Source: Gracilaria domingensis (lineage: Eukaryota; Rhodophyta; Florideophyceae; Gracilariales; Gracilariaceae). From it: a DNA stretch of 64,000 nucleotides. Below the pieces are notes generated by a model. The model was given only the letters and a program-made list of their open reading frames with translations. It did not search any database and was not told where the DNA came from. This document shows positions 1 to 64,000 of the stretch, piece by piece. The stretch lies in the NCBI GenBank assembly GCA_022539475.1, contig VCMS01000072.1, positions 124,001 through 188,000 on the forward strand, in the 5' to 3' direction. Within the stretch, counting starts at the first letter, position 1. Each line of letters opens with the position of its first letter. A program made the translations under genes and the position numbers.

Positions 1-620
1 CGGGTGGCCCCGATCTGGGCGTGCAGTCGGAGGTAGAAGGGGTAGAATCGGCGTAGGTATCCGGATGGTTCCGGCGAGCCACAGCGAGTGGGAGTATCCA
101 GCCCAACGGTATGGGACGACAAAAGATCAACAAACGAGCCGCACTGCGGAGCACTGACTCGCGATAAGCGGGAAAACTCCCGAGACAAATGGGACAAACC
201 TACAATGTAGGGCAGAGTAGTGAAAGCCGTAAGACGGAAATGAAAACAATAAAATGGATAAGAAAAGTGCCGTGACGACGGATTAGTACTCCTCAGGGAC
301 GGAGGTTGGTTGATCAGCCCGGAATTGCGGCGGTATTCCCCAGGATGGGGCTGGTGACCGTGCGCAAGCGGCAAGAAGATCAGAGCCAAAGGCCTCGTTG
401 AGGTTTACTTCCCGTACAGTAGCGGCAAGTGCCGCCACTTATATACGGCACTTGAAAATATCAATTAAAATATCTAACTATCCGGCGCTGCCGGCCAATA
501 CACCACAGGTGTGCAACCGTGGCAGGCTTGCCACGGCGCACCCGCTATCGGGCCAACTTGGCACACGTGTGCAGAAATACTACCCTTCCTAGGCATACCC
601 CAAAATAGGGGCACTACCCC
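1..620. other. Gene-free left edge, possible LTR-type debris
   Basis: No convincing coding region is present. A short AT-rich stretch around 455-480 is followed by GC-rich sequence with small inverted repeats (CCGGCGCTGCCGGCC near 482 and GGCAGGCTTGCC near 521). Two segments near 35520-35560 and 36290-36330 also have an AT-rich stretch that leads into LTR-like sequence, so this edge may belong to a retroelement. That link is weak and is an inference only. Confidence 0.2.
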
Positions 621-621
621 A

Positions 622-721
622 GTAGCCTCTCATAACCTGAGGTGTCGAAGCCGGTAACGGATCAACAAACTATGAAAAGCACCTCGGTGCATCCCCACAA
701 AGGGCGTTTTGCTCTACAAAT
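622..721 (+). repeat. Dispersed repeat A, copy 1
   Basis: About 100 bp closely matching 55908-56006 in the same orientation. Both copies run from CAGTAGCCTCTCATAAC through GTCGAAGCCGGTAACGGATC to GGGCGTTT and GCTCTA, with scattered substitutions. The second copy lies just past the end of the DIRS-type recombinase gene, so the repeat may be a retroelement terminus or a SINE. Its identity is unknown. Confidence 0.75.
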
Positions 722-934
722 TTCGGTGTCGTCCGGAAACTCTTCGATATACATGACAGCGCCTTCGACCTCATCCACGAATGTTTCTTCACGATCCGGA
801 GCCAAATGACCAAAATAAGCCAGGATCGAACCGTAGAGGTAAAATTGAAATTCGTCTCGCATATCTGCCATCAGGCCATTTTTGAAGACAATCAACAGCT
901 TCCTGAGGACCAGTACGACCCTGTGAGATAAAGT

Positions 935-1345
935 GATGCGCAATGGATCTCCATCGGATGAAAAATTGGGACATCTATGGGACATCAGTTGGATATCTTC
1001 TGCGCATCCAGGATATCCGAATGATATACCGTAGTACCCCCTTGGATGTGCCTAATTGATGCCCTTTCCATGTCCCTTGGATGTACAAAAACTATTCCAA
1101 AGATATTCATATGATGCACGAAGATATGTCTCATGGATGTCCCGAAATCTGCTGGGCATCACTTGGATATCACAAAATCCAATGGACATCTCTTCGTACA
1201 TCATATGCGTATCAGGTGATTATCATTTGGATATACTTTATGCATCATCTCAATATCATTTACGTATATCGTATGGACATCTTAAAGAGATCAAATGGAC
1301 ATCTTCAGGTTTCGTAATTCTAACATGGATTATCTGAGAGATATC
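935..1345 (+). repeat. Dispersed repeat B, copy 1
   Basis: About 410 bp that aligns in the same orientation with 41185-41600, sharing for example CATCCAGGATATCCGAATGAT. Both copies are rich in the short words GGATATC, GGACATC and GGATGTC, about a dozen per copy, so the repeat looks internally iterated. No protein of known family is encoded. It is probably a non-autonomous element. Confidence 0.75.
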
Positions 1346-1529
1346 CTCCGGACATCCATTCACCTCTCTAGGCGAGCCCCTTGGTTATGAACGGCCCTCG
1401 AAGCTGCATCAAAGCAAAGATGATGTGAAACGACGCCCGCACCAGACGATACTTCTCGTGTAGGTCGTTAGTGACATCCTCAAACAACACCCACATTCTC
1501 TGGCCCCCCATCTAAGTAGAATCATTTCA

Positions 1530-1690
1530 GGGTGGGGTGAATACGGGTGGTGCACGGGTTTATTTAGAAAATTAAGTATTCAAAATCGGAGTGTGTATGG
1601 ATTGTGCACGGGGTAGAATGTCATTTTGAACACCCAATTTTCTATATAAAACCGTAAATACCCCGTGCATACTCCGTGTCATTCTTCTGG
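1530..1690. repeat. MITE-like imperfect inverted repeat
   Basis: The left half (GCACGGGTTTA..TTTAGAAAATT..TTCAAAAT, about 1552-1583) recurs as its reverse complement in the right half (ATTTTGAACACCCAATTTTC..CCCCGTGCA, about 1624-1672). This gives a fold-back structure of roughly 150 bp with no coding capacity. The ends and any target duplication were not resolved. Confidence 0.45.
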
Positions 1691-2358
1691 TGCCAATTCA
1701 ATAAGACTGTAGAACTGGTGCTCTATATCGAGCACAAGCCTAGTGCGGGAGCTTTAAGGTTTTTGTCGTTTCCAATGTCGAATTCGAATGAAAGCCGGGG
1801 GAAGGAAGCGGATCTGGAGAAGGCGGAAGAGATCAGGTGGACGAGGGCCGAAAAAAAGGGTGATGAAAGAGAAGATAAAGGGAAGGTGGAGGACAAAGAG
1901 GCAAAGATGTTGCAAAACGTTGACTGGGTGAGGCCGACAAAATGAGTGATTACTTGTTGGCTCGGGAAGTGGATTAGTTCTAAACATCGATCCAGTGATT
2001 CATGGCTTCGACGTTCTTCTCGTAGGGCACAAGATAGGCGATAAGGCTAGTGTTCAAAGCGTTGGATTTCATCGCGACATATCTCATCATGTGCTAGGGT
2101 TTCAATACCTAAGTTTAGGAAAAGATTCAATGCGATGTTGGTAGATAAAAGAAATTGTCTTCAGAAGCGCACAACGGTAGACGTCTTTACTTAAGAGCGT
2201 CCCCACCCGTCGGCACAAATCCTAAAAAGTTTTTGCCAAATTGTAATCTCTTCATTCGACGAGTATCGCAGACTAACTGTAGGGTATGGTCAAACTCCAA
2301 CGTCCCGAACTGAAGCCAGCCCAAATCACGGGTTCAAAACAGAGCAAGAAAGACCACC

Positions 2359-3566
2359 ATGATGTCAAGCTCGTCGTCGTCTAGTTAGGACGAAATCGTT
2401 TAGTCGTGCCTATTGCTGTCTCTTGTTCTTTACAAAAGTCAACACAAAGACAAGAAAAGAATTGGTGGATCTCCAAAAGTCAGGATAGGAAACAGAAATA
2501 TTCAGCGCCAAAGAGGACAGTACCAGATCGATCGAGACTACTTTTGTCGCAACATAATTGGTGAAACTATCTTCACAACACAAGAATTTGAGAGAAGATT
2601 TGGTGTCACAAAATCTATTTATGAAACAATGCAAAACAAGTTCTGCAATATGAACAGCTACTTTGTTTAGCAATATGACGCTGCTAAGCAACCAGGTGCC
2701 AGCACTGATCAAAAGCTTGCCGCGGCATTATTCCAGTTAAGTAGTGGAGTGGCCGAAGACCATTTGGTATCGTACATAAGATTGTCGGAATTGACAATCT
2801 TGGAATCGATGAAAACCTTTTGCCGTTTAGTTGTTGAAGCGTTTAGCGAAGAGTATCTTTCGCGGCCGACACAGATCGAAATACAACAAATTGAATCTGA
2901 CCATGCTCTTGTTGGTTTCCGGGTTGAATAGGGGCTGTTGATTGCTCTGGTTGGGAGTGTAGCAATTGTCCGGTCGCGTGGCAAGATCAGTACAAGGGAA
3001 AAAAAGGGAAACCAAGGTTAAGAATGGAGGTTGTTCGTGATGATCGTTTGCGAATATGGCTTGTTACGTTTGGTTTTCCTGGATCAAAGCACGATATATC
3101 TATCATGTCTCAAAGTTCGCTTTTTAATGATGTTCGAGACGGAAGGTGGCCCCTTGTGAGACCAATGGCTCGAATTGCTGGTCAAGAAATCGATTGGTTT
3201 TAATTCTTGAGTAACGGGATATATCCGCGTTACCGAATTTTCGCGAAGCCACATCCTGACGCAAAGAATAGAAAAGAAAGGTTGTATACAGCGGGTCATA
3301 TCTCTGCCGGCAAGGCCGTTGAAAGAATATTTGCTGCTTTGTATTGTCAGTTTCAAATTCTTGACCGTCCCGCACGTTTGTTCCAACTTGAAGATCTGAA
3401 TAATGTTGTGTTATGTTGTGCGATATTGCACAACATGGTTGCAAAAGAAAGAGGTTACGCCGGTACTGCCAAGTTTCGAGTACCAGAAGAAGACTTGCAG
3501 ACATTGGAGACTCTATATGATATAGTTGCCTACCCCAGTTGTACATATGAACAGGCGGAGCTGTAA
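2359..3566 (+). pseudogene. PIF/Harbinger (HARBI1-like, DDE_Tnp_4) transposase, broken
   Basis: Nuclease-type transposase of a cut-and-paste DNA transposon. From the ATG at 2359 one frame runs to 2931 with stops near 2386, 2401, 2668 and 2929. After a frame change near 2935 the catalytic core continues with VDCSGW (first Asp), NCPVAW, FGFPGSKHDISIM (second Asp), and, after another stop near 3200, GIYPRY, KAVERIFAALYCQFQIL (Glu region) and AILHNM. The order and spacing match plant- and fungus-type Harbinger transposases closely. At least five stops and one or more frameshifts make it non-functional. It points toward the SANT-like gene at 3917-4668, as in H3. Confidence 0.8.
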
Positions 3567-3916
3567 AGGTCACAACTGGATCCGATGAAAAGTCTTGATG
3601 ATCACAAGAAACTGCAAAGCGCTTTAATTGATAACTTCTGGAACGGGCATGGTGTCAGCAGCATTTAATTCTTGGATGCATATTAGAAATGAGAGCTACT
3701 TTTCTGTCGATGACAGTTGTAGAAGCGTGTGTGCTGTTCCACTAATGCCGTCAGCACTCTCTACAGCTTCAATGGAATTAGTATTTGCTGTAGTAACTTT
3801 ACCAAGAGCCTTTTTTTAAGTTTCTCGGCAAGGCCTGGATCTCTTGTAGGCTGCTCAATAAACGCTTCCGCAACAAGCTCTCCAACGCCCGCCTTTCTTC
3901 GTGAGGCACAATTGCA

Positions 3917-4668
3917 CTAGGCTGTGGAGCCTAGTAGTTTAACACTCATTTCCCATTGGAGTCGGTCCCGTTGAAAAGCAAGTTTCACTCTCGCCAGCTG
4001 GTTCTTCTCTCTTGCCGAGCTCACCAGAATGTCCACAATTCTATGAATTGATTTTGCTACGGTGTCGCCGCTGTTCTTCCGGTCTTGCTTTTGTTCCTTC
4101 TTCTTCAACTTCGCAGCCTTCGTTCTAATTGGCCTTTCAATTTTCTTGTCCTCATCATTTGCATCCTCAATCCCAGAAGCCAGCAGCATTGTAGTCGGTG
4201 TGTTGAGAAACTGAAATGGCTCATAAAACTTAAAAGATTTTGCTATGTGGTAGTTTGGGATGCGCACGCAGTCGTAAAGATGAGATACCGAGCTGCTACC
4301 GTCACTGTATAGCAGAGACGCACAACGCAAAAGTGCATGGTCGTCTGCGTTCCCGGTTAGCTTCATTGATACCACTCGATCGTAGCAACCTTTATACTTT
4401 GTACACTCAGAGCGAATCTTATCCCAGTACTTTCTACATCCATCCGCAGAGCGCCCATTCCATCGGCGACAGTCAAGAAGACAACCAGTCTTCTGCAAAG
4501 TGCATGCGTCCTTCGGGTGGCTGCCGTCCTTGATGAAAAGAGCCTAAGTTCTCTTGCCATGCTCAGCACGTGATATATTAGAACCAATGATTAAATCCGT
4601 AGACGCAGCCAAAGCAGCCCGGACGATTTCCATGGTCTCCTCTTCATTCCATCCAAAATTTTTTTCCC
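3917..4668 (-). pseudogene. Harbinger-associated SANT/Myb-like protein, broken
   Basis: Companion DNA-binding protein that in Harbinger elements brings the transposase to the termini. The minus-strand frame starts near 4668 with KNFGWNEEETMEIVRAAL, a SANT-like helix. It meets a TAG stop at about 4545, then continues with RRWNGRSADGCRKYWDKI, CTKYKGCYDRV and KSFKFYEPFQFL. It ends in a lysine-rich and coiled-coil-like tail ending at 3917. The middle motifs are those of the plant no-apical-meristem-associated/Myb class. The original start is not clear. It lies tail to tail with the H1 transposase. Confidence 0.65.
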
Positions 4669-4699
4669 GTCCTCCGCTTGAACTCGATGCAGCTGATCA

Positions 4700-7449
4700 T
4701 TTTACTGGTGTCTTTACACTGCGTAGGGAGTTTTGTCGGTCACATTGCTCACGTTCAGAAGGAGTTCCTTCAATCATACTGATTCCGGATCAATATACGA
4801 CAAGAATTTCTCTCGTGCCTGTAGGAGTTTTGCTTACAAAGATAAACACCTGATATCTTCTAATGTACTGTTTTCGTAGCCCAGTTTCAAACGTGCTCCG
4901 TGTCGTATTAGTGTTTTTCGACGGTTTGCCTCACTGGCCAGCTGTGGCTCACGTTACGCTTTGCCGCGAAATTGCCGTCATCGGAAAATGATAAACACCG
5001 CATTTTGCGTGTACAATCAGAAGAGAATTCTCGTAGCAAGACCGATAGCCAATATTGGAGTGATGTAATTTGCAAAAGACAGTATCTCAAACTTACAATT
5101 CAGTTTCATAACATCGAATGCGCTCAATGTCAACTTTGAAAACCGAAGAACGACAGACAAACAACAGCGACAAAGCTCAAAGTCTTTTTTTCACGAAATT
5201 CAATGTTATACCAGAGATCATCAGCGCACGACCCCACAGCGCTTTGTGCGTCACAAACAAAATGGATAACTTAAGTCATACAGCAATTTTTAGTTTTCTA
5301 ACACACACAATCAAAGACGTACAACCTCAGTTTCGTTTTCAGATTACAACTGTTTCGCACGGAGAACTTTCTTTCACTTGTAGCCACTTCATTATCAGTA
5401 AGTTTGCTCTCCTGTGCTCAGTTCTTTTTGTTACCGATTTTGTAATGCTTACATCATTCGGTTTTCCAGTTTTCTGCGTTTAAGTCTCCTTGTCTTACTG
5501 TGATCTAATGTAAGCGCTCTGCTGTTCCTTTTAGCATCCTGCCATCTTTGGTAATGTGCTGTAGCCCTTTTCGCTTTCGATCTCCGGGCTTTTGCTTTTG
5601 TCTTGTTTGCGACATTGCGCGTCGTTGCGTTGGTGCCTTTAGACGATAAAAACGCGCTGTTTTGAGCAGAGACAGTGAATGCATGCCCCTCTTTATCTGT
5701 GTTTTGCACTAGGGCCACATAAGCGACATTGCATTAATGGCAGCTGTGTGTGCTTGCCTCGGTGCGGAGAAAACATATTAGAATGGCCCTGGTATGCTTG
5801 AAGAAAGCAATCAACGAGACTGCTATGAGGTAAAGAATCTGGGTGCCAAGCGAGGTGAGTGAATAAGGTCGTGGAGGCTGAAGGTGACTTTTGTGGCTTT
5901 GGGATGATGAGCCCAAAAGTCGTCCGGTTTGGGTCGGAGTAAACTTTTTGGCCGTAATTTTACGATTTGTGCAAACGGGTAGGGTGTATGTCAGCCAAAA
6001 ATTGGACTATAAAAATTCACATATGGCTTTTGCTGCTTTATGCTAGTACTGAGTTTGGGAAACAATAAGTGGATAATCTCTCGTATTTGATTGTCAGAGC
6101 TTCGAAGATACTTCGACGTAGAAAGTTTTGCAGTGAGGTAACGTTTTATGTTTCGTACGCCAGTTAAGGTACGAACAAAAGTTGTCAGAGTGACGTGAGA
6201 TCTTCGATTTTCTTGCGAGCTACTCGATGTGGCAATCATGAGTTTGAATTAAATAGCTTGAAATGTATTGAAGTACTGTGTATTCGTGTTTTTTTCAACC
6301 AGTTTCATACATTACAAACATCAGGAAAGCGGGTTAATACGGGGGCGTGAAATACGCGGATTGTCGTGCGCGTAAAAACTTACTCTACTCCTATGTTCCA
6401 AGCATGTGATCAAATCCTATCAAAGTCGTTTGACCTAGGTCCAAAGGAATAATGAGCTCATCACTGTGATGAACTGCGGAAGAATACTTCCTGCGATACT
6501 TGAAATTTGAAAGGCATGCATGTTAAACCAAAATCCGCTACTAATGCAAGCATTGCCGAAGAGACTTACACATCTGTGTCGCTCATGAAAACTGGATTCT
6601 GTTTCTTGACTCAGTTAGTAAAGGAAACGGTGACACTGTGTTCGGAGTGAACCGCAGATAAATGAGAACAAATTGAGGTGAACGATTTGAAAACCCTTTT
6701 TCTGCCAAAAGCTGTATGAAAGGGAATTGAATCTTCTTAGGTTCAGATCACATGTTTACAGTATCTGTGACCAACAGATAGAAGAACTCAAATCGAGCGC
6801 ACCTCCATGGTGTCCGTCATTTGGACGGTTCCCATTTTCATGACATGCTTCTATAAATTGTAGCCAATGCAAACATTACTTTGTCCAAAAGCACCTCTTG
6901 ACAGGCAGAAAGGTCTTCCGCTCTGCCACTCACAACCGAAACTTGAATGAATGGTTGAAGAGTGGCAGTCGAGTTGGGTTGGATGGGACACGAGGCGATT
7001 CTAACGATGAATCGTGCTGGAACCGTCGTGTTGTCATTGCATTCTCTCTCCATTGCATGTTGCAGACGGTAAATGGCACGGTCCACTCCGGAGGAGGCTT
7101 GTAGGTTTTGTCCCACTTCCGTTTTGTAACCGGAAAAAAAGATGAACAATGAAGCAGATCGCTTTGGGACGGGCATGTGGTGAAATCAAGATGCTGAATG
7201 GAGCTTGAAAGAGTGAACAAGAGGCTCTGAATTCAGCATTGCCACGACCGGGAGGACGGAGGAGTTAGAAAAGAGACGCTCCATCTCAAAGTGACAGCTG
7301 GAAAGAATGCTCTTTGTGGGAGATTGTTCGCTGCTGGTACCCGACAATTGGCTGTAAAGAGCGCGAAGAGAACCAGCTTTGTAGGAAAGCTGATCTTCAT
7401 CCATGTATGACAAATATTATTGGGGAATGAGGGAGATGACATACGTGAG
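4700..7449. other. Gene-free interval
   Basis: About 2.7 kb with only short, unconvincing open frames on both strands and no recognisable domain. The right terminus of Harbinger element H1 should lie in the first few hundred bases but was not located. A small GC-rich patch occurs near 6330-6380. No RNA gene was recognised. Confidence 0.4.
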
Positions 7450-8392
7450 ATATGGCGCGGGATAAGGGGAGGCGCGACATGAACTGGGATGGATGGAAGC
7501 GTACGGAGGAGGGGCAGGGATTTGCGAGATTGGAAAGCCACCGAGGAGTAGCTGGAGTGGCGTGGGTGGCGGTGATCTGGTGGGTATCTGAGAGGGCTTT
7601 GGGCCGCGGCGCGTCGGTGGCGGAGTTGAGGATGGCGAGAGGTGAGGACAGAGGGGCTCGAAGGGAATGGGCGCACACGGTGCCGGTGACGAATCAATCA
7701 GAGCAGCATCTGCAGGGAGACGAAAAGACGGCGTCAAGTTGGGTACGCGCGGCGCGCTTGGCGGGCGCATGGCGGTTACTCGCACGTGCCACCGCGCGCA
7801 GCAACACCGCGTGGCCATTTCTCGCGCGGTGCCGGGCGGCGGGAGCGCAATTCGACACGCCGCCGCGGCGCGCTGATTGGCGCGTAGCCGCGCTTGGAAA
7901 CGAGCAATGGGCACGCGCATGGCAGGCCGGCAGCAGGGCGCGCGCGCGCGCACGCGTTGGATTCGGCGCGCGTGCGCTCTCAGCCAGCTGTAAAGCGCAA
8001 CGCGGCGGAGCCACGCGCGTGCGCGCCGAGCGAGTGGCGCGGCCTCACGTCAACCGAACATGCCCCGTGCCCGCCCCCCGCTCGCTGAGCGCCGGTCGAG
8101 CGCCCGACACGTGGCCACCCGTTCCGCCAGCGCCGCGCGTCGCCGCATGCTCGCTCCCCCAGCGTAGAATTTGAGCACCGCGCACGTGGCCGCTGATGCA
8201 ATCACATGTGAGACTCACTTCCGATGCCGCTTCCCGCTCATTTCTACGCATATTGCTCCCCGCCCCCCCGTCTTCCTTAGACTCGCGCGCGGCGTCCGCT
8301 CGCCAGCCCACCATGTCCATCCCTTCGTATATTAGAGCCCCTCCGCGCCCCCCCGGCCCGGACCCCCCTTCGCCACCAGCGCCCGCCGTCAA
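7450..8392. promoter_or_regulatory. GC-rich upstream region of the AT-hook/TPR gene
   Basis: Very GC-rich sequence with runs such as GCGCGCGCGCGCACGCG near 7937. It contrasts sharply with the AT-richer DNA on its left and leads directly into the 8393 start codon. Long open frames exist on both strands but are low-complexity Arg/Ala/Pro translations, as expected of stop-poor GC-rich DNA, so I do not call them genes. A TATA-like TATATTAGAG lies at about 8328. The role as a promoter is inferred from position and composition. Confidence 0.45.
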
Positions 8393-10363
8393 ATGGTATC
8401 ACTGGCCTGTATGTGCCCCTATACCCCCGGCGCCGCCGGCAGCAACACCCCCGCCACCGTCAATCCAGATCCCTCCCCACCCCAGCCTCGCAAGCGGAAG
8501 CCCGGTCGCCCTCCCACCTACGTGTTCTCCAAGCCCGACCATGAGCTCTCCGAGAATGAACGTCGTCTGAAGGGATCCGTCATCAAGCGCCGCATCCGAC
8601 AGAATCGCTCCTACCATCGAAAGAAGCGTCTGCGACAGCTGGCGGCTTCTAGCGGCGACTCTAATTCGCAATCACCCGCCGTCTCTACTACCGATCATTC
8701 CACAAATGTATTCGTCTCGGTCGCTGCTCCAGTACCACCGCCGCTCCAATTGCCGACGCTACCTTCTGATCCATGTCATTCGGCACGTCTGCCATCCCCG
8801 GCACCGCCAGTGCCCTCCTTATCCCCGTTACCCTCAATCCTACCTCTTAACCAGACTCCGTTTCCCTCTAGTGCGCCATTTGATGTCTCCACCGCCTCTA
8901 CCGAGCAATCAACCCCTCGGCATGCTTCGCAACTGTACATCTCACCCACTAATCAACACCATAGCTCGGAAACCGTGTTAGATATTTCTAGCCGGCACGC
9001 ACTTTCCGATTCCAACAGAATGGTAAGGGGCGCCGCGAGCAGACCGCTCCTCGCAGCTCAACTAGCTACTCGTGTGGATGCCCTTCCGATTGATCAAACA
9101 TGCTTATCTAAACTGCTAATCTTTCCTTCCACTTTCGACGCCCCCTCTGCGCTTGCTATTTTGAACGTGCCTTTCGACAACGCTCACTCGTTGATTCGAT
9201 CCCTTGTTGACACAAATCTTCTTTCCATCGATAATTCGGGCCGTTACTCTATCAGCCCGATCGCGAAGGAGTTGCTCTCGGAACACCGAGGATCGCACAT
9301 GCCTGAGGTGCAGAGAGGATTTGTCGTCAATTACATCCAAAAGCTTTTGTCGTTCGGTCCGGAACGTCTTCATTGTGATGGTGCTCAGCGACAGTTAGCA
9401 ATGAAGCTGTACGATAACGAACGGGCAAACATGGAAACCGCGTTACGCCTATCACAATCACTGCATACATCTGCTGAACCTATTTTCCATCGCTTTCTAT
9501 CTGTGGCTGCTACTGTTATGAGATATTCGGTCTCTGCGTCTACGCGTCTCAAAGTCTTCCGCGACGCATTGGAGCTCCCTTGTCTGAATGAAGAACGACG
9601 AATCCATGCTCGCATCCGCTTAGCACTTGGGGAAGCATATCTCGATTTGTTGTCTTTCACCCCAGCGAAGGAACACTTGGAAGCAGCGATTGCAGATCTC
9701 GCAATGTATAGTGACAGCGATGATTCAGATCTCAGTAGCATGCTGTCACTGTTGCTTCTTGCGGAGCTTCGAGCGTCAGAACGAGAGTTCCAACATGCGA
9801 AAAGTCTGCTCAGTCAGGCTCTGCAGAGCATGCGCAATCGCTCTATGCAACGATCGTCATATGCTGCCTGTTGTTTGCTCACGCTGGCTTCAGTTTATTC
9901 AGCAATGCATGAAGAGTCGAAGGCCTTGGTTGCAGTGACTAAGGCCATTGATGTGCTTGTCACTGTCAAGTTCGAGTATATGCCAATCTATGCTGACGCA
10001 CTGCGCGCATTGGGCTGTGTCCACTTTCGAATGGGTGATGTTGATAAGGCGCAAAAAGTGTTCTTGCAAGGGTTACAAATCGTACAAGACTGGATGGCTC
10101 GTCCAGATTGGAATCTCGCGCCTTTTCAACATTGTGCACACCTCGACGTGTTCTTGGTGGAATCCGTTGCATGGACATTTGTAAAACAAGATAGAATGGA
10201 TGACGCGAAGGCCCTGTTTGAGCAGGCTAAGACGCAACGGAGAATGAGACATTTGGATGACACTCGTTGTGTGGATCCGTTTGAAGATGCTGCTCACCCG
10301 AGCTGTTCGTCAGAGCGAGATGGTACACGAGTTTCATGGCTGTACACCAGACATTTGTACTAA
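8393..10363 (+). CDS. AT-hook, basic region, winged-helix-like and TPR protein
   Basis: A 656-residue protein in one uninterrupted exon. The first in-frame ATG after a stop at 8333 is at 8393. Residues 33-41 form an AT-hook with the RKRKPGRPP core. Residues 57-82 are strongly basic and contain N-x7-R (Asn71, Arg79), the signature of a bZIP basic region, but no leucine zipper follows; a long Ser/Pro-rich linker does. Residues about 225-297 resemble the winged helix that follows NB-ARC/STAND ATPases (LSKLLIFPSTFDAPSALAIL then GRYSISPIAKELL). Residues about 400-615 are TPR-like helical repeats. No NTPase P-loop is visible. I infer a nuclear DNA-binding regulator with a TPR protein-interaction arm. 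It converges on the KH gene. Confidence 0.85.
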   Translation: MVSLACMCPYTPGAAGSNTPATVNPDPSPPQPRKRKPGRPPTYVFSKPDHELSENERRLKGSVIKRRIRQNRSYHRKKRLRQLAASSGDSNSQSPAVSTTDHSTNVFVSVAAPVPPPLQLPTLPSDPCHSARLPSPAPPVPSLSPLPSILPLNQTPFPSSAPFDVSTASTEQSTPRHASQLYISPTNQHHSSETVLDISSRHALSDSNRMVRGAASRPLLAAQLATRVDALPIDQTCLSKLLIFPSTFDAPSALAILNVPFDNAHSLIRSLVDTNLLSIDNSGRYSISPIAKELLSEHRGSHMPEVQRGFVVNYIQKLLSFGPERLHCDGAQRQLAMKLYDNERANMETALRLSQSLHTSAEPIFHRFLSVAATVMRYSVSASTRLKVFRDALELPCLNEERRIHARIRLALGEAYLDLLSFTPAKEHLEAAIADLAMYSDSDDSDLSSMLSLLLLAELRASEREFQHAKSLLSQALQSMRNRSMQRSSYAACCLLTLASVYSAMHEESKALVAVTKAIDVLVTVKFEYMPIYADALRALGCVHFRMGDVDKAQKVFLQGLQIVQDWMARPDWNLAPFQHCAHLDVFLVESVAWTFVKQDRMDDAKALFEQAKTQRRMRHLDDTRCVDPFEDAAHPSCSSERDGTRVSWLYTRHLY

Positions 10364-11098
10364 AGAATAGCAGTGGTTCGTGTTGCATTGACTCGCGATC
10401 AAATAGTCGTGTATGTTTGTATTTCATAAGGATACAACCGACTTGAGGCGTTTGCATTTCTGTAGAATCTTTCAGGCGTCGTGGGCCGGTGGACTTGGCC
10501 TGAATGATGTCGGTCCTAGCAAACTCACATGACTTTATTTTTCGTTCAGGACAGGACCTGTCAATGGGGGCCTCAGAAGGAAGCTGGATAGCATCTGCTA
10601 ACTTGTCGAGTCTTTCTCTTGGAATAACTTTGTTCAAACTATTACGACACTGAAAGACAGGTGCCCTTGCCTAATTTTGGAGAACCAGTACACGGTAGTA
10701 GAAAGGAGTAACTCAATAGCTAGCACCCTTACAGAACGAGTAAGTTTACGTATGGGAGCTGAGAGCTAGCAGGGCTGTTGACCCATCTCGCAACTAGTAA
10801 CAGGTTAATCATCTCAGATATAGTACAGGTTAATTAACATCTTGGCACATTCCTTGATGGCATTGCGAGGAACGGCAGAACTAATCTATACGCATTGAGG
10901 TTACAAGCATCGGGTAGAAATCTGTGTGCTTTGTCTCGAGAACTAACCACAACCAGTTTTACAACACTAGCGCGTCATGATCAACAATGCATTCAACTAC
11001 ACCCTTTCAGGTGAGACGCAACAACTTCAAAAGGTGACAACAGGGCATTTGTAGCGTGAGGCCAGGATCGCAGCGCTAGTACGAACAGATCGCGTTCT
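10364..11098. other. Convergent intergenic region
   Basis: About 735 bp between two genes that meet tail to tail, so it should hold both 3' untranslated regions. No coding region is convincing and no repeat was recognised. Confidence 0.5.
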
Positions 11099-13633
11099 CT
11101 ATCCGCTGTTCCCTGCAACTGGGGACATGCTTGTACCGTGCTGTGGCACAGGAATCCCGGGACTCATCGCCATCGCAAAAGGATGAACGAATGCTTCCGC
11201 CTGCGGCGCTCCGAAACCCTTGCTTGGGGAGAAATCATTAGGGGCTGGATTGAACTGATTTGGATGCTGATTATATACATAGCCGCCGTACATTGGTGGG
11301 GCTGCAGGATACATGACAGGGCCAGCAGGTTGCTGCTGGTAGAAGGTCGGATAAAACTGAGTGGGAACGTGAGTTTGTGCGTTGTTCCCTAACTTCGTAC
11401 ATCCACTGTTCGATAGACCAGGCTTGTCACCCTCCGACTTGCTGTTTTCCGCAGTAATTGCAGAGGTTGCTTCGTCCTGTTGGTTTGGAACGGATGCGCA
11501 CCCATGCGGGGAACCATGAGAGCGAGCCCCTCCCATTCCGTTGGTCGACATCGGAGTGGATACCACAGGCACAGTGTGCTGATGGTACGTTGTGTGCGGT
11601 GGAGGCGGTGCGTAGTAGGAATATGCACCCAAGTTTGGTTCCCCGTAGAAAGGGGGCTGAGGTGCAAACTGAGGATGATACTGTCCGTGAGACATAAACG
11701 GGGGAGCATATGAGTGGTGCGGTTGAGGTAGATGTACACTTGATGGAAGCTGACTAGGCATCATGACAGCTCTGTGATGTTCTGAGCTATCCTTCGAATG
11801 TCTCTTGTTGAAATCAGTGGACTTCGAAGCGGAATTATTGCGCGACTGGGAGTTCTGACTGATTCTTCGCTGTTTGACTTCTGTGTGGTTTTTCGTCAGC
11901 CCCACACCAGTGCTCTCAACAGCAGTGTTAGTCAAAGAGGCTTCTGACTGTCCCCCTCCGTCCTTGCTCTTCGCATCAGTCTCTCGCTTCTTGTTCGAAC
12001 TGGCCTTTATCGTCTTGAGCACTCGTTGAGATTTCTCGCGCGTTGACGATTCGTTCAAAGCGTCCTTCGACGGGACGTTCTCCTTGTCGTATTCTTCTTT
12101 CTCTGCTTGGGGTTCATCTGAGCTCGAAGACTTGGTCGACTTGCCATCCTGAGGTTCAGCATTCCCATTGGCCCGTGCGTTTTGATCTTGTGGTAGTAGT
12201 ACTGAGCTTGGTTCCTCTTCATCGGGGCATTGCTCATCATGACTGATGCCAATCTTTTCTTCAATGAGTAATTTGGCAATCTTCACTTCAGTGGAGGATC
12301 CGAAGATAGATACGGTACGATGAGAACTGTCTCGTTCGGATTCGTTCTTTCCCGTAACCTCGATGATTGCACCGGACCTGTTCTGCATTTCACGTATATT
12401 TGCGCCGTTCTTGCCAATAAGTAAGCCAATATGCTCTGCTGACAATATGAAGGAGTCTTCCTTTCTTCCCTGCGAAAAGGCTCGGCGTCGGATATCGCGA
12501 ATCCTTGATACACTGTCCGACGGATGAACATCATCCCGCCGCGTGTGAAGGGCATCCGGACGAGCTCCCTCGAAGTTACGCAATGACCCCTCGCGAATCA
12601 CGAAATGAATCATGGAACGCGCGCGATCCACTGCTGCTACACTTCCTGATATGATTATCTGCCTCTCCGGACTTTCACCGGCTTCCTCATCTGAGGCGAC
12701 TCTGATCATTGCGCCACTCTTCTGATGCAGCAATCGCAATGTGGTGCCACGTGAGCCAATCACGGAACCAACAGCTGCGCGTGGGATATACATCGCAGTT
12801 GAGTCATCAGCGTCACCAAGGGAAGGATCCCGCGGGGGTGAGGGTGGCGCGTTTTGCAGGATTTCGACAATCAACTGGCGAGCATGAGAGGCCTGTTGCG
12901 CTGTACCGTGAATGGTGAGCAATTTGCGATCTCCTTCAACCTGATCGTTGTGAACAGTGGCATAGGCGCCTGTCTTCTCTTTGATGGACCGAATGGTAAC
13001 GCCACCAGCACCAATAACGAGTCCAATCTTCGTGATTGGAATCCACATCTCTCTAGTTTCTAACGGTGAGTCAGAACGAGTCCGCACAACTTCAAGACGA
13101 CGCTGAATCAGCATACGACAGCGGCTGACAGCATCCTCAGTGCCACTGATACGAAACTTTCTGTCGCGACTAGGATAACTGCGATCCATGGACACGATGG
13201 CATTAGAGGTATTTTGAATGGCCTTGATAGTATCGCCGTGCTTGCCGATGATGAGGCCGACATGTTCAGCGGGCACTACGACAAAATCGTGTGCTTGTGG
13301 TTGCTTTGATTCGGCTTCATGCGGTTGGTCAGCAGAGTCCTCTGAGGGATCGGGTGGGGGAAGATTGGAGCGGGCAACTGTATGTGATGGGGATGAAGGG
13401 GGTTGGCAGTTGACTTCTGAATCTGGAGATTCCGACATCGAGGAAGATGACTCAGTTCGACGGATGACTGCTCGGGCTGGAGAATCGGGATGAGGGTAAT
13501 CGGGTGGTGGCCGCTTCGATGGGAGGGCGGAAGTGGGATTAGACGTGACGCAACGTCGACGAAAGGAGCTTGCTATTTGCCTTGCACGCGAAGGGGGGTC
13601 ATCGAGGGAATGCCGGATGTGCGAAGCTGGCAT
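11099..13633 (-). CDS. Four-KH-domain RNA/ssDNA-binding protein, FUBP/PCBP-like
   Basis: An 844-residue protein encoded without introns and ending in TAG. Four KH domains lie at residues about 116-181, 195-259, 279-346 and 393-461. Each has its nucleic-acid-gripping GxxG loop intact (GKHG at 130, GAGG at 208, GSRG at 293, GKNG at 407). The spacing and number recall FUBP/KSRP proteins, which bind AU-rich or pyrimidine-rich RNA or single-stranded DNA. Residues about 465-640 are charged and Ser/Lys-rich, and the C-terminal 200 residues are rich in Pro, Tyr, Gln and His, a typical low-complexity tail. The start at 13633 precedes a Pro/Ser/Arg-rich disordered N-terminus. The exact target is unknown. 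Confidence 0.92.
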   Translation of the reverse strand: MPASHIRHSLDDPPSRARQIASSFRRRCVTSNPTSALPSKRPPPDYPHPDSPARAVIRRTESSSSMSESPDSEVNCQPPSSPSHTVARSNLPPPDPSEDSADQPHEAESKQPQAHDFVVVPAEHVGLIIGKHGDTIKAIQNTSNAIVSMDRSYPSRDRKFRISGTEDAVSRCRMLIQRRLEVVRTRSDSPLETREMWIPITKIGLVIGAGGVTIRSIKEKTGAYATVHNDQVEGDRKLLTIHGTAQQASHARQLIVEILQNAPPSPPRDPSLGDADDSTAMYIPRAAVGSVIGSRGTTLRLLHQKSGAMIRVASDEEAGESPERQIIISGSVAAVDRARSMIHFVIREGSLRNFEGARPDALHTRRDDVHPSDSVSRIRDIRRRAFSQGRKEDSFILSAEHIGLLIGKNGANIREMQNRSGAIIEVTGKNESERDSSHRTVSIFGSSTEVKIAKLLIEEKIGISHDEQCPDEEEPSSVLLPQDQNARANGNAEPQDGKSTKSSSSDEPQAEKEEYDKENVPSKDALNESSTREKSQRVLKTIKASSNKKRETDAKSKDGGGQSEASLTNTAVESTGVGLTKNHTEVKQRRISQNSQSRNNSASKSTDFNKRHSKDSSEHHRAVMMPSQLPSSVHLPQPHHSYAPPFMSHGQYHPQFAPQPPFYGEPNLGAYSYYAPPPPHTTYHQHTVPVVSTPMSTNGMGGARSHGSPHGCASVPNQQDEATSAITAENSKSEGDKPGLSNSGCTKLGNNAQTHVPTQFYPTFYQQQPAGPVMYPAAPPMYGGYVYNQHPNQFNPAPNDFSPSKGFGAPQAEAFVHPFAMAMSPGIPVPQHGTSMSPVAGNSG

Positions 13634-15194
13634 GATCGGAGGAAGAAAGAGGTGAGTCGAGTTGAAAAGTGGGAAGAGGGGATTGTGTAATCCGGAGGAG
13701 ATGGTTTGGCAGCGAGCAGGTGGGACGAATGACTGTACGATTTAAGGCTGAAGGACGCGCAAATGGGGCGTTTGGAGCGTTGAAACGAAAAGATGCGGCG
13801 AGGGGGGTAAAACGGCGAGGGTAAGAGGCAGCGCTTGGCTGAGGATTGTGCGCGAGTGGGCGGTGAGGCCCAGCACGCTTTCTGAGAGGTGACCGCTGCT
13901 TGCGACATGGCTGAGGAGCTACGCGCTGCAGCTCGTGCTGCATACCGCTGTAGTGCGCCCGGCAGTGCGCGTACGAGCGCTGCGGGAAACGCGACGAGGC
14001 GCTTTGCAAACTGTTGGCTGTGGAAGTAGTATGAAAGCCACCCAGAAGGCCCGGGGCAAGAAGCGCTGCAGAAGAAGCTGTTACGGACCCTCGTACCTTT
14101 TTGCCTAATGCCTTCGTTCTTGTATGTGTGAAGCAGGTGCTGGTGACGCATGCACCCAAACAACACGTCTGTTGAACACATGATGCGGCAGTGTTCGCGC
14201 ATCAGCCTCCTGCTTACAGTCAAGGGAAATAATGTTCCTCAATCAGATGCATCTTTTGCGTTTATTGCAAGCCACGAGGCGAGACATGCCGGTCTTGGCC
14301 TCTTCCGACTTCTGCCTGCTTGGCTGCGTTGACAACACAACAACACTTTCCAAATAAATCTACCGCCGTTGAATCGCAGTGCTCTGCTAGTCTCTTGTTT
14401 CACAGCTGGGCTTCTGCCAACCTGCTTTTAGTTCAGATAAACTGTTTCGTCAACGACCGGAGAGCTTTTCTTTACGCTGGGCTAGGACGCGGTTGCTGAT
14501 GTTATACGATTAGGAATAGAGCCTCGGCACCACTGCACGGCTCTGAAGTTCAGAGTCTGAACGTCTCATGTATTTGCCACTGACTCAGACTAGAAGGTCT
14601 TCTTATTTTCCACGGTCATTGTAATGCAAAAGAGCCACTAATGTTAAATATCTTCCTATAAAAACGCCATTAGTATTGACATTCATAAGGCCACCTCTTG
14701 ACAGATTCATTATTTCTCTTTACGCACTATACGTCTCTACAACGCAGGTCTGCAATGGCATTTTTGAGAACCAAAGTCTAGTATGATATCAAAATGTCAT
14801 TCAGAACAATAACAACAGTTACAACAGCAGTAGGAAGCAGCAGCCGTGGCTTCAAACCAACCAAAAGCAAACATGTAGAGAAATGAAGTGAAGACTTTAT
14901 GCAGATGTGTCCATGTTGAGTTCGCACAAAGCTTTTCAGGAAATGCAACATCAACGCCACGGCCTCCAAACAGTTCCATCTTCCCAAAAAATCCATTTCT
15001 TTTTGCAAATGTTTTTTAATTGTAGCCAGCCCGCAGTTTCCAGCCTTCCAGAAAGACAGTATGCACCGTGGACACGGAGAGTTTGCCGAGATGTCTAAAA
15101 TTTAAGGATAAAAACATTGGACATTTCTAAAAATTGAGGAAACTTCTCCAGACATTTCTGTTCCATTAGGCTCTTGAACTCTTTCGTGACGATT
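13634..15194. other. Upstream region of the KH gene and gene-free interval
   Basis: Contains the presumed promoter and 5' leader of the KH gene (GC-rich up to about 14100), then AT-richer DNA without convincing coding regions. Long frames overlapping 13573-14223 on the minus strand have no recognisable domain and lie in the leader. No tRNA or other RNA gene was recognised. Confidence 0.45.
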
Positions 15195-15224
15195 CGCTTA
15201 TGTCTAGCTCACTAGACATAAGCG
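15195..15224. repeat. Short palindromic repeat, copy 1 (best preserved)
   Basis: A perfect 13-bp inverted repeat, CGCTTATGTCTAG, with a 4-base loop, about 20 bp outside the left end of Harbinger-like element H2. Diverged copies lie at 19356-19381, 22186-22211 and 22274-22299. The shared core is CTTAT-x-x-CTAG, a short loop, then CTAGA-x-ATAAG. Confidence 0.7.
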
Positions 15225-15813
15225 GAAAACATAATTAGGTAACCACTAGCCCTTTTCAAATAATGAAAAGCTAGACTCTTTTCAAAACAAGATAACGTTT
15301 GCAGACCCCAGTCGTTTAATTAAAGAAACTAGGATTGCCTGAAATGGGACTTATTTCGAAACAGTGACAAAAACAAAAGCACGCCCCGCAGCCATCGTCC
15401 AAAATGCTTACCTTATTCCCATTGCTCACCTTGTCCAAAATCTGCGTTCTTCACTGTCTACGTTCATTATGGTTGTCACTTCAAGCAAATTGTGATCATC
15501 CTCGGCCTCTCCACATTCTCCGATACAGCCAACAGAGTAACGCGTTTTCCATGATGTCCCAAGTCCGACTCCCAACATTCTTGAAGCATCTCGTTGCGGC
15601 CTACAACGCGTCTCGCAAAGGCTTGTCGTGAACAAAATTGAAAAGAAGTAGAAGATCCGCAACTTGATAGCCCATAACGCTATTGTTTAGAAAATGAAAA
15701 CTTTAGACAGAACTTTTGCAACCGTTGCAAAACGGGCACGTAACCGCCATATACCGAACAGAATCATTGTGCACCAACAAAATACATACCAAATGAGCTG
15801 AGGGAGGGCATAC

Positions 15814-16488
15814 ATGGCGCGCAAAACCGCCAATAACGTACGAAATATCGCAAATTCAGTGCAGAACTGTGCAAAGAAGGTTATCATTTGTCCTACTCAG
15901 AAAGATCGCGAAGATGACGCGCCCTTAGCTGCGGCTCGTGGTAGAGAAAACGATGCTCAACATGTCTTGTATCAAGCGGTGCTTGATTACAAAGATGAAG
16001 CATCGAAAAAGACGCTATCTACAGATGACGGAGCAGAAAAGGCATTAGCCAGAAACAAGGAGTCCCAAGCAGAAAAAGAGAAACGCAATTGTGAACGAAG
16101 GAAGACATTCGAGAAGAACAAGCGATTGCGTCAAAAAGAACGAGAAGAGCGAGAACGTCGCAAAAATGCCGCCGAGATCCAAGCCTTGCGAGCGCAAACA
16201 CGTGTTACAAATGCTGGAATCGCAAGTGCGGCACTATAACGTCGGCAAAGTGAGCAGTTTGGAGTTTTGGTCGGTCTTTTTGCTAAGAGCAACAATCTGG
16301 ACGTGTGCGATCCCGCTACCCCGCTACCACCTCAGCTTCTATCAGAGCCCCTTGTGATCGATCCCGCTCTTAGCCACCGACCTGAAAGCGAAGCCCATCC
16401 GCTAGCCTCTGGCAATGGAAATGGTTCGCCTGACCGCGTGGCGCAGTCTTGTGAAGGTCCGGATGGTGAATCGGTGGAACAGGAATGA
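15814..16488 (+). pseudogene. Charged coiled-coil companion gene of H2, one nonsense stop
   Basis: One reading frame from ATG 15814 runs to 16488 and is broken only by TAA at 16237. Residues about 60-130 are Glu/Lys/Arg-rich and strongly coiled-coil-like (EKEKRNCERRKTFEKNK, QKEREERERRKNAAEI); the tail is Pro/Ser/Glu-rich. It sits where H1 and H3 carry their SANT/Myb-like gene and has the same convergent orientation to the transposase, so it is probably the C-terminal part of such a DNA-binding companion. No SANT domain is visible, so this is inferred from context. Confidence 0.5.
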
Positions 16489-16618
16489 TATTTTTCTTTC
16501 TCTCTTAGCGGCGCGTGGAGCAGCGAGCGCAAAGTCCGCAGCGTAGGGAGCCGAAGGCGACCGGAGCGGAGGACTTGGCGCGAGCCGCTCCGCGCGCCGT
16601 TCACCGAACAATAAACGT

Positions 16619-17628
16619 TTACATGTCTTTCTCAAGGTCCTCATCTTCATACTCTTGATCAGCATGCGCACGCAATTTTTCCTCGTATCGGGAACGAGGT
16701 TGTAGAGGATAACCTCGTCGCTCCAACTGCCAGTTACAAAGCATGGCTGCAGTTTGACAGGCAATGGGGAACAGTGATTTCTCGAAAGGCCATCGTCCCA
16801 AAAACAACCGGAAACGGTTGTTGATATATCCGATACCCCACTCGTTCACCATTCGTTGTTTTCTAATACGCTTGTTGTATACCGTTCTATACATCCACGT
16901 CGTGCTCTCGTTTCTTTCATACGGCACAACAAGAGCGCCACTGCCAGCAAAACCCATGTCAGCCAAGCCATGCTGTCCGTTCGACAGAAAAGACTGCGGA
17001 TCACGAAAAACTTTAGAGCTAGTATACAGATTGCGGTCACTTTCTGCGCCTTTATCCGATATTTCGAGGCGTATAAAGCGTCCAAACAGGTCACAAAAAA
17101 CAAGAACCGACCAAGCATGGTCTTTTTGTAGCCATCGTAGGCACGTTCTTGTTCAGAGTTCTTTTTTGGCCTCCACCGCTTGCTTTTGTTTCCATCTAGA
17201 AAAAAGACACACTTCGGGAAACCAATAATTAAACCTTCCATATCCTCCCTTTCTTGTTCGTTGGGCCACCGAATAAGCTTAGGTTCGTGAGCATCTAGAA
17301 CTCTAAACACGGAGTACAGAACATGATGAAAGTAGTTCGAAACCGTTCCTGGAGATACATCGTAGCGGTGCGCAATTCGTTCTACACCTATTCCTCCCTC
17401 GTTGGAACCACCAAAAACATCAAGGAACATGAAGAGCATTTCTTCGGTTTCGAGACGCCTTCGGCGTGGCAGTCGTTGCTCTCCTTCAAAATCATTTCTA
17501 ACATCTACGGGAAGCTCTGGTCTCTGACGGGCTAGGTTGTGAAGATTTCCAAAGTCCTCCCTTGTCATGTGGGTAGTTTTTTCGAACAAGAGAACGTCTG
17601 GATCTTCAAAGCGTATGTTATTATACAC
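16619..17628 (-). pseudogene. Harbinger-like DDE transposase of H2, frameshifted
   Basis: The N-terminal part (from ATG 17628) carries a helix-turn-helix-like segment (GIGVERIAHRYDVSPGTVSN). Then come CVFFLDGNKSKRW (first acidic residue) and RPKKNSEQERAYDGYKK. Near 17090 the frame shifts, after which the other frame gives FGRFIRLEISDKGAESDRN, GLADMGFAGSGALVVPY (second Asp) and MVNEWGIGYINNRF (Glu). All three catalytic positions can therefore be seen across the frameshift. It differs from the H1 and H3 transposases and belongs to another branch of the DDE_Tnp_4 family. Confidence 0.75.
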
Positions 17629-18285
17629 TTGAGATGAAAAGCGTTTAGCATACTTTGCTTTCGATCCAGATACAGAGTTTCCTCCACCCGGTGTGCTTTG
17701 CTCTTCGGGAAAATTGAAATACGACGTACATGAGAAAGGTTATGCAGCTAGTATCGCTCCTTGGTTGACGAGCATCTGCGTGTGGATGGCTGTCTGTGAC
17801 ATCTGGTCTAACAGGAGCATGTAGAGCAAGAAGTCTTTTTCCTCCATCCTGGTGGATGGAAGACGTCGGCTCTCGGAGCACGTGTACAGACAATAAGAAA
17901 TCGCCCTTCTTTTGAAATTTAGGAACTGCCTAGATTCAAGGGTTAAGCTCTAAGCTAAGCTTTTCTTATTTAAAAAGGTCTACTATAACCGTTTGTTGAC
18001 TTAAGACATGCAGTCCGCGAAAATCGAATAACACCAAGGACAGAAAATAGCATAGCTCAGTTCTTAATTCCTTCTCAAACCTTTCCTAGCATCACAGTAA
18101 AGGACCTCGCTCTGTAAAGGGTTGTGTGTAAACCAAATCCAAATTGACGCCCACACCCGGCGTTAGTGTCATTAACACACGATGGCGCCAAAAGCGACCA
18201 CAAAGTTACAACGAATACAAACACCCTCGCGCCATAATTGGCGCCAAATACACATATATGTAAAGACATCCGTAGTGCCTCATAG

Positions 18286-19197
18286 ATCACAAAGCTGTCC
18301 CACTCACGTGAGCAGCTTTGTTTCATAGCTTGTACGCCCCCCAATTCCAAAGAACGGGTATTTCAGCGCAGTGGAGCAAAGCCAACAATCCGGACATTAA
18401 CTCATGCTCTTGTACCTATCCGTGTCATTGCAGACCAACTAGAGCGTTCCATCTCGACCATTTATCGCTTTTTGCAGCCACAGAGGTCAAAGAAGAAGCC
18501 GTTTAAGCCAACAAATGCAAGGAAAATATCAACCAGGGCCACAACGCTACTGATTCGACTGGCTTCTACAGATGACTATAGCGCTTCTCAACTGCGTCAG
18601 CGTCTTAACTTGCCCATCACAGTTCGCCCCGTTCAGCAGATACTGCGTGCGCAACCTTATCTCAAGTATCGCAACCACACGATTAGTCCCAGACTGACTT
18701 CAAAACATAAAGAGGCCAGGCTGGTTTGGGCTCGTCGCCACGTAACGAAAGGGGATCTGTTCTGGGTTCGCGTAATATTTTCAGACGAGAAGAAGTTTAA
18801 CGTGGACGGCCCGGATGGTTTTGCTAAATACTGGCACGATTTACGGAAAGAGCCACGGCGCTTCTCTACTCGTCAGAATGGGGGTGGCTCAGTGATGGTG
18901 TGGGGTGCGATTTTGTTTTATGGCGTTTCGGATATTGTCTTTTCGGATGGTAAGCAGAACTCTGAGAAGTACTGTAACACATTGAGGCTGGGTTTGCTGC
19001 CGTTGGTAGCCGACACTTTTGGAGAATCGCATCCATTTATATTTCAAGAAGATAACGCGCCTATCCACACTTCTGCTTTGAGCATGGTGGGAAGGCTATC
19101 AGAAGCCGCTGGTGTGGTCTTGCAAGAACAGTTGGGTCTAGAGGGGTCTGCGGAGCAGATATCAGAGCTACTGCTATTGGAATTTCGCGGACTGTAA
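18286..19197 (+). pseudogene. Tc1/mariner-type transposase, degraded
   Basis: The frame is open from a stop at 18283 to 19197, but the first ATG (18472) falls after the helix-turn-helix (IRVIADQLERSISTIYRFL), so the original start has been lost. Downstream are the second HTH-like part, FSDEKKFNVDGPDG (first catalytic Asp), NGGGSVMVWGAI and FQEDNAPIHTS (second Asp). The expected SPDLNPIEN block with the third catalytic residue is missing, and the last 40 residues are unlike the family, so a deletion or frameshift has removed the C-terminus. Terminal repeats were not found. Confidence 0.8.
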
Positions 19198-19355
19198 GCA
19201 AAATGTTTTGAATGGGCTACAAATTCAATCAATTTAAGATCTTACCAATAACATTCTAACTTTAGTACTACGTGTTTTTCAATCAACATGGTATGTTACA
19301 TTACTTTCCCTCAGCCGCAAAAATCGAGTTATTTCTTTCATTTTCATTGGCTATT

Positions 19356-19381
19356 TTTATGCCTAGCCCACTAGAGATAAG
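19356..19381. repeat. Short palindromic repeat, copy 2
   Basis: TTATGCCTAG, a CCCA loop and CTAGAGATAAG, about 8 bp outside the left end of Harbinger element H3. A diverged copy of the 15195-15224 palindrome. Confidence 0.55.
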
Positions 19382-19568
19382 AATGTTTAGAGCATCTCTA
19401 ACGGCAACAGAAAAAAGATAGCAAATAAACTAAACCTTGCAGGCGGTTTTACCCGTAACTGGCTGCAACTATTTTGCCTCTTTGCTTACTTGCTACGCTT
19501 TCGTTCATCTCCAGCACCAAAAAAGTACATCCGTACATCCCAAGAACTCTGAAGCCAAACTTTTTACC

Positions 19569-20769
19569 ATGGAGGATCACGAACTGGGCGTTCCGCCAAC
19601 GTCGATCAACAACGACTAACAGGTCATCAGCAACTCACCACTGACTATCTCTGAACAAATCCCATCTATTACGATAACCATTTTCGCCGCAGGTTTTGCA
19701 TAACACAGTGTTTCTTCAACATGATTTGTGAGACATTACAGCAACGCATTCAATACTTTGTACAAAAACCAGACTGCGCAGAGCTTATTGGCTTCAGTGT
19801 ACAGCAGAAAAGAACATCAGCTCTTCGCCAACTACCCTTTGGCTGTTCCGCTGATAGTGTCGATGAATACGTGCGTATGTCAGAGTCAACAGCATCAGAA
19901 TGCCTCCAAAGGCTTTGTCGTAGTATCGTAGACTGCTTTGCGAACGAGTATCTACGCAGTCCTATTATCTCTTATCTACAAAAGATACTGAATCGCAGCC
20001 GAAGTCTGGGGTTCCCTGGCATGGTGGGTAGTATTGACTGCTCTAAATGGCTTTGTAAAACTTTTGCCGTTGCTTGGCGTTGACAGTACCAAGGTCAACA
20101 AGGCAAACTCGGTTTGACCCTTGAGGCAATTGCAGATAATACTTTTTGGATATGGCATGCATTCTTTGGCACGCCGAAAAGCTCGAATGATATCAACGTA
20201 CTTGAAACATCACCACTTTTGAAAAAGACTGCGAATGGCACTTATCCTCCTAAGGTTTCATATGTTCTCAACGGGAAAGCGCAAAGAGTGCCATACTATC
20301 TTCATGATGGTATTTATCCACCTACCGGATATTTATTGACACAGTTCAGGAGCCCATCTCCAAGAAGGAAAAGGTTCTCGCTGCCAGACAGGAAGGAAGA
20401 AGGAAAGACATTGAACGCGCTTCCGGAGCTCTACAGGGTAAATGGCATATTGTATGGCGACCATCACGATTTTGGAGGGTAGAGAGAATGAGATATGTGA
20501 TGTATTGCTGCATCATTCTGCATAACATGATGATAGAGGAGGGTCTTACGGATGAAGAACCGGGCTGGACAGAGCCAGAAGCATTCGGTGGTCAAGAGGT
20601 TGTTCATATTGGTCATCCTGTTTGGTCTGGGAGCTTCTCGGACAATGTTATTGAAGGATCAATTGCGGCGTTCTGTCAGAAAGATGGTTTTCTGAAGCAC
20701 AAAGAAAGGCAAAGAGCTTTAAAGGATGACGTTATGGAGCATCTATGGTCTTTGCACGGAGACTCATAA
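19569..20769 (+). pseudogene. PIF/Harbinger transposase of H3, broken
   Basis: The HARBI1-type core is clear: DNHFRRRFCITQCFF, ELIGFSVQQKRTSALRQL, SADSVDEYVRMSESTASECL, SIDCSKW (first Asp), a TGA stop near 20081, LEAIADNTFWIWHAFFG, SSNDINVLETSPL (second Asp), YYLHDGIYP, then after a frame change near 20340 RRKDIERASGALQGKWHIV (Glu region) and CCIILHNMMIEEGL. A further stop near 19666 and a frame change before it separate the start from the core; ATG 19569 is the likely start. In ERASG the usual Phe is Ser. Non-functional, but only a handful of lesions. Confidence 0.85.
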
Positions 20770-20909
20770 AGTGAATGACTCGCGCAAGAATTTATTGGGT
20801 GCATGCAGACGCCGCCCCAACTAAAACAAAAAGCCTTTCTCACAAGGACTTTTGGAACCTTTGAAGGTGAATACTGCAATCTGGGCCTAGTAACCGGCCC
20901 AGTAAATGT

Positions 20910-21808
20910 CTAGATTGCGGGATCTTCAGCAGCATCGACGGAGGTATTTTCAAGAGCCTTGGCTTGAGACTCTGAGCTGTCAGATTCCATACATTTCTTC
21001 TTCGCCTGTCGCTCCTTCGCGGCTTCTTCTTCTCTCAAACCGTCGACCACCCTATTCCGCGAAATGCGAAAGAATTCAAGAGCTTCAGGGCTAGTGTCTG
21101 CAATCACCGTAGATGACGCAATTTCGTTCTCTCTCTTGATCTCGTCCGCTCGTTTGCGCTGCAACACAAGCGCTTCCTTTGCGATATTCAATTTCGCGTC
21201 AACATGCTGTTTCTTAATGTAGTCTGCCTTGGCAGCCTTTCGCCCTTGCGGGCCCTCACTTTCAACAGAATCTGGTTGTGCTCCATGTTTCCTTTGCACC
21301 GCTTCTTCGTTGTTGGTTTCATTCAAGGCGCACTTGCTTTCTCCGGAACACGTTTCAGAATTATCTTTCTTGCTCGTTTCCTCTACTGAAAACTTTGGAC
21401 TCGCAGTACTTCCCATGCATCCTTGAACTTGAATGGCTCCCCAATATCATCGTTTGGGGAGGTCATCTTCATGTTGTTGTAAAGTCCTGTTCTCATTTTG
21501 ACCTTGTCTGTGTCGTTGTACCAAAAAGGATTACATCTGAGTACTTTATTGTAACATCCTGTTAACTGAGTACATTTTGTAATCATCAGCTTCACAAGAT
21601 TGCGAATGTAATCATTAGAGCGATTTAGACGGTTTGCTGGCTTGAAGAAATTGTTGTGAAGTTTCGCTACACCATCAAAGAATAGCTTCTTCTCGCGCTC
21701 TGTGCCCATGATTGGGTCTTCGGAGGTTTTGATGTACGCTCTGGCAATCGCTGCATCTTCTCGTGGCGAAAAGCTGGGTCCACGAGTACCGTGTTTCTTT
21801 TGTTCCAT
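20910..21808 (-). pseudogene. SANT/Myb-like companion gene of H3, one frameshift
   Basis: The N-terminal part, from ATG 21808, carries the trihelix/SANT-like block GPSFSPREDAAIARAYIKTS, then DPIMGTEREKKLFFDGV, SNDYIRNLVKLMITKC, LTGCYNKV and GEPFKFKDAWEVLR. A frameshift near 21400 moves the frame; the rest, from about 21410, is a charged coiled-coil tail (KADYIKKQHVDAKLNIAKEA and LQRKRADEIKRENEI). The layout is that of Myb-like proteins needed for Harbinger transposition. It converges on the H3 transposase. Confidence 0.8.
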
Positions 21809-22185
21809 TCTTTGACGAACTGTTTATTGACCTATGGATCATATCGTACCTATTATTGGGTCAGGCAGTGCATCGCGGGGTAGAGTGCTCAGGTATGTTT
21901 CCCAGGGTTGTGAGTGTTTCGGTTTATTGGCACCAAAAACCCAGATACAGAACCAGTCACTTTGACCCACGTAGGTGCTTATTTGCTTCTGGAAATTTGA
22001 ACAGGTTCAGAAATCTAAAGCAGATCGCAAGCGTTTGGTTCGGAAATCTGAACCTGTTCAAAACTTTGCTCCTTTTTTGGCCCCGGTGGAGATGAGCACC
22101 GCAGCAATTAAGTTCTTTACTGTTTTGATTCGGCCGGTGGAGATGCTCTTAGTCCAAAAAAAGGTAACCATTTTGAACTGAAAAT

Positions 22186-22211
22186 CTTATTTCTACTGTG
22201 AGAGACATAAG
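22186..22211. repeat. Short palindromic repeat, copy 3
   Basis: CTTATTTCTACTGTGAGAGACATAAG, about 35 bp outside the right end of H3. It aligns in reverse complement with the copy at 22274-22299. Confidence 0.45.
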
Positions 22212-22273
22212 AATCAATTATCATTCGATGCGAACCAAAACATGTGGTTGTTAGTTCGCCGTGTGGTCATTCT

Positions 22274-22299
22274 TCTTATGTCTAGCGTACTAGAAATAA
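22274..22299. repeat. Short palindromic repeat, copy 4
   Basis: CTTATGTCTAG, loop CGTA, CTAGAAATAA. Located between H3 and the gypsy element. It shares the core of the 15195-15224 palindrome. Confidence 0.55.
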
Positions 22300-22542
22300 A
22301 CATGTTTTACGCAATATTTCCGTAACTGCAGGCGTTTTTCAGTATTAATTGCTTCGTAAACTTTTTTCCCAATATTGGGCCAGTAGGTGCTGCTTAGAAA
22401 AGAAAATGCCCACAAAAAAATCAATCAGCTACTAATGGCTTAATACATTGCAATTCATTATAATTTACCGTTGCACTTCCAGTGACTTGGTTTTATGTTA
22501 ATCCAACTAGACAGAAAACTTTATACGTACGAAAACATTAAT

Positions 22543-22547
22543 AAAAC
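22543..22547. repeat. Target-site duplication AAAAC, left
   Basis: Identical to 34048-34052 directly outside the other LTR. A 5-bp duplication is typical for Ty3/gypsy integrases. Confidence 0.9.
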
Positions 22548-23117
22548 TGTAGTATAGCTCGGTCGGATCAACGGGGGCGCTACAAGACCAAGTGGTGACG
22601 TCACGGGCTTTCGGGTACGTGTTTCTACTGTACCACGTGGGACGCTAAGCGCAGGCTTAGCAAGGACTAATTAGTTTATTTTCATTAATTTAGAATTAAT
22701 ATTTACTAGGTAGTGTAGATATGTGGCCGGGGTGGTGCACCATAAATGCACCTCCCGGTGGCCCACGTGGCACTAGGCCCGTGAGACCGGAGTGGCGCTC
22801 GAGTGTACTAAACCCCCGAGACGCCGACCTCCCACACCAAGTGGTAAAGTCAAGCACCAACTAGGCTCATTCGACACCAGTTCGGTTCTACAGTCACCAA
22901 TTGGTAAGTCTAGCGGTCCTCTATTAGTTTTGCTGGCCTCGAGGGTGATACGTGCCTGCCGCACACCAGTGCAGGCGTATTTACCACTTGGTCACCGTGC
23001 TCTACAGGCAACAGCGGGTGCTGCCGACCTATTAAATGTCAGGCGTTTCATTCCTCCGCAGGGTCGAGCCCACGCAGGACTCCCCACTCACAGCTCGCAC
23101 CGATGGGTTATACCACA
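22548..23117 (+). repeat. 5' LTR
   Basis: A 570-bp long terminal repeat starting TGTAGTATAGC and ending TTATACCACA. It matches 33477-34047 with about 5% differences. It holds an AT-rich patch at 22670-22712 that could carry the promoter, and six copies of CCANNTGG. One copy differs in its centre between the LTRs (CCAATTGG here, CCACTTGG there) while its arms are kept. Confidence 0.95.
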
Positions 23118-23122
23118 TACTT

Positions 23123-23140
23123 TGGTCTCCCGACTTAGAA
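23123..23140 (+). promoter_or_regulatory. Primer-binding site
   Basis: TGGTCTCCCGACTTAGAA begins 5 bp after the LTR. TGG pairs with the CCA end of a tRNA, and the rest would pair with its acceptor and T stem. The tRNA species was not identified. Confidence 0.6.
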
Positions 23141-23387
23141 TTTGTGGAAAACCAAGTGGTTTTGGAAAGGGAGGATTTGGAAGTCACGAGATACCCGAGT
23201 GGTTTGGTTCCCGTTGCCGAAGCAATTTGCTCCGACACCAGTTACCTAAATGGAGAAACGGGGCGTGCGTCACTCGAAAAGGGCGCCGAGCGCTCCACCA
23301 AGTGGCCACCCCGTACGGAAATCAGTGTCCTACCCGGTGTTGGATAACCCGGAGAACCTGATTCGGAAGGAACGCCCACCGAGGTGA

Positions 23388-25517
23388 AAGAAGGTAGACC
23401 GAGAGGCTGGGGGCCCCTCGACCCTTCCCCGGGCTGACCAAGTAAACGGAGGAGCAGGCTCTGCAACGGAGGAGCCTGCTCCTGTAACAACCCCAGTGGT
23501 AGACCAAATGGAGGTGCCAGTCGGGCCGCGACTGGACCTGGACGAGGTCACCCGAGTGGTAGTTGATCGAACCTCCCAGAAGGTCCTCGACAAGGTACCC
23601 GTGGTGATGTTACAGTACCTAGAGAACGAGGTACGAGGACACATCGACCGATTGGTTATGCTGGCTCTGCAGCAGCAGGGGGCTAAGCTTCAACCTGAGA
23701 TGATGGCCCAGGCCGCCCTCATGAAGCATGCTCCCTTGCCAGCTGTAGATGCCACGAAACCACTTGGTACTCTCCATCCTACCCTTCCTACACAACCGAT
23801 TGGTGAAGGATTTATTGACCGCATGGGGAAAGGGGCAGAGCCTCCTGGCATGGAGGGCCCGAGGTACGTATACTTCCCCCAACCCACTGGTGTAGCTCTG
23901 TCAGGACCAAATGGTGAAGACCCTGACGGAGATTCGTCGAGCTCAGGAGACGAGCGTCGACGTAAACCAAATGGTAAGAAGAAGAAAAAAAAAGGGGAAA
24001 GAGAAGGAGTCGCCGGTTGGACTCGGACTCTTCGTCCTCAGGCACCGATTCGCATTCGTCAGGAGACGACGACCGTAAAGGTTCACGAGGCAAGAGGAAG
24101 GACTCTCGCCAGAAGAAAGGAAAGAATGCCCGCAAGGGTAAGACCGAAAGGTATAATGATTCGGACACAACTTCCGACGAATAGACTGACCTAGAGGTGC
24201 TTACACCGCTTAACGACTTATTCACCAAAGCGGTTGACTATCGTACCTATAGGTTGGAGAACAGGCAGGCTGTGTATACCAAAGAAGTAGCTCAGAAGAT
24301 AACGAAGCATCATAGGAAGCTTTCGCTTCCAACCGGGTGAGACTCGCTTTAGCGGGGATGACCATATGGCGATCATTGATTTCCTTCAAAGGTTCAAGAT
24401 CGCTTGTGACCAGAATGGATTTTCAGAGGCAGCAGCCATGCGGTTGTTTCAATTCTACCTAACTGGTCAAGCTGGAGCGTTGCTCCATAGCCGCCTCCAA
24501 GGAAACACCATGGCGGTGGACGAAGACGAAACGGAAATGTTGACGACATACCCACAATTGGTTAACTTTCTACTGGAAACCTAAGCGACCGATGAGGTAA
24601 TTCAGGAGGCGTACTCAGAGATGCTTGCGTACCGCCAGCGCGCGGGACAAACCGAATTGGAATTCGCTCGCTCCCTGTGGGCATTAGCCTCCCGCTGTGG
24701 GAGTATCTTTACTACCAAGAGGTTGAAATCGATGTACGTCGACAACGAGGCGAAATCTATCCGATCACAGGTAGGTAAATACCTAGCCACCAACCGCACG
24801 GTTGACTACAACGCACTTGCCTGACATGCACAGGGGCTAGGTGACACCGTCCGGTCAGGCGCCAGGAAAGACTCCGCACCACTTGGCAAACCATCGAAGG
24901 AGAAAGGAAAAACCAGGCAGTCAGTGTTTGACGTAGAGGAAGAGGAGACCACTACGGATGAGGCATCCACACAGTACGCCTCCCAGGGTCACACAGTCTA
25001 CTTGGTGCATGCACAACCGACAACTAGATCGCACGGTAACACCTCTTGGTCCAGCTCGCTATCCAGCGAGCCACCCTCGAGGCAAACCTCAGCTCCACCA
25101 TCACAGGTATCCGTACCGGTCAGTCCGGCTCTAGCGGTGCCATTCAACCAATATGTTGATAGAGGACCACCCCCGCAGCAACGGAGTGTAGCACCGACTG
25201 GAGGTCGTCCCCCATCACGCGCGCCGTCGCTCGCGATAAAGGACCCCACAACCGGTAATCTCCTATGTTGGTTCTGTTTATCCCCTCACCACTTGGCAAC
25301 AGCGTGCCCGAGTGTAGCTCCGCAGAACAGGAACGCTCTCCTGACTGATAGCCAGCAGAACCACCAGGATATATTTGGGCCTACAGCGCGGAGCACAGGC
25401 ACGGGACACGCAAATGCGCGCCCCAATGCAGCCACACCTCATCAGGTACACATCATTACGGAGCAGGACCAAACGGAGTCTGCCCCGCAGGCGGAAAACG
25501 CCGAACAGTTGGGATAG
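23388..25517 (+). pseudogene. Gypsy gag, broken
   Basis: Structural polyprotein that forms the particle and packages RNA. The frame carrying DQMEVPVGPRLDLDEV is open from 23388. It is lost at an A-run near 23990, where the next frame gives DSDSSSSGTDSHSSGDDD and, past a TAG at about 24182, LTPLNDLFTKAVDYRTYRL. It returns near 24310 with a capsid-like segment (FSGDDHMAIIDFLQRFKIAC, LFQFYLTGQAGALLHSRL). In-frame stops follow at about 24582 (TAA) and 24822 (TGA). A CCHC zinc knuckle, CWFCLSPHHLATAC, is encoded near 25269-25310. The start codon is uncertain. It overlaps the pol frame near 25375-25517, so a programmed frameshift may once have linked them. Confidence 0.8.
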
Positions 25518-28500
25518 GGGCTCCCCCAACTGTCCGAATGTAGAAGGCCTTCCAGAACCAAGTGGTGCAAGTATGGACAATTACCCATTGGTTACAGAAG
25601 AAGAGAGCCTCATGGATGGCACCGAACCCATATGCTTCCTCACGCATAGTAACTATAAGGTAAACGTCAGCCTCGGGTTTACTTCTAATCACTTGGTACC
25701 ATGCGTCACTGTCCTGGACACCAGGGCAGGACCTAATCTGGTGAATGCCAAACTACTAACTAACAGACAACTTAATAAGCTTCAGCCATGTACATTAACT
25801 AACCCTCTGGTTGACGCCAATAACAGACCATTAACCGTCATGGGCGCGCTTACCATAATGGTATTGATTGACACCATGAAGTTCCGAGTCCGTTTCATAG
25901 TCGTAAATCAACTGGCAACAGACTGTATCCTCGGGACGACCTTTATAGACCAGCACGTCAGAGCGATTTTCCTACGCTCTAAGACGGTGCAGTTCCACAA
26001 TGGTCCTCGTATCGCCATCGTTGGTAACCACAAGGGTGCCTCTCCCACGGGGAAAAGCATTCGCCACCAACCCGTTCCGGAAAATACAGTCTCCAACAAG
26101 GTGCGACTGGCAAAAGCGGTAACGATACCGCCTATGAACCACTTGGTAGTGAAAGTGACATGCCAACAACCTGGTTCGTTATCTAGTCAGAACTACTCAG
26201 GGTTGGCCGAACGACATATGACCTTAATGGCAAATGGTATAGTCGATAACATACCAACAAAACCGTTTCAGGTCTACCTCAGTAACTTCAGCAACCGCCC
26301 GGTTAAGTTGCCAAAGCACACCGTAACTGGTCTGGCATCACTGGCTGCTCGTACGATCTTTACGATCAAACCGCAATGGTCCCACGAGGTCGTGGAGTGT
26401 AAGAAGGGGGGAGGCAGTGCCAATTCGCCGCAAACAGACCATATGGTGCAGCGACTAGCTGAGCAAGAAGATCCGAAACTGGAGCTCGACCCAGTGACCA
26501 ATTGGAAAACGGAAGTAAATATAGGACTTGAAGGGGAAGAGCTCAGAGCTCGGATCCTCGGACTCTTGGAGCCATTCAGTGCCATGTGGTCTGGTAAACT
26601 GGGAGCCATTAAGGCCACCCAGCATAGGATTGACCTCAAACCAGACTCCCGTCCCATTCACCAACAGCCATACCGCGCGGGACATAAGCCCCGTGAGGTA
26701 GAGCTGGAGGAGGTGGAACGGATGCTCCGCGAGGGGGTTGCAGAGCCAGCAAACTCGGAATGGGCTAGTCCCGTAGTGCTAGTCCAAAAACGAGGAGAGA
26801 CCCGTATGAGGTTCTATATTGACTACAGAAAGCTCAACGCCGTAACGGTGAGGGACTCATACCCCATCCCGAGGATGGACGAATGCATCCACTCCCTAAT
26901 AGATGCGAACATATTCACCACACTGGACGCGAACTGCGGCTACTGGCAGATCGAAATACCAGAGGGTGATCGTGATAAGACTGCGTTTACATGCCATGCA
27001 GGCCTGTATCGCTTCTTACGTATGCCCTTCGGTTTGCAAAACGCCCCAGCTACCTTCCGAAGAGCATTAGACATCATACTGTCTAAGGTGAAGTGGACAA
27101 CCGCATTGGTATACATAGATGACGTAGTCATCTACTCGCGATCCATTGAGGAATACTTCTCACACGTCCAAGTGGTATTGCGGTTGCTACAGGAGGCAGG
27201 CTTGACACTCAAACTCCGAGAGCGTATGTTCTTCAACCAAGAGGTAGAGTACCTAGGGCATACAATTAGCCCCGGGAAACTCAAAGTGACCAAACGGAAT
27301 ATCCCAGCGGTACAGGAAGCGAAGCTCCCTACGTCGCAGACGGACATACGATCCTTTATAGGTCTATGTAACGTCTATCGGCGGTTCATTAAGGGTTTTG
27401 CAAAGATAGCTGCACCCCTGAACCGGAGGTTGCAGAAGGGGCAACCCACACACTTCGACCACTTGGAAGAAGACGAGTTAGAGGCTTTCCACACACTGAA
27501 AACAGCGCTTTTCTCCCCACCGGTACTGGCACTGCCCAAAACGGGACTCCCGTATACGCTGGACACAGACGCGTCGGACGCCCAAATAGGTTGCTGCCTC
27601 ATGCAGGAACAGGAAGATGGCAAGCTCGCACCAATTGGGTACTGGAGTAGAGCTCTGAACCAAGCAGAGCAGAACTATACCGTAACGGAGAAAGAATGCT
27701 TAGCGGTTGTTTGGAGTATGCTCATGCTACGTCCTTACCTATATGGTGTGCGCTTCACGCTTCGAACGGATCATGACTCCTTGAGGTGGATACTAGGGTT
27801 AGCGGACGCACTGGGTCGTATGGCCCGATGGTGCCTAAGACTCACGGAGTTGACTACGATGTGCAGTACCGCCCCGGGGTCAAGCACCGAGTGGCGGATG
27901 CAATGTCCCGGTTGAATACCGAAGGATTGGACATTGACCCAGTGGACGACGACATTCCATGTTTTACAATAAAATCAGCGAACCACGAGGTCAAGGAAGT
28001 TCTGGAGGGATACTGGCATGATGACAGTGCGTACCAAGTGGTAGTGGAGACTCTCCTCCCTGTGGAAGAAGGAGAACACGCTCCAATCACCCGTGAGGAA
28101 TTCCTACGCGAACAATCGGCAGATAGGTTGTGCAAAACGCGCGCTGACGTAATAAGAAAGAAGGATTCTCAGTTTGACGTCGACCACAATGGGTACCTCA
28201 TCAGACGCTCACCTTTAGACGGAGCTCTCCAGAAGGTCGTACCTGAGTCATTAAGACAAAGGGTGTTGTATTTGTCACACAACCCAAGGCTTTCGGGACA
28301 CCCTGGAGCCACAAGGTTGTATTATACCCTTCGGAGGCAATTCTACTGGCCGCACATGGCTAACGACGTATATACCTATGTGGTTCAGTGTAATTCGTGC
28401 ATTAAGACCTGAGGTGGTGTGAGGAAGCACAGGAAGTACCTGAAGCTATTCCCGGCGGCGGGGCCGCTGGAATTCGTCGCGATCGACATACCGGGGCCCC

Positions 28501-29807
28501 TGCCAAAGACCTCGGAGGGTTTTCGCTTTGTAGTAGTCATAACCGATAGGTTAACGAAGCTCACCAGGGCCATACCCCTGAAGAACCAAACGGCAACGAC
28601 ACAGGCGACAGCCTTCTTGGAGGACTTGGTCTACCCATACGGTGCTCCTATATACCTACTGACCGATAATGGTTCGAACTTAGCTTCCAAGTTCTTTGAG
28701 GCGGTTTGCACCATGCTAGGGGTCAAACACTACTTCACCACGGCCTATCATCCGCAAACAAACGGCCAAGTGGAACGGTTCAATAAGACCCTAGTGGCAC
28801 GCCTACGGCACTATGTCGAAGAGCACCAAACCACATGGTCAGAATACGTGCAACCATTGACATATGCGTACAACCTCCACGTCCACAGGGTCCCCCAAAC
28901 AACCCCGTTTGACCTGGTACTTTCACGAACACCACACGGCATTATCGTCCAGCTCGGACCCGACCGCTTGGAAGCGGCAGGGACACTCACAACTGCGAAG
29001 GTGAAGCGAAACATACTCCGGAAGTTACGCGCCGCTTTGGCTGCTGCCAAAGTCAAAATGACAGCAGCTCAAGAACGGTGTAAAGCAGATTATGACCGAA
29101 CGGTGAGCAGAGTAACCAAAGTGGTAGCGGGAGACATGGTCTTCATCGACGTACCACCAAAAGGTAAGCGACCGACCCCAGCGGAAATGGAGGAAGACAT
29201 TCGCATTGAGGAGGATATCAATTCCAAACTACTACCCAAGTCGACGGGACCATATGAGGTGATTTGCTTCGATGAGCATACCGCTACGGTCATAATGGAT
29301 GGCTTGGAGAACACCGTCTCCATCAACAGGATTGCCAAGGCCGCACAAATGACGGCACCGCATACACAACCAATAGGTGAGCCAACTCAGAGGGAAAGGC
29401 AAAGGGACCAAACGTCTTCCATAGCCCCTCCTCCGACGAGTCGGGCGAGCGATCAACCTTCCACCAGGGCCGTAACGGCTGACCCGACGACCCAAGAGGC
29501 ACAGGAGATCGAGCCACTGCGAGACCAACAGGTCACGCCACCCACGGAGAGCCACGCCCCCCACGACCAAACGGAAGAGTCACACCCTCAAGTAGACACT
29601 CAGGAGTGTGTTATTAACACCATTGTAGGTCACGAACTCACCACAAATGGTATCCGCTACAGGGTAAGATGGTACGGATGGTCGTCAGAGTACGACTCTA
29701 TGGAACCACCAGGTCATATCCCTAACAATTTCATCATCCGATACTGGCGCAAACAGGGGCGAACGCCCCCACCAACTGGTACTGCTTCGCGTGGTACGCG
29801 TCGCTAA
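25518..29807 (+). pseudogene. Gypsy pol: protease, RT, RNase H, integrase, chromodomain
   Basis: Nearly intact enzyme polyprotein. The protease motif is LDTRAGPNLV, where family members have D-T-G: the Gly codon at 25723 is AGG (Arg), which should abolish activity. Reverse transcriptase spans about 26650-27260 with RFYIDYRKLN and YIDD at 27112-27123. RNase H starts at DTDASDAQIG near 27560. One frameshift occurs near 27850. The integrase has its HHCC zinc region (LSHNPRLSGH...CNSC) ending at a TGA (28410), then the catalytic triad D (28484), D (in LTDNGSN) and E (in GQVERF). A chromodomain (YRVRWYGWSSEYDSMEP) closes the protein near 29605-29760, marking a chromovirus-like lineage that targets modified histones. 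Confidence 0.92.
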
Positions 29808-29986
29808 GGAGAGGGGGGTTTGTTTAAGCCTTTGAACGCCAAACGCCACATGAAATGATAACTAGCCTAACAGGAAAAGGGAACCAGATCATAACGCACA
29901 ACGCAAGACACTTTATTAGTCAAAGACGGGCCCACAAGCGATAACCACTGGGTAACCGAGGAGGCCTTGGAAGACCCACGGCCACG

Positions 29987-31107
29987 TCAGCGTCCACGAC
30001 TGGTTCCACGACCGCGACCACGTCCACGGGAGGTCCAACGTGACGAAGCGGAACCCCCACGGCCAGGGGACACGGACATAGGTCCGGCGGAGCTTCCGGC
30101 CCCGCCGCTAGCCGCGCTCGCTGGCGCACCACCACTTGGTAATGAAGCAGAAGCAGCAGGCTCCGCGGGGTTACCGCTGCTAACTACCGGCAAGGTGTTC
30201 GCAGGACCAGTAGGTGGATGGAAGGAAGGCGGCAAGCTAGCCGGAGGAATACCACTAGAGGCCGGTTTAGGAGCAAGACCGCTGGACGGCCCTGCACCAG
30301 GGGCCAGACCAGGAGGCGCTCCAACTTCCGAAGGTCCAGAACCAGCACCTGTCATCGGAGCGCTGGACGACGACGGAAGCGGACCCGAACGGAAACCAGT
30401 TTGGAAACCACTTGGTGCTCCCGCCCCAGTACTTGCTGGAGGAAGAGGAACGTTATGAGGACCAAGCAGTGTATGAAAGGGTGCGGAAGGATTGGCACCA
30501 GGAGGTCCACCAGGCGGTTGAAACGTACCAAGGCCACCAAAGCCTACCATCGGGGTCGCAGGCTGCTGCGACGCAGGAGCGTACGGGTTGAAACCTTTCC
30601 CAGGGGGTCGATGTAGCGGCGCGTGACCTTCCACGAGATCGCTCAACTGACCAACATAGGCTGTCATCTCACGGTAGAGATTGCGCTGAAAGTAGTCGCG
30701 GAACTGCCGCAGCTCGCTAGTGCGCCGCTTGTGGTGAGCGACTACCGGGAGCAAGTTGGTGAGAGTATTCACAGCGGTGAGGATGTCATTTGGACCAAGA
30801 GGGTTGAAGTGCACCATCGAGGCGTGGTTGAGACGAGCCAGGGCGCTTCGTATCGCGCCACTATCACCACCAGGGGGTACCGGGTTCACCGGAAGCGACT
30901 GGAAACCAATCCGAAGAGGCCCCTGGGAGGCCCGTCCGGGAGGATGAGCAGCTGCCTGAGGGTCTGCTGGACCACTTGGGACAGGCACAGCACGCTAGTC
31001 AGAGGAGTGGCTTGTACGGGCGCCGACGGAGGCAACGCGGGGGACTCATAGTTCTCGGCAGCCACCATCACGGTATCTTCATTACCAAATGGGTCTTCGC
31101 CAGCCAT
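29987..31107 (-). pseudogene. Antisense gene B inside the gypsy element, frameshifted
   Basis: Minus-strand frame from ATG 31107 (MAGEDPFGNEDTVMVAAEN), shifted once near 31000, then open to TGA at 29987, about 370 residues in total. A helical segment (LTAVNTLTNLLPVVAHHKRR, RQFRDYFQRNLYREMTAYVG) is followed by a long Gly/Pro/Ser/Ala-rich stretch and an RG-repeat end (RGRGRGRGTSRGR), which often binds nucleic acid. I do not recognise the family. It points away from the 3' LTR, opposite to gag-pol, so it must be read from an internal or 3'-LTR-side antisense promoter if it was ever expressed. Confidence 0.5.
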
Positions 31108-31215
31108 GTGCTGCTATTGGAGAGCCACGATGCTATGAACCTCCGGGTCGTAGACATCCCAACCATGTTCAGGCCCCCAACTGTGGTTACTGACCGCCTT
31201 AAGGGAGCTTTCCAA

Positions 31216-32715
31216 CTACTTCGCTGTATATTTGGTGCCCCCAACGATCTTGGAGAGCCCTATGGCACGAATGTGGCCGACCACATCATTGGGAATGTTG
31301 AAGATGCGACCAACTGGTTGAGTTCCGCTGATCCCAACAGACTTGTCAGGGCAGCGCGTGTCCCAAGTCACACCTTCCACGGACGCCTGAAGGGCGAGGA
31401 TAGCCACCATAACGGCCCACTCGCTGCGCGCGACCGACCAAAAGACATATGCGTTGTTCCTCTCGAGGGAGGTGCTACTACCAAAGAACCCAAGTACCGG
31501 CGGGGTCGGCACTTCCAGCCACTGACATACTTCAAAGTGGTCCCACCAAGAAGGTCGATTGACATACCATGCCCGGCGGTTCTGGTCGCTCTGTGACGAA
31601 TACTCAACGTTGTGGAACAGAAACATTGTCCGCGTACGGTTGTTACGGTGACGAACACGGCTCTTTGCCATCGCGTCGGTCGCCCACCTCCCATGGTGAG
31701 TCCAATAATTGGTATCTAAAGGGCGCTCAAACGCGACGTACTCCAGATCGATCTCGAGGTGTGTAGCAGGTTCGTCCAAGAGGTGAAGGATATCTATCAA
31801 ACGGCGGAAGTAGTAGACCTCCCCATCGCAGCGGATGAAGGGGAGATCCGACGGTATGGCCACGGGGATGTAGTATCGGAACTTCGTGTGCCGCTGTCGC
31901 GCGTGGAAACACTGTTGTCGACCGACCCGGCTCTGTTTCCCGCCCTAGCGCGGTGGAGGCGGCGCCATAGGCCCCGCTTTCAACCGTCGACAATCCCAAC
32001 GGGCAATCGTAGTATACTGCGTGAGACCCATGTGGCGGAACCGCAAGGGGCAGAAGGAGGAACTGATGTAGAAAGGCCAGTTCCCCAGAGCGACCAATTC
32101 GGCAGAGATATCGGCAAAGCGTGCACCATAGTGGGCATGCGGCTGCCCGTTCTATCTGTTAAAGTCATGAAGATTCCGCTGTTGAGCTTTCACCGTACCG
32201 GTGACCGCAAGAGGATTGACGTTGCTCGGACCGGCGAAGGCCGCAAAAGGATCATACCCACCGCGACCGTACGGGTCTTGACGAGAGCGTGTACTCGACC
32301 GCGTGCTAGGCTTGGAGATGCCCCCGCCACGGCCGCGCGCTACCCCAGGGGTCTTGTCGGAAATTCTCGACCGGACGACAGCGGTTTCGCGGACCGAGCG
32401 GTTGGCCTCCAGTGAGGGGGAAACTTCAGAAGCAGAATATCTCTTTATAGGGTCGTAGTACGGCTCCTCCATTACCAATTGGTTGGCCACCACAGAAGCC
32501 TGAGCGCCCGATGGAACGGACACGGGTGTACCGGCCTGGGACGGCAGACAAAGCTGCGAAGAATCAACCACGTGGTAACTCGATTGAAACGGCGCTGTCT
32601 CACCCCCGTGGTCTGCCACATTGGGAGGGGCGGGAGCGACACTCTCTTCAGCACCGCCTTCACGGCATTCGAACGTCATTGACCACCCCGTTGGGGAAGC
32701 TGGTCGATCACCCAT
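31216..32715 (-). pseudogene. Antisense gene A inside the gypsy element, three amber stops
   Basis: One minus-strand frame from ATG 32715 (MGDRPASPTGWSM) runs 500 codons to 31216. The interruptions at 32152, 31945 and the end at 31216 are all TAG. The first third is Ser/Pro/Arg-rich with an RGRGGG patch. The remainder looks like a folded domain rich in Trp, Tyr and Phe (FRYYIPVAIPSDLPFIRCDG, YYFRRLIDILHLLDEPATHL, SWWDHFEVCQWLEVPTPP). No known retroelement domain was recognised. It is followed directly by antisense gene B, and the two may have been one gene. Confidence 0.5.
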
Positions 32716-33464
32716 GAGGTATGAAAGGCGCGAGGTGGAGCGGGAGCGTGCCACGGAGGATACCAACCGCGAAGGAGAAACCGGAGCGAAGGTAAGACAG
32801 ACAGTAGAAAACGAGAACACCACCAATTGGACGACCAAACGAGACTTGAAGGGCCACGGAGAAAGGGCAAGCCGCTCGAGTGAGCTGACACACAGTGAGA
32901 AGGACCAGATTGGTGCGCCGATTAAGCGGGTTCCGTGAACAAGAGAGGCCACAACCACCCCAGAAGGAGCCCCAGGGACGAAAGAGGACCAAGCTGGTAA
33001 CGAAGGATAGGAACCATACCACGAGGGAGCGGCGTGCCGATCGGTTGACAACTGCGAACCCCACCGACGGGAAGCACGAGACCAAATGGTAAGCCGGTAC
33101 TAAGCCGTCCAGGGAGAGGACGGATAGGCGGAAGTGAGACGAGGGGCTCCTCCGGTAGGAGCCAAAGGGGTGAAAACAACCACGTGGTACCGCGCACGAC
33201 AGGATCAGCCTGAATGATCGCGTTCCGCGGTTTCTCGTTCCAATACCACAAGGAAGGTAAGGGACGATCGCACATACCGCACGGGGGGGCACTGCAACGC
33301 GAGTAATGGCGCTACAGTGCATGTTGCGGACCAAATCAAACGCCGCGCCACCTTCGCGTCATCGCGAGACGCGCCGTGTGCCAGGCGACGTGCACCAACG
33401 ACCCTTTGGTGAAAAGGCGGCAAACGCCGTGAGGGTTCCACAGCCACGGTGCGTGCCTGTCGGT
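32716..33464. other. Gypsy region between antisense gene A and polypurine tract
   Basis: About 750 bp without a convincing coding region on either strand. It holds further ACCANNTGGT palindromes (33081, 33179). It would contain the promoter of the antisense genes, if they have one. Confidence 0.4.
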
Positions 33465-33474
33465 AGGAAGGGGG
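33465..33474 (+). promoter_or_regulatory. Polypurine tract
   Basis: AGGAAGGGGG two bases before the 3' LTR, the expected primer for plus-strand DNA synthesis. Confidence 0.75.
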
Positions 33475-33476
33475 TC

Positions 33477-34047
33477 TGTAGTATAGCTCGATCGGATCAA
33501 CGAGGGCGCTACAAGACCAAGTGGTGACGTCACGGGCTTCCGCGTACGTGTGTTTACTGTACCACGTGGGACGCTAAGCGCAGGCCTGGCAAGGACTAAT
33601 TAGTTTATTTTCATTAATTTAGAATTAATACTTACTAGGTAGTGTAGATATGTGGCCGGGGTGGTGCACCATAAATGCACCTCCCGGTGGCCCACGTGGC
33701 ACTAGGCTCGTGAGAGCCGGAGGGGCGCTCGAGTGTACTAAACCCCCGAGACGCCGACCTCCCACACCAAGTGGTAAAGTCAAGCACCAACTAGGCTCAT
33801 TCGACACCAGTTCGGTTCCAAAATCACCACTTGGTAAGTCTAGCAGTCCTCTATTAGTTTTGCTGGCCTCGAGAGTGATACGTGCCTGCCGCACACCAGT
33901 GCAGGCGTATTTACCACTTGGTCACCGTGCACTATAGGCAACGGCGGGAGCTGCCGACCTATTAGGTGTCACGCGTTTCATTTCTCCACAGGGTCGAGCA
34001 CACGCAGGGCTCCCCACTCACAGCTCGCACCTATCGGTTATACCACA
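33477..34047 (+). repeat. 3' LTR
   Basis: A 571-bp partner of 22548-23117, starting TGTAGTATAGC and ending TTATACCACA. It is followed by the AAAAC target duplication at 34048-34052. Confidence 0.95.
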
Positions 34048-34052
34048 AAAAC
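34048..34052. repeat. Target-site duplication AAAAC, right
   Basis: Matches 22543-22547 on the other side of the gypsy element. Confidence 0.9.
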
Positions 34053-36860
34053 GTTGTTACAATTCATTGATATTGGGTGAGAAATCCATCTCAATAACGT
34101 ACTTTGATAGATAACGCGCGATTTAATACCTTTAAAGTTTCAAACGTGTTCTTCAAAGTAAATAAATGTAGAGTTCAACCTTAAATTTCAAACCTTAAAT
34201 TAAGTTTACATACCTTTCAAAGCAATACGTAATTTTGTACGTACTATAATTCTTGTCAAGCAGAAACTGGAATGGCACAAATATGACTTTCTTCTGAGCA
34301 CGCAGGTTAATGCTTTCTAAGTAGTTCTGTTTAACTGTTTTCATACTAATAGATATTATTATCGTATTTTGATTGCTCTGCTAATAATATTAACCAAAAT
34401 ATATTTTCAAAGATATATTGACTATAAGCGATGCCTTCGAGCACTCCAAAAACGTGCAAAAACTATTCCAATTTTCTGGAATAGCACCTATTGAAACTGG
34501 AATAAGTGCTCCTCGAGTGCATAATTTAAGAATTTTTGCATTGCTGTGCACTTGGTCGGTGTAAAATGAAACGGTTTTTCTTATGCACTACGTTGATGCA
34601 CAATCGGTGAGTCCAAGAATTCCTATTTTTCAAAATATGACAAAGGCAGTATCCTGCGAGCTGGCAAGACACAACCGAAGCGGTTACACACTTTTTGTGC
34701 GTAAATGTAGTGCAAAACCCGACAACGAAAGAAAGAGTCGAAACGTTCGAATTCTTGCTCTCTGTGGCAGTAGACACAGCTGATGAGTCTCAGTACACGC
34801 AAAATCGCAGGCGAAAGATCGTCCGTGCTTTAACATACAGCTCGGAGTGTGGTGCAAGCCCGGAAACGGGAAACACGCACAGGACGCTCGAGATTCTGCT
34901 CCCTGTTGGGATGGAAGCTCGGCTGCAGAGCCTCTGTTGCCACTGAGTATCTGGGTGTAAAGCCAGTAGTGGGCTGAGGTAGAACCTACAGAGGTGAAAT
35001 AAAGAAGCCAGAAAGGTAGGAAAGACCCAGAAAGAATGGAGGAAAAGGTAGTGAAACTCGAGAGAGTGGACTGTAGACTCCAAGAGGAGGCGTAGCCCGA
35101 AAAGGGAAAGGGAAAGAAAGATCCAGAAAAAGGGAGTCGAGGGCCGTGCGCAAGCAGGCAACAGGCCCGAAAGACAGGGAAAAACGAAAGAGAAACGACA
35201 AAAGAACCCAATACTGGGGCGGAAATCTGTCCTGCACTCAGGAATAAGAAACAAACAAAAGGTCAACCCTCACTGGGTATTCAGAGATCCTAAGGCTTCC
35301 CAAGGGGAGTTTGCGCACTGATACCACTTGTGGTGACCCTCCGTGTGGAGTTGTGCACCGGCAAGGGCAGCGACGACAAGGGCCAACACTCAAGAGATAA
35401 GTCTCAAGTGTTCCCACTTCAGAGTGGCAGTTCTCGAAGCGAGACTTGGTTGACTTTACTAAGCGCTTGCGACGGCGAGGTCGCGCTCACCTAAGTAGGT
35501 CTAACTACACATTAAACTAACAATATTAATTAAAGTAGTGCACACGTCATGAGGTCCATACACGTGGATCACCCACTGTCAGGGTACCTCATAGTACAAT
35601 GCACCCATGCATACTACACACATCCCGCGTGTTCCACACCAGGCAATGGTGTCAAAACCCAGTCCACCTAAGAAAGGTCAGGTAGAACAAGCGTTCATTC
35701 CTCCCATAAAGGGATCATATCCATGACTCACCCACACCTTCATCACCCAGGTACGGATCCTTAAAGAAGTTGACAAAACCAAGAGACCCCAAAGGGTTTG
35801 CTCCACACGGAGGTTGACGAGCAAAACGCTGGGTGAAAATTCGGAATCGGTGACCACATTGGCGATCGGCAATGTTAGACATTGAGATTCTAGTCCAAAA
35901 AGGGAAGAAAAGAAAAACAAGAAAAAACTCTTGGCATAGCGTGCGGTGAGCATCAACAGACTCCGCAGCGAGAGACGATAACGAGTATAAAGCCCACGTG
36001 GCAACGATCTCTATACAGAATTGGTATATTTATGGTTTGTGGTTAAGCAAATTTGCTTTGCAAATATCTGCAAGTAGAAGGGTGTACGAAGAATAAGCCC
36101 GAAGGAAAAAGCCACAATTAGTCAGAAATGCCTGAATCATCTCAAAGGATGAGGCGAGTCAGTGCGTACTCGGTGATCCTTCTGAGGGCGTTTTGCCCTT
36201 CGCGCATGCGGACGTAGTTCAGACCCGAACTCAGTTACCCTATACTAAAAGTGGAGGGGACGGGGAGGTGACCTCTTCTACCGTAAACGATAAATTAGTT
36301 GAACTAAATTAAATAATCTAATGCACACCTTATCAGGTTCACACACGTAGTGTACCTGACGACCCACGGCAGCGGCCTGTAAAATGTCCGGAAAATATTC
36401 CATAACCTGTATGAACACACCCATTCATGCACATCCGTACACACCAGCAGTAATACTCCTTGCCACGTCATGGCCGACCCCGTGGGGGTGCCATACCTCA
36501 ATACTGCGAAAACATCCCATCCATGGGCCAATATTCATATATTCCGAGTACCCGGAATCGCTCCTACTAAGAGGTTTATGAGTACAATCTCCCCGTATCG
36601 GGCGAGCACGTTTTGCTCTACAGTAACCAACGCCTGATGTTTTGGCCGCATTCATCAGAAGCGAGAAATCTGCCACTGGCCATCTTTGCGCCAGGATGCA
36701 CCCACTGGTTCTCTCTCATGTACAAAACCAAAAGAACTCGGGCCGAATACTGCGAACTACAACAAAACCTAAATCTTATGTGACACACTTCGAACCTGGT
36801 AAACACTGAAGCGGAACAAGAATACTTATTGCACGCAGATGACGATGAAAATTGAGGTGT
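34053..36860. other. Gene-free interval with LTR-like debris
   Basis: AT-rich to 34700, then a purine-rich plus strand (about 34990-35270) whose complement gives long, low-complexity Phe/Ser/Leu frames that I do not call genes. Two segments, about 35515-35660 and 36290-36480, share a layout of TTAATTAAA-type AT-rich sequence, TGCACAC, then AGGT.C...CACACGT, and may be diverged ends of an unknown LTR family. A self-complementary patch with GGAATAGCACCTATT lies near 34470-34530. Confidence 0.35.
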
Positions 36861-36861
36861 T

Positions 36862-37743
36862 ATGGACAAAACTGAACCTCCGGAACCTCCTTCTTCTGAG
36901 ACCCAGCGAGTCGCTGAGCCAACCTTGGAGGTACCAAGTTCTTAACAATCTCGTCTAATTGCTCAGTCGCAGCCTGTACTAGAGCCTCAATATGAAGACG
37001 AAATTTAACCAGCACTACCGAAGAAGAGGAAGAAGAAAAGCACCACCAACACGTTTAATTACAGCCTCCATGACATAAATGTTCTTCTCGACATTGTAGA
37101 AGAGCATGAACGAACAGGAAAGAATGGTTGGGCATTAATACATCTCGAATAAAATCGGTACGCACAAGAAAATCGTAGAACAAGGGGACGACCAGGTGCT
37201 GTGAAGAAGAAATATGATATGCTGCAGTATTGTCAGAAGCGCGCAGAGGGCCCTACCTGACCGGACTACGTTCGTCACCCAACGAATATACAAAAGAAGA
37301 TTCTGTCAAAGATGGTTTATCTTACATACAACTCCAAACTAAGCCACCACATAGGTCTTGCTGCGAAAGAGATATTACGCCCCGCTGGAACTTCTAAGCA
37401 ACAAAAGGCTTGTACACTTGGACAACAAACAAATGGCAATAACCGTGCGAATGATGCAACTCAGACTTTGCGGGGGCGCCAGACGAACAGAACCCCTTAT
37501 ATTTCTCCAGCGGCGCTGCATGAAATCATGCTGAACGATAGCGTGAAAGAATTGGCAAACAATGTGAAGGAAATGGCACAATTGCAGATTCGCCGTGAGA
37601 AACAGATATTAGATGAAGAAGATAGAGATATCGATTCGTTGGTGAGAGAAATAGTGGAGCGTAGCCACTATAGTTTCCAAGGAGTGGTGGCTCCGATGAT
37701 TGAGGAAAGGATGAAGTGCGTACTTGAAAACCGGAAAGACTGA
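36862..37743 (+). pseudogene. DUF6818-type SANT/Myb-like protein, four nonsense stops
   Basis: One continuous frame of 294 codons from ATG 36862 to TGA 37741, broken by TAA at 36943, TAA near 37006, TAA near 37150 and TGA near 37258. The domain NYSLHDINVLLDIVEEHERT, GKNGWALIHLE, NRYAQENRRTRGRPGAVKKK and the following RAEGPT/PDYVRHPTNIQKKI block match the DUF6818 SANT-like family, which is associated with transposable elements in algae and oomycetes. A coiled-coil-rich C-terminus follows. No transposase partner is next to it. It is decayed, with no frameshift. Confidence 0.6.
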
Positions 37744-38099
37744 CTGACTGCAGCATTGCCTTGGGCGGCTTGCCTTCACTTTGACAGCGACGTTGCACGG
37801 GAAATGTTGGAAACATTGGTAGACTCAGTGACTGCTCTGCAACATGCCCTCGCGCAGCATCTGCTCCGAATGTTCCGTGAGCGCGTGCGCGGATTGGTGG
37901 CGCATTTGTCTCCACGCTGGTGGACGCCTAGCTGTACAGCTGCAGCGCGCGCGCGGACCACACTGCGGCAGAGGCGGTGTCCAGCTGTGAGGTGCTCAGC
38001 GCGACGTATCGCCCAGCGGCTCGCAGCGCGGCGGCAACGTACGGCGGCAGCAGATGCGCCTAGCGATGCGACTCTAGGACCAGCGACGATGTGCGCGCG

Positions 38100-38818
38100 C
38101 CGCCGCGCTCTATTTGGACGAGACTCTGCTGTTCGCCGACAACCCGCCCTGGATGACGTGCCACCCCGCGCGCGCCGACCGGCGCGTCAGGCTGGTCAGC
38201 GCGTGGTGGCGCGTTACGATGCGCTACGCCAGGTGCATTGCGCGCGCGCGGGCATAGTGCACCGGCTGGACAAGGGCACCTTTGGGATCATGATCGTCGC
38301 CAAGACGCGAGGCGCACACAAGCGCCTGTCGGTGCTGTTCGCCGCGCGGCTGGTCCACAAGGATTGGACGGCGCTCACCGTCCACGACCCATACTTGCCG
38401 GGCTGCATTTACACTACCATCGAGCAGACAATCTGCTGCCACCCCGAGGACCGCATGCGTATAGCGATTGTGCGGCGCGAGCGCGGTGGCTGCCGCGTAC
38501 AGAACGTGGTGCAGACGGTACCGCACGCACCAGACCCGCTTAAATCTGCGCCACAACCTCACGGCCGCCGTGTTTTGCGACGAGCGTCACGGCCGGCGCG
38601 ACGTCAACGCGCGCTTCGCATTGCTCGCCGCGCGATCCATGCTGCACGCCTGCTACTTGCAGCTGATGCACCCCTTCTCCAAGCAGCCGCTCGCCGTCAC
38701 CGCATCTCTGCAACATGCCCACATGCTCGGCGTCATCAGCGAGCCCATCGATGCCGCTCTCAATCTGCACGCGCTGCTCGCCACGGCGCCCCTGCCGGGC
38801 TCCGCATACGCACGGTGA
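38100..38818 (+). pseudogene. RluA/RluD-family pseudouridine synthase, frameshifted
   Basis: RNA-modifying enzyme that isomerises uridine. The N-terminal piece, in one frame near 38105-38240, reads YLDETLLFADNPPWMTCHPA, the usual nucleotide-binding strand ending in HPA. The next frame gives the catalytic motif GIVHRLDKGTFGIMIVAKT with the active-site Asp at 38269-38271. After another shift near 38540, RSMLHACYLQLMHPFSKQPL gives the C-terminal core. Two or more frameshifts make it non-functional. Upstream sequence from about 37760 is too scrambled to assign. It lies in a GC-rich island unlike the DNA on its left. Confidence 0.75.
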
Positions 38819-39207
38819 TGGGTGGTCGCGCAGCCGCACCATGGCCGCCAGCTGCGGTCTCTGCGACATCGTGGCCAGAGCGGGTGATAGCACCGCCGCG
38901 CGCTCCCCGCACCCGCACCCACCCCCGCCGCTGCAGTCGCGGCGCACGTTGCAGCCAATGCAGATATTTTGCGCACATGGGCGTAGCACGGCGCGCGCGC
39001 TGCTTTGGCACGCTCCCGCGCTTATATTTGCGCTATGCGCGCGACCGGCTGCTGAAATAAATAAGTGCACGTCAAATCTCTTACACACGTGACCGCGCCT
39101 CGTTGCCGCCGCCCCAACCGCTACGAATCTCGCGTCTGCGACCGCGTCCGGCGCGCGGCATACAGCCTGCGTCGTTTGGCCTTCATCCCCGCCCTCACCC
39201 CCACCCC

Positions 39208-39630
39208 CTATCCCTCTGTCGCCTCCGTCGCCGCCCGCGCGTTGCGCCACCTCCCTGCGCCTCCTTCATGGCAGCCGCGGCGCGACGCGGACGTGCTGAA
39301 TTTCAAGCTGTAAAACTTCCACCTCATCGCCGCTACGCCCATGCCGCTGGCATTCAGCTGTCCTATTTTGCTCTCCACCAACACGCGTCGCATCTTAGCC
39401 GTCGAATTTCTCGTCGTGCGCCGCGAGGCCGCCGCCGCCGTCACCGCACAGCCGCGTAAGAGCGCTCGCGTGCCGCAGACCACGTACCACGTATCACCTC
39501 CGCCTTCGCCTCCATTGACTCCCACGCCGCTCAGCCGCATCTCGCAACTGCACGGCTTGCAGCCGCCGCCACGACCGCCGGAGTAGTACCCACCGCTGCG
39601 CGGGTCGTCGGCATAGTCGCGCGTCTCCAT
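39208..39630 (-). CDS. Hypothetical protein, doubtful
   Basis: A minus-strand frame from ATG 39630 begins METRDYADDPRSGGYYSGG, then a Cys-rich piece (GGGCKPCSCEMRLSG). It ends with MRWKFYSLKFSTSASRRGC. No family was recognised. GC-rich DNA makes chance frames likely, and frames of similar length exist on the other strand. Listed because the N-terminus looks protein-like. Confidence 0.2.
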   Translation of the reverse strand: METRDYADDPRSGGYYSGGRGGGCKPCSCEMRLSGVGVNGGEGGGDTWYVVCGTRALLRGCAVTAAAASRRTTRNSTAKMRRVLVESKIGQLNASGMGVAAMRWKFYSLKFSTSASRRGCHEGGAGRWRNARAATEATEG

Positions 39631-40021
39631 GGCACCGGCGCTCCTCAACTACGCGCCACGGCTTCCCGCTCGCGCGTGCCTCCCCGACGCCGCCATGCCA
39701 CCAGCGCCCTTCGCGTGTGCGCTGCGCGGCGCGCCTGCGCCGCGCAGAGTGCAATTCGCTGTGGTGGGCTCGCACCGCCAGTCACGACGCCATCAGTTCT
39801 GTGCCTCGCGACCTGATTATGGGCATTGAGCGCATCACCTCGGAGCACTTTCTACCGTGAGCATCTTGCGCCGCTTTCCAGCGCAGCGTCTCACGTCGTG
39901 AGCCACAACCGCAGCCACCGCCGCAGCCGCCGCCCTACCATCCAGGCTGCCTCGGTCGGCGTCGCAGCAGCTATAGCTGCTGCATTGGGCGTAGTCAGGG
40001 GCCGCCGCAGCGCATCTGGGC

Positions 40022-40639
40022 TTGGTCGAGGCCGTGCAGCCTCTCTCGCACCGGCTGGGCATGGGCGCCAGCTCAGAGATGCGCCTGGGTGAGGCTGTGC
40101 ATCACACCGCCGTCAACGGCGCCATGAAGATGGTGCCAAAGCAAGCGTTCAACCTCTTCTGCTTGTATACGCGCGACTGCCGCGAGCTGCTCGCCTTTCG
40201 CCGCATCCGCTCCCATCCGAACCTCGTGCAGTGCCACCCCATTTACGAGGAGGAACGCCTCGTGTACATTGTCATGGAGCTGCTCACGGGAAGCCCGTTG
40301 CTGTCCAGAATCAGTGAAAAACACAGGTATCACCCGCGCTATTGCGAGAATAATATCGTCACCGTTGTGCGCTGGCTAGTGCGTGCGCTTTTCCACCTGC
40401 ACGCTAAGAGAACTCCCCATCGCGACTTCGAACCGGAAAATATCTTGTACGTGTCGGAGAACAGAGAACCCATCGTCAAGCTCACCGACTGTGCAATTGC
40501 GCATGCAGATGCGCACAATGTGGGCGCTTTCAGAGCGGCTGTGAGCTGTTTGAAAATGAGTACGGAAAGAACGTTGAGGCGGAAGCTGCGAACGCCATCC
40601 GGGGCACGTACGGACTACATTGCGACCCTGTCCTGGTAG
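40022..40639 (+). pseudogene. CAMK-like protein kinase relic
   Basis: Kinase subdomains are recognisable in order: GAMKMVPK (Lys of subdomain II), RRIRSHPNLVQC, EEERLVYIVMELLTGSPLL (hinge), LVRALFHLH and HRDFEPENILY where an active kinase has HRDLKPEN. KLTDCAIAH stands where DFG is expected. Both the catalytic-loop Lys and the DFG motif are lost and the C-lobe ends early. An ATP-binding glycine loop is not evident. It is the second broken gene in the GC-rich island. Confidence 0.7.
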
Positions 40640-40699
40640 AAACGACTGCAAGAAAACGGCACTTGTGTCGCTTCTTGGCGCGAGCCTCCGACGCACATT

Positions 40700-41184
40700 G
40701 ACATTACGTGCAGATTGTTTTACGGTCTTTGAAATCTACTGTAAACGGACGCAACATGACTTAAACCGGCAACCCTCGTCCTGTAGTTCACGAAATGGGC
40801 TGTAACGCTTTAGAGTGACCCACCCTAGTAATGATCACCGGAAATGGTGCTCGTTAGGCTACGGAATGGGGCTTCGAGGCCTTGAACACCCCACTCAGCG
40901 ATTTGCCTCTCACTCGGGTAGATGCGCTGCAGTTAGAGCTCCACTGCCACACATAGGCTCGAAATCGGCAGGTCTATCCATTCGTTAACTTTCCGGGCCC
41001 ACAAAGGCTTTCCTGTCCCCCTGTCGTTGACAGATGCCTTGTCGCCAAGCACCGCGAAACCAGGAGGAGTATTGGAGTCCAATGCCGAGGAAGGCTAGTA
41101 CAACCCGGAGGCATGAGTCAAACAACTGTCATGTCAGCTGCCAGTAAAATTAAGAGCGACGTGTACGATTTCCCGGGGAGGTAA
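40700..41184. other. Gene-free interval
   Basis: Moderate-GC sequence without a recognised coding region or repeat, separating the kinase relic from dispersed repeat B. Confidence 0.35.
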
Positions 41185-41600
41185 AGTGATGTGCGTTGGA
41201 TATCCATCGGATGAAAGTTTGAGAAATCTCTGGGATATCATTCGGGCATCTTCAGCCCATCCAGGATATCCGAATGATGTGCTGAGGTTGCACGTAAGAT
41301 GTCCTAATCGATGTCCCTTAGATCTTCCTTTGATGGACAAAAACTCTCCCAAAGATACTCAAATGATGCAAGACAATATGTCCAATGGATGTTCCGGAAT
41401 CTAAGGCGCATCATTTTGACATCACAGAATCCATTGGACATATCTTCGTACATCACATGGGCATCGGGTACTTATCAGTCGCTTATCTTTGATGCATCGT
41501 ATGTATACCAATTACGTGCATCATATGGACATCTGATCAAATGGACATCCTTAGATCTCGTAATTCTAATGCCGGTCATCTGAGGAACATCAATTGGACA
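41185..41600 (+). repeat. Dispersed repeat B, copy 2
   Basis: The partner of 935-1345 in the same orientation, sharing CATCCAGGATATCCGAATGAT and CATTGGACATATCTTCGTACA-like stretches. It lies immediately downstream of the HARBI1-like fragment at 41680-42141 and may have replaced its 3' part. Confidence 0.75.
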
Positions 41601-41679
41601 TCAATTCACATCTCTGGGTTTCTCCACGGAATTTCCAAACGAGCAGGTTTCGACATTCAACTGGTTTTGTCATGGCGTT

Positions 41680-42141
41680 CTAAAACGCAATCTGCGTAAT
41701 CGGATCTTCGAAATCGGAAACGCGCCACCTCGCTCCGTCGCTTATGGCGAACACACCACGAAATGCGTATCCATAAAAGCGATTCGTTTTAGGCAGCTCG
41801 CAAGAGTCCTTTATTTCTAACACAGGTGGCCATTTGATAGGAAAAGAAAGAAGATTTCGATCACAAACGACAGCACTCATGAATTTCATTCCATATTCCA
41901 ACCACTCTCCAAGCGTAGAAGGGATTCTTACGAACACAGGACGTAAAATATACTCCACATCTCCGCTTTTCAAATACCAAAGTACCACTCCCAGGAGATC
42001 TTCAGTTTGTAAAAGCTGTTTGCGAACACGTCTGGAATTAGAATTTCTGAATGGAGAGCCATACATGATACTCTTTTGTTTGTTTGAAAACCATGGCAAC
42101 AAATCTCGGAATAATAAAGCGCGTGGGAAGCTTTTGGCCAC
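41680..42141 (-). pseudogene. HARBI1-like transposase, N-terminal fragment
   Basis: A 153-residue open frame with the pattern DLLGVVLWYLKSGDVEYILR, IPSTLGEWLEYGMKFM, SFPIKWPPVLEI, then YGYAFRGVFAISDGARWRV, where the first catalytic Asp region is expected, and DFEDPITQ. This matches the N-terminal half of HARBI1-like nucleases. The second Asp and the Glu region are absent; downstream lies dispersed repeat B. The start at 42141 could be further upstream. Confidence 0.6.
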
Positions 42142-42717
42142 AAGAAATTATGCTTCGGAACCACAACGAAGCAAATGTTGCTTCAGGATTGTATGGAATT
42201 GCTGCCTAAAAAGGCCCCCACGATGATACTTTACACTTTGCGGATCGTCTCAACTCCCTCCTAGATCTTTGGCACTTGTGTTTGCGTGCGCGTAGTAGAT
42301 AGTACAGTTGGATGATGATGGTTGTGATTTAGAGAAAAAAAGTGAGGTTTGCACCAGAACGAGACGGCATGAAGAGGATAGTTGCAGACGTACTTGACAA
42401 CTTCAGGTGGGACTTTTCTGTCTTAGCTGGTTTGTAAATGAACATGATACTGTCACTACAATGTAACAGTTTTACATCAAACCTGAAACTAATGGAGAAA
42501 ACCGGCGGAAGTCTGTAGAGCTTTCCCAACTTCTTCGCGTTCTGGTGCTCATTTCTCGAACTCGTTATCTCAAATCAAAGCTTTTACTCTCTGCTTTCAG
42601 AAAAAGCAATCGCAACAACACGCAACACTAACATGGCGCGGTGGAGACGAAATCAAACCTCCAGCCCAAACAATGAAGAAACGCACAAAATCCAATTCTT
42701 AACCATTTATGAAAAGC

Positions 42718-44453
42718 CTAGAAACCGAAGTAAAAATTCCGCGTCTTCCAACGTTTTTGACGGTCCCACAAGATATCTGTCCCAGATACACGAGCGCGCT
42801 TGTCATCCTTGAATTCACCCACGAGCTCACCGTTCAGATCTAGCATCGCGTCAATCGCGCTTTGCCTGGGAGCTATAGCGGAAGCCGCACGGCGATTGGC
42901 AATTCGCGTGGCCCTCAACTGCTCGAACAATCTTTGTCGTCGAGGAGCGAGTGCAGCACGTCGGCGGAGTTCTGCGGCGCTGTCAAAGTTTTGCGAACAA
43001 GCGCTGCGTCTCTGCAATGCAAGGAGCACATTTTCAGCCGTAAAGTGTCGCCCCTGTTCCGTTGAGACCATAACACTGCCGGATTCATCTACCTTTCTCT
43101 CTCGCTCACAAGCGAGGATGACTGCGCAAGACACTTGTTGACTAACGCCAAAACGGTAAGTTGCTCATCCTTCATGGCGCACTGCAGATAAACCGATTCT
43201 TCTATGACTGATACAAATGGATGCACTTTCTCATGCACCCAATTTCCGACCATACGAAAACCGCTTCGAATATTAGCGTACACTAACGTCTCTGGAAAAT
43301 CAGTTGTGATTGCATCCGCGACATCAAAGACATCGATTACTGCCCGACAGCGTGCAAGGCGGAGTATCTCGCGCTGCACATAAGATTTGTACGACCTAAT
43401 CACGCCGATAACTAGAGGTTGAAGAATGTGAGGGGTATGAGACGGTAGAGCGACAACTATTACGCGGTTCTGCTTGAAGAGATTAAGCGTGCGAAAGTCG
43501 AGGTGACCAGCATATCCATCTAGTAATAACAGAATGTACTTGTTTTTGCTGCGTAACTCCTCAGTGTCATGTACAAATCCTTAGGCCCAGTCATAAAATT
43601 TTCTCTGATATACTCTGGGTATATGACGGTGATATAAGTAGCTGGTTGGTAAGAAATCCTGAATGGTCTGCATCTTTCCCTTTACAAATCGATAGTGCGC
43701 CCGCTTCCCCCAGAATACGATAGCTGTCTTCCCTGCTTTCTATCCGCCGATACAACAGGCATCACGGTAAGGCGGTCGTTTGCTTCTTTAAGTTTCACAT
43801 TCTTTTGGATCAGCTCGGAGTTCTTACTTCGAATACCCTTCCGAAAGCTTCTCCCTAAAATCTTATTGATAAAGACGCCCGATTTGTCGATGTTGAAAAT
43901 TCGTTGAGGGTTTACGATTTGATACTTTTCGATCAGGCTTTTACGTAGCGCAAAGTGTGGCGCAACCTTTTCGGGGGTGACATCCGCACGATCCTCCTCA
44001 ACAATTCGAACGGGAAGAAACTCTAAATCGTAACGTAGTACAAAGCGATTCAAACAACCAATCGAGCGACGGTTCTTTTCGAATGCAATTCGTTGCTTTC
44101 TATCTTCACTTAACGATGAAACGAAGGTCTGTACCCGATCAAAAAGTCCGACCTTTGTCAACGAAGTGGTTTTGCTATAAAGGTATTTCACAGATTGCAC
44201 TACCGTCGCTTCTTTGCTCGTTGTCAATGATGTGGGGCGTCCAGAACTTCGTAATGGAACAATGATGTCGGTCCAGTGCTGTGGCTGGGACTCTGAATAT
44301 GTCTCTGTCTAGGCACAGTATGCGCGACGAAGTGTGCTCCGGGATACACTATGTTTTTGACAAGTTCATCCAAGCTCATTCCATGCTCATACCTCTCGAA
44401 CACAGCGCGTCGTAAGCTGTCTTAGTACTCAGACCAGCAGGGTTATCACTCAT
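42718..44453 (-). pseudogene. Pogo/Tigger-like (DDE_1) transposase, broken
   Basis: Starts at ATG 44453 (MSDNPAGLSTKTAYDAL). A frame change leads to HGMSLDELVKNIVYPG, an HTH-like start. The piece 44227-43682 holds RIFNIDKSGVFINK with the first catalytic Asp and LTVMPVVSADRKQG. Another frame gives LLLDGYAGHLDFRTLNLF (second Asp) and VALPSHTPHILQPLVIGVIR, where family members have LQPLDVGV: the third catalytic Asp is replaced by Val. C-terminal pieces run to 42718. Several frameshifts are present; the protein is dead by two criteria. Confidence 0.8.
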
Positions 44454-47400
44454 GGTGGGCAGCGGTGATGTTGTGGGCGGGACAGCTAACCTGGCATTCG
44501 GGAGCGACGCGAGGGTGTGTGAAGGTTTGTGGAAATGTCATGGTTTTACGGCCGACTTTTAAACTCAAGGTTAGTAAAAGATGAAAGGCGGGTGTTGGTT
44601 GTTCTTGTTCTTCTAAGGCTGCGTCGTGTTTAACAGTTCGAAAGTTTGGGCCGTCGAGTTCGCTTTGTTGCGTTGTTTTGCAATGGAAGCTCTTCATTGC
44701 CATAAGCTAGAGAGTGACAGTGTCTCTTTTTAGATATTAGACTGTTTCGGATGCGCAACGTTCTCGACTTTCGCTGAGAATTCATGGTAAGCATATGTAT
44801 ATCTGTGGCTGTTACTGGACAGTTCGGACGATATCTGAAGGCAGCAGAAGTAGTATTGGGTAAAATGCATTTGGGAAGATGTGTGTGCTAGAGAACATGT
44901 TGGTGTCGTCTGCTTTGTTTAGGATGTAGACGGAGTAGTGAGGTTGTGTTTGTTCCCCTTGTGCTTTAACAATATCTTTGAAATTAAGCAAACATGTTAA
45001 TGGACCTTCACTTCGATGTTCTGAAAAGTTTTAACAGCTTTGGTTCATAACTTCTGCGCTGCATGTATCTAGTTCACCTACGTCTAACTTGTTTTCAACG
45101 CATTGGCGGAGGAGAAGCGCTGTACAGTACCACGTATGATGTTCCGCATTAAAGTTTTTCGGCCGTATTTGATGTTGGTTTGTTACGCGCCACTTGCTTG
45201 AAATTTTCATGGTGGTCACGATTTAGAAATCTCGTCGAGGGTTGGCTTACCCCGACTAGATTTCTAAACTTTGGCAAGAAGACGGCATGCTTGTGCAGCT
45301 CTCATTCGTGGAGAGCTTTCAGGTTTAGAACTCTAGGAATTTTCCCACTCACTCAATGTCAGCTTTTGACTAGGAGGCAGAGACAATGATTCATTCACAA
45401 TGTTGTGTATTACAAAGAGGTTACGTATGGAAAAACCTGCACACAAGTTTGAGTGAATAATTCAAAAGAACAAAACGTTAACTAACTAAATATAATTTGA
45501 TTTCAAATTAGACATGCTTCTGTAGCATAACAAAGCTCTTTTAAGGTGACTCTGAGTGACAAAGATTTGGTTACAATGCCGCAGGACAATCAAGAAATAA
45601 TTTTCTTATGAATGAACTTTCAGTTTTCACATCAAATGAAGTTAATTGTTCGCCGAAATGTGGATACATGCTTGTTTTCTATATCTGCAGTCTTTTCTAA
45701 ATTTGTCATCAACTCTTCCATAAAGCTAAATCCAACTATTAGACACTATTTGGGGTTCTAGAACTGCATCATGACGCAGAGTATTTTCTTCTTTTGAAAT
45801 TTATTAATTCGCTTTGATTAAATCGTGGTATTTCTAAGAAATGGCTGTTGGATACTTTGGTGTCCTGTTATATTTGTTATTGATCGTAATGCTCATTTAA
45901 ATTCAAATGTTCGACTCCAACAGTGGCCTTGGAGCAATGGCACCAGCAAGAATATATCTTGCACAAAGTCGTATTCAGATCGCAGCTTTTTGTACAGCAA
46001 GGCATGCCGGCCAACAAACAACATTATTTTCTGTCGCTCCTATGTAACTGTATTCATGGAAGAGCTACTACTCCATTTCGAATAGCACCTACTCCAAATA
46101 AAATAGCTCCTCCATGCCAAAGAAAAAGCAGAAACGAACCTTTCCTCACCCTCCCGGAAACTTTCCAGTGCTTCCGCCATGTGTATGTGTGTAACACGGC
46201 CGTCACAAAAGTTTCGAATAGTAACAGAGCAATCGAATCTATACAGCGTCATGAAAAAGTATGCGTGTACTGAGGACGATACCTTAATATTGCAACTTGC
46301 GCACAAAAGCGATTCTGTCTAGAACTTACCGGATTCTTTGTCAGTGATCATACTATAAAGTAGAACCGTACGTTTTTATTATTATGGATATCAGTTTCAC
46401 GTTGTATTGGTTTCCTGAAGTAGTCTACATTTTGATAGACATATGTCTATAAAAATGTAGTTTACATTAATACTTTCCTCAGAATACTCTTAATCTTAAA
46501 AATGGACGAACTCGTAGGGGCCTAGCAACCAGTTTAAAATTTTGTATAGCTGCGCTGTACTCCGCATCGAACATCAATTAGTGCTCTAGATCTTTGCAAG
46601 CAAAAACGTAAGCCTCTCCTTCTTTTTGTTTATGTTTCTTGCATATTTGATATCAAAAGAATCTTTCAAACATATCTGTATCTTAAGTTATAAATGGATT
46701 TCGATACGCTCAATGCAGTCCAAAACGAAGTTGACAATCTCGAAATCAGTAGGTTTCAACGAGAACTATCTACAAATCATTTTGCAGGCGTAGAAACTAT
46801 CTCAGATCTACAAGCGGAAATATATTTGGATATGAGAAAACGAAGGTATGAAGAGATTCAAAGATTAACTGAATATCGAACCATATTTGATGCGTATTAC
46901 GACTACGATTTTGTGAAAGCCATGACTCAGATTGTCACCAACACTTACTGACATTATGTAAGCGTTGTATTTAAGATTAGGATGCATGCCCATGTTCCAT
47001 TCTACTTTACAGAGATGTTATGCTAAATGCTTTCGAAGACAGTTCAAACTGTAACGCTTGAACAGAAAACGAAGAACATGTACAAGCGATCCAACGATAG
47101 CAGGATTCACACGATAACTATTCGAAAAAGATCAGCCAGGTGAATGAAAAGAGCTATTATAACGCAATCTATCATCTCGCGTAAGACAGTGCACCTGCAA
47201 AAGTGGTGCATGATGGAAATGAACCGTAAACTCGCAAGACATGTGGACTTCATGGTTGATCATAATTTCTATTCGCAGTAAATTACCTTTTCAAACTTTC
47301 TTTGACTGCCTCGCTTTACTCTTCGCCCAGTCAAGAGCCGTATTCAGTCCACGATTCTGAGTCTCAAGGTTAGATATACTTTCAACCTGAAACCTCCCAT

Positions 47401-47523
47401 CAGACTTTGTGCGTTCTTTCTCGTCTTAGTATGGGCACCGCTCACTGTATGGGCCCCGCTCACGATCGAGCTGCTTCAAGAGTTTCTCAAGCACATTCTT
47501 CATGCCCTTGACCTTTTCATCTT
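44454..47523. other. AT-rich interval with one small open frame
   Basis: About 3 kb with no recognised gene family. The only tidy open frame is the 85-residue one at 46694-46951. A GAATAGCACCTACTCC patch near 46080 resembles one near 34480 and could be a short dispersed repeat. Confidence 0.35.
46694..46951 (+). CDS. Small hypothetical protein
   Basis: 85 residues, acidic and probably helical (NAVQNEVDNLEISRFQREL, YLDMRKRRYEEIQRLTEYR), ending TQIVTNTY. No family was recognised. It could be a fragment of a larger transposon protein or a chance frame; the balanced amino-acid composition slightly favours real coding origin. Confidence 0.3.
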   Translation: MDFDTLNAVQNEVDNLEISRFQRELSTNHFAGVETISDLQAEIYLDMRKRRYEEIQRLTEYRTIFDAYYDYDFVKAMTQIVTNTY

Positions 47524-48023
47524 ATGTCTGCGATTACTGCTAAGCAATATCCTCCTGCACCCCGCTTCCGCGTCCGCCCCCGCATCCTGGCGCCTCCTTC
47601 GCCATGTGCATCATGGGCTGCAGTAAAACAATTCGAGCTTCGACACCTGCCGCGCTGCGACCGGAATCAACTATACCATTTGGTGCACTTTGCAATCGCC
47701 GCAGGCACGCTCTTTCGTGGCGAGTGTTCGACTATCGACATGTATGCCACCAACTCATTCCGCCTCATGTCTGAGGTTCTCACCACCGTTCTTCGTCCTC
47801 TTTGCCTCTCGAGCCACAGTGGCAAGAAGCCACCCTGCTTTCGCATGTAATATACGTGTCATCAGCGCCCGGGCCTCCGCATGGGGCCATAGTCACTATC
47901 TCCAAGCGAGGCCCCTCCATGACAGGCTCCGACAACCTTTCCCGCTTTCATGTCGTTGTCGTGGGTTATTCAACCTCGCAAGTCCATCCGCGCTTCACTG
48001 CTCGTACTCGTTCGTGCTTTTAG
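47524..48023 (+). pseudogene. Unrecognised protein, probably frameshifted
   Basis: Two adjoining frames read like one protein: 47524-47800 (FELRHLPRCDRNQLYHLVHF, GTLFRGECSTIDMYATNSFR) and, in another frame, 47802-48023 (LEPQWQEATLLSHVIYVSSA, GAIVTISKRGPSMTGSDNLS). No family could be named with confidence. Confidence 0.35.
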
Positions 48024-48268
48024 CACTCATATGCGGGGAGCCTTAAATTCCCCTCTCGTGTCCTGATCGCGCTTTCTCCTCCTTATCACCCACCCCTCTT
48101 GGCCACTCTGCGCGCTCACGCATCATCACGTGAAGCACAGCCGATGCGCTGAGATCCGCGCCGATTCTGTCATCAAGCATCGAGATGGGAGGCCTCCAAT
48201 GCTTCCATTGGCGATCTGCGCATCCAGAGGTACCCGTCGCGAGCGCCTAATCCGCCGCCACGGAACAT

Positions 48269-48853
48269 ATGGATGAGTTCAAACCACTAGTTAAAGGTGA
48301 CGTTCCGAATAAACCTTGTCCCTCATGGTGGTCCTTTTGGTTGTCTCAATGTCTCTCGCTGTCCACATCACAGGATTTATTGTACCAGCTGCACAGCGAA
48401 ACTTCTGTCGTGCGTCGTCTTCAAAACTTCATCAACTTCGTGATTAACGGCGAGGAGCGGAAATCCGTTCATTATCCTTTGCGAGCGGCACAGGTCAACA
48501 GAACGCCCACAGTTCGCAAGACCATTTCGAAGAAGCGCAAATCCACGCCCGCATCTTCCGCGCTTCGCAAAACCACCCGAAGCAAACGTAGTAGACCATC
48601 ATTGCGTCTCGATGAAGTCTTTGGTGGTGATCCATGGCCACCTCCACGGGCAGAAGGCTTCCAAAAAGCTAACCTAACTCTTCCCTGCTCTGGCAGGTGT
48701 CGTCGTATCTGTCCAGAATGCTGTGAGCTTGAAACAAACAGACCCGTATCTGACACCGGTGTGCGTCCTCTGAAATGCAAGATTCGCCTCCAAATTAAAC
48801 CCACCAACTGCATCGTCACCAATGTGAAACACTCAAACTCTTCCACCACGTAA
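48269..48853 (+). CDS. Hypothetical basic protein with cysteine cluster
   Basis: 194 residues. The N-terminal 70 residues look folded (PSWWSFWLSQCLSLSTSQDL, VVRRLQNFINFVINGEERK). The middle is very basic (KKRKSTPASSALRKTTRSKR), suggesting nuclear location. Near the end CSGRCRRICPECC forms a compact cysteine cluster, possibly a zinc site. No family was recognised. The last 50 residues may be out of the true frame. Confidence 0.4.
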   Translation: MDEFKPLVKGDVPNKPCPSWWSFWLSQCLSLSTSQDLLYQLHSETSVVRRLQNFINFVINGEERKSVHYPLRAAQVNRTPTVRKTISKKRKSTPASSALRKTTRSKRSRPSLRLDEVFGGDPWPPPRAEGFQKANLTLPCSGRCRRICPECCELETNRPVSDTGVRPLKCKIRLQIKPTNCIVTNVKHSNSSTT

Positions 48854-48942
48854 AAGAAAGCCTGCTTCCAAAGAACAACTAGGTCATGACATGAATGCTG
48901 CACACAAGGTCTCTCTTGAATCTTACAAAGAAAACTACCTTC

Positions 48943-49567
48943 TTAACAAGAGGTGCTCAATTTGATTTGAGAATTGCTTCGGCCGCATTGGAATCGAAAA
49001 GAAGAGTGAATGAAGCATGACGCAATTCGGGTCTGCCCCACTTGCTGGTTAACTACTACCATAGAAAGCTTCGAATTTAGACCATCAATGTTTTCCTGAA
49101 CCGAACCAATACTCATTTCTGAGTTTCGACGCAATTTCTCCACCAGAGCATTATTGGTCTGACTGCTTTTCAGTAAAGCATCTACTTTCGTATCAAGTAC
49201 ACGCAAACATGGCATGAACTGGGGAGCATCATTCGTAAGCAGTTTCAAACAACGAAGTCTCTGCATTACGATAGGAGAACTGTCGGCAAGAGCGTGCCAT
49301 TTTTTAGTCATCTGTAAAACAATAACCATGAGTATTATCTCTGTTCCGATTTCATCTCGAAGCTTTTATTGAGGTATTCACGCAATATCCCCAGCTGTCC
49401 TTCTTCAGTCGTTGTGAAAGGGAATCGGTCGTGATGAAGCCGAGTCTAGTTTGTACATCTTCGATCAAAGTTGCCAGCGAAACTGTTTTACGCAGAAATG
49501 GGCGACAGTCGAGGCCAGCATCATGGACGCACGTGACAGCAACTGTAGTCGGAGTGTTGCGGCCCAT
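48943..49567 (-). CDS. Hypothetical coiled-coil protein, possibly two exons
   Basis: An upstream frame (49567-49352) and a downstream frame (49329-48943) lie on the minus strand in different phases. The downstream one is helical and coiled-coil-like (LDTKVDALLKSSQTNNALVE, IGSVQENIDGLNSKLSMVV). A TTTTACAG acceptor-like sequence sits right before its ATGACTAAAAAATGG, so an intron or a frameshift could separate the two pieces. No family was recognised. Confidence 0.3.
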
Positions 49568-49899
49568 CTGAGCTGCTGATAAAATGTATCACGCTCTAAA
49601 AGCGAGGCCTCTAGGAGTGAAAAACGCAACATCTTGAAATGCAAGATTAAGCTGTTTGGGATTAGCTGCACCCAATCATGAAGGCGCAATATATTTTCTC
49701 CTGCAGCCTCTTTCCAAGCTTCGCAGATTCCACGGCAGTTTTGCCACTTTAGCTGGTAAGATTATCAAGAGCACCACTGCCAAGACTCCGTGGACTGCCA
49801 GAACAGCAAAGGAAAAGTACCATAGCACTTCCGTATTCCTGTTCCAGGACAGTCACTCGGACACGGTTTGAAGCAACGAATGGCTTTCTTGTGCCCAGC

Positions 49900-50830
49900 A
49901 CACAGCCTATCATTTCTATCCGCATACGATTTTCGATACGGGAGCTTGGAACGGGGGGTCAGTGAACGAGCGTGGCGCAGCAGGCACCACCATAGCCTAT
50001 CTTCGGTACAGGGGTGCCGTCGCCCCACCCGTCTTGCAAGTCGTTGAGCGATCTCAGCTCTGAGTGCGAGTAAAGTTTGGCTAAGTCTTCGGAAATCTCA
50101 TCTTAGAGGCCTTCTTCATCATTCATATTTGCCTGATCGATCAGGCTGGCATGTTTTGCTCAGAAAAGAAACATTTTGCGACAGTAGTTGTGAAACCAGA
50201 TGGTGAAGATGAGCGAGAGCATGGAAAGTAGAGCCTGAAGGGTTGCCAGTTTCAAGCCGAAACTACCAATCGTCGAAAGTTGGAGCAGATAGAACCCTAC
50301 AAGCAAGACGTACTAGGAATCGCGAAACAGAAAGCCGACCCCTTCAAACTGGGGCTTGTGTGGGTACAAGAGATGCTGCTTGTGACACAGGTACGCGATA
50401 ACGCAATACAGAGTGGCGACGATACAGATGACGGGAACGATGGTGCTGTACAAAAACGAAATGAGATACGCCATGCAGCACAACGCGGACATCTTTGCCC
50501 ACGCGAACTTCGAAAAGATCTCATCGGTTGTGCTTCTCGCACGCAGTCTTCGCCATCAGCAGTAGGAACGGTCGGATGATAAGTCGCCCAATGTTGAACA
50601 GGTGAAGTGTGCTTCCGAGAAACGCATTGGTCGACATGTACTTCACGAGAAAAGTGGACTGTGACCGAACGAAAAACGACAGGATAAAGAAGAGCTGCGA
50701 CTGGTTTTGGTATTTCAAGGGACGAAGAAAGGGATTTATTTGGATGAATAGTACGTTGTTTTTGATAGAGGTATTCATTATACCATGGCACATCTCTCTC
50801 TCCGATCGAACACCATGAGATCTGCTTACG
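49900..50830 (-). pseudogene. OSCA/TMEM63/CSC1-type ion channel, C-terminal part, broken
   Basis: Members are mechanosensitive or hyperosmolality-gated cation channels of the plasma membrane. On the minus strand the pieces run FFVRSQSTFLVKYMSTNAFL, HLFNIGRLIIRPFLLLM and a stop near 50523. In the next frame come DEIFSKFAWAKMSALCCMAY, LYSTIVPVICIVATLYCVIA, HKQHLLYPHKPQFEGVG and, past a TAG near 50311, VLLVGFYLLQLSTIGSFGLK. This matches the RSN1-7TM core with its hydrophobic helices, the Y-x-H-Q-L-L-Y loop and the following helix. The N-terminal half is missing, replaced by unrelated sequence near the DIRS element. Confidence 0.65.
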
Positions 50831-51177
50831 CTTTTCACCCAGCCTGACAATCAATTCATCGGCTTCCTTTCTGAAGTCATCAACAGAAACCTTTGGTATG
50901 CGAACCGATTTGAACGATACAATTCATGTTCTTTTTCTTATTCCACTTCGGAATCCAAAGTTTGGATCGTCCACTGTGTCATGTACAACACGATGCACGT
51001 AACGTTCAGCATAAAAATTACTTTCCTCACACCTCGCATCCAGTGTTAAACGATATACACCACGAGTGAGATCTCCTTTCACTCCTAGTCCTTGCGATTA
51101 CAATTCCGACACCCGACGTGCCCGGAGACTCCACCTAAGTTCAAACATTGTGCACAACGCTCGCGCTTTTCGTAATG

Positions 51178-52354
51178 ACCGGAAGTAATGACATATTCTC
51201 TACCCAGGCAGGCTCATCCACTGCTCCTCTCGACCTTGCTCATTGCACTGTGGAAAATATCTTTTCAGCCTTCGACTCCACACTGCGTAGTGCAATACTC
51301 ACCAATGATGAAGGCGCAAACGTGGAATCTTTGGATAACAAACAGCTCATTCTTCGAGCGCTCAAACGGAAGGAATCCTTGGAAGCAATCTCAGCCATTA
51401 CACCATCCGAAGCCATGCAATATATGCTCCAAGCTTCGGTAGATGAAGATACGAAGGCTTCCATCGAGGATACTCCCAAATTGAAGCAAACTTTGCTTGC
51501 TGCACACCAAATTGACACTGCTCTACCAGCAGTTCCCGACACGACTGACGACAAGACCTTGCTACTCACCGCGTTGACATGGAAAGTAATACTTCATCAA
51601 AAGCTCGGGGCTAAGAACGCAGCAAAAGAAGTGGCGGATGCTGCCCTCCCTTCTGCGCCGGCGACATTTTCGCATGAATTGGCAACAGGCGCACATGATA
51701 TCGATGTGTTAGAACTCGAGCTCTCGTTCAAGAAACAGAAAGGAGTGTATGTCGGCGGAGTTCAGGTCATAGACCAGCAGGGAAAGGACACAGTAAACAG
51801 GCCGTTAAGACTTGGGCCATACCTGGGAAAGGATCACGCAGTTGCCTCTCTTTGGGTTCAAACGCTAATGGGATCCAAAATCCTGAGGTCCTTGCTTTAA
51901 AAGAGAATGAATCTCGAGACAGCAGTAGCAAACATGAGATGGTTCAGAGGGTGAGATTATGGCTGCGGAAGCAGAAGCACACAATCTTGCAAGAATGATC
52001 GACATAGCTCAGATTGCTTATCAAACGATGGAAAAAGCATTAGAGCAATCGCCATGGATGAAAATAGGGTTTAGACGCCTCTATGCTCTCATCCATGTCG
52101 AAAATGCCGTCATCACGAAGAGTGCTTTCCGCGCTGCGGCCTAGAGCGGAGCATCTCAGATCCTCGAATCAAACCCGGAAGCCCCAGGAGTCCTAGCGGA
52201 GTACGAGAACTCGATAGCTCGCCAGTTTGCCTTGGAGGACAAAGCAACAAATGCGTTCAGAAATATGAGACAGGCACGGCATCACGGAAGGTTTAAACGC
52301 CAAGAACGCCCTCCGCAGCAGCGCGACGCGCAGCGTTCAGAAAACAGACGCTAA
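51178..52354 (+). pseudogene. Gag-like protein of the DIRS element
   Basis: Likely starts at ATG 51178 (MTGSNDIFSTQAGSSTAPLD). The first part to 51900 is helical and acidic, with ENIFSAFDSTLRSAILTNDE, then ELSFKKQKGVYVGGVQVIDQ. A frame change near 51900-51960 leads to MAAEAEAHNLARMIDIAQIA, a TAG at 52142, and a basic tail (ARHHGRFKRQERPPQQRDAQ) ending at TAA 52352-52354. Position before the RT and the basic C-terminus support a gag role; there is no zinc knuckle. Confidence 0.6.
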
Positions 52355-52536
52355 CCGGACCAAGCTTCGGAAAATACTCACAAAGTCGCCCCAGTCTCTT
52401 CCATTTCATTGTATCCTCGCTTTATCCCTACCCAACCAAACCTCTCCTTAAGATGATCAACACAATCACAATTCTAAGTGACGGCTCCAGACAGGTAAGC
52501 TTCCTACACGACTTCTAGAGTACGCACACAAGGCTC

Positions 52537-54560
52537 TTGCTCACAGGACCGTTCACAAACCCACAACGCTCACTCATCTCATCACTTACACGACGCGTGT
52601 CCACTTATTCATCACACCTAAGCCCTGAAGTAACCAACCTGAGTGCCGAGCAAAGACTGGAATTCCGTTCGTTTCCATTGCGCTGTTGGGACCGCCTCAT
52701 TGAACCATTTAAGAAAGACTGCAACGTAGCAGCTCATGTGAGGGGCGTGTTCCAACCAATACAGGCGAAACAAATCGGCCTACCAAATATCTCGTCCGAA
52801 ACCCCCCATTTTGAATGGGAGTCGGAGCTGTCGCCTCAAATACCATGCATGTTTACCAAATACCATATCAAAACGTTTGAGCTACCCCTGAAAAAAAGCT
52901 CGGATTGCTCACAAGCCACAACTACCGAGAGTGTGGTGCGATCAGAAGGAGTTCGCAATGCTGCTGAAGAAAATGTACTCGTCAGAACTTCTTTCCTGGA
53001 CCAACGTTCGTTGTGAACCTTCTGCTCTCTCTGAGTTTCGAGACTTCATCAACATGACCATCTTTGCCGTTTCGAAAGACCAAGACCGGAACCGCTTGAT
53101 AAGCTGGCCGCGCACGCAAAACCAGTTTATGCCGAACCCACCTTACACCAAGCTTCCGACACCTGACATGCTGAAACGAATTGTGCAAACCGAAGTACCG
53201 CTACACGCCTTTTACATGGATATATCGAATATGTTCTACAATATTAGGCTGCCGTCGTGGCTCACATATCTCTTACCTATGAAACCAGTTCATTTCGGCA
53301 ACCTTCCCGGAGAACTACAAGATCAAATTGCAATCCAGTTCCAACAACGTCTTTAACAAAAAGAATCTCGTACGCCCATTCCAACAAACGCTTCCCATGG
53401 GGTTTAAGTGGGCAGTATACATTGCGCAAACATGGATTTCAAAATGTTTTCTAGACGTATACGCCGCAGTATCGAGATGTCTCCCAGATGAAACTCCCCC
53501 ACACCCGATGGTTCTCACGCACAATGACCCATGTTTCGTTCTGAGGAAGCACTCTGTCCTGTTTTTGCATATGATCGACGACGTCAACTTCGTATTGGCC
53601 TCCTGAGAAACAGAAAATATTTGGTATCTGCAGGAATCCCATATCCAATCCTTTTCGGTTCGCGGTTTGCCTATCAAATTATCCGAATCCTTGCTTCCAC
53701 AGAACCCTGAAGATTCAGTTTTCAAGTTCATTGGGTGGTCGTGGGACTTCAAGTCTAAAAGAATATACATAACACTGAGAAAAGTGGCTTTACTCTCCGA
53801 GGAAGTGGGTCGCATAATTACAAGCGATCGGTTATGTTGTAGGCAGCTAGAGCGCACAATTGGTATACTTGTCAGGGCCGCGCTTGGTATGAGACCCTTA
53901 ATTTCGTACCATCAAGTTTGTTACAGTGCTCTGGCATCGACAAAAAATCTGGCTGAAGAAGATGCACTAGTAGTTCGCGAGGAGATTTACCGGATATCGA
54001 CGCTTATTCCAGCCATTTCTACCGAGACTTCCGTTCCGTGGTGTGACATTGTAGTCGCAGTTGACGCTTCTCTCAAAAGAGAAGCAGTAGTATACAAGAC
54101 TGTGAAGCCCAGCAAACTCATGGCCTTCTGGGAAGCCGTGGCTCTTCAAAAGTGCTCTCTCAACCCCCCAAACGACTCAAGAGTTCAGGTCTGTTCAGAA
54201 CAGAACAGCGGTTACACATGTCACGACATGCTCCGAGATTTTGTTAAGGGCGAAAAATGGACAACCGCCTTCGCCTTCCCCTGGAAACACGACGCACATA
54301 TCAATGCCTACGAAGGGTGGACCGCCTGTCTTGCACTACAATGGCTCGCGTCACGCAACATAACAAATCGACGCGTTCTCGTGCTGTCAGACTCCCAAGC
54401 TGTTATCAGGGCATTTCAAAAGGGAAGATCCTCAAGTCGGCACCTACACCTTCCCACGAAGCGGTTTGGTGCCGTTTGCGTCGATTACGACCTTCACCCG
54501 CTCCTCGTCTACCTGATCTCGTTGCTGAACCCGGCCGACGGTCCGACACGAGACTTTTGA
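52537..54560 (+). pseudogene. DIRS reverse transcriptase-RNase H, frameshifted
   Basis: The first frame (52537-53016) is the N-terminal region. The second (52931-53356) holds SKDQDRNRLISWPR and FYMDISNMFYNIRLP (RT motif A). The third holds LPMGFKWAVYIAQTW (motif B) and HMIDDVNFVLAS, where the catalytic box is I-D-D rather than Y-x-D-D. After a TGA at 53604 the same frame continues with GWSWDFKSKRIYITLRKVAL (thumb/connection), then RNase H: VVAVDASLKREA, AHINAYEGWTACLALQWLA, LVLSDSQAVIRAFQKGRSSS and LLNPADGPTR, the DIRS signature. Two frameshifts and one stop. Confidence 0.8.
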
Positions 54561-54939
54561 AGTCAAAAACGCGTCCGAAGCAGTCTTTCTCAGCTAATAT
54601 CGTCACGAAAGTGCCCGTGAGCTGCATTCGTAATCCAACATTCGTCCACCCGAAGCTCCCGTCGATCGTGGTCAATTGCAACGATTCTCCGGCAATGAGG
54701 ATGTTCCAAAGCATATTATCCGAGAGAAAACAGCAGGAAGCAACTTCTCCTGCGCTAAAACTACTTGAAAAACTGCAAAATTCTGCACAAAGAAACACGC
54801 CGTATATTAAGAAAGAGCGAAGATCCATCTCACTCTGTTTGCCTACCAAGACCAGCTCGTGGTCGCAAAAACACGGGAGCAAAGGTTGCCACCACCTCGA
54901 AAACAATAGGTCTCCTCGCATCATCATTCCCTTCCCGGC

Positions 54940-55850
54940 GCGATCCTTTTTCCTCCGTCACGCTTTAATTGCACGGAGCATTAAGCAAAGCAGGCAGGTT
55001 CTCTACTGCAGAGCCTTGGATAGATTTATTTCATCTATGATAACTTCTCCTCAGACCTGTACACACTTGGATGAAATTCTGCTCGAATAAATCGAAGGTA
55101 ACTACCAGGAGTCCGCGACAGTGGGTAGAAAGCAAGAGATGGTCAACTTAATGAGTTGCTTCTACATCGTACTATGAAACAAAAACCTCTTTAGGTTTTT
55201 CCCATCGAGCCCTCAAAGGATGGAAAAAGATGCACGAGCCTACACCCGCTACTCCAATGACAAAAGAAATGGCGTTGGCTTTAATATACAGGATGATTGA
55301 GATTGGTCAAACAGCAGCTGTGCTCACGTTTGCATGGGGTGGATACTTACGAGCTTCAGAGGCGTTACGATTGCTTTATGAAGACGTAGCATATCCGGGA
55401 GATCATCGTCTCTCTGCATATGGTGCAGATGCAACGGGAGTTGCTATTTGAATTGCAAAAACTGGTCCCCTACAGTTTACTCCTATTTTTGATGAGGAAA
55501 TCACTGCAGTCATCCGCAAACTTCGGTCTGTTTTCAATTGCAGGGCCGGTCCTCTTTTTACTGTCACTTATGGAACATATTCAAAACACTTGCGTCAAGC
55601 CTGCATGTTCTTTGGAATAGAAGGTAGAAAAGTATCAACGCATTCGGCTCGTATCGGAGGCGCCCTACACGACTTTATGGCCGGCAAACCAGTAGCCGAT
55701 ATCGCAATCATTGGCGGTTGAGTATCACTCTCATCTCTCAGGCATTATTTAACCACAGGAAGGGCCTGGCTCTTAAAGATCACGCTCATTGATAAGCAAC
55801 AAAGTCCGTTGAAAGAATATGCTCGTCTTCTGAGGTATTATACTCTCTAA
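54940..55850 (+). pseudogene. DIRS tyrosine recombinase, broken
   Basis: Joins the circular DNA intermediate to the genome. The N-terminal SAM-like part is near 54945-55090 (FFLRHALIARSIKQSRQVLY), then a stop and a frame change; SSLKGWKKMHEPTPATPMTK begins the catalytic frame. Catalytic residues are all present: Arg in YLRASEALRLL, Lys in IAKTGPLQF, H-x-x-R in STHSARIGG and Tyr in SLRHYLTTGR. Two TGA stops, after GVAI (55449) and in place of the Trp after AIIGG (near 55719), break the frame. The last stop is at 55848-55850. Confidence 0.8.
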
Positions 55851-55907
55851 ATCGCTACCGCAGCTTTTAACCACAGTGTCGAATGTGGGATACGGAAGGC
55901 AGTACTG

Positions 55908-56006
55908 CAGTAGCCTCTCATAACATGAAGTGTCGAAGCCGGTAACGGATCAACAGACTATGAAAAGCACCTCGATGCGTTCCTCTGCAGGGCGTTTCGC
56001 TCTAGA
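55908..56006 (+). repeat. Dispersed repeat A, copy 2
   Basis: Matches 622-721 in the same orientation. It lies 58 bp after the recombinase stop, so it may be the right terminus of the DIRS element or an independent insertion. Confidence 0.75.
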
Positions 56007-56089
56007 CTAATCGCCCGGACGTCTGTAGAGGCGTTTGCAGATAACATCTCTACTGTCTTTGCACGAGTTATAATTGTCATTGCGCTGCT

Positions 56090-57200
56090 TGTCTCTTTTC
56101 TTCATGGTACGCAGCTGCTTCTCTTGAGTGGATTCGGTTTGAAAGATACGCCAATGAAGTCGAATTGCTGTTCGAGGCATTGTTTGCTTTGGAAACACTT
56201 TTCATTCCATGCCCATGTGTTCTGGGGCTTGCCACTCCCACCGCTGTTATGGTTGCATCGAAAATGGGTGCCAAAATGGGTGTATTTCTCAAAGGTGGTG
56301 GTGGCGCCATCGAGGCTGCTAGCAAATGAAGCTCATCATATTCGAAACGACCGGAACAATTAATATGGGAAAACCTGAAAATGTGGTAGTGTTTGCCGGA
56401 GAACGAGGTATCGCGAACACATAACAAGCATTAGGTATTCTTTCAGATATCATCTACTTGGTCGAATCAGAATCCCTCCATCCACTAGCTTCTGCCATCA
56501 CGCTTTACATCAGACGCAGTCAAGGTGAAGGGGCTGTTTACGTTCGAAACCATAAAACGTACAAGATCTCTGATATCAAAGATGTTGCTAGTCAGGGAAT
56601 GAAAGCCTTGATGAACCAAGGCAAGTATTCCGTGCGAATTGGTTCAAGACAATTCATTTTTACTGGCTTGGAAGAGCAAAAGCGTTTGGCAGAAGGATAG
56701 CAAAGAAGCATGCAGCGCATGGAAGAGCAAGACGTTTTGATCGTAGTTATGGCTGTTGTGAACGCCAAGCTCATTTCCTTTTTTGGCTTGGAAGATATAC
56801 TAAGGCCCGAAGCTCGTGATGTTTTGACAGAAATTAAGAGGATAGGAATTTATACAAGTTTTGTCACCGGAGACTCCGAAGAGAATGCTTGTGCTCTTAT
56901 ACTTCGCATCGGAATTCAAATGGATCCAATTCATGCCAGAGCCATGCCATGGACAAAGGTGGCTCTTGTTGACGAAATGCAGCCAACATATTTTGTTGGG
57001 GACGGAATTAATGACGCTCCGGCCCCTGCAGCAGCCTCAGTCGGTATCGCTATAGGCGCCAGGGCGTCTGTAGCAGCGGAATCTGCAGTTGTGATGTTGG
57101 TGCGAAGTAATCTTCGAGGGGTTGTGAACGCTTTAGATCTGGCACATCATGCGTTTCGAAGGGTCAGACTCGTCTGTCTCTTGCAGATGCTAGTTTTTGG
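56090..57200 (+). pseudogene. P1B-type (copper) ATPase, C-terminal half, broken
   Basis: Membrane pump for heavy-metal ions. One frame encodes the sixth-helix metal site and following block [20 protein letters not shown] (CPC motif) and [20 protein letters not shown], then a stop near 56328. Another frame carries KLIIFETTGTINMGKPE, where DKTGTLT is required: the phosphorylated Asp is replaced by Glu and Lys by Thr. Next are ESLHPLASAI (HP motif), VTGDSEENACAL, VGDGINDAPAPAAASVGIAI and HHAFRRVRLVCLLQML. The homology stops near 57190, before the last two helices. Several stops and frameshifts, plus a lost catalytic Asp, make it dead. Confidence 0.82.
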
Positions 57201-57600
57201 CGAGGGTCGTCCAGAAATTGGCAAGGGTCGTCCAGTAAATTTTTTGAAAAAATATCGAGATCAATTATTTCAAAATTTGCAGATAATTGCTTGGGTCGTC
57301 CAGAATCTCTGTGCAGTAAATACTGGGGGTTTTCCACTCGTGCTAGTTCTTTAGTCGAGGGCTACCTGAACTGTATTTCGCGAAGTCTAGGTTCAGTTTC
57401 CATTAAGGTGCACATTACACGATACCTTCTGCGGAATGATACCCTGCAACGCATGGAATACTAGTGCTAGTACAGATGATGCCCATTATGAAATCATACC
57501 GTTTTATTCGTATCTATTCTTCTATCGACCGCTTTTGCTAACCATTACTTCGCTATATTACATGTACCATTTCCCCATAATGGATCGGGTGTAGGCGCAA
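57201..57600. other. Gene-free interval with a short iterated word
   Basis: GGGTCGTCCAG occurs three times (near 57206, 57225 and 57293), interspersed with T- and A-runs (ATTTTTTGAAAAAATAT). No gene. Confidence 0.4.
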
Positions 57601-57620
57601 TCTGCGGCAGATGCCGCAGA
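57601..57620. repeat. Hairpin 1
   Basis: TCTGCGGC / GCCGCAGA around a 4-base loop, with GCA..TGC continuing outward. An 8-bp perfect stem plus partial extension. Confidence 0.6.
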
Positions 57621-57667
57621 CTGCACCTCCACCATAGTGCTGGATCGGTAGAACACATACGCACTCC

Positions 57668-57700
57668 GAGAGGATGAGGCGCGAAGCGCCTCATCCTCTC
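57668..57700. repeat. Hairpin 2
   Basis: A perfect 15-bp stem, GAGAGGATGAGGCGC, with a GAA loop. No T-run follows, so it is not a typical bacterial-style terminator. Confidence 0.8.
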
Positions 57701-57702
57701 CG

Positions 57703-57752
57703 TTCCTCATGTAGGGAACCATGCCCAGATGCATGGTTCCCTACTTGAGGAA
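57703..57752. repeat. Hairpin 3
   Basis: A 22-bp stem with one mismatch (TTCCTCATGTAGGGAACCATGC against TTCCTCAAGTAGGGAACCATGC) and a 6-base loop, only 2 bp after hairpin 2. Confidence 0.85.
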
Positions 57753-57790
57753 CCTGCACCTGCAACTCGTGAGCTACGTCCGCATCAAAA

Positions 57791-58556
57791 GTCATTTACC
57801 TGTATACGCAAGCAGAAAGTATCCATAAGTTAGTCAATGATCCGTTAGATACATTTGAAATGCGATGGAACGTACCATTGATAAAACAAAACAGAAACGT
57901 TGCGCTAGAAAAGTCGAGGGACCTGGTAACTCGCAAATGGAAGAAGAAGCAGGAAAGGGATCGGTTAGATTACCAGCCCACCATATCATCGTAAACCGCG
58001 AAAGGTGTCGAAGCGAGAACTCACAAGCAAGGACACCGAGAATGCCCATGCAGCAAACATACCGCAAGACGCGATAAACGAGAATCTAGCCTATATCCCA
58101 AACAAGTACCAGAATCGCCTATCCCGAACAGTCAGACAGGTAAACGACCAATTTCATTTTGTCTCTCAAGATCGATGATGGATCTGGAGAGATGAAATAA
58201 AATTGGTCGTTTACCTGTATACGCAAGCAGAAAGTATCCATAAGTTAGTCAATGCTCCGTTGGAAACATTTGAATTGCGATGGAACGTACCATTGATAAA
58301 GCAAAACAGAAACGTTGCGCTAGAAAAGTCGAGGGACCTAGTAACTCGCAAAAGGAAGAAGAAAAAGGAAAGTGATCGGTTAGATTACCAGCAATCCATT
58401 CATCGTAAAACGCGAAAGGTCTCGAAGCAAGAACTCACAAGCAACGACACCGAGAATGCCCATGCTGCAAACATACCGCAAGATGCGATAAACGAGACAG
58501 AAACCTATGTCTCAACCAAGTACCAGAGTCGCCTATCCCGAACAGGCAGAGATCCA
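57791..58556 (+). repeat. 415-bp tandem duplication
   Basis: Two related copies of about 345 bp begin near 57791 and 58206 (offset 415, measured at TGTATACGCAAGCAG: 57801 and 58216). Both keep the same plus-strand reading frame: YLYTQAESIHKLVN, RWNVPLIKQNRNVALEKSRD and a Lys/Arg-rich segment. Copy 2 is open over 58203-58601; copy 1 meets stops. The interval between the copies is hairpin 4. The peptide family is unknown. Confidence 0.85.
58137..58217. repeat. Hairpin 4 at the junction of the duplicated units
   Basis: A 37-bp stem starting CAGGTAAACGACCAATTT with about four mismatches and a 7-base loop, exactly between the two 415-bp units. The arms overlap the end of unit 1 and the start of unit 2. 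Confidence 0.85.
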
Positions 58557-58583
58557 AGATCGCCGAGAAACCAACTTGGTTTG

Positions 58584-58666
58584 TTGCGCCATAGGCTTTA
58601 GCTTCTCGAGTCTTGCGCTACTTTTGAAAAGCAGCGCAAGACGCGAAGCTAGAGCCTATGGCGCAA
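58584..58666. repeat. Hairpin 5
   Basis: A stem of about 34 bp (TTGCGCCATAGGCTTTAGCT on the left, AGCTAGAGCCTATGGCGCAA on the right) with a small bulge and a 13-base loop. Confidence 0.85.
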
Positions 58667-58727
58667 CGAAATGAACTATTGGTCGCGTACTTACAGTCGT
58701 CGGTTTGGGTTACCGGGTTCCCGTTTT

Positions 58728-58777
58728 CACCCTTCAACTCGTTCTATATCTTGAACAAATAGAAGAAGTTGAGGGTG
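58728..58777. repeat. Hairpin 6
   Basis: CACCCTTCAACTCGTTCTAT pairs imperfectly with ATAGAAGAAGTTGAGGGTG around a 10-base loop. Confidence 0.6.
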
Positions 58778-58921
58778 ATTAGCTTATTTCCTGCCGTTTC
58801 CATGTCGCAGAGCGCGAAGAAACGCGGTGAGGATTGGTTAGTTTAGAGCAAAGATACGTGGAAGGATATGGGAGAACGTACGAAAAGACTGCACGGAAAA
58901 CATCCCTGAGATACGGATGAC

Positions 58922-58999
58922 TCCGTCCTACTTTCTTCCGCCCTCTACTTTATGGAGCATCCATAAAGTGGAGGGCGGGAAAAAGTACGAAGGAGCGGA
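58922..58999. repeat. Hairpin 7
   Basis: A stem of about 35 bp centred at 58958. CCGCCCTCTACTTTATGGA pairs with TCCATAAAGTGGAGGGCGG around a 3-base loop, and outer arms continue with TCCGTCCTACTTTC and its partner. Confidence 0.85.
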
Positions 59000-59364
59000 G
59001 TATAACGCGATGATATCGATGGCATGGCTCACGACGGTAACGGAAGTTCGGACGTCGGAGGCGCGGCGGCGGCGGCGAAGGGAAGAGATTTATTTTTCTG
59101 TGCGAGATTGGACAAGTGTACAGCGTACAACGTTGGGAAACCACAGGTTTATAACCAGTGGTAGATAATACGAGAAGTACACCCTTGTGTTGAGGTCGAC
59201 GTGTACCTACGTTGCTTTTTGAACGAAAGCACGTGATTTAAACTCAAAATATATTCTCCGTTCTGAGCAAGACGTCGATATTGACTGTCGCTCGACCTCC
59301 TTCTCCCTTCGGACGCCCTTCCCTTGCAGTCTTTGTCGTCGTTTCTCGTTCAGTTCTTCTTCCC

Positions 59365-62300
59365 ATGGTCTACTACTGTACACATAAGAAGCGTGGGTGC
59401 CCCTTCGTTACTCGCCGAGGAGTCTTATCCATTCAACAGCATGTCAACCATTGCCCGTTTCGTCTGAAAGCAGCGCTGGAAGACGACAATAGCCGGCCCA
59501 TTCGGAGAAGCAAGCGTCTCAAGCTTTCCGCACCCGCGCCCGCATCTTCCGAAACGGTCACTGCCCCTTGTCGCCTTCCCGAGCCTCCAGTGTCCGAGGA
59601 CATCGTCGACCCCACTCCGTGCGCCCCTCCCATTCCGGACACTTCGCATTGTGTTTCTCCTTCCCCGGCTCCCGCGTCATTAGAGCGAGAACACGGAAGC
59701 AGTTCCCGCCCAGTGCCTTCTGAGGAGGCCCTCGGTGATTTGCATATGGATTATCTCACGGTTTGTCTGGCTTCAGTAGCTTCCAACCTTGGTCATCGTG
59801 AGGCGGACGAGCTAATTGGGCTACTTCGGGACCCGCGATTCTCGCAAAAGCGATTCAACGAGACCATAACAAGTTCCAAGCGCTGTACAGAACTGAAGAA
59901 CGCCATTTTCGAACGATACGCCTCAAAGGACGGTTTCAATCGCAGAACTGTCTCGCCAGAAGGATGTACGTTCAGCGCCACCCTCTACACGAGAGACCCC
60001 GTTCAGACACTTGTGAAACAGCTCCAGTTGGCTAACAACGAAAACTCATTCTTCCACCCTATACCTCAGACCCACTCCACGAAAATATCTCACCCCATGT
60101 CCGGCTCTCTCGCAAGAGACGCCACCTCAAAACTTAAGGAAATGGTCATGGGCTCTTTGGATAGTAGAATAGTGTGGTACTCCCAAGAAATAAGTTACAG
60201 TGAATCTTTCGTAGGTCTTCTGCAGGTATACACCGATAAGTCTTCAACAACTCTAAAGCAAACATCGGTTACCGCCTATCCTCTTCACCTCATATTTCTC
60301 AACTTCTCCGACGAGCTTCGCCGTAAGTGTATCCGTGACGACCTCACAGTAGTGGCATACTTCCCTACCACACTGATCGAGGTTTCCGCATCTGAAGCAG
60401 ACGCAATGCCATTTGTTTCTAGCAAGTCTCTACGCGAGTCCAGGATGCAAATCCTTCAAGAATCTCTTCGTCAAGTCCTGGAGCCCATTCTAAATCTCAC
60501 GCAGAAAGGTTTTCAGTTCATCGGCGAAGACAAACTAAGTCGAGTGTGCCATCCTCTGCTTGCAAGTTATTGTGCGGACATTCCTGAGGCTAAGGACATT
60601 CTGTCCATTCTTCATGGGACCAAAACGGAAAGCCCGTGTCATAGATGCAAAGCCCCTCGCTCATCTTTATGCAGTCCTATTCCCACCTCATTCAACGGAC
60701 GTTCTCAGAAGCACACGAAAAGCATCCGAAAGACATACACAGCTATCTTGCAACATGCACAAAAAGACGAGGCGGAAAGACGTCCACGTCGTGCGAGGGA
60801 GAGGAGATCTCAAGCGGATACTCTGATGCGTTCAAATTCCATATCTCTCATTCCTTCGTTCCTCGAAACTTCCGTAAGCCTTGGAATGGTCTCGGGATTG
60901 TCTCCATACAGTCTGTTCTCATTCGAACCATTACACAACTTGCATCTCGGCATCTCAAAGTTGATAAAAACGGCCACAATCGAGAGACTGCAGTCAGACA
61001 CCCTGTGCACCACAATAGGAACATCTGCATCGCGTTCATTTCGAACGATACGCACCCAACTCCTCAACCATGCAAACGCAATTCTAGCTGCCATAGAACG
61101 CGATTCTCCTGCCAAAGGTTTACATATCGATTTCTCCACGCAGGAGAAAGGCAAATCTTTGAATGGTATCTTCACGAAAGACGGTCTCCGTGGAATGCTG
61201 GAGGCCAAAAACTACAAAGCACTTGACATGGTCTTTCCCTTCATAGGAGCATTCTTTGACATATGCTGTGGAGAACAGGACGTTGCCCCAATCACAACCG
61301 TTTTCTCTCAGTACTCGGACTTGCTCTCGACCTTATTCAGATACAATCGTGACCCGTATTGGACTGAAAGCTCTCTCCTGTGTCTTAGTTCGGAGATTGA
61401 AGCCTTCAAGCGTTCCGCAACAAAGACTCTGGCGGATTTTCATCCCTCCAGACTGGGAACTCTGAAGTTTCATCTTCTCGATCATCTCGTGGACGATATC
61501 CGCCGTCTGGGAAGTATCAAGTACTACGACGCAGGCATATACGAACATGCACACCTGCTATTTAAAAGACACTACAAAAAGACGTCCAGAAGAACAGCAA
61601 CGGCTGTGGAGGAGACTATTCGCTCCATTGAGCACGGACATGTTAGAAAGCAATGGAATGGCAATACTCCTTACCAGCGTAATCCAGGTTTACCAGGAAC
61701 TTCCACACAGCTTCCTCAGTTTGCAATGAGAGGGCGTTCTTTCACTTTACGAGCTCTTCAACATTGTGTTTCAAGTATGTCCAGTTCAAAAACATGGACT
61801 GCTGTTAGAGAGATGTTCTCAAGTAGGGACACAAGGTCGATTCTTGATCAAATTGGTGAACAGGCCCTTCCTTCTTTCCTCAGTCTCGTGAAAGAAACAC
61901 TGGATGAGCACTCTATTACATACTTCCCAGAAAAGACAAGGATAACTCTGGTGAATTCGGCCCTCGTGAAAGGCGGTTTCGTTCCGACTCTTGAACACTT
62001 CGATTCGTCTTCTAAGGCACTTAAGCTGGGACGACCCAAATACCCCATCATCCAACATGTCTTCGCTTCTCCAGCATTTGGTCCCAGTAGAAAGCCAAGG
62101 TTTTCCACTGTATTGGTAAGCGGAGAAGATTCAGAGACTTGGGTTGCCCAGGTAGTCGCTCTGATGTCGGCCACGTCGCGATTCGGAGCTATTGCAAAGG
62201 TCGCGTATTGTGCCAAAAGTCGCGGATCAAGTGGGTGTGAAGCGCTAGTTTTCTCTAGTTTGATATATGTGCACGGCGTGTGCAGCGAAATCACTGCCGG

Positions 62301-62400
62301 AAGAGCCGGGAGGAGTGCTTTCGAAGGTCTCCGGAGGGTGCCAGAATGTGGCCAGAACGTGCCCGCGGGCGGGGGGGGGGGGGGGGGTCGGTCGTGTTAG
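59365..62400 (+). CDS. Plavaka-like (CACTA superfamily) transposase
   Basis: A 1011-residue open frame from ATG 59365, preceded by TATA-like sequence near 59250. Residues 5-30 form a C2HC finger (Cys5, Cys12, His26, Cys30), followed by a basic patch, RRSKRLKL, and a disordered Pro-rich stretch. Residues about 303-335 (AYPLHLIFLNFSDELRRK, VVAYFPTT), 387-405 (GEDKLSRVCHPLLASYCAD), 423-433 (SPCHRCKAPR) and about 522 (PLHNLHLGI) are the conserved Plavaka blocks. Unlike every other transposon gene in the window it has no internal stop or frameshift, so it is recent or kept by selection. The last 35 codons run into the palindrome array and encode poly-Gly, so the native C-terminus probably ended earlier. 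Confidence 0.82.
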   Translation: MVYYCTHKKRGCPFVTRRGVLSIQQHVNHCPFRLKAALEDDNSRPIRRSKRLKLSAPAPASSETVTAPCRLPEPPVSEDIVDPTPCAPPIPDTSHCVSPSPAPASLEREHGSSSRPVPSEEALGDLHMDYLTVCLASVASNLGHREADELIGLLRDPRFSQKRFNETITSSKRCTELKNAIFERYASKDGFNRRTVSPEGCTFSATLYTRDPVQTLVKQLQLANNENSFFHPIPQTHSTKISHPMSGSLARDATSKLKEMVMGSLDSRIVWYSQEISYSESFVGLLQVYTDKSSTTLKQTSVTAYPLHLIFLNFSDELRRKCIRDDLTVVAYFPTTLIEVSASEADAMPFVSSKSLRESRMQILQESLRQVLEPILNLTQKGFQFIGEDKLSRVCHPLLASYCADIPEAKDILSILHGTKTESPCHRCKAPRSSLCSPIPTSFNGRSQKHTKSIRKTYTAILQHAQKDEAERRPRRARERRSQADTLMRSNSISLIPSFLETSVSLGMVSGLSPYSLFSFEPLHNLHLGISKLIKTATIERLQSDTLCTTIGTSASRSFRTIRTQLLNHANAILAAIERDSPAKGLHIDFSTQEKGKSLNGIFTKDGLRGMLEAKNYKALDMVFPFIGAFFDICCGEQDVAPITTVFSQYSDLLSTLFRYNRDPYWTESSLLCLSSEIEAFKRSATKTLADFHPSRLGTLKFHLLDHLVDDIRRLGSIKYYDAGIYEHAHLLFKRHYKKTSRRTATAVEETIRSIEHGHVRKQWNGNTPYQRNPGLPGTSTQLPQFAMRGRSFTLRALQHCVSSMSSSKTWTAVREMFSSRDTRSILDQIGEQALPSFLSLVKETLDEHSITYFPEKTRITLVNSALVKGGFVPTLEHFDSSSKALKLGRPKYPIIQHVFASPAFGPSRKPRFSTVLVSGEDSETWVAQVVALMSATSRFGAIAKVAYCAKSRGSSGCEALVFSSLIYVHGVCSEITAGRAGRSAFEGLRRVPECGQNVPAGGGGGGGRSC

Positions 62401-63100
62401 GGTAGCTACCCTAACACGACCGGACCCCCCGCCCGCGGGCACGTTTTGGACGATTTTTTGAAAAAGGTGCGATTTTATGCCCGCGGGCGGGGGGGGTCGG
62501 TCGTGTTAGGGTAGCTACCCTAACACGACCGACCCCCTCCGCCCGCGGGCACGTTCTGGACGTTTTTTTGAAAAATTTGCGATTTTAAAATGTGCGATTT
62601 TATGCCCGCGGGCGGGGGGGGGTCGGTCGTGTTAGGGTACCTACCCTAACACGACCGGACCCCCCCGCCCACGGGCACGTTTTGGACGATTTTTTGAAAA
62701 ATGTGCGATTTTATGCCCGCGGGCGGGGGGGGTCGGTCGTGTTAGGGTAGGTACCCTAACACGACCGGACCCCCCCGCCCGCGGGCACGTTTTGGACGAT
62801 TTTTTGAAAAATTTGCGATTTTAAAATGTGCGATTTTATGCCCGCGGGCGGGGGGGGTCGGTCGTGTTAGGGTAGCTACCCTAACACGACCGGACCCCCC
62901 CGCCCGCGGGCACGTTTTGGACGATTTTTTGAAAAATGTTCGATTTTATGCCCGCGGGCGGGGGGTCCGGTCGTGTTAGGGTAGGTACCCTAACACGACC
63001 GACCCCTCCCGCCGCGGGCACGTTCTGGCCACATTCGGGCGCCTTCCCGGGATCTCCCAAAACACGCCGCCCCGCAGTGATTTCGGTACACCCGGCCGCC
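62276..63100. repeat. Large inverted repeat flanking the palindrome array
   Basis: The left flank (62276-62360) and right flank (63020-63100) are diverged inverted copies of each other, sharing CGAAATCACTGC, a GGAG-TC-C-GG-GG core and GAATGTGGCCAGAACGTGCC. With the array inside, the whole is an inverted repeat of about 820 bp. Confidence 0.75.
62361..63019. repeat. Array of six 70-80-bp palindromes with alternating spacers
   Basis: Units at 62361-62440, 62479-62550, 62604-62676, 62715-62786, 62840-62911 and 62950-63019. Each is a near-perfect palindrome from GCCCGCGGGC through a G-run and TCGTGTTAGGGTA to its mirror image. Spacers are 38, 53, 38, 53 and 38 bp, all in the same orientation, AT-rich (GGACGATTTTTTGAAAAA). 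The long spacers equal the short ones plus a 15-bp insertion resembling the adjacent TTTGCGATTTTAAAA. It begins inside the last codons of the Plavaka-like gene. Confidence 0.95.
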
Positions 63101-63776
63101 GGTACGTTGGCGCCGCTGTCCACGTGTATTTGCGGGAGTAGGCTCTACATGGAAGTGAATGAGTGTACTCTTGACTACTATGCAAAGCATTTGAAGATCA
63201 CGATTAGACAGCGCGACCATTGCTCACGTGAGTCATCATTGCGTGAACTCCACGACTCTAAAGCGTACAATCAGCGTGCGAGCGGCCACGGACAGGACAG
63301 GGACGAGACTGGCAGTGCGCTGGGAGGAGCTGCCGAAAGCGGGGGTGCCCAGCGTAAGTCGCCATTTAAAAGGCTCGCATCCGTTCTTGTATCGTCCAGA
63401 GCGAGCGTATTGTTGATATACACCTTTCACTGCAATAGCTGTTCAACATGAAGCCAACTCGTGTTCGAAAGCGTACGCAAAGCGTGACTCCTCGCACTTA
63501 GCGGAGCACTCGATTATTGCAAGGTGGAATGCGGGTTTCGCTGCAGATGGATATTGAGAATGAAGGAAAGGTGATAGTCGGGGAAGCGTTGTTGCATGGA
63601 ATTGGAAGTGTTCTACGCCGCGAGTTGCACGGGAAGCAATTGGACCCAGGTCTTGTGGTGGTTCATAATATTCTCATCAGTCGAAGCAGTCAGACGTTCT
63701 ACCCTTACCGGCGGAGGGCCTGGATCTTCCACAATATATCCAGGATCTCCGGACGGCCGCTCCTTGGGATGAGAAA

Positions 63777-64000
63777 ATGATGGAACCGGTGGCAGCCAGC
63801 ATTCCGGCCTCCAAGCGACGAACGGTGAGCGCTATGAGTGAAGCGATGACGCCGACAAGCCGCACGGAGCCAATTCGAAGTTCATCAACACCGAGAGGTA
63901 GCGCATCAGTAGCACCTCCGCGGGCCGGTCCATCGTCTGTTGCGAAGCGGACTAAGGAGACAATATCATCCCCAGCTACGAAGCGGACAGGTCAAACAAA
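63777..64000 (+). CDS. Partial open frame at the right edge, unknown
   Basis: From ATG 63777 the frame stays open to the window end (MMEPVAASIPASKRRTVSAM, then Ser/Thr/Pro/Arg-rich). Composition suggests a disordered N-terminus of a longer protein. The frame is open for some codons before the ATG, so the start is uncertain. No family was recognised. Confidence 0.35.
   Translation, partial: MMEPVAASIPASKRRTVSAMSEAMTPTSRTEPIRSSSTPRGSASVAPPRAGPSSVAKRTKETISSPATKRTGQT

Follow-up and report, generated by a model that had tools for sequence, protein, structure and literature searches.

The closest published analogy that we found for the arrangement described here is offered by the VANC proteins and their motifs in the VANDAL Mutator-like elements of Arabidopsis (PMC5735166; also PMC10398659). 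There, a short motif is dense only in one transposon family, related proteins go with different motifs within one genome, and motif density is thought to matter for recognition (PMC5735166). The motif YAGTATTAY is for the most part found outside coding DNA, as tandem repeats that share an orientation (PMC5735166). A second point of reference is the Retand group of plant LTR retrotransposons, in which antisense TRP28 genes, with DNA binding predicted by the author, are situated between pol and the 3' LTR; the available portion of that text names no dispersed target motif (PMC11963269).

The window analysed here comprises 64,000 nt from the gracilarialean red alga Gracilaria domingensis (GCA_022539475.1, contig VCMS01000072.1, positions 124,001-188,000), and contains an element at 22548-34047 that a sequence-only reading had described as sown with an E-box-like palindrome and had compared with VANDAL elements and with the insulator of Drosophila gypsy. 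The comparison with VANDALs stands with regard to a dense, family-preferring motif that is rare elsewhere, but not with regard to the class of element or the layout of the motif: VANDALs are DNA transposons, while the algal element is an LTR retrotransposon and therefore no member of that system, and its motif, unlike that of VANC, is palindromic, variable in spacing, and present as single sites in unique and coding sequence. Like Retand, the algal element has a long region between pol and the 3' LTR with an antisense gene (PMC11963269); unlike TRP28 (PF04195), the algal antisense proteins have no Pfam match, and the algal elements carry a chromodomain-like tail, whereas Retand is a non-chromovirus lineage (PMC11963269). 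Searches of open-licence PMC turned up no LTR retrotransposon described as bearing a motif of this kind.

In Drosophila gypsy, the Su(Hw) insulator sites form a cluster in one untranslated stretch. Both systems place repeated sites, putatively bound by one protein, inside a gypsy-type element; however, the algal sites extend across the LTRs, gag, pol and the antisense block rather than forming one cluster, and the insulator analogy was accordingly dropped.

Elements and Definitions

All datasets in the motif analysis derive from one genome. The window copy (A1) and the main subfamily (A2, including copy L006, used for placing core sites on B) belong to family A; family B shows 72-73% protein identity to A and was analysed in copy L066, and family C shows 61% identity, its result coming from one 6-kb piece of a single copy. 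Copy L031 was left out of the test of variation within the subfamily because its 5' part is unalignable. A full site is ACCANNTGGT, a core site is CCANNTGG, and N4, N5 and N6 denote the number of bases between ACC and GGT.

The window element is a Ty3/gypsy LTR retrotransposon, as indicated by an LTR pair with TG..CA ends, a target-site duplication AAAAC (22543-22547 and 34048-34052) and a reverse transcriptase that precedes the integrase. The 5' LTR (22548-23117, plus strand) and the 3' LTR (33477-34047, plus strand) are 94.7% identical. The gag region (23388-25344, plus strand), whose frames are interrupted, has no Pfam match in this copy, and its zinc knuckle CWFCLSPHHLATAC was identified by eye. 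It is followed on the same strand by the protease, reverse transcriptase and RNase H frame (25345-27915; Pfam RVT_1 and RT_RNaseH), with the protease assigned by position only in this copy, by the integrase zinc-binding domain frame (27777-28412; Integrase_H2C2), interrupted relative to the preceding one, and by the frame of the integrase core and putative chromodomain (28413-29807; rve, and Chromo at E 4.8e-5). The Chromo match at the integrase C-terminus reaches 23.6 bits in A1 and 21.6 bits in B, both below the cut-off of 25.1, and PF00385 is carried by many relatives according to precomputed domain lists. Between pol and the 3' LTR, the antisense gene occupies 29987-33099 on the minus strand, in pieces at 29987-30994, 31216-31944 and 32152-33099.

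A Dispersed Motif with Variable Spacing

The reported excess, put at about 40 core and 24 full sites, is real and larger than noted, with 44 CCANNTGG and 25 ACCANNTGGT counted in 22548-34047, compared with means of 4.2 core (maximum 12) and 0.25 full sites (maximum 2) in 300 dinucleotide shuffles of the element. The full sites are located at 22587-22596, 22836-22845, 22896-22905, 22983-22992, 23151-23160, 23759-23768, 23906-23915, 23966-23975, 25557-25566, 26138-26147, 26438-26447, 28033-28042, 28830-28839, 29771-29780, 30131-30140, 30407-30416, 31309-31318, 32474-32483, 32567-32576, 33081-33090, 33179-33188, 33516-33525, 33766-33775, 33826-33835 and 33913-33922. Of the 24 positions listed earlier 23 were exact, 23965 being corrected to 23966, and the site at 26438 had been overlooked; only the site at 30407 is lost in the main-subfamily pieces compared. 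As noted earlier, the centre of one site differs between the LTRs with its arms kept (AT at 22896, CT at 33826), and the integrase Glu codon lies in CCAAGTGGAACGG at 28766, with GQVERF in frame. In the other 52.5 kb of the window there are three full sites, namely those already known at 2759 and 47675 and a third at 50195, together with six core sites.

Of all 4-mer pairs that occur at least 6 times with gaps of 0-12, none exceeds expectation in the element as strongly as ACCA-N2-TGGT (25 versus 1.1); across the whole genome, 4164 sites were counted versus 1620 for the reversed control. The motif is wider than first noted, consisting of half-sites ACC and GGT separated by 4, 5 or 6 bases; the 25 full sites are those N4 members that have the form A..T. 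The whole element contains 107 such sites (59 N4, 35 N5 and 13 N6), roughly one per hundred bases along its entire length, including 7 in the 5' LTR, 21 in the gag region, 18 in the protease, reverse transcriptase and RNase H frame and 27 in the antisense gene, which bears out the earlier statement that LTRs, gag, pol and the antisense block are all occupied. Without the 3' LTR (10.9 kb), the N4, N5 and N6 counts are 53, 33 and 13, against 6.9 expected for each, and neither N4 nor N5 forms a peak in sequence outside it. The series of spacings has a sharp lower limit and a gradual upper tail. A rigid dimer would not usually accept such variable spacing, which hairpin loops would be expected to show. 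No signal of helical or nucleosomal phasing of the sites was detected.

The same motif is present in family B, where 9.4 kb contain 123 sites (N4, N5 and N6 at 47, 58 and 18, against 7.8 each), and the expectation that other copies would show an excess is thus borne out in the main subfamily and in B. The diverged family B keeps the density of sites but shares few core sites with A among those that could be placed: of 14 core sites of A2 (L006) placed on B, one is the same site, and the arms of these sites differ at 27/84 positions compared with 131/313 in the flanks, by which positional homology of the core sites of A and B was rejected. The degenerate old copy L070 has no full site, yet its N4-6 sum is 22 versus 7.8. 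Family C prefers CCG-NN-CGG, with CCGNNCGG at 26 versus 4.9 in the one 6-kb piece and 21 versus 5.7 under a codon-preserving null (maximum 13 in 1000), and its pol shows a mild excess of ACC-N4..6-GGT (10 versus 4.2). Conversely, A1 also has CCG-N2-CGG (12 versus 3.8), and B has CCG-N3-CGG (14 versus 2.2). The specificity is a preference: the half-sites favoured by A/B and by C overlap, both being built on a single CC-N(4-6)-GG frame.

Purifying Selection on the Half-Sites

That protein sequence does not explain the sites, as the sequence-only reading argued, is supported by codon-preserving nulls and by four-fold positions. Sites in coding DNA fall in all three frames. In the window copy, seven coding pieces contain 14 full and 25 core sites, compared with 2.6 and 8.2 expected under a codon-preserving null; the corresponding N4-6 counts are 42 versus 9.7 in main-subfamily pol (maximum 18 in 1000) and 81 versus 22.8 summed over five pieces of B, two of which overlap by 110 bases. 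The control spacings N7-9 are near expectation except in one B piece (8 versus 2.2). Four-fold codon positions within arms changed at 4/67 versus 172/976 in A and at 3/75 versus 146/688 in B, while in half-site pairs at control spacings 0/17 had changed in A and 5/24 in B.

Alignments across family members confirmed that arms are more conserved than their surroundings. The window copy differs from the main subfamily at 9/558 positions in half-sites, 43/428 in spacers and 195/1860 in flanks, the arms and flanks being 4/300 versus 104/1000 for N4, 5/180 versus 63/600 for N5 and 0/78 versus 28/260 for N6, whereas ten other spacings of the same half-sites (25/275) show no such constraint. Conservation is weaker when sites are taken from the A2 side (N4 12/334, N5 9/192, N6 6/114). 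The replicate in B, with the sites of L066, yielded 6/126 in arms versus 42/420 in flanks for N4 and 9/246 versus 89/819 for N5; N6 arm conservation was not significant in B, and that at N7 was nominally significant (0/36 versus 14/120). These comparisons show purifying selection acting between lineages on the half-sites but not on the spacers or flanks. A test for a mutational cold spot within the main subfamily gave mixed results: arms changed at 5/1792 versus 34/6720 flank positions for 8 full sites and at 4/2520 versus 91/12600 for 15 core sites, but singletons number 8 in 264 positions in N4-6 arms and 150 in 3876 elsewhere.

A Putative Dimeric Reader and Its Alternatives

The proposal of a dispersed binding site is upheld as regards dispersal, selection, presence in other copies and independence of protein sequence, but not as regards its E-box and insulator parts. 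An array of E-boxes for bHLH proteins was rejected, as CANNTG outside CCANNTGG occurs at 2.26 per kb in the element versus 4.36 per kb in the rest of the window, and conservation tracks ACC..GGT at N4, N5 and N6, not CANNTG. The reading that we prefer, with a probability of about one half, is that the dispersed ACC-N(4-6)-GGT dyads are recognized by a dimeric, element-dedicated protein that coats the DNA in cis. About 100 two-fold symmetric sites, 5'-ACC(A)-spacer-(T)GGT-3', would be read in double-stranded DNA by a putative dimer, each subunit of which contacts one half-site and can accommodate 1-2 bp of variation in the distance. Such a protein is favoured over RNA hairpins by half-sites that are mirror-symmetric and have no compensating outer pairs, and by the mirroring of the innermost spacer bases. 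The shift of the preferred half-site with the family inside one host suggests a reader that the family itself encodes or that is dedicated to it. Coating in cis would allow the element, or its cDNA, to be told apart from host DNA, and its most likely role, by analogy with VANC and VANDAL elements, may be self-marking against silencing that keeps the element open for transcription. Our confidence falls in the order of a dimeric DNA reader, its being family-encoded or dedicated, and coating in cis against silencing, all of which we infer.

The gene in antisense orientation after pol may be regarded as the leading candidate for the reader. Its dN/dS values against the main subfamily are 0.32 and 0.25. 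The 522-aa main-subfamily piece has no sequence match in the PDB, none of the 7992 candidates scored is a homologue at E 1e-3, and the AlphaFold model of the protein (mean pLDDT 28.6) is of no use. Family C possesses an antisense ORF with an Arg-Gly tail resembling that of A, although the two are unrelated and do not align (best E 0.95). In B, the one copy seen has no antisense gene although its motif is that of A, which implies that B uses the protein of A, or that the reader is Gag, the integrase or a host protein.

A tentative extension is that each family has its own address code, comprising a cognate dimeric protein, possibly from the antisense gene, and about a hundred dyads, with protein and code changing together. 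Each family would mark its own DNA, by ACC..GGT in A and B and by CCG..CGG in C, the dyads occupying synonymous and non-coding positions throughout the element, and B, lacking the gene, may borrow the protein of another family. If a retrotransposon does spread a motif for recognizing itself across its own coding DNA, synonymous sites of transposons are under strong constraint that codon models ignore, sequence-specific self-marking would not be confined to VANDAL DNA transposons, and one host with three families and two versions of the site would provide a testable system outside plants and animals for the co-evolution of transposon and reader. A simple scan of gapped half-site pairs by spacing, followed by conservation by spacing, could reveal codes in other elements.

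It is rather unlikely that a host DNA-binding protein, such as a transcription, boundary or replication factor, is exploited instead, the sites having been gathered for transcription or for escape from heterochromatin. The site shared by A and B despite the one B copy seen without the antisense gene, the overlapping frame of A/B and C, and the site-rich LTRs (12.3 per kb, both in A1 and in the LTR part of B) are consistent with such a factor; however, C prefers a different half-site in the same host, and action as a promoter or enhancer would not require sites throughout gag and pol. Furthermore, the genome-wide excess is modest, with 21944 N4 sites versus 18689 for the reversed control and 22778 N5 sites versus 21629. 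Of the 94 RT matches scored, 67 reach 85% or more, so that, at some 50 N4 sites apiece, the elements themselves can by estimate account for the N4 excess.

Dispersed stem-loop packaging signals have reportedly been proposed for single-stranded RNA viruses, and the algal element resembles them in having many weak, degenerate sites through a coding genome. Small stem-loops in the genomic RNA, with an ACC/GGU stem and a loop of 4-6 bases, read by Gag as dispersed packaging signals, are nevertheless improbable here. The spacings of 4, 5 and 6, with their sharp lower and gradual upper limits, resemble hairpin loops; the loop-closing pairs are more complementary than independence predicts (81 versus 64.2 in four tables), and A1 has an excess of compensated changes at the inner two bases of the half-site (64 versus 38.1, summed). 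In B, however, such changes are not in excess (34 versus 32.3, summed), and the pattern of compensation and wobble does not hold overall because the inner excess is found in A1 but not in B. Unlike the viral signals, the outer pairs show no compensation, other Watson-Crick pairs being at expectation (35 versus 37.0 in A1 and B, N4 and N5), and 5' C-to-T wobble variants of the stem are not tolerated (14 versus 17.3 in A1, 15 versus 16.5 in B). Complementarity just outside the sites is below expectation in each of four tables (29 versus 48.5 summed), inverted repeats without CC/GG stand at 0.85-1.29 of expectation at the same loop lengths, the commonest form in C, CCG-NN-CGG, would need a 2-base loop and cannot close as a three-pair hairpin, and there is no Rfam match.

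That the pattern springs from base composition, from codon usage or from a mutational cold spot is very improbable. The element is rich in ACC (331) and GGT (253), and in the main subfamily variation is lower in the arms of full and core sites than in their flanks, which is not so for all N4-6 sites; against this, the counts exceed both dinucleotide and codon-preserving nulls, and the same half-sites at other spacings are neither enriched nor conserved in A. Copying of a unit that bears the motif, whether by tandem duplication or by gene conversion, is the way in which VANC motifs accumulated (PMC5735166) but is scarcely credible here, as Tandem Repeats Finder at its default score reports none in the element, the LTR pair is the only repeat of at least 40 nt found, and the flanks of the 25 full sites show weak base preferences only.

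A strand-directional motif was also considered, as the first spacer base is A or C in 24 of the 25 full sites of the window copy, which contains nine ACCANNAGGT and one ACCTNNTGGT. It was rejected because B (L066) has no such bias and the innermost spacer bases mirror each other, and on these grounds the bias in the window copy is read as base composition.

The element and the copies compared

The Ty3/gypsy element at window positions 22548-34047 is bracketed by AAAAC target duplications and carries an LTR pair of 94.7% identity, together with Pfam-matched reverse transcriptase (RT), RNase H and integrase domains, a sub-threshold chromodomain match, and an antisense block downstream of pol. 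The pol frame of this copy, designated A1, is broken. The genome holding it comprises 77.9 Mb in 680 contigs, and the copies used for comparison were drawn from a list of 94 scored RT matches, including the main subfamily A2 (94-95% protein identity to A1 in the RT), the diverged family B (copies L066 and L067, 72-73%), and the more distant family C, for which the data consist of one 6-kb piece of one copy (L065, 61%).

Abundance and spacing of the motif

The element contains 25 copies of the full site ACCANNTGGT and 44 of its core CCANNTGG, where dinucleotide shuffles expect 0.25 and 4.2, and ACCA-N2-TGGT ranks first among the gapped 4-mer pairs within it. The sequence-only reading had held that protein constraint does not explain these sites, and the excess indeed persists over a codon-preserving null, with 14 full sites against 2.6 and 25 cores against 8.2 under synonymous-codon shuffling of the seven coding pieces of the window copy. 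When the half-sites are considered at spacings of k=0-8, ACC-Nk-GGT occurs 4, 6, 1, 3, 53, 33, 13, 9 and 6 times in A1 without the 3' LTR (6.9 expected each) and 6, 2, 5, 2, 47, 58, 18, 11 and 3 times in B (7.8 expected); inclusion of the 3' LTR gives 59, 35 and 13 in A1 at k=4, 5 and 6. Outside the element, the window has no peak at k=4 and 5 (7 and 7 against 8.0), with 14 at k=6. Every region contains ACC-N(4-6)-GGT, with densities from 5.3 to 12.3 per kb in A1 and from 7.5 to 16.2 in B. The densest region counted is the post-pol stretch of the B copy C38 (L066:7078 to L069:1918), with 38 such sites in 2.34 kb.

The pol of A2 (copy L006) differs from that of B at 29-41% of bases, depending on the piece, and when 14 A2 and 6 B core sites were mapped onto the other family, a single full site was common to both; site density is higher in B than in A despite this limited positional sharing. 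ACCANNTGGT is absent from the 6-kb piece of C, in which ACC-N4-GGT occurs 6 times against 2.2 expected, CCG-N2-CGG 26 times against 4.9, and CC-N4-GG and CC-N5-GG 67 and 65 times against 39.4. Codon shuffling of the C pol frame likewise leaves an excess of CCGNNCGG (21 against 5.7), CCG-N2..4-CGG (36 against 14.3; control spacings, 6 against 8.7) and ACC-N4..6-GGT (10 against 4.2), and the innermost spacer base in C is most often G at the 5' side and C at the 3' side for every k from 4 to 6. A milder CCG excess is found in A1 (CCG-N2-CGG, 12 against 3.8) and B (CCG-N3-CGG, 14 against 2.2). Since the CCG excess extends to A and B, and the CC and ACC excess to C, a CC-N(4-6)-GG frame is common to all three families, which on these counts differ by preference and not absolutely.

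Recognition as DNA or as an RNA hairpin

In our judgement, the odds that the site is read as DNA rather than RNA are about four to one. The tail of the spacing series invites interpretation as an RNA hairpin, in keeping with loop-closing pairs that exceed independence in complementarity (81 against 64.2) and with compensated inner changes above expectation in A1 (64 against 38.1 in sum; 34 against 32.3 in B). A paired stem is, however, difficult to reconcile with the outer positions, where the preferences for A and for T are nearly independent of each other (A..T, 191 against 172.8; other Watson-Crick combinations, 35 against 37.0; A1 and B, k=4 and 5) and mismatches are tolerated to the same degree as G.U, or with the intolerance of C-to-T wobbles in the stem. 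Watson-Crick complementarity directly outside ACC-N4/5-GGT in A1 and B falls below independent choice (29 against 48.5, four tables), and a three-pair hairpin is sterically impossible for the most frequent C form. Recognition as a DNA dyad is favored by the innermost spacer base, which mirrors its opposite partner, with asymmetry p values of at least 0.17 in all six A1/B tables and of 0.40, 0.34 and 0.04 in C; positions farther out show some asymmetry, consistent with base skew. The Watson-Crick deficit just outside ACC-N4/5-GGT in A1 and B also looks as if longer palindromes were avoided.

Selection on the half-sites

The alignment of A1 with A2 covers 22548-24400 and 25010-33476. ACC-N4-GGT is kept at 46 of 50 sites, with changes at 4/300 arm positions and 121/1200 positions of the 12-base flanks, showing a motif wider than ACCANNTGGT or CCANNTGG; 24 of the 25 ACCANNTGGT sites are kept (both LTRs counted), with 1/200 changes in the arms, 6/50 in the central NN and 57/600 in the 12-base flanks. 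Across k=0-12, with the 3' LTR excluded and 10-base flanks, the pooled k=4, 5 and 6 sites were kept in 85 of 93 cases (spacer 43/428), and their arms changed at 9/558 positions against 195/1860 in the flanks. At the ten other spacings, 22 of 47 sites were kept and 25/275 arm positions changed. Taking the A2 sites as reference weakens the effect (arms against flanks, 12/334 and 106/1117 at k=4, 9/192 and 59/640 at k=5, 6/114 and 40/380 at k=6). Within B, the corresponding values are 6/126 and 42/420 (k=4) and 9/246 and 89/819 (k=5) for L066 sites, and 2/108 and 44/360 (k=4) and 7/234 and 88/779 (k=5) for L067 sites; arm conservation is not significant at k=6 from either copy and is nominally significant at k=7 (0/36 against 14/120 and 1/42 against 18/140 from the two sides). 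Four-fold positions changed at 4/67 in arms and 172/976 elsewhere in the A2-A1 coding pieces, and at 3/75 and 146/688 in B; in control-spacing pairs they changed at 0/17 in A, a small control that does not separate from the arms, and at 5/24 in B.

Against a mutational cold spot, the spacing dependence of arm conservation is the stronger argument. A within-A2 control of 28 copies (L031 and the window copy excluded) points both ways: the N4-6 arms show no singleton deficit (8/264 arm positions, 150/3876 others; shared changes 8 and 130), which argues against such a spot, yet variation is reduced in the arms of the 8 full sites (5/1792, against 34/6720 in flanks) and of the 15 core sites (4/2520, against 91/12600).

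The antisense gene as candidate reader

The dispersed dyad code is real and under selection, and its candidate reader is the antisense gene after pol (window 29987-33099, minus strand; L068:994-3687 in another copy), which has an Arg-Gly-rich C-terminus. In the A copy examined, the block consists of 522 and 374 codons in the same frame with a stop between, and its dN/dS of about 0.3 (0.32 and 0.25 for the two pieces; 0.15 for pol) indicates that it encodes a protein under selection. Neither piece matched Pfam; the 522-aa piece matched no PDB chain and no homologue among 7992 scored candidates from a search of 5.8 billion proteins, and AlphaFold gave no usable model of the protein. C carries a 250-aa antisense ORF after pol (L065:3-752) with an Arg-Gly-rich tail resembling that of A, and the two proteins have no alignable similarity; no long antisense ORF occurs in the post-pol stretch of the single B copy examined. 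That the motif of A/B differs from that of C within the same host speaks for a reader encoded by the element, and the presence of the A motif in B without the A gene speaks for a gene that is either unneeded in cis or not the reader.

VANC21 binds YAGTATTAY, dense in VANDAL21 only, mostly non-coding and in tandem repeats (PMC5735166). Retand elements have TRP28 genes in antisense orientation, whose products are predicted DNA binders (PMC11963269). The algal element shares the logic of the former and the anatomy of the latter, and differs from them in that its dyads stand singly in unique sequence and fall within codons in every frame; no tandem repeats were detected in the element.

Other features

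A Ser-Arg-rich stretch in the B gag (L066:445-1797) matches SR-25 below threshold (E 9.4e-6), and the window gag has a lysine-rich stretch. An ORF adjoining the B element (L069:2273-3448) resembles, by eye, a copia-type reverse transcriptase/RNase H. Elsewhere in the window lie a KH-domain gene at 11099-13633 (72% identity to an Agarophyton chilense protein, 60% to Gracilariopsis chorda, 81% to a transcriptome protein) and a Harbinger/PIF-type transposase piece at 19655-20083 (Pfam Plant_tran). The identities of the KH-domain gene point to a gracilarialean red alga as the most likely host. Assigned by eye only are a second Harbinger/PIF-type piece at 16846-17628, an ORF resembling a Tc1/mariner-type transposase at 18472-19197, and an ORF at 37756-39060 whose HRLDK motif resembles that of RluA-type pseudouridine synthases, in a G+C-rich stretch (38-40 kb) with a G+C of 0.67.
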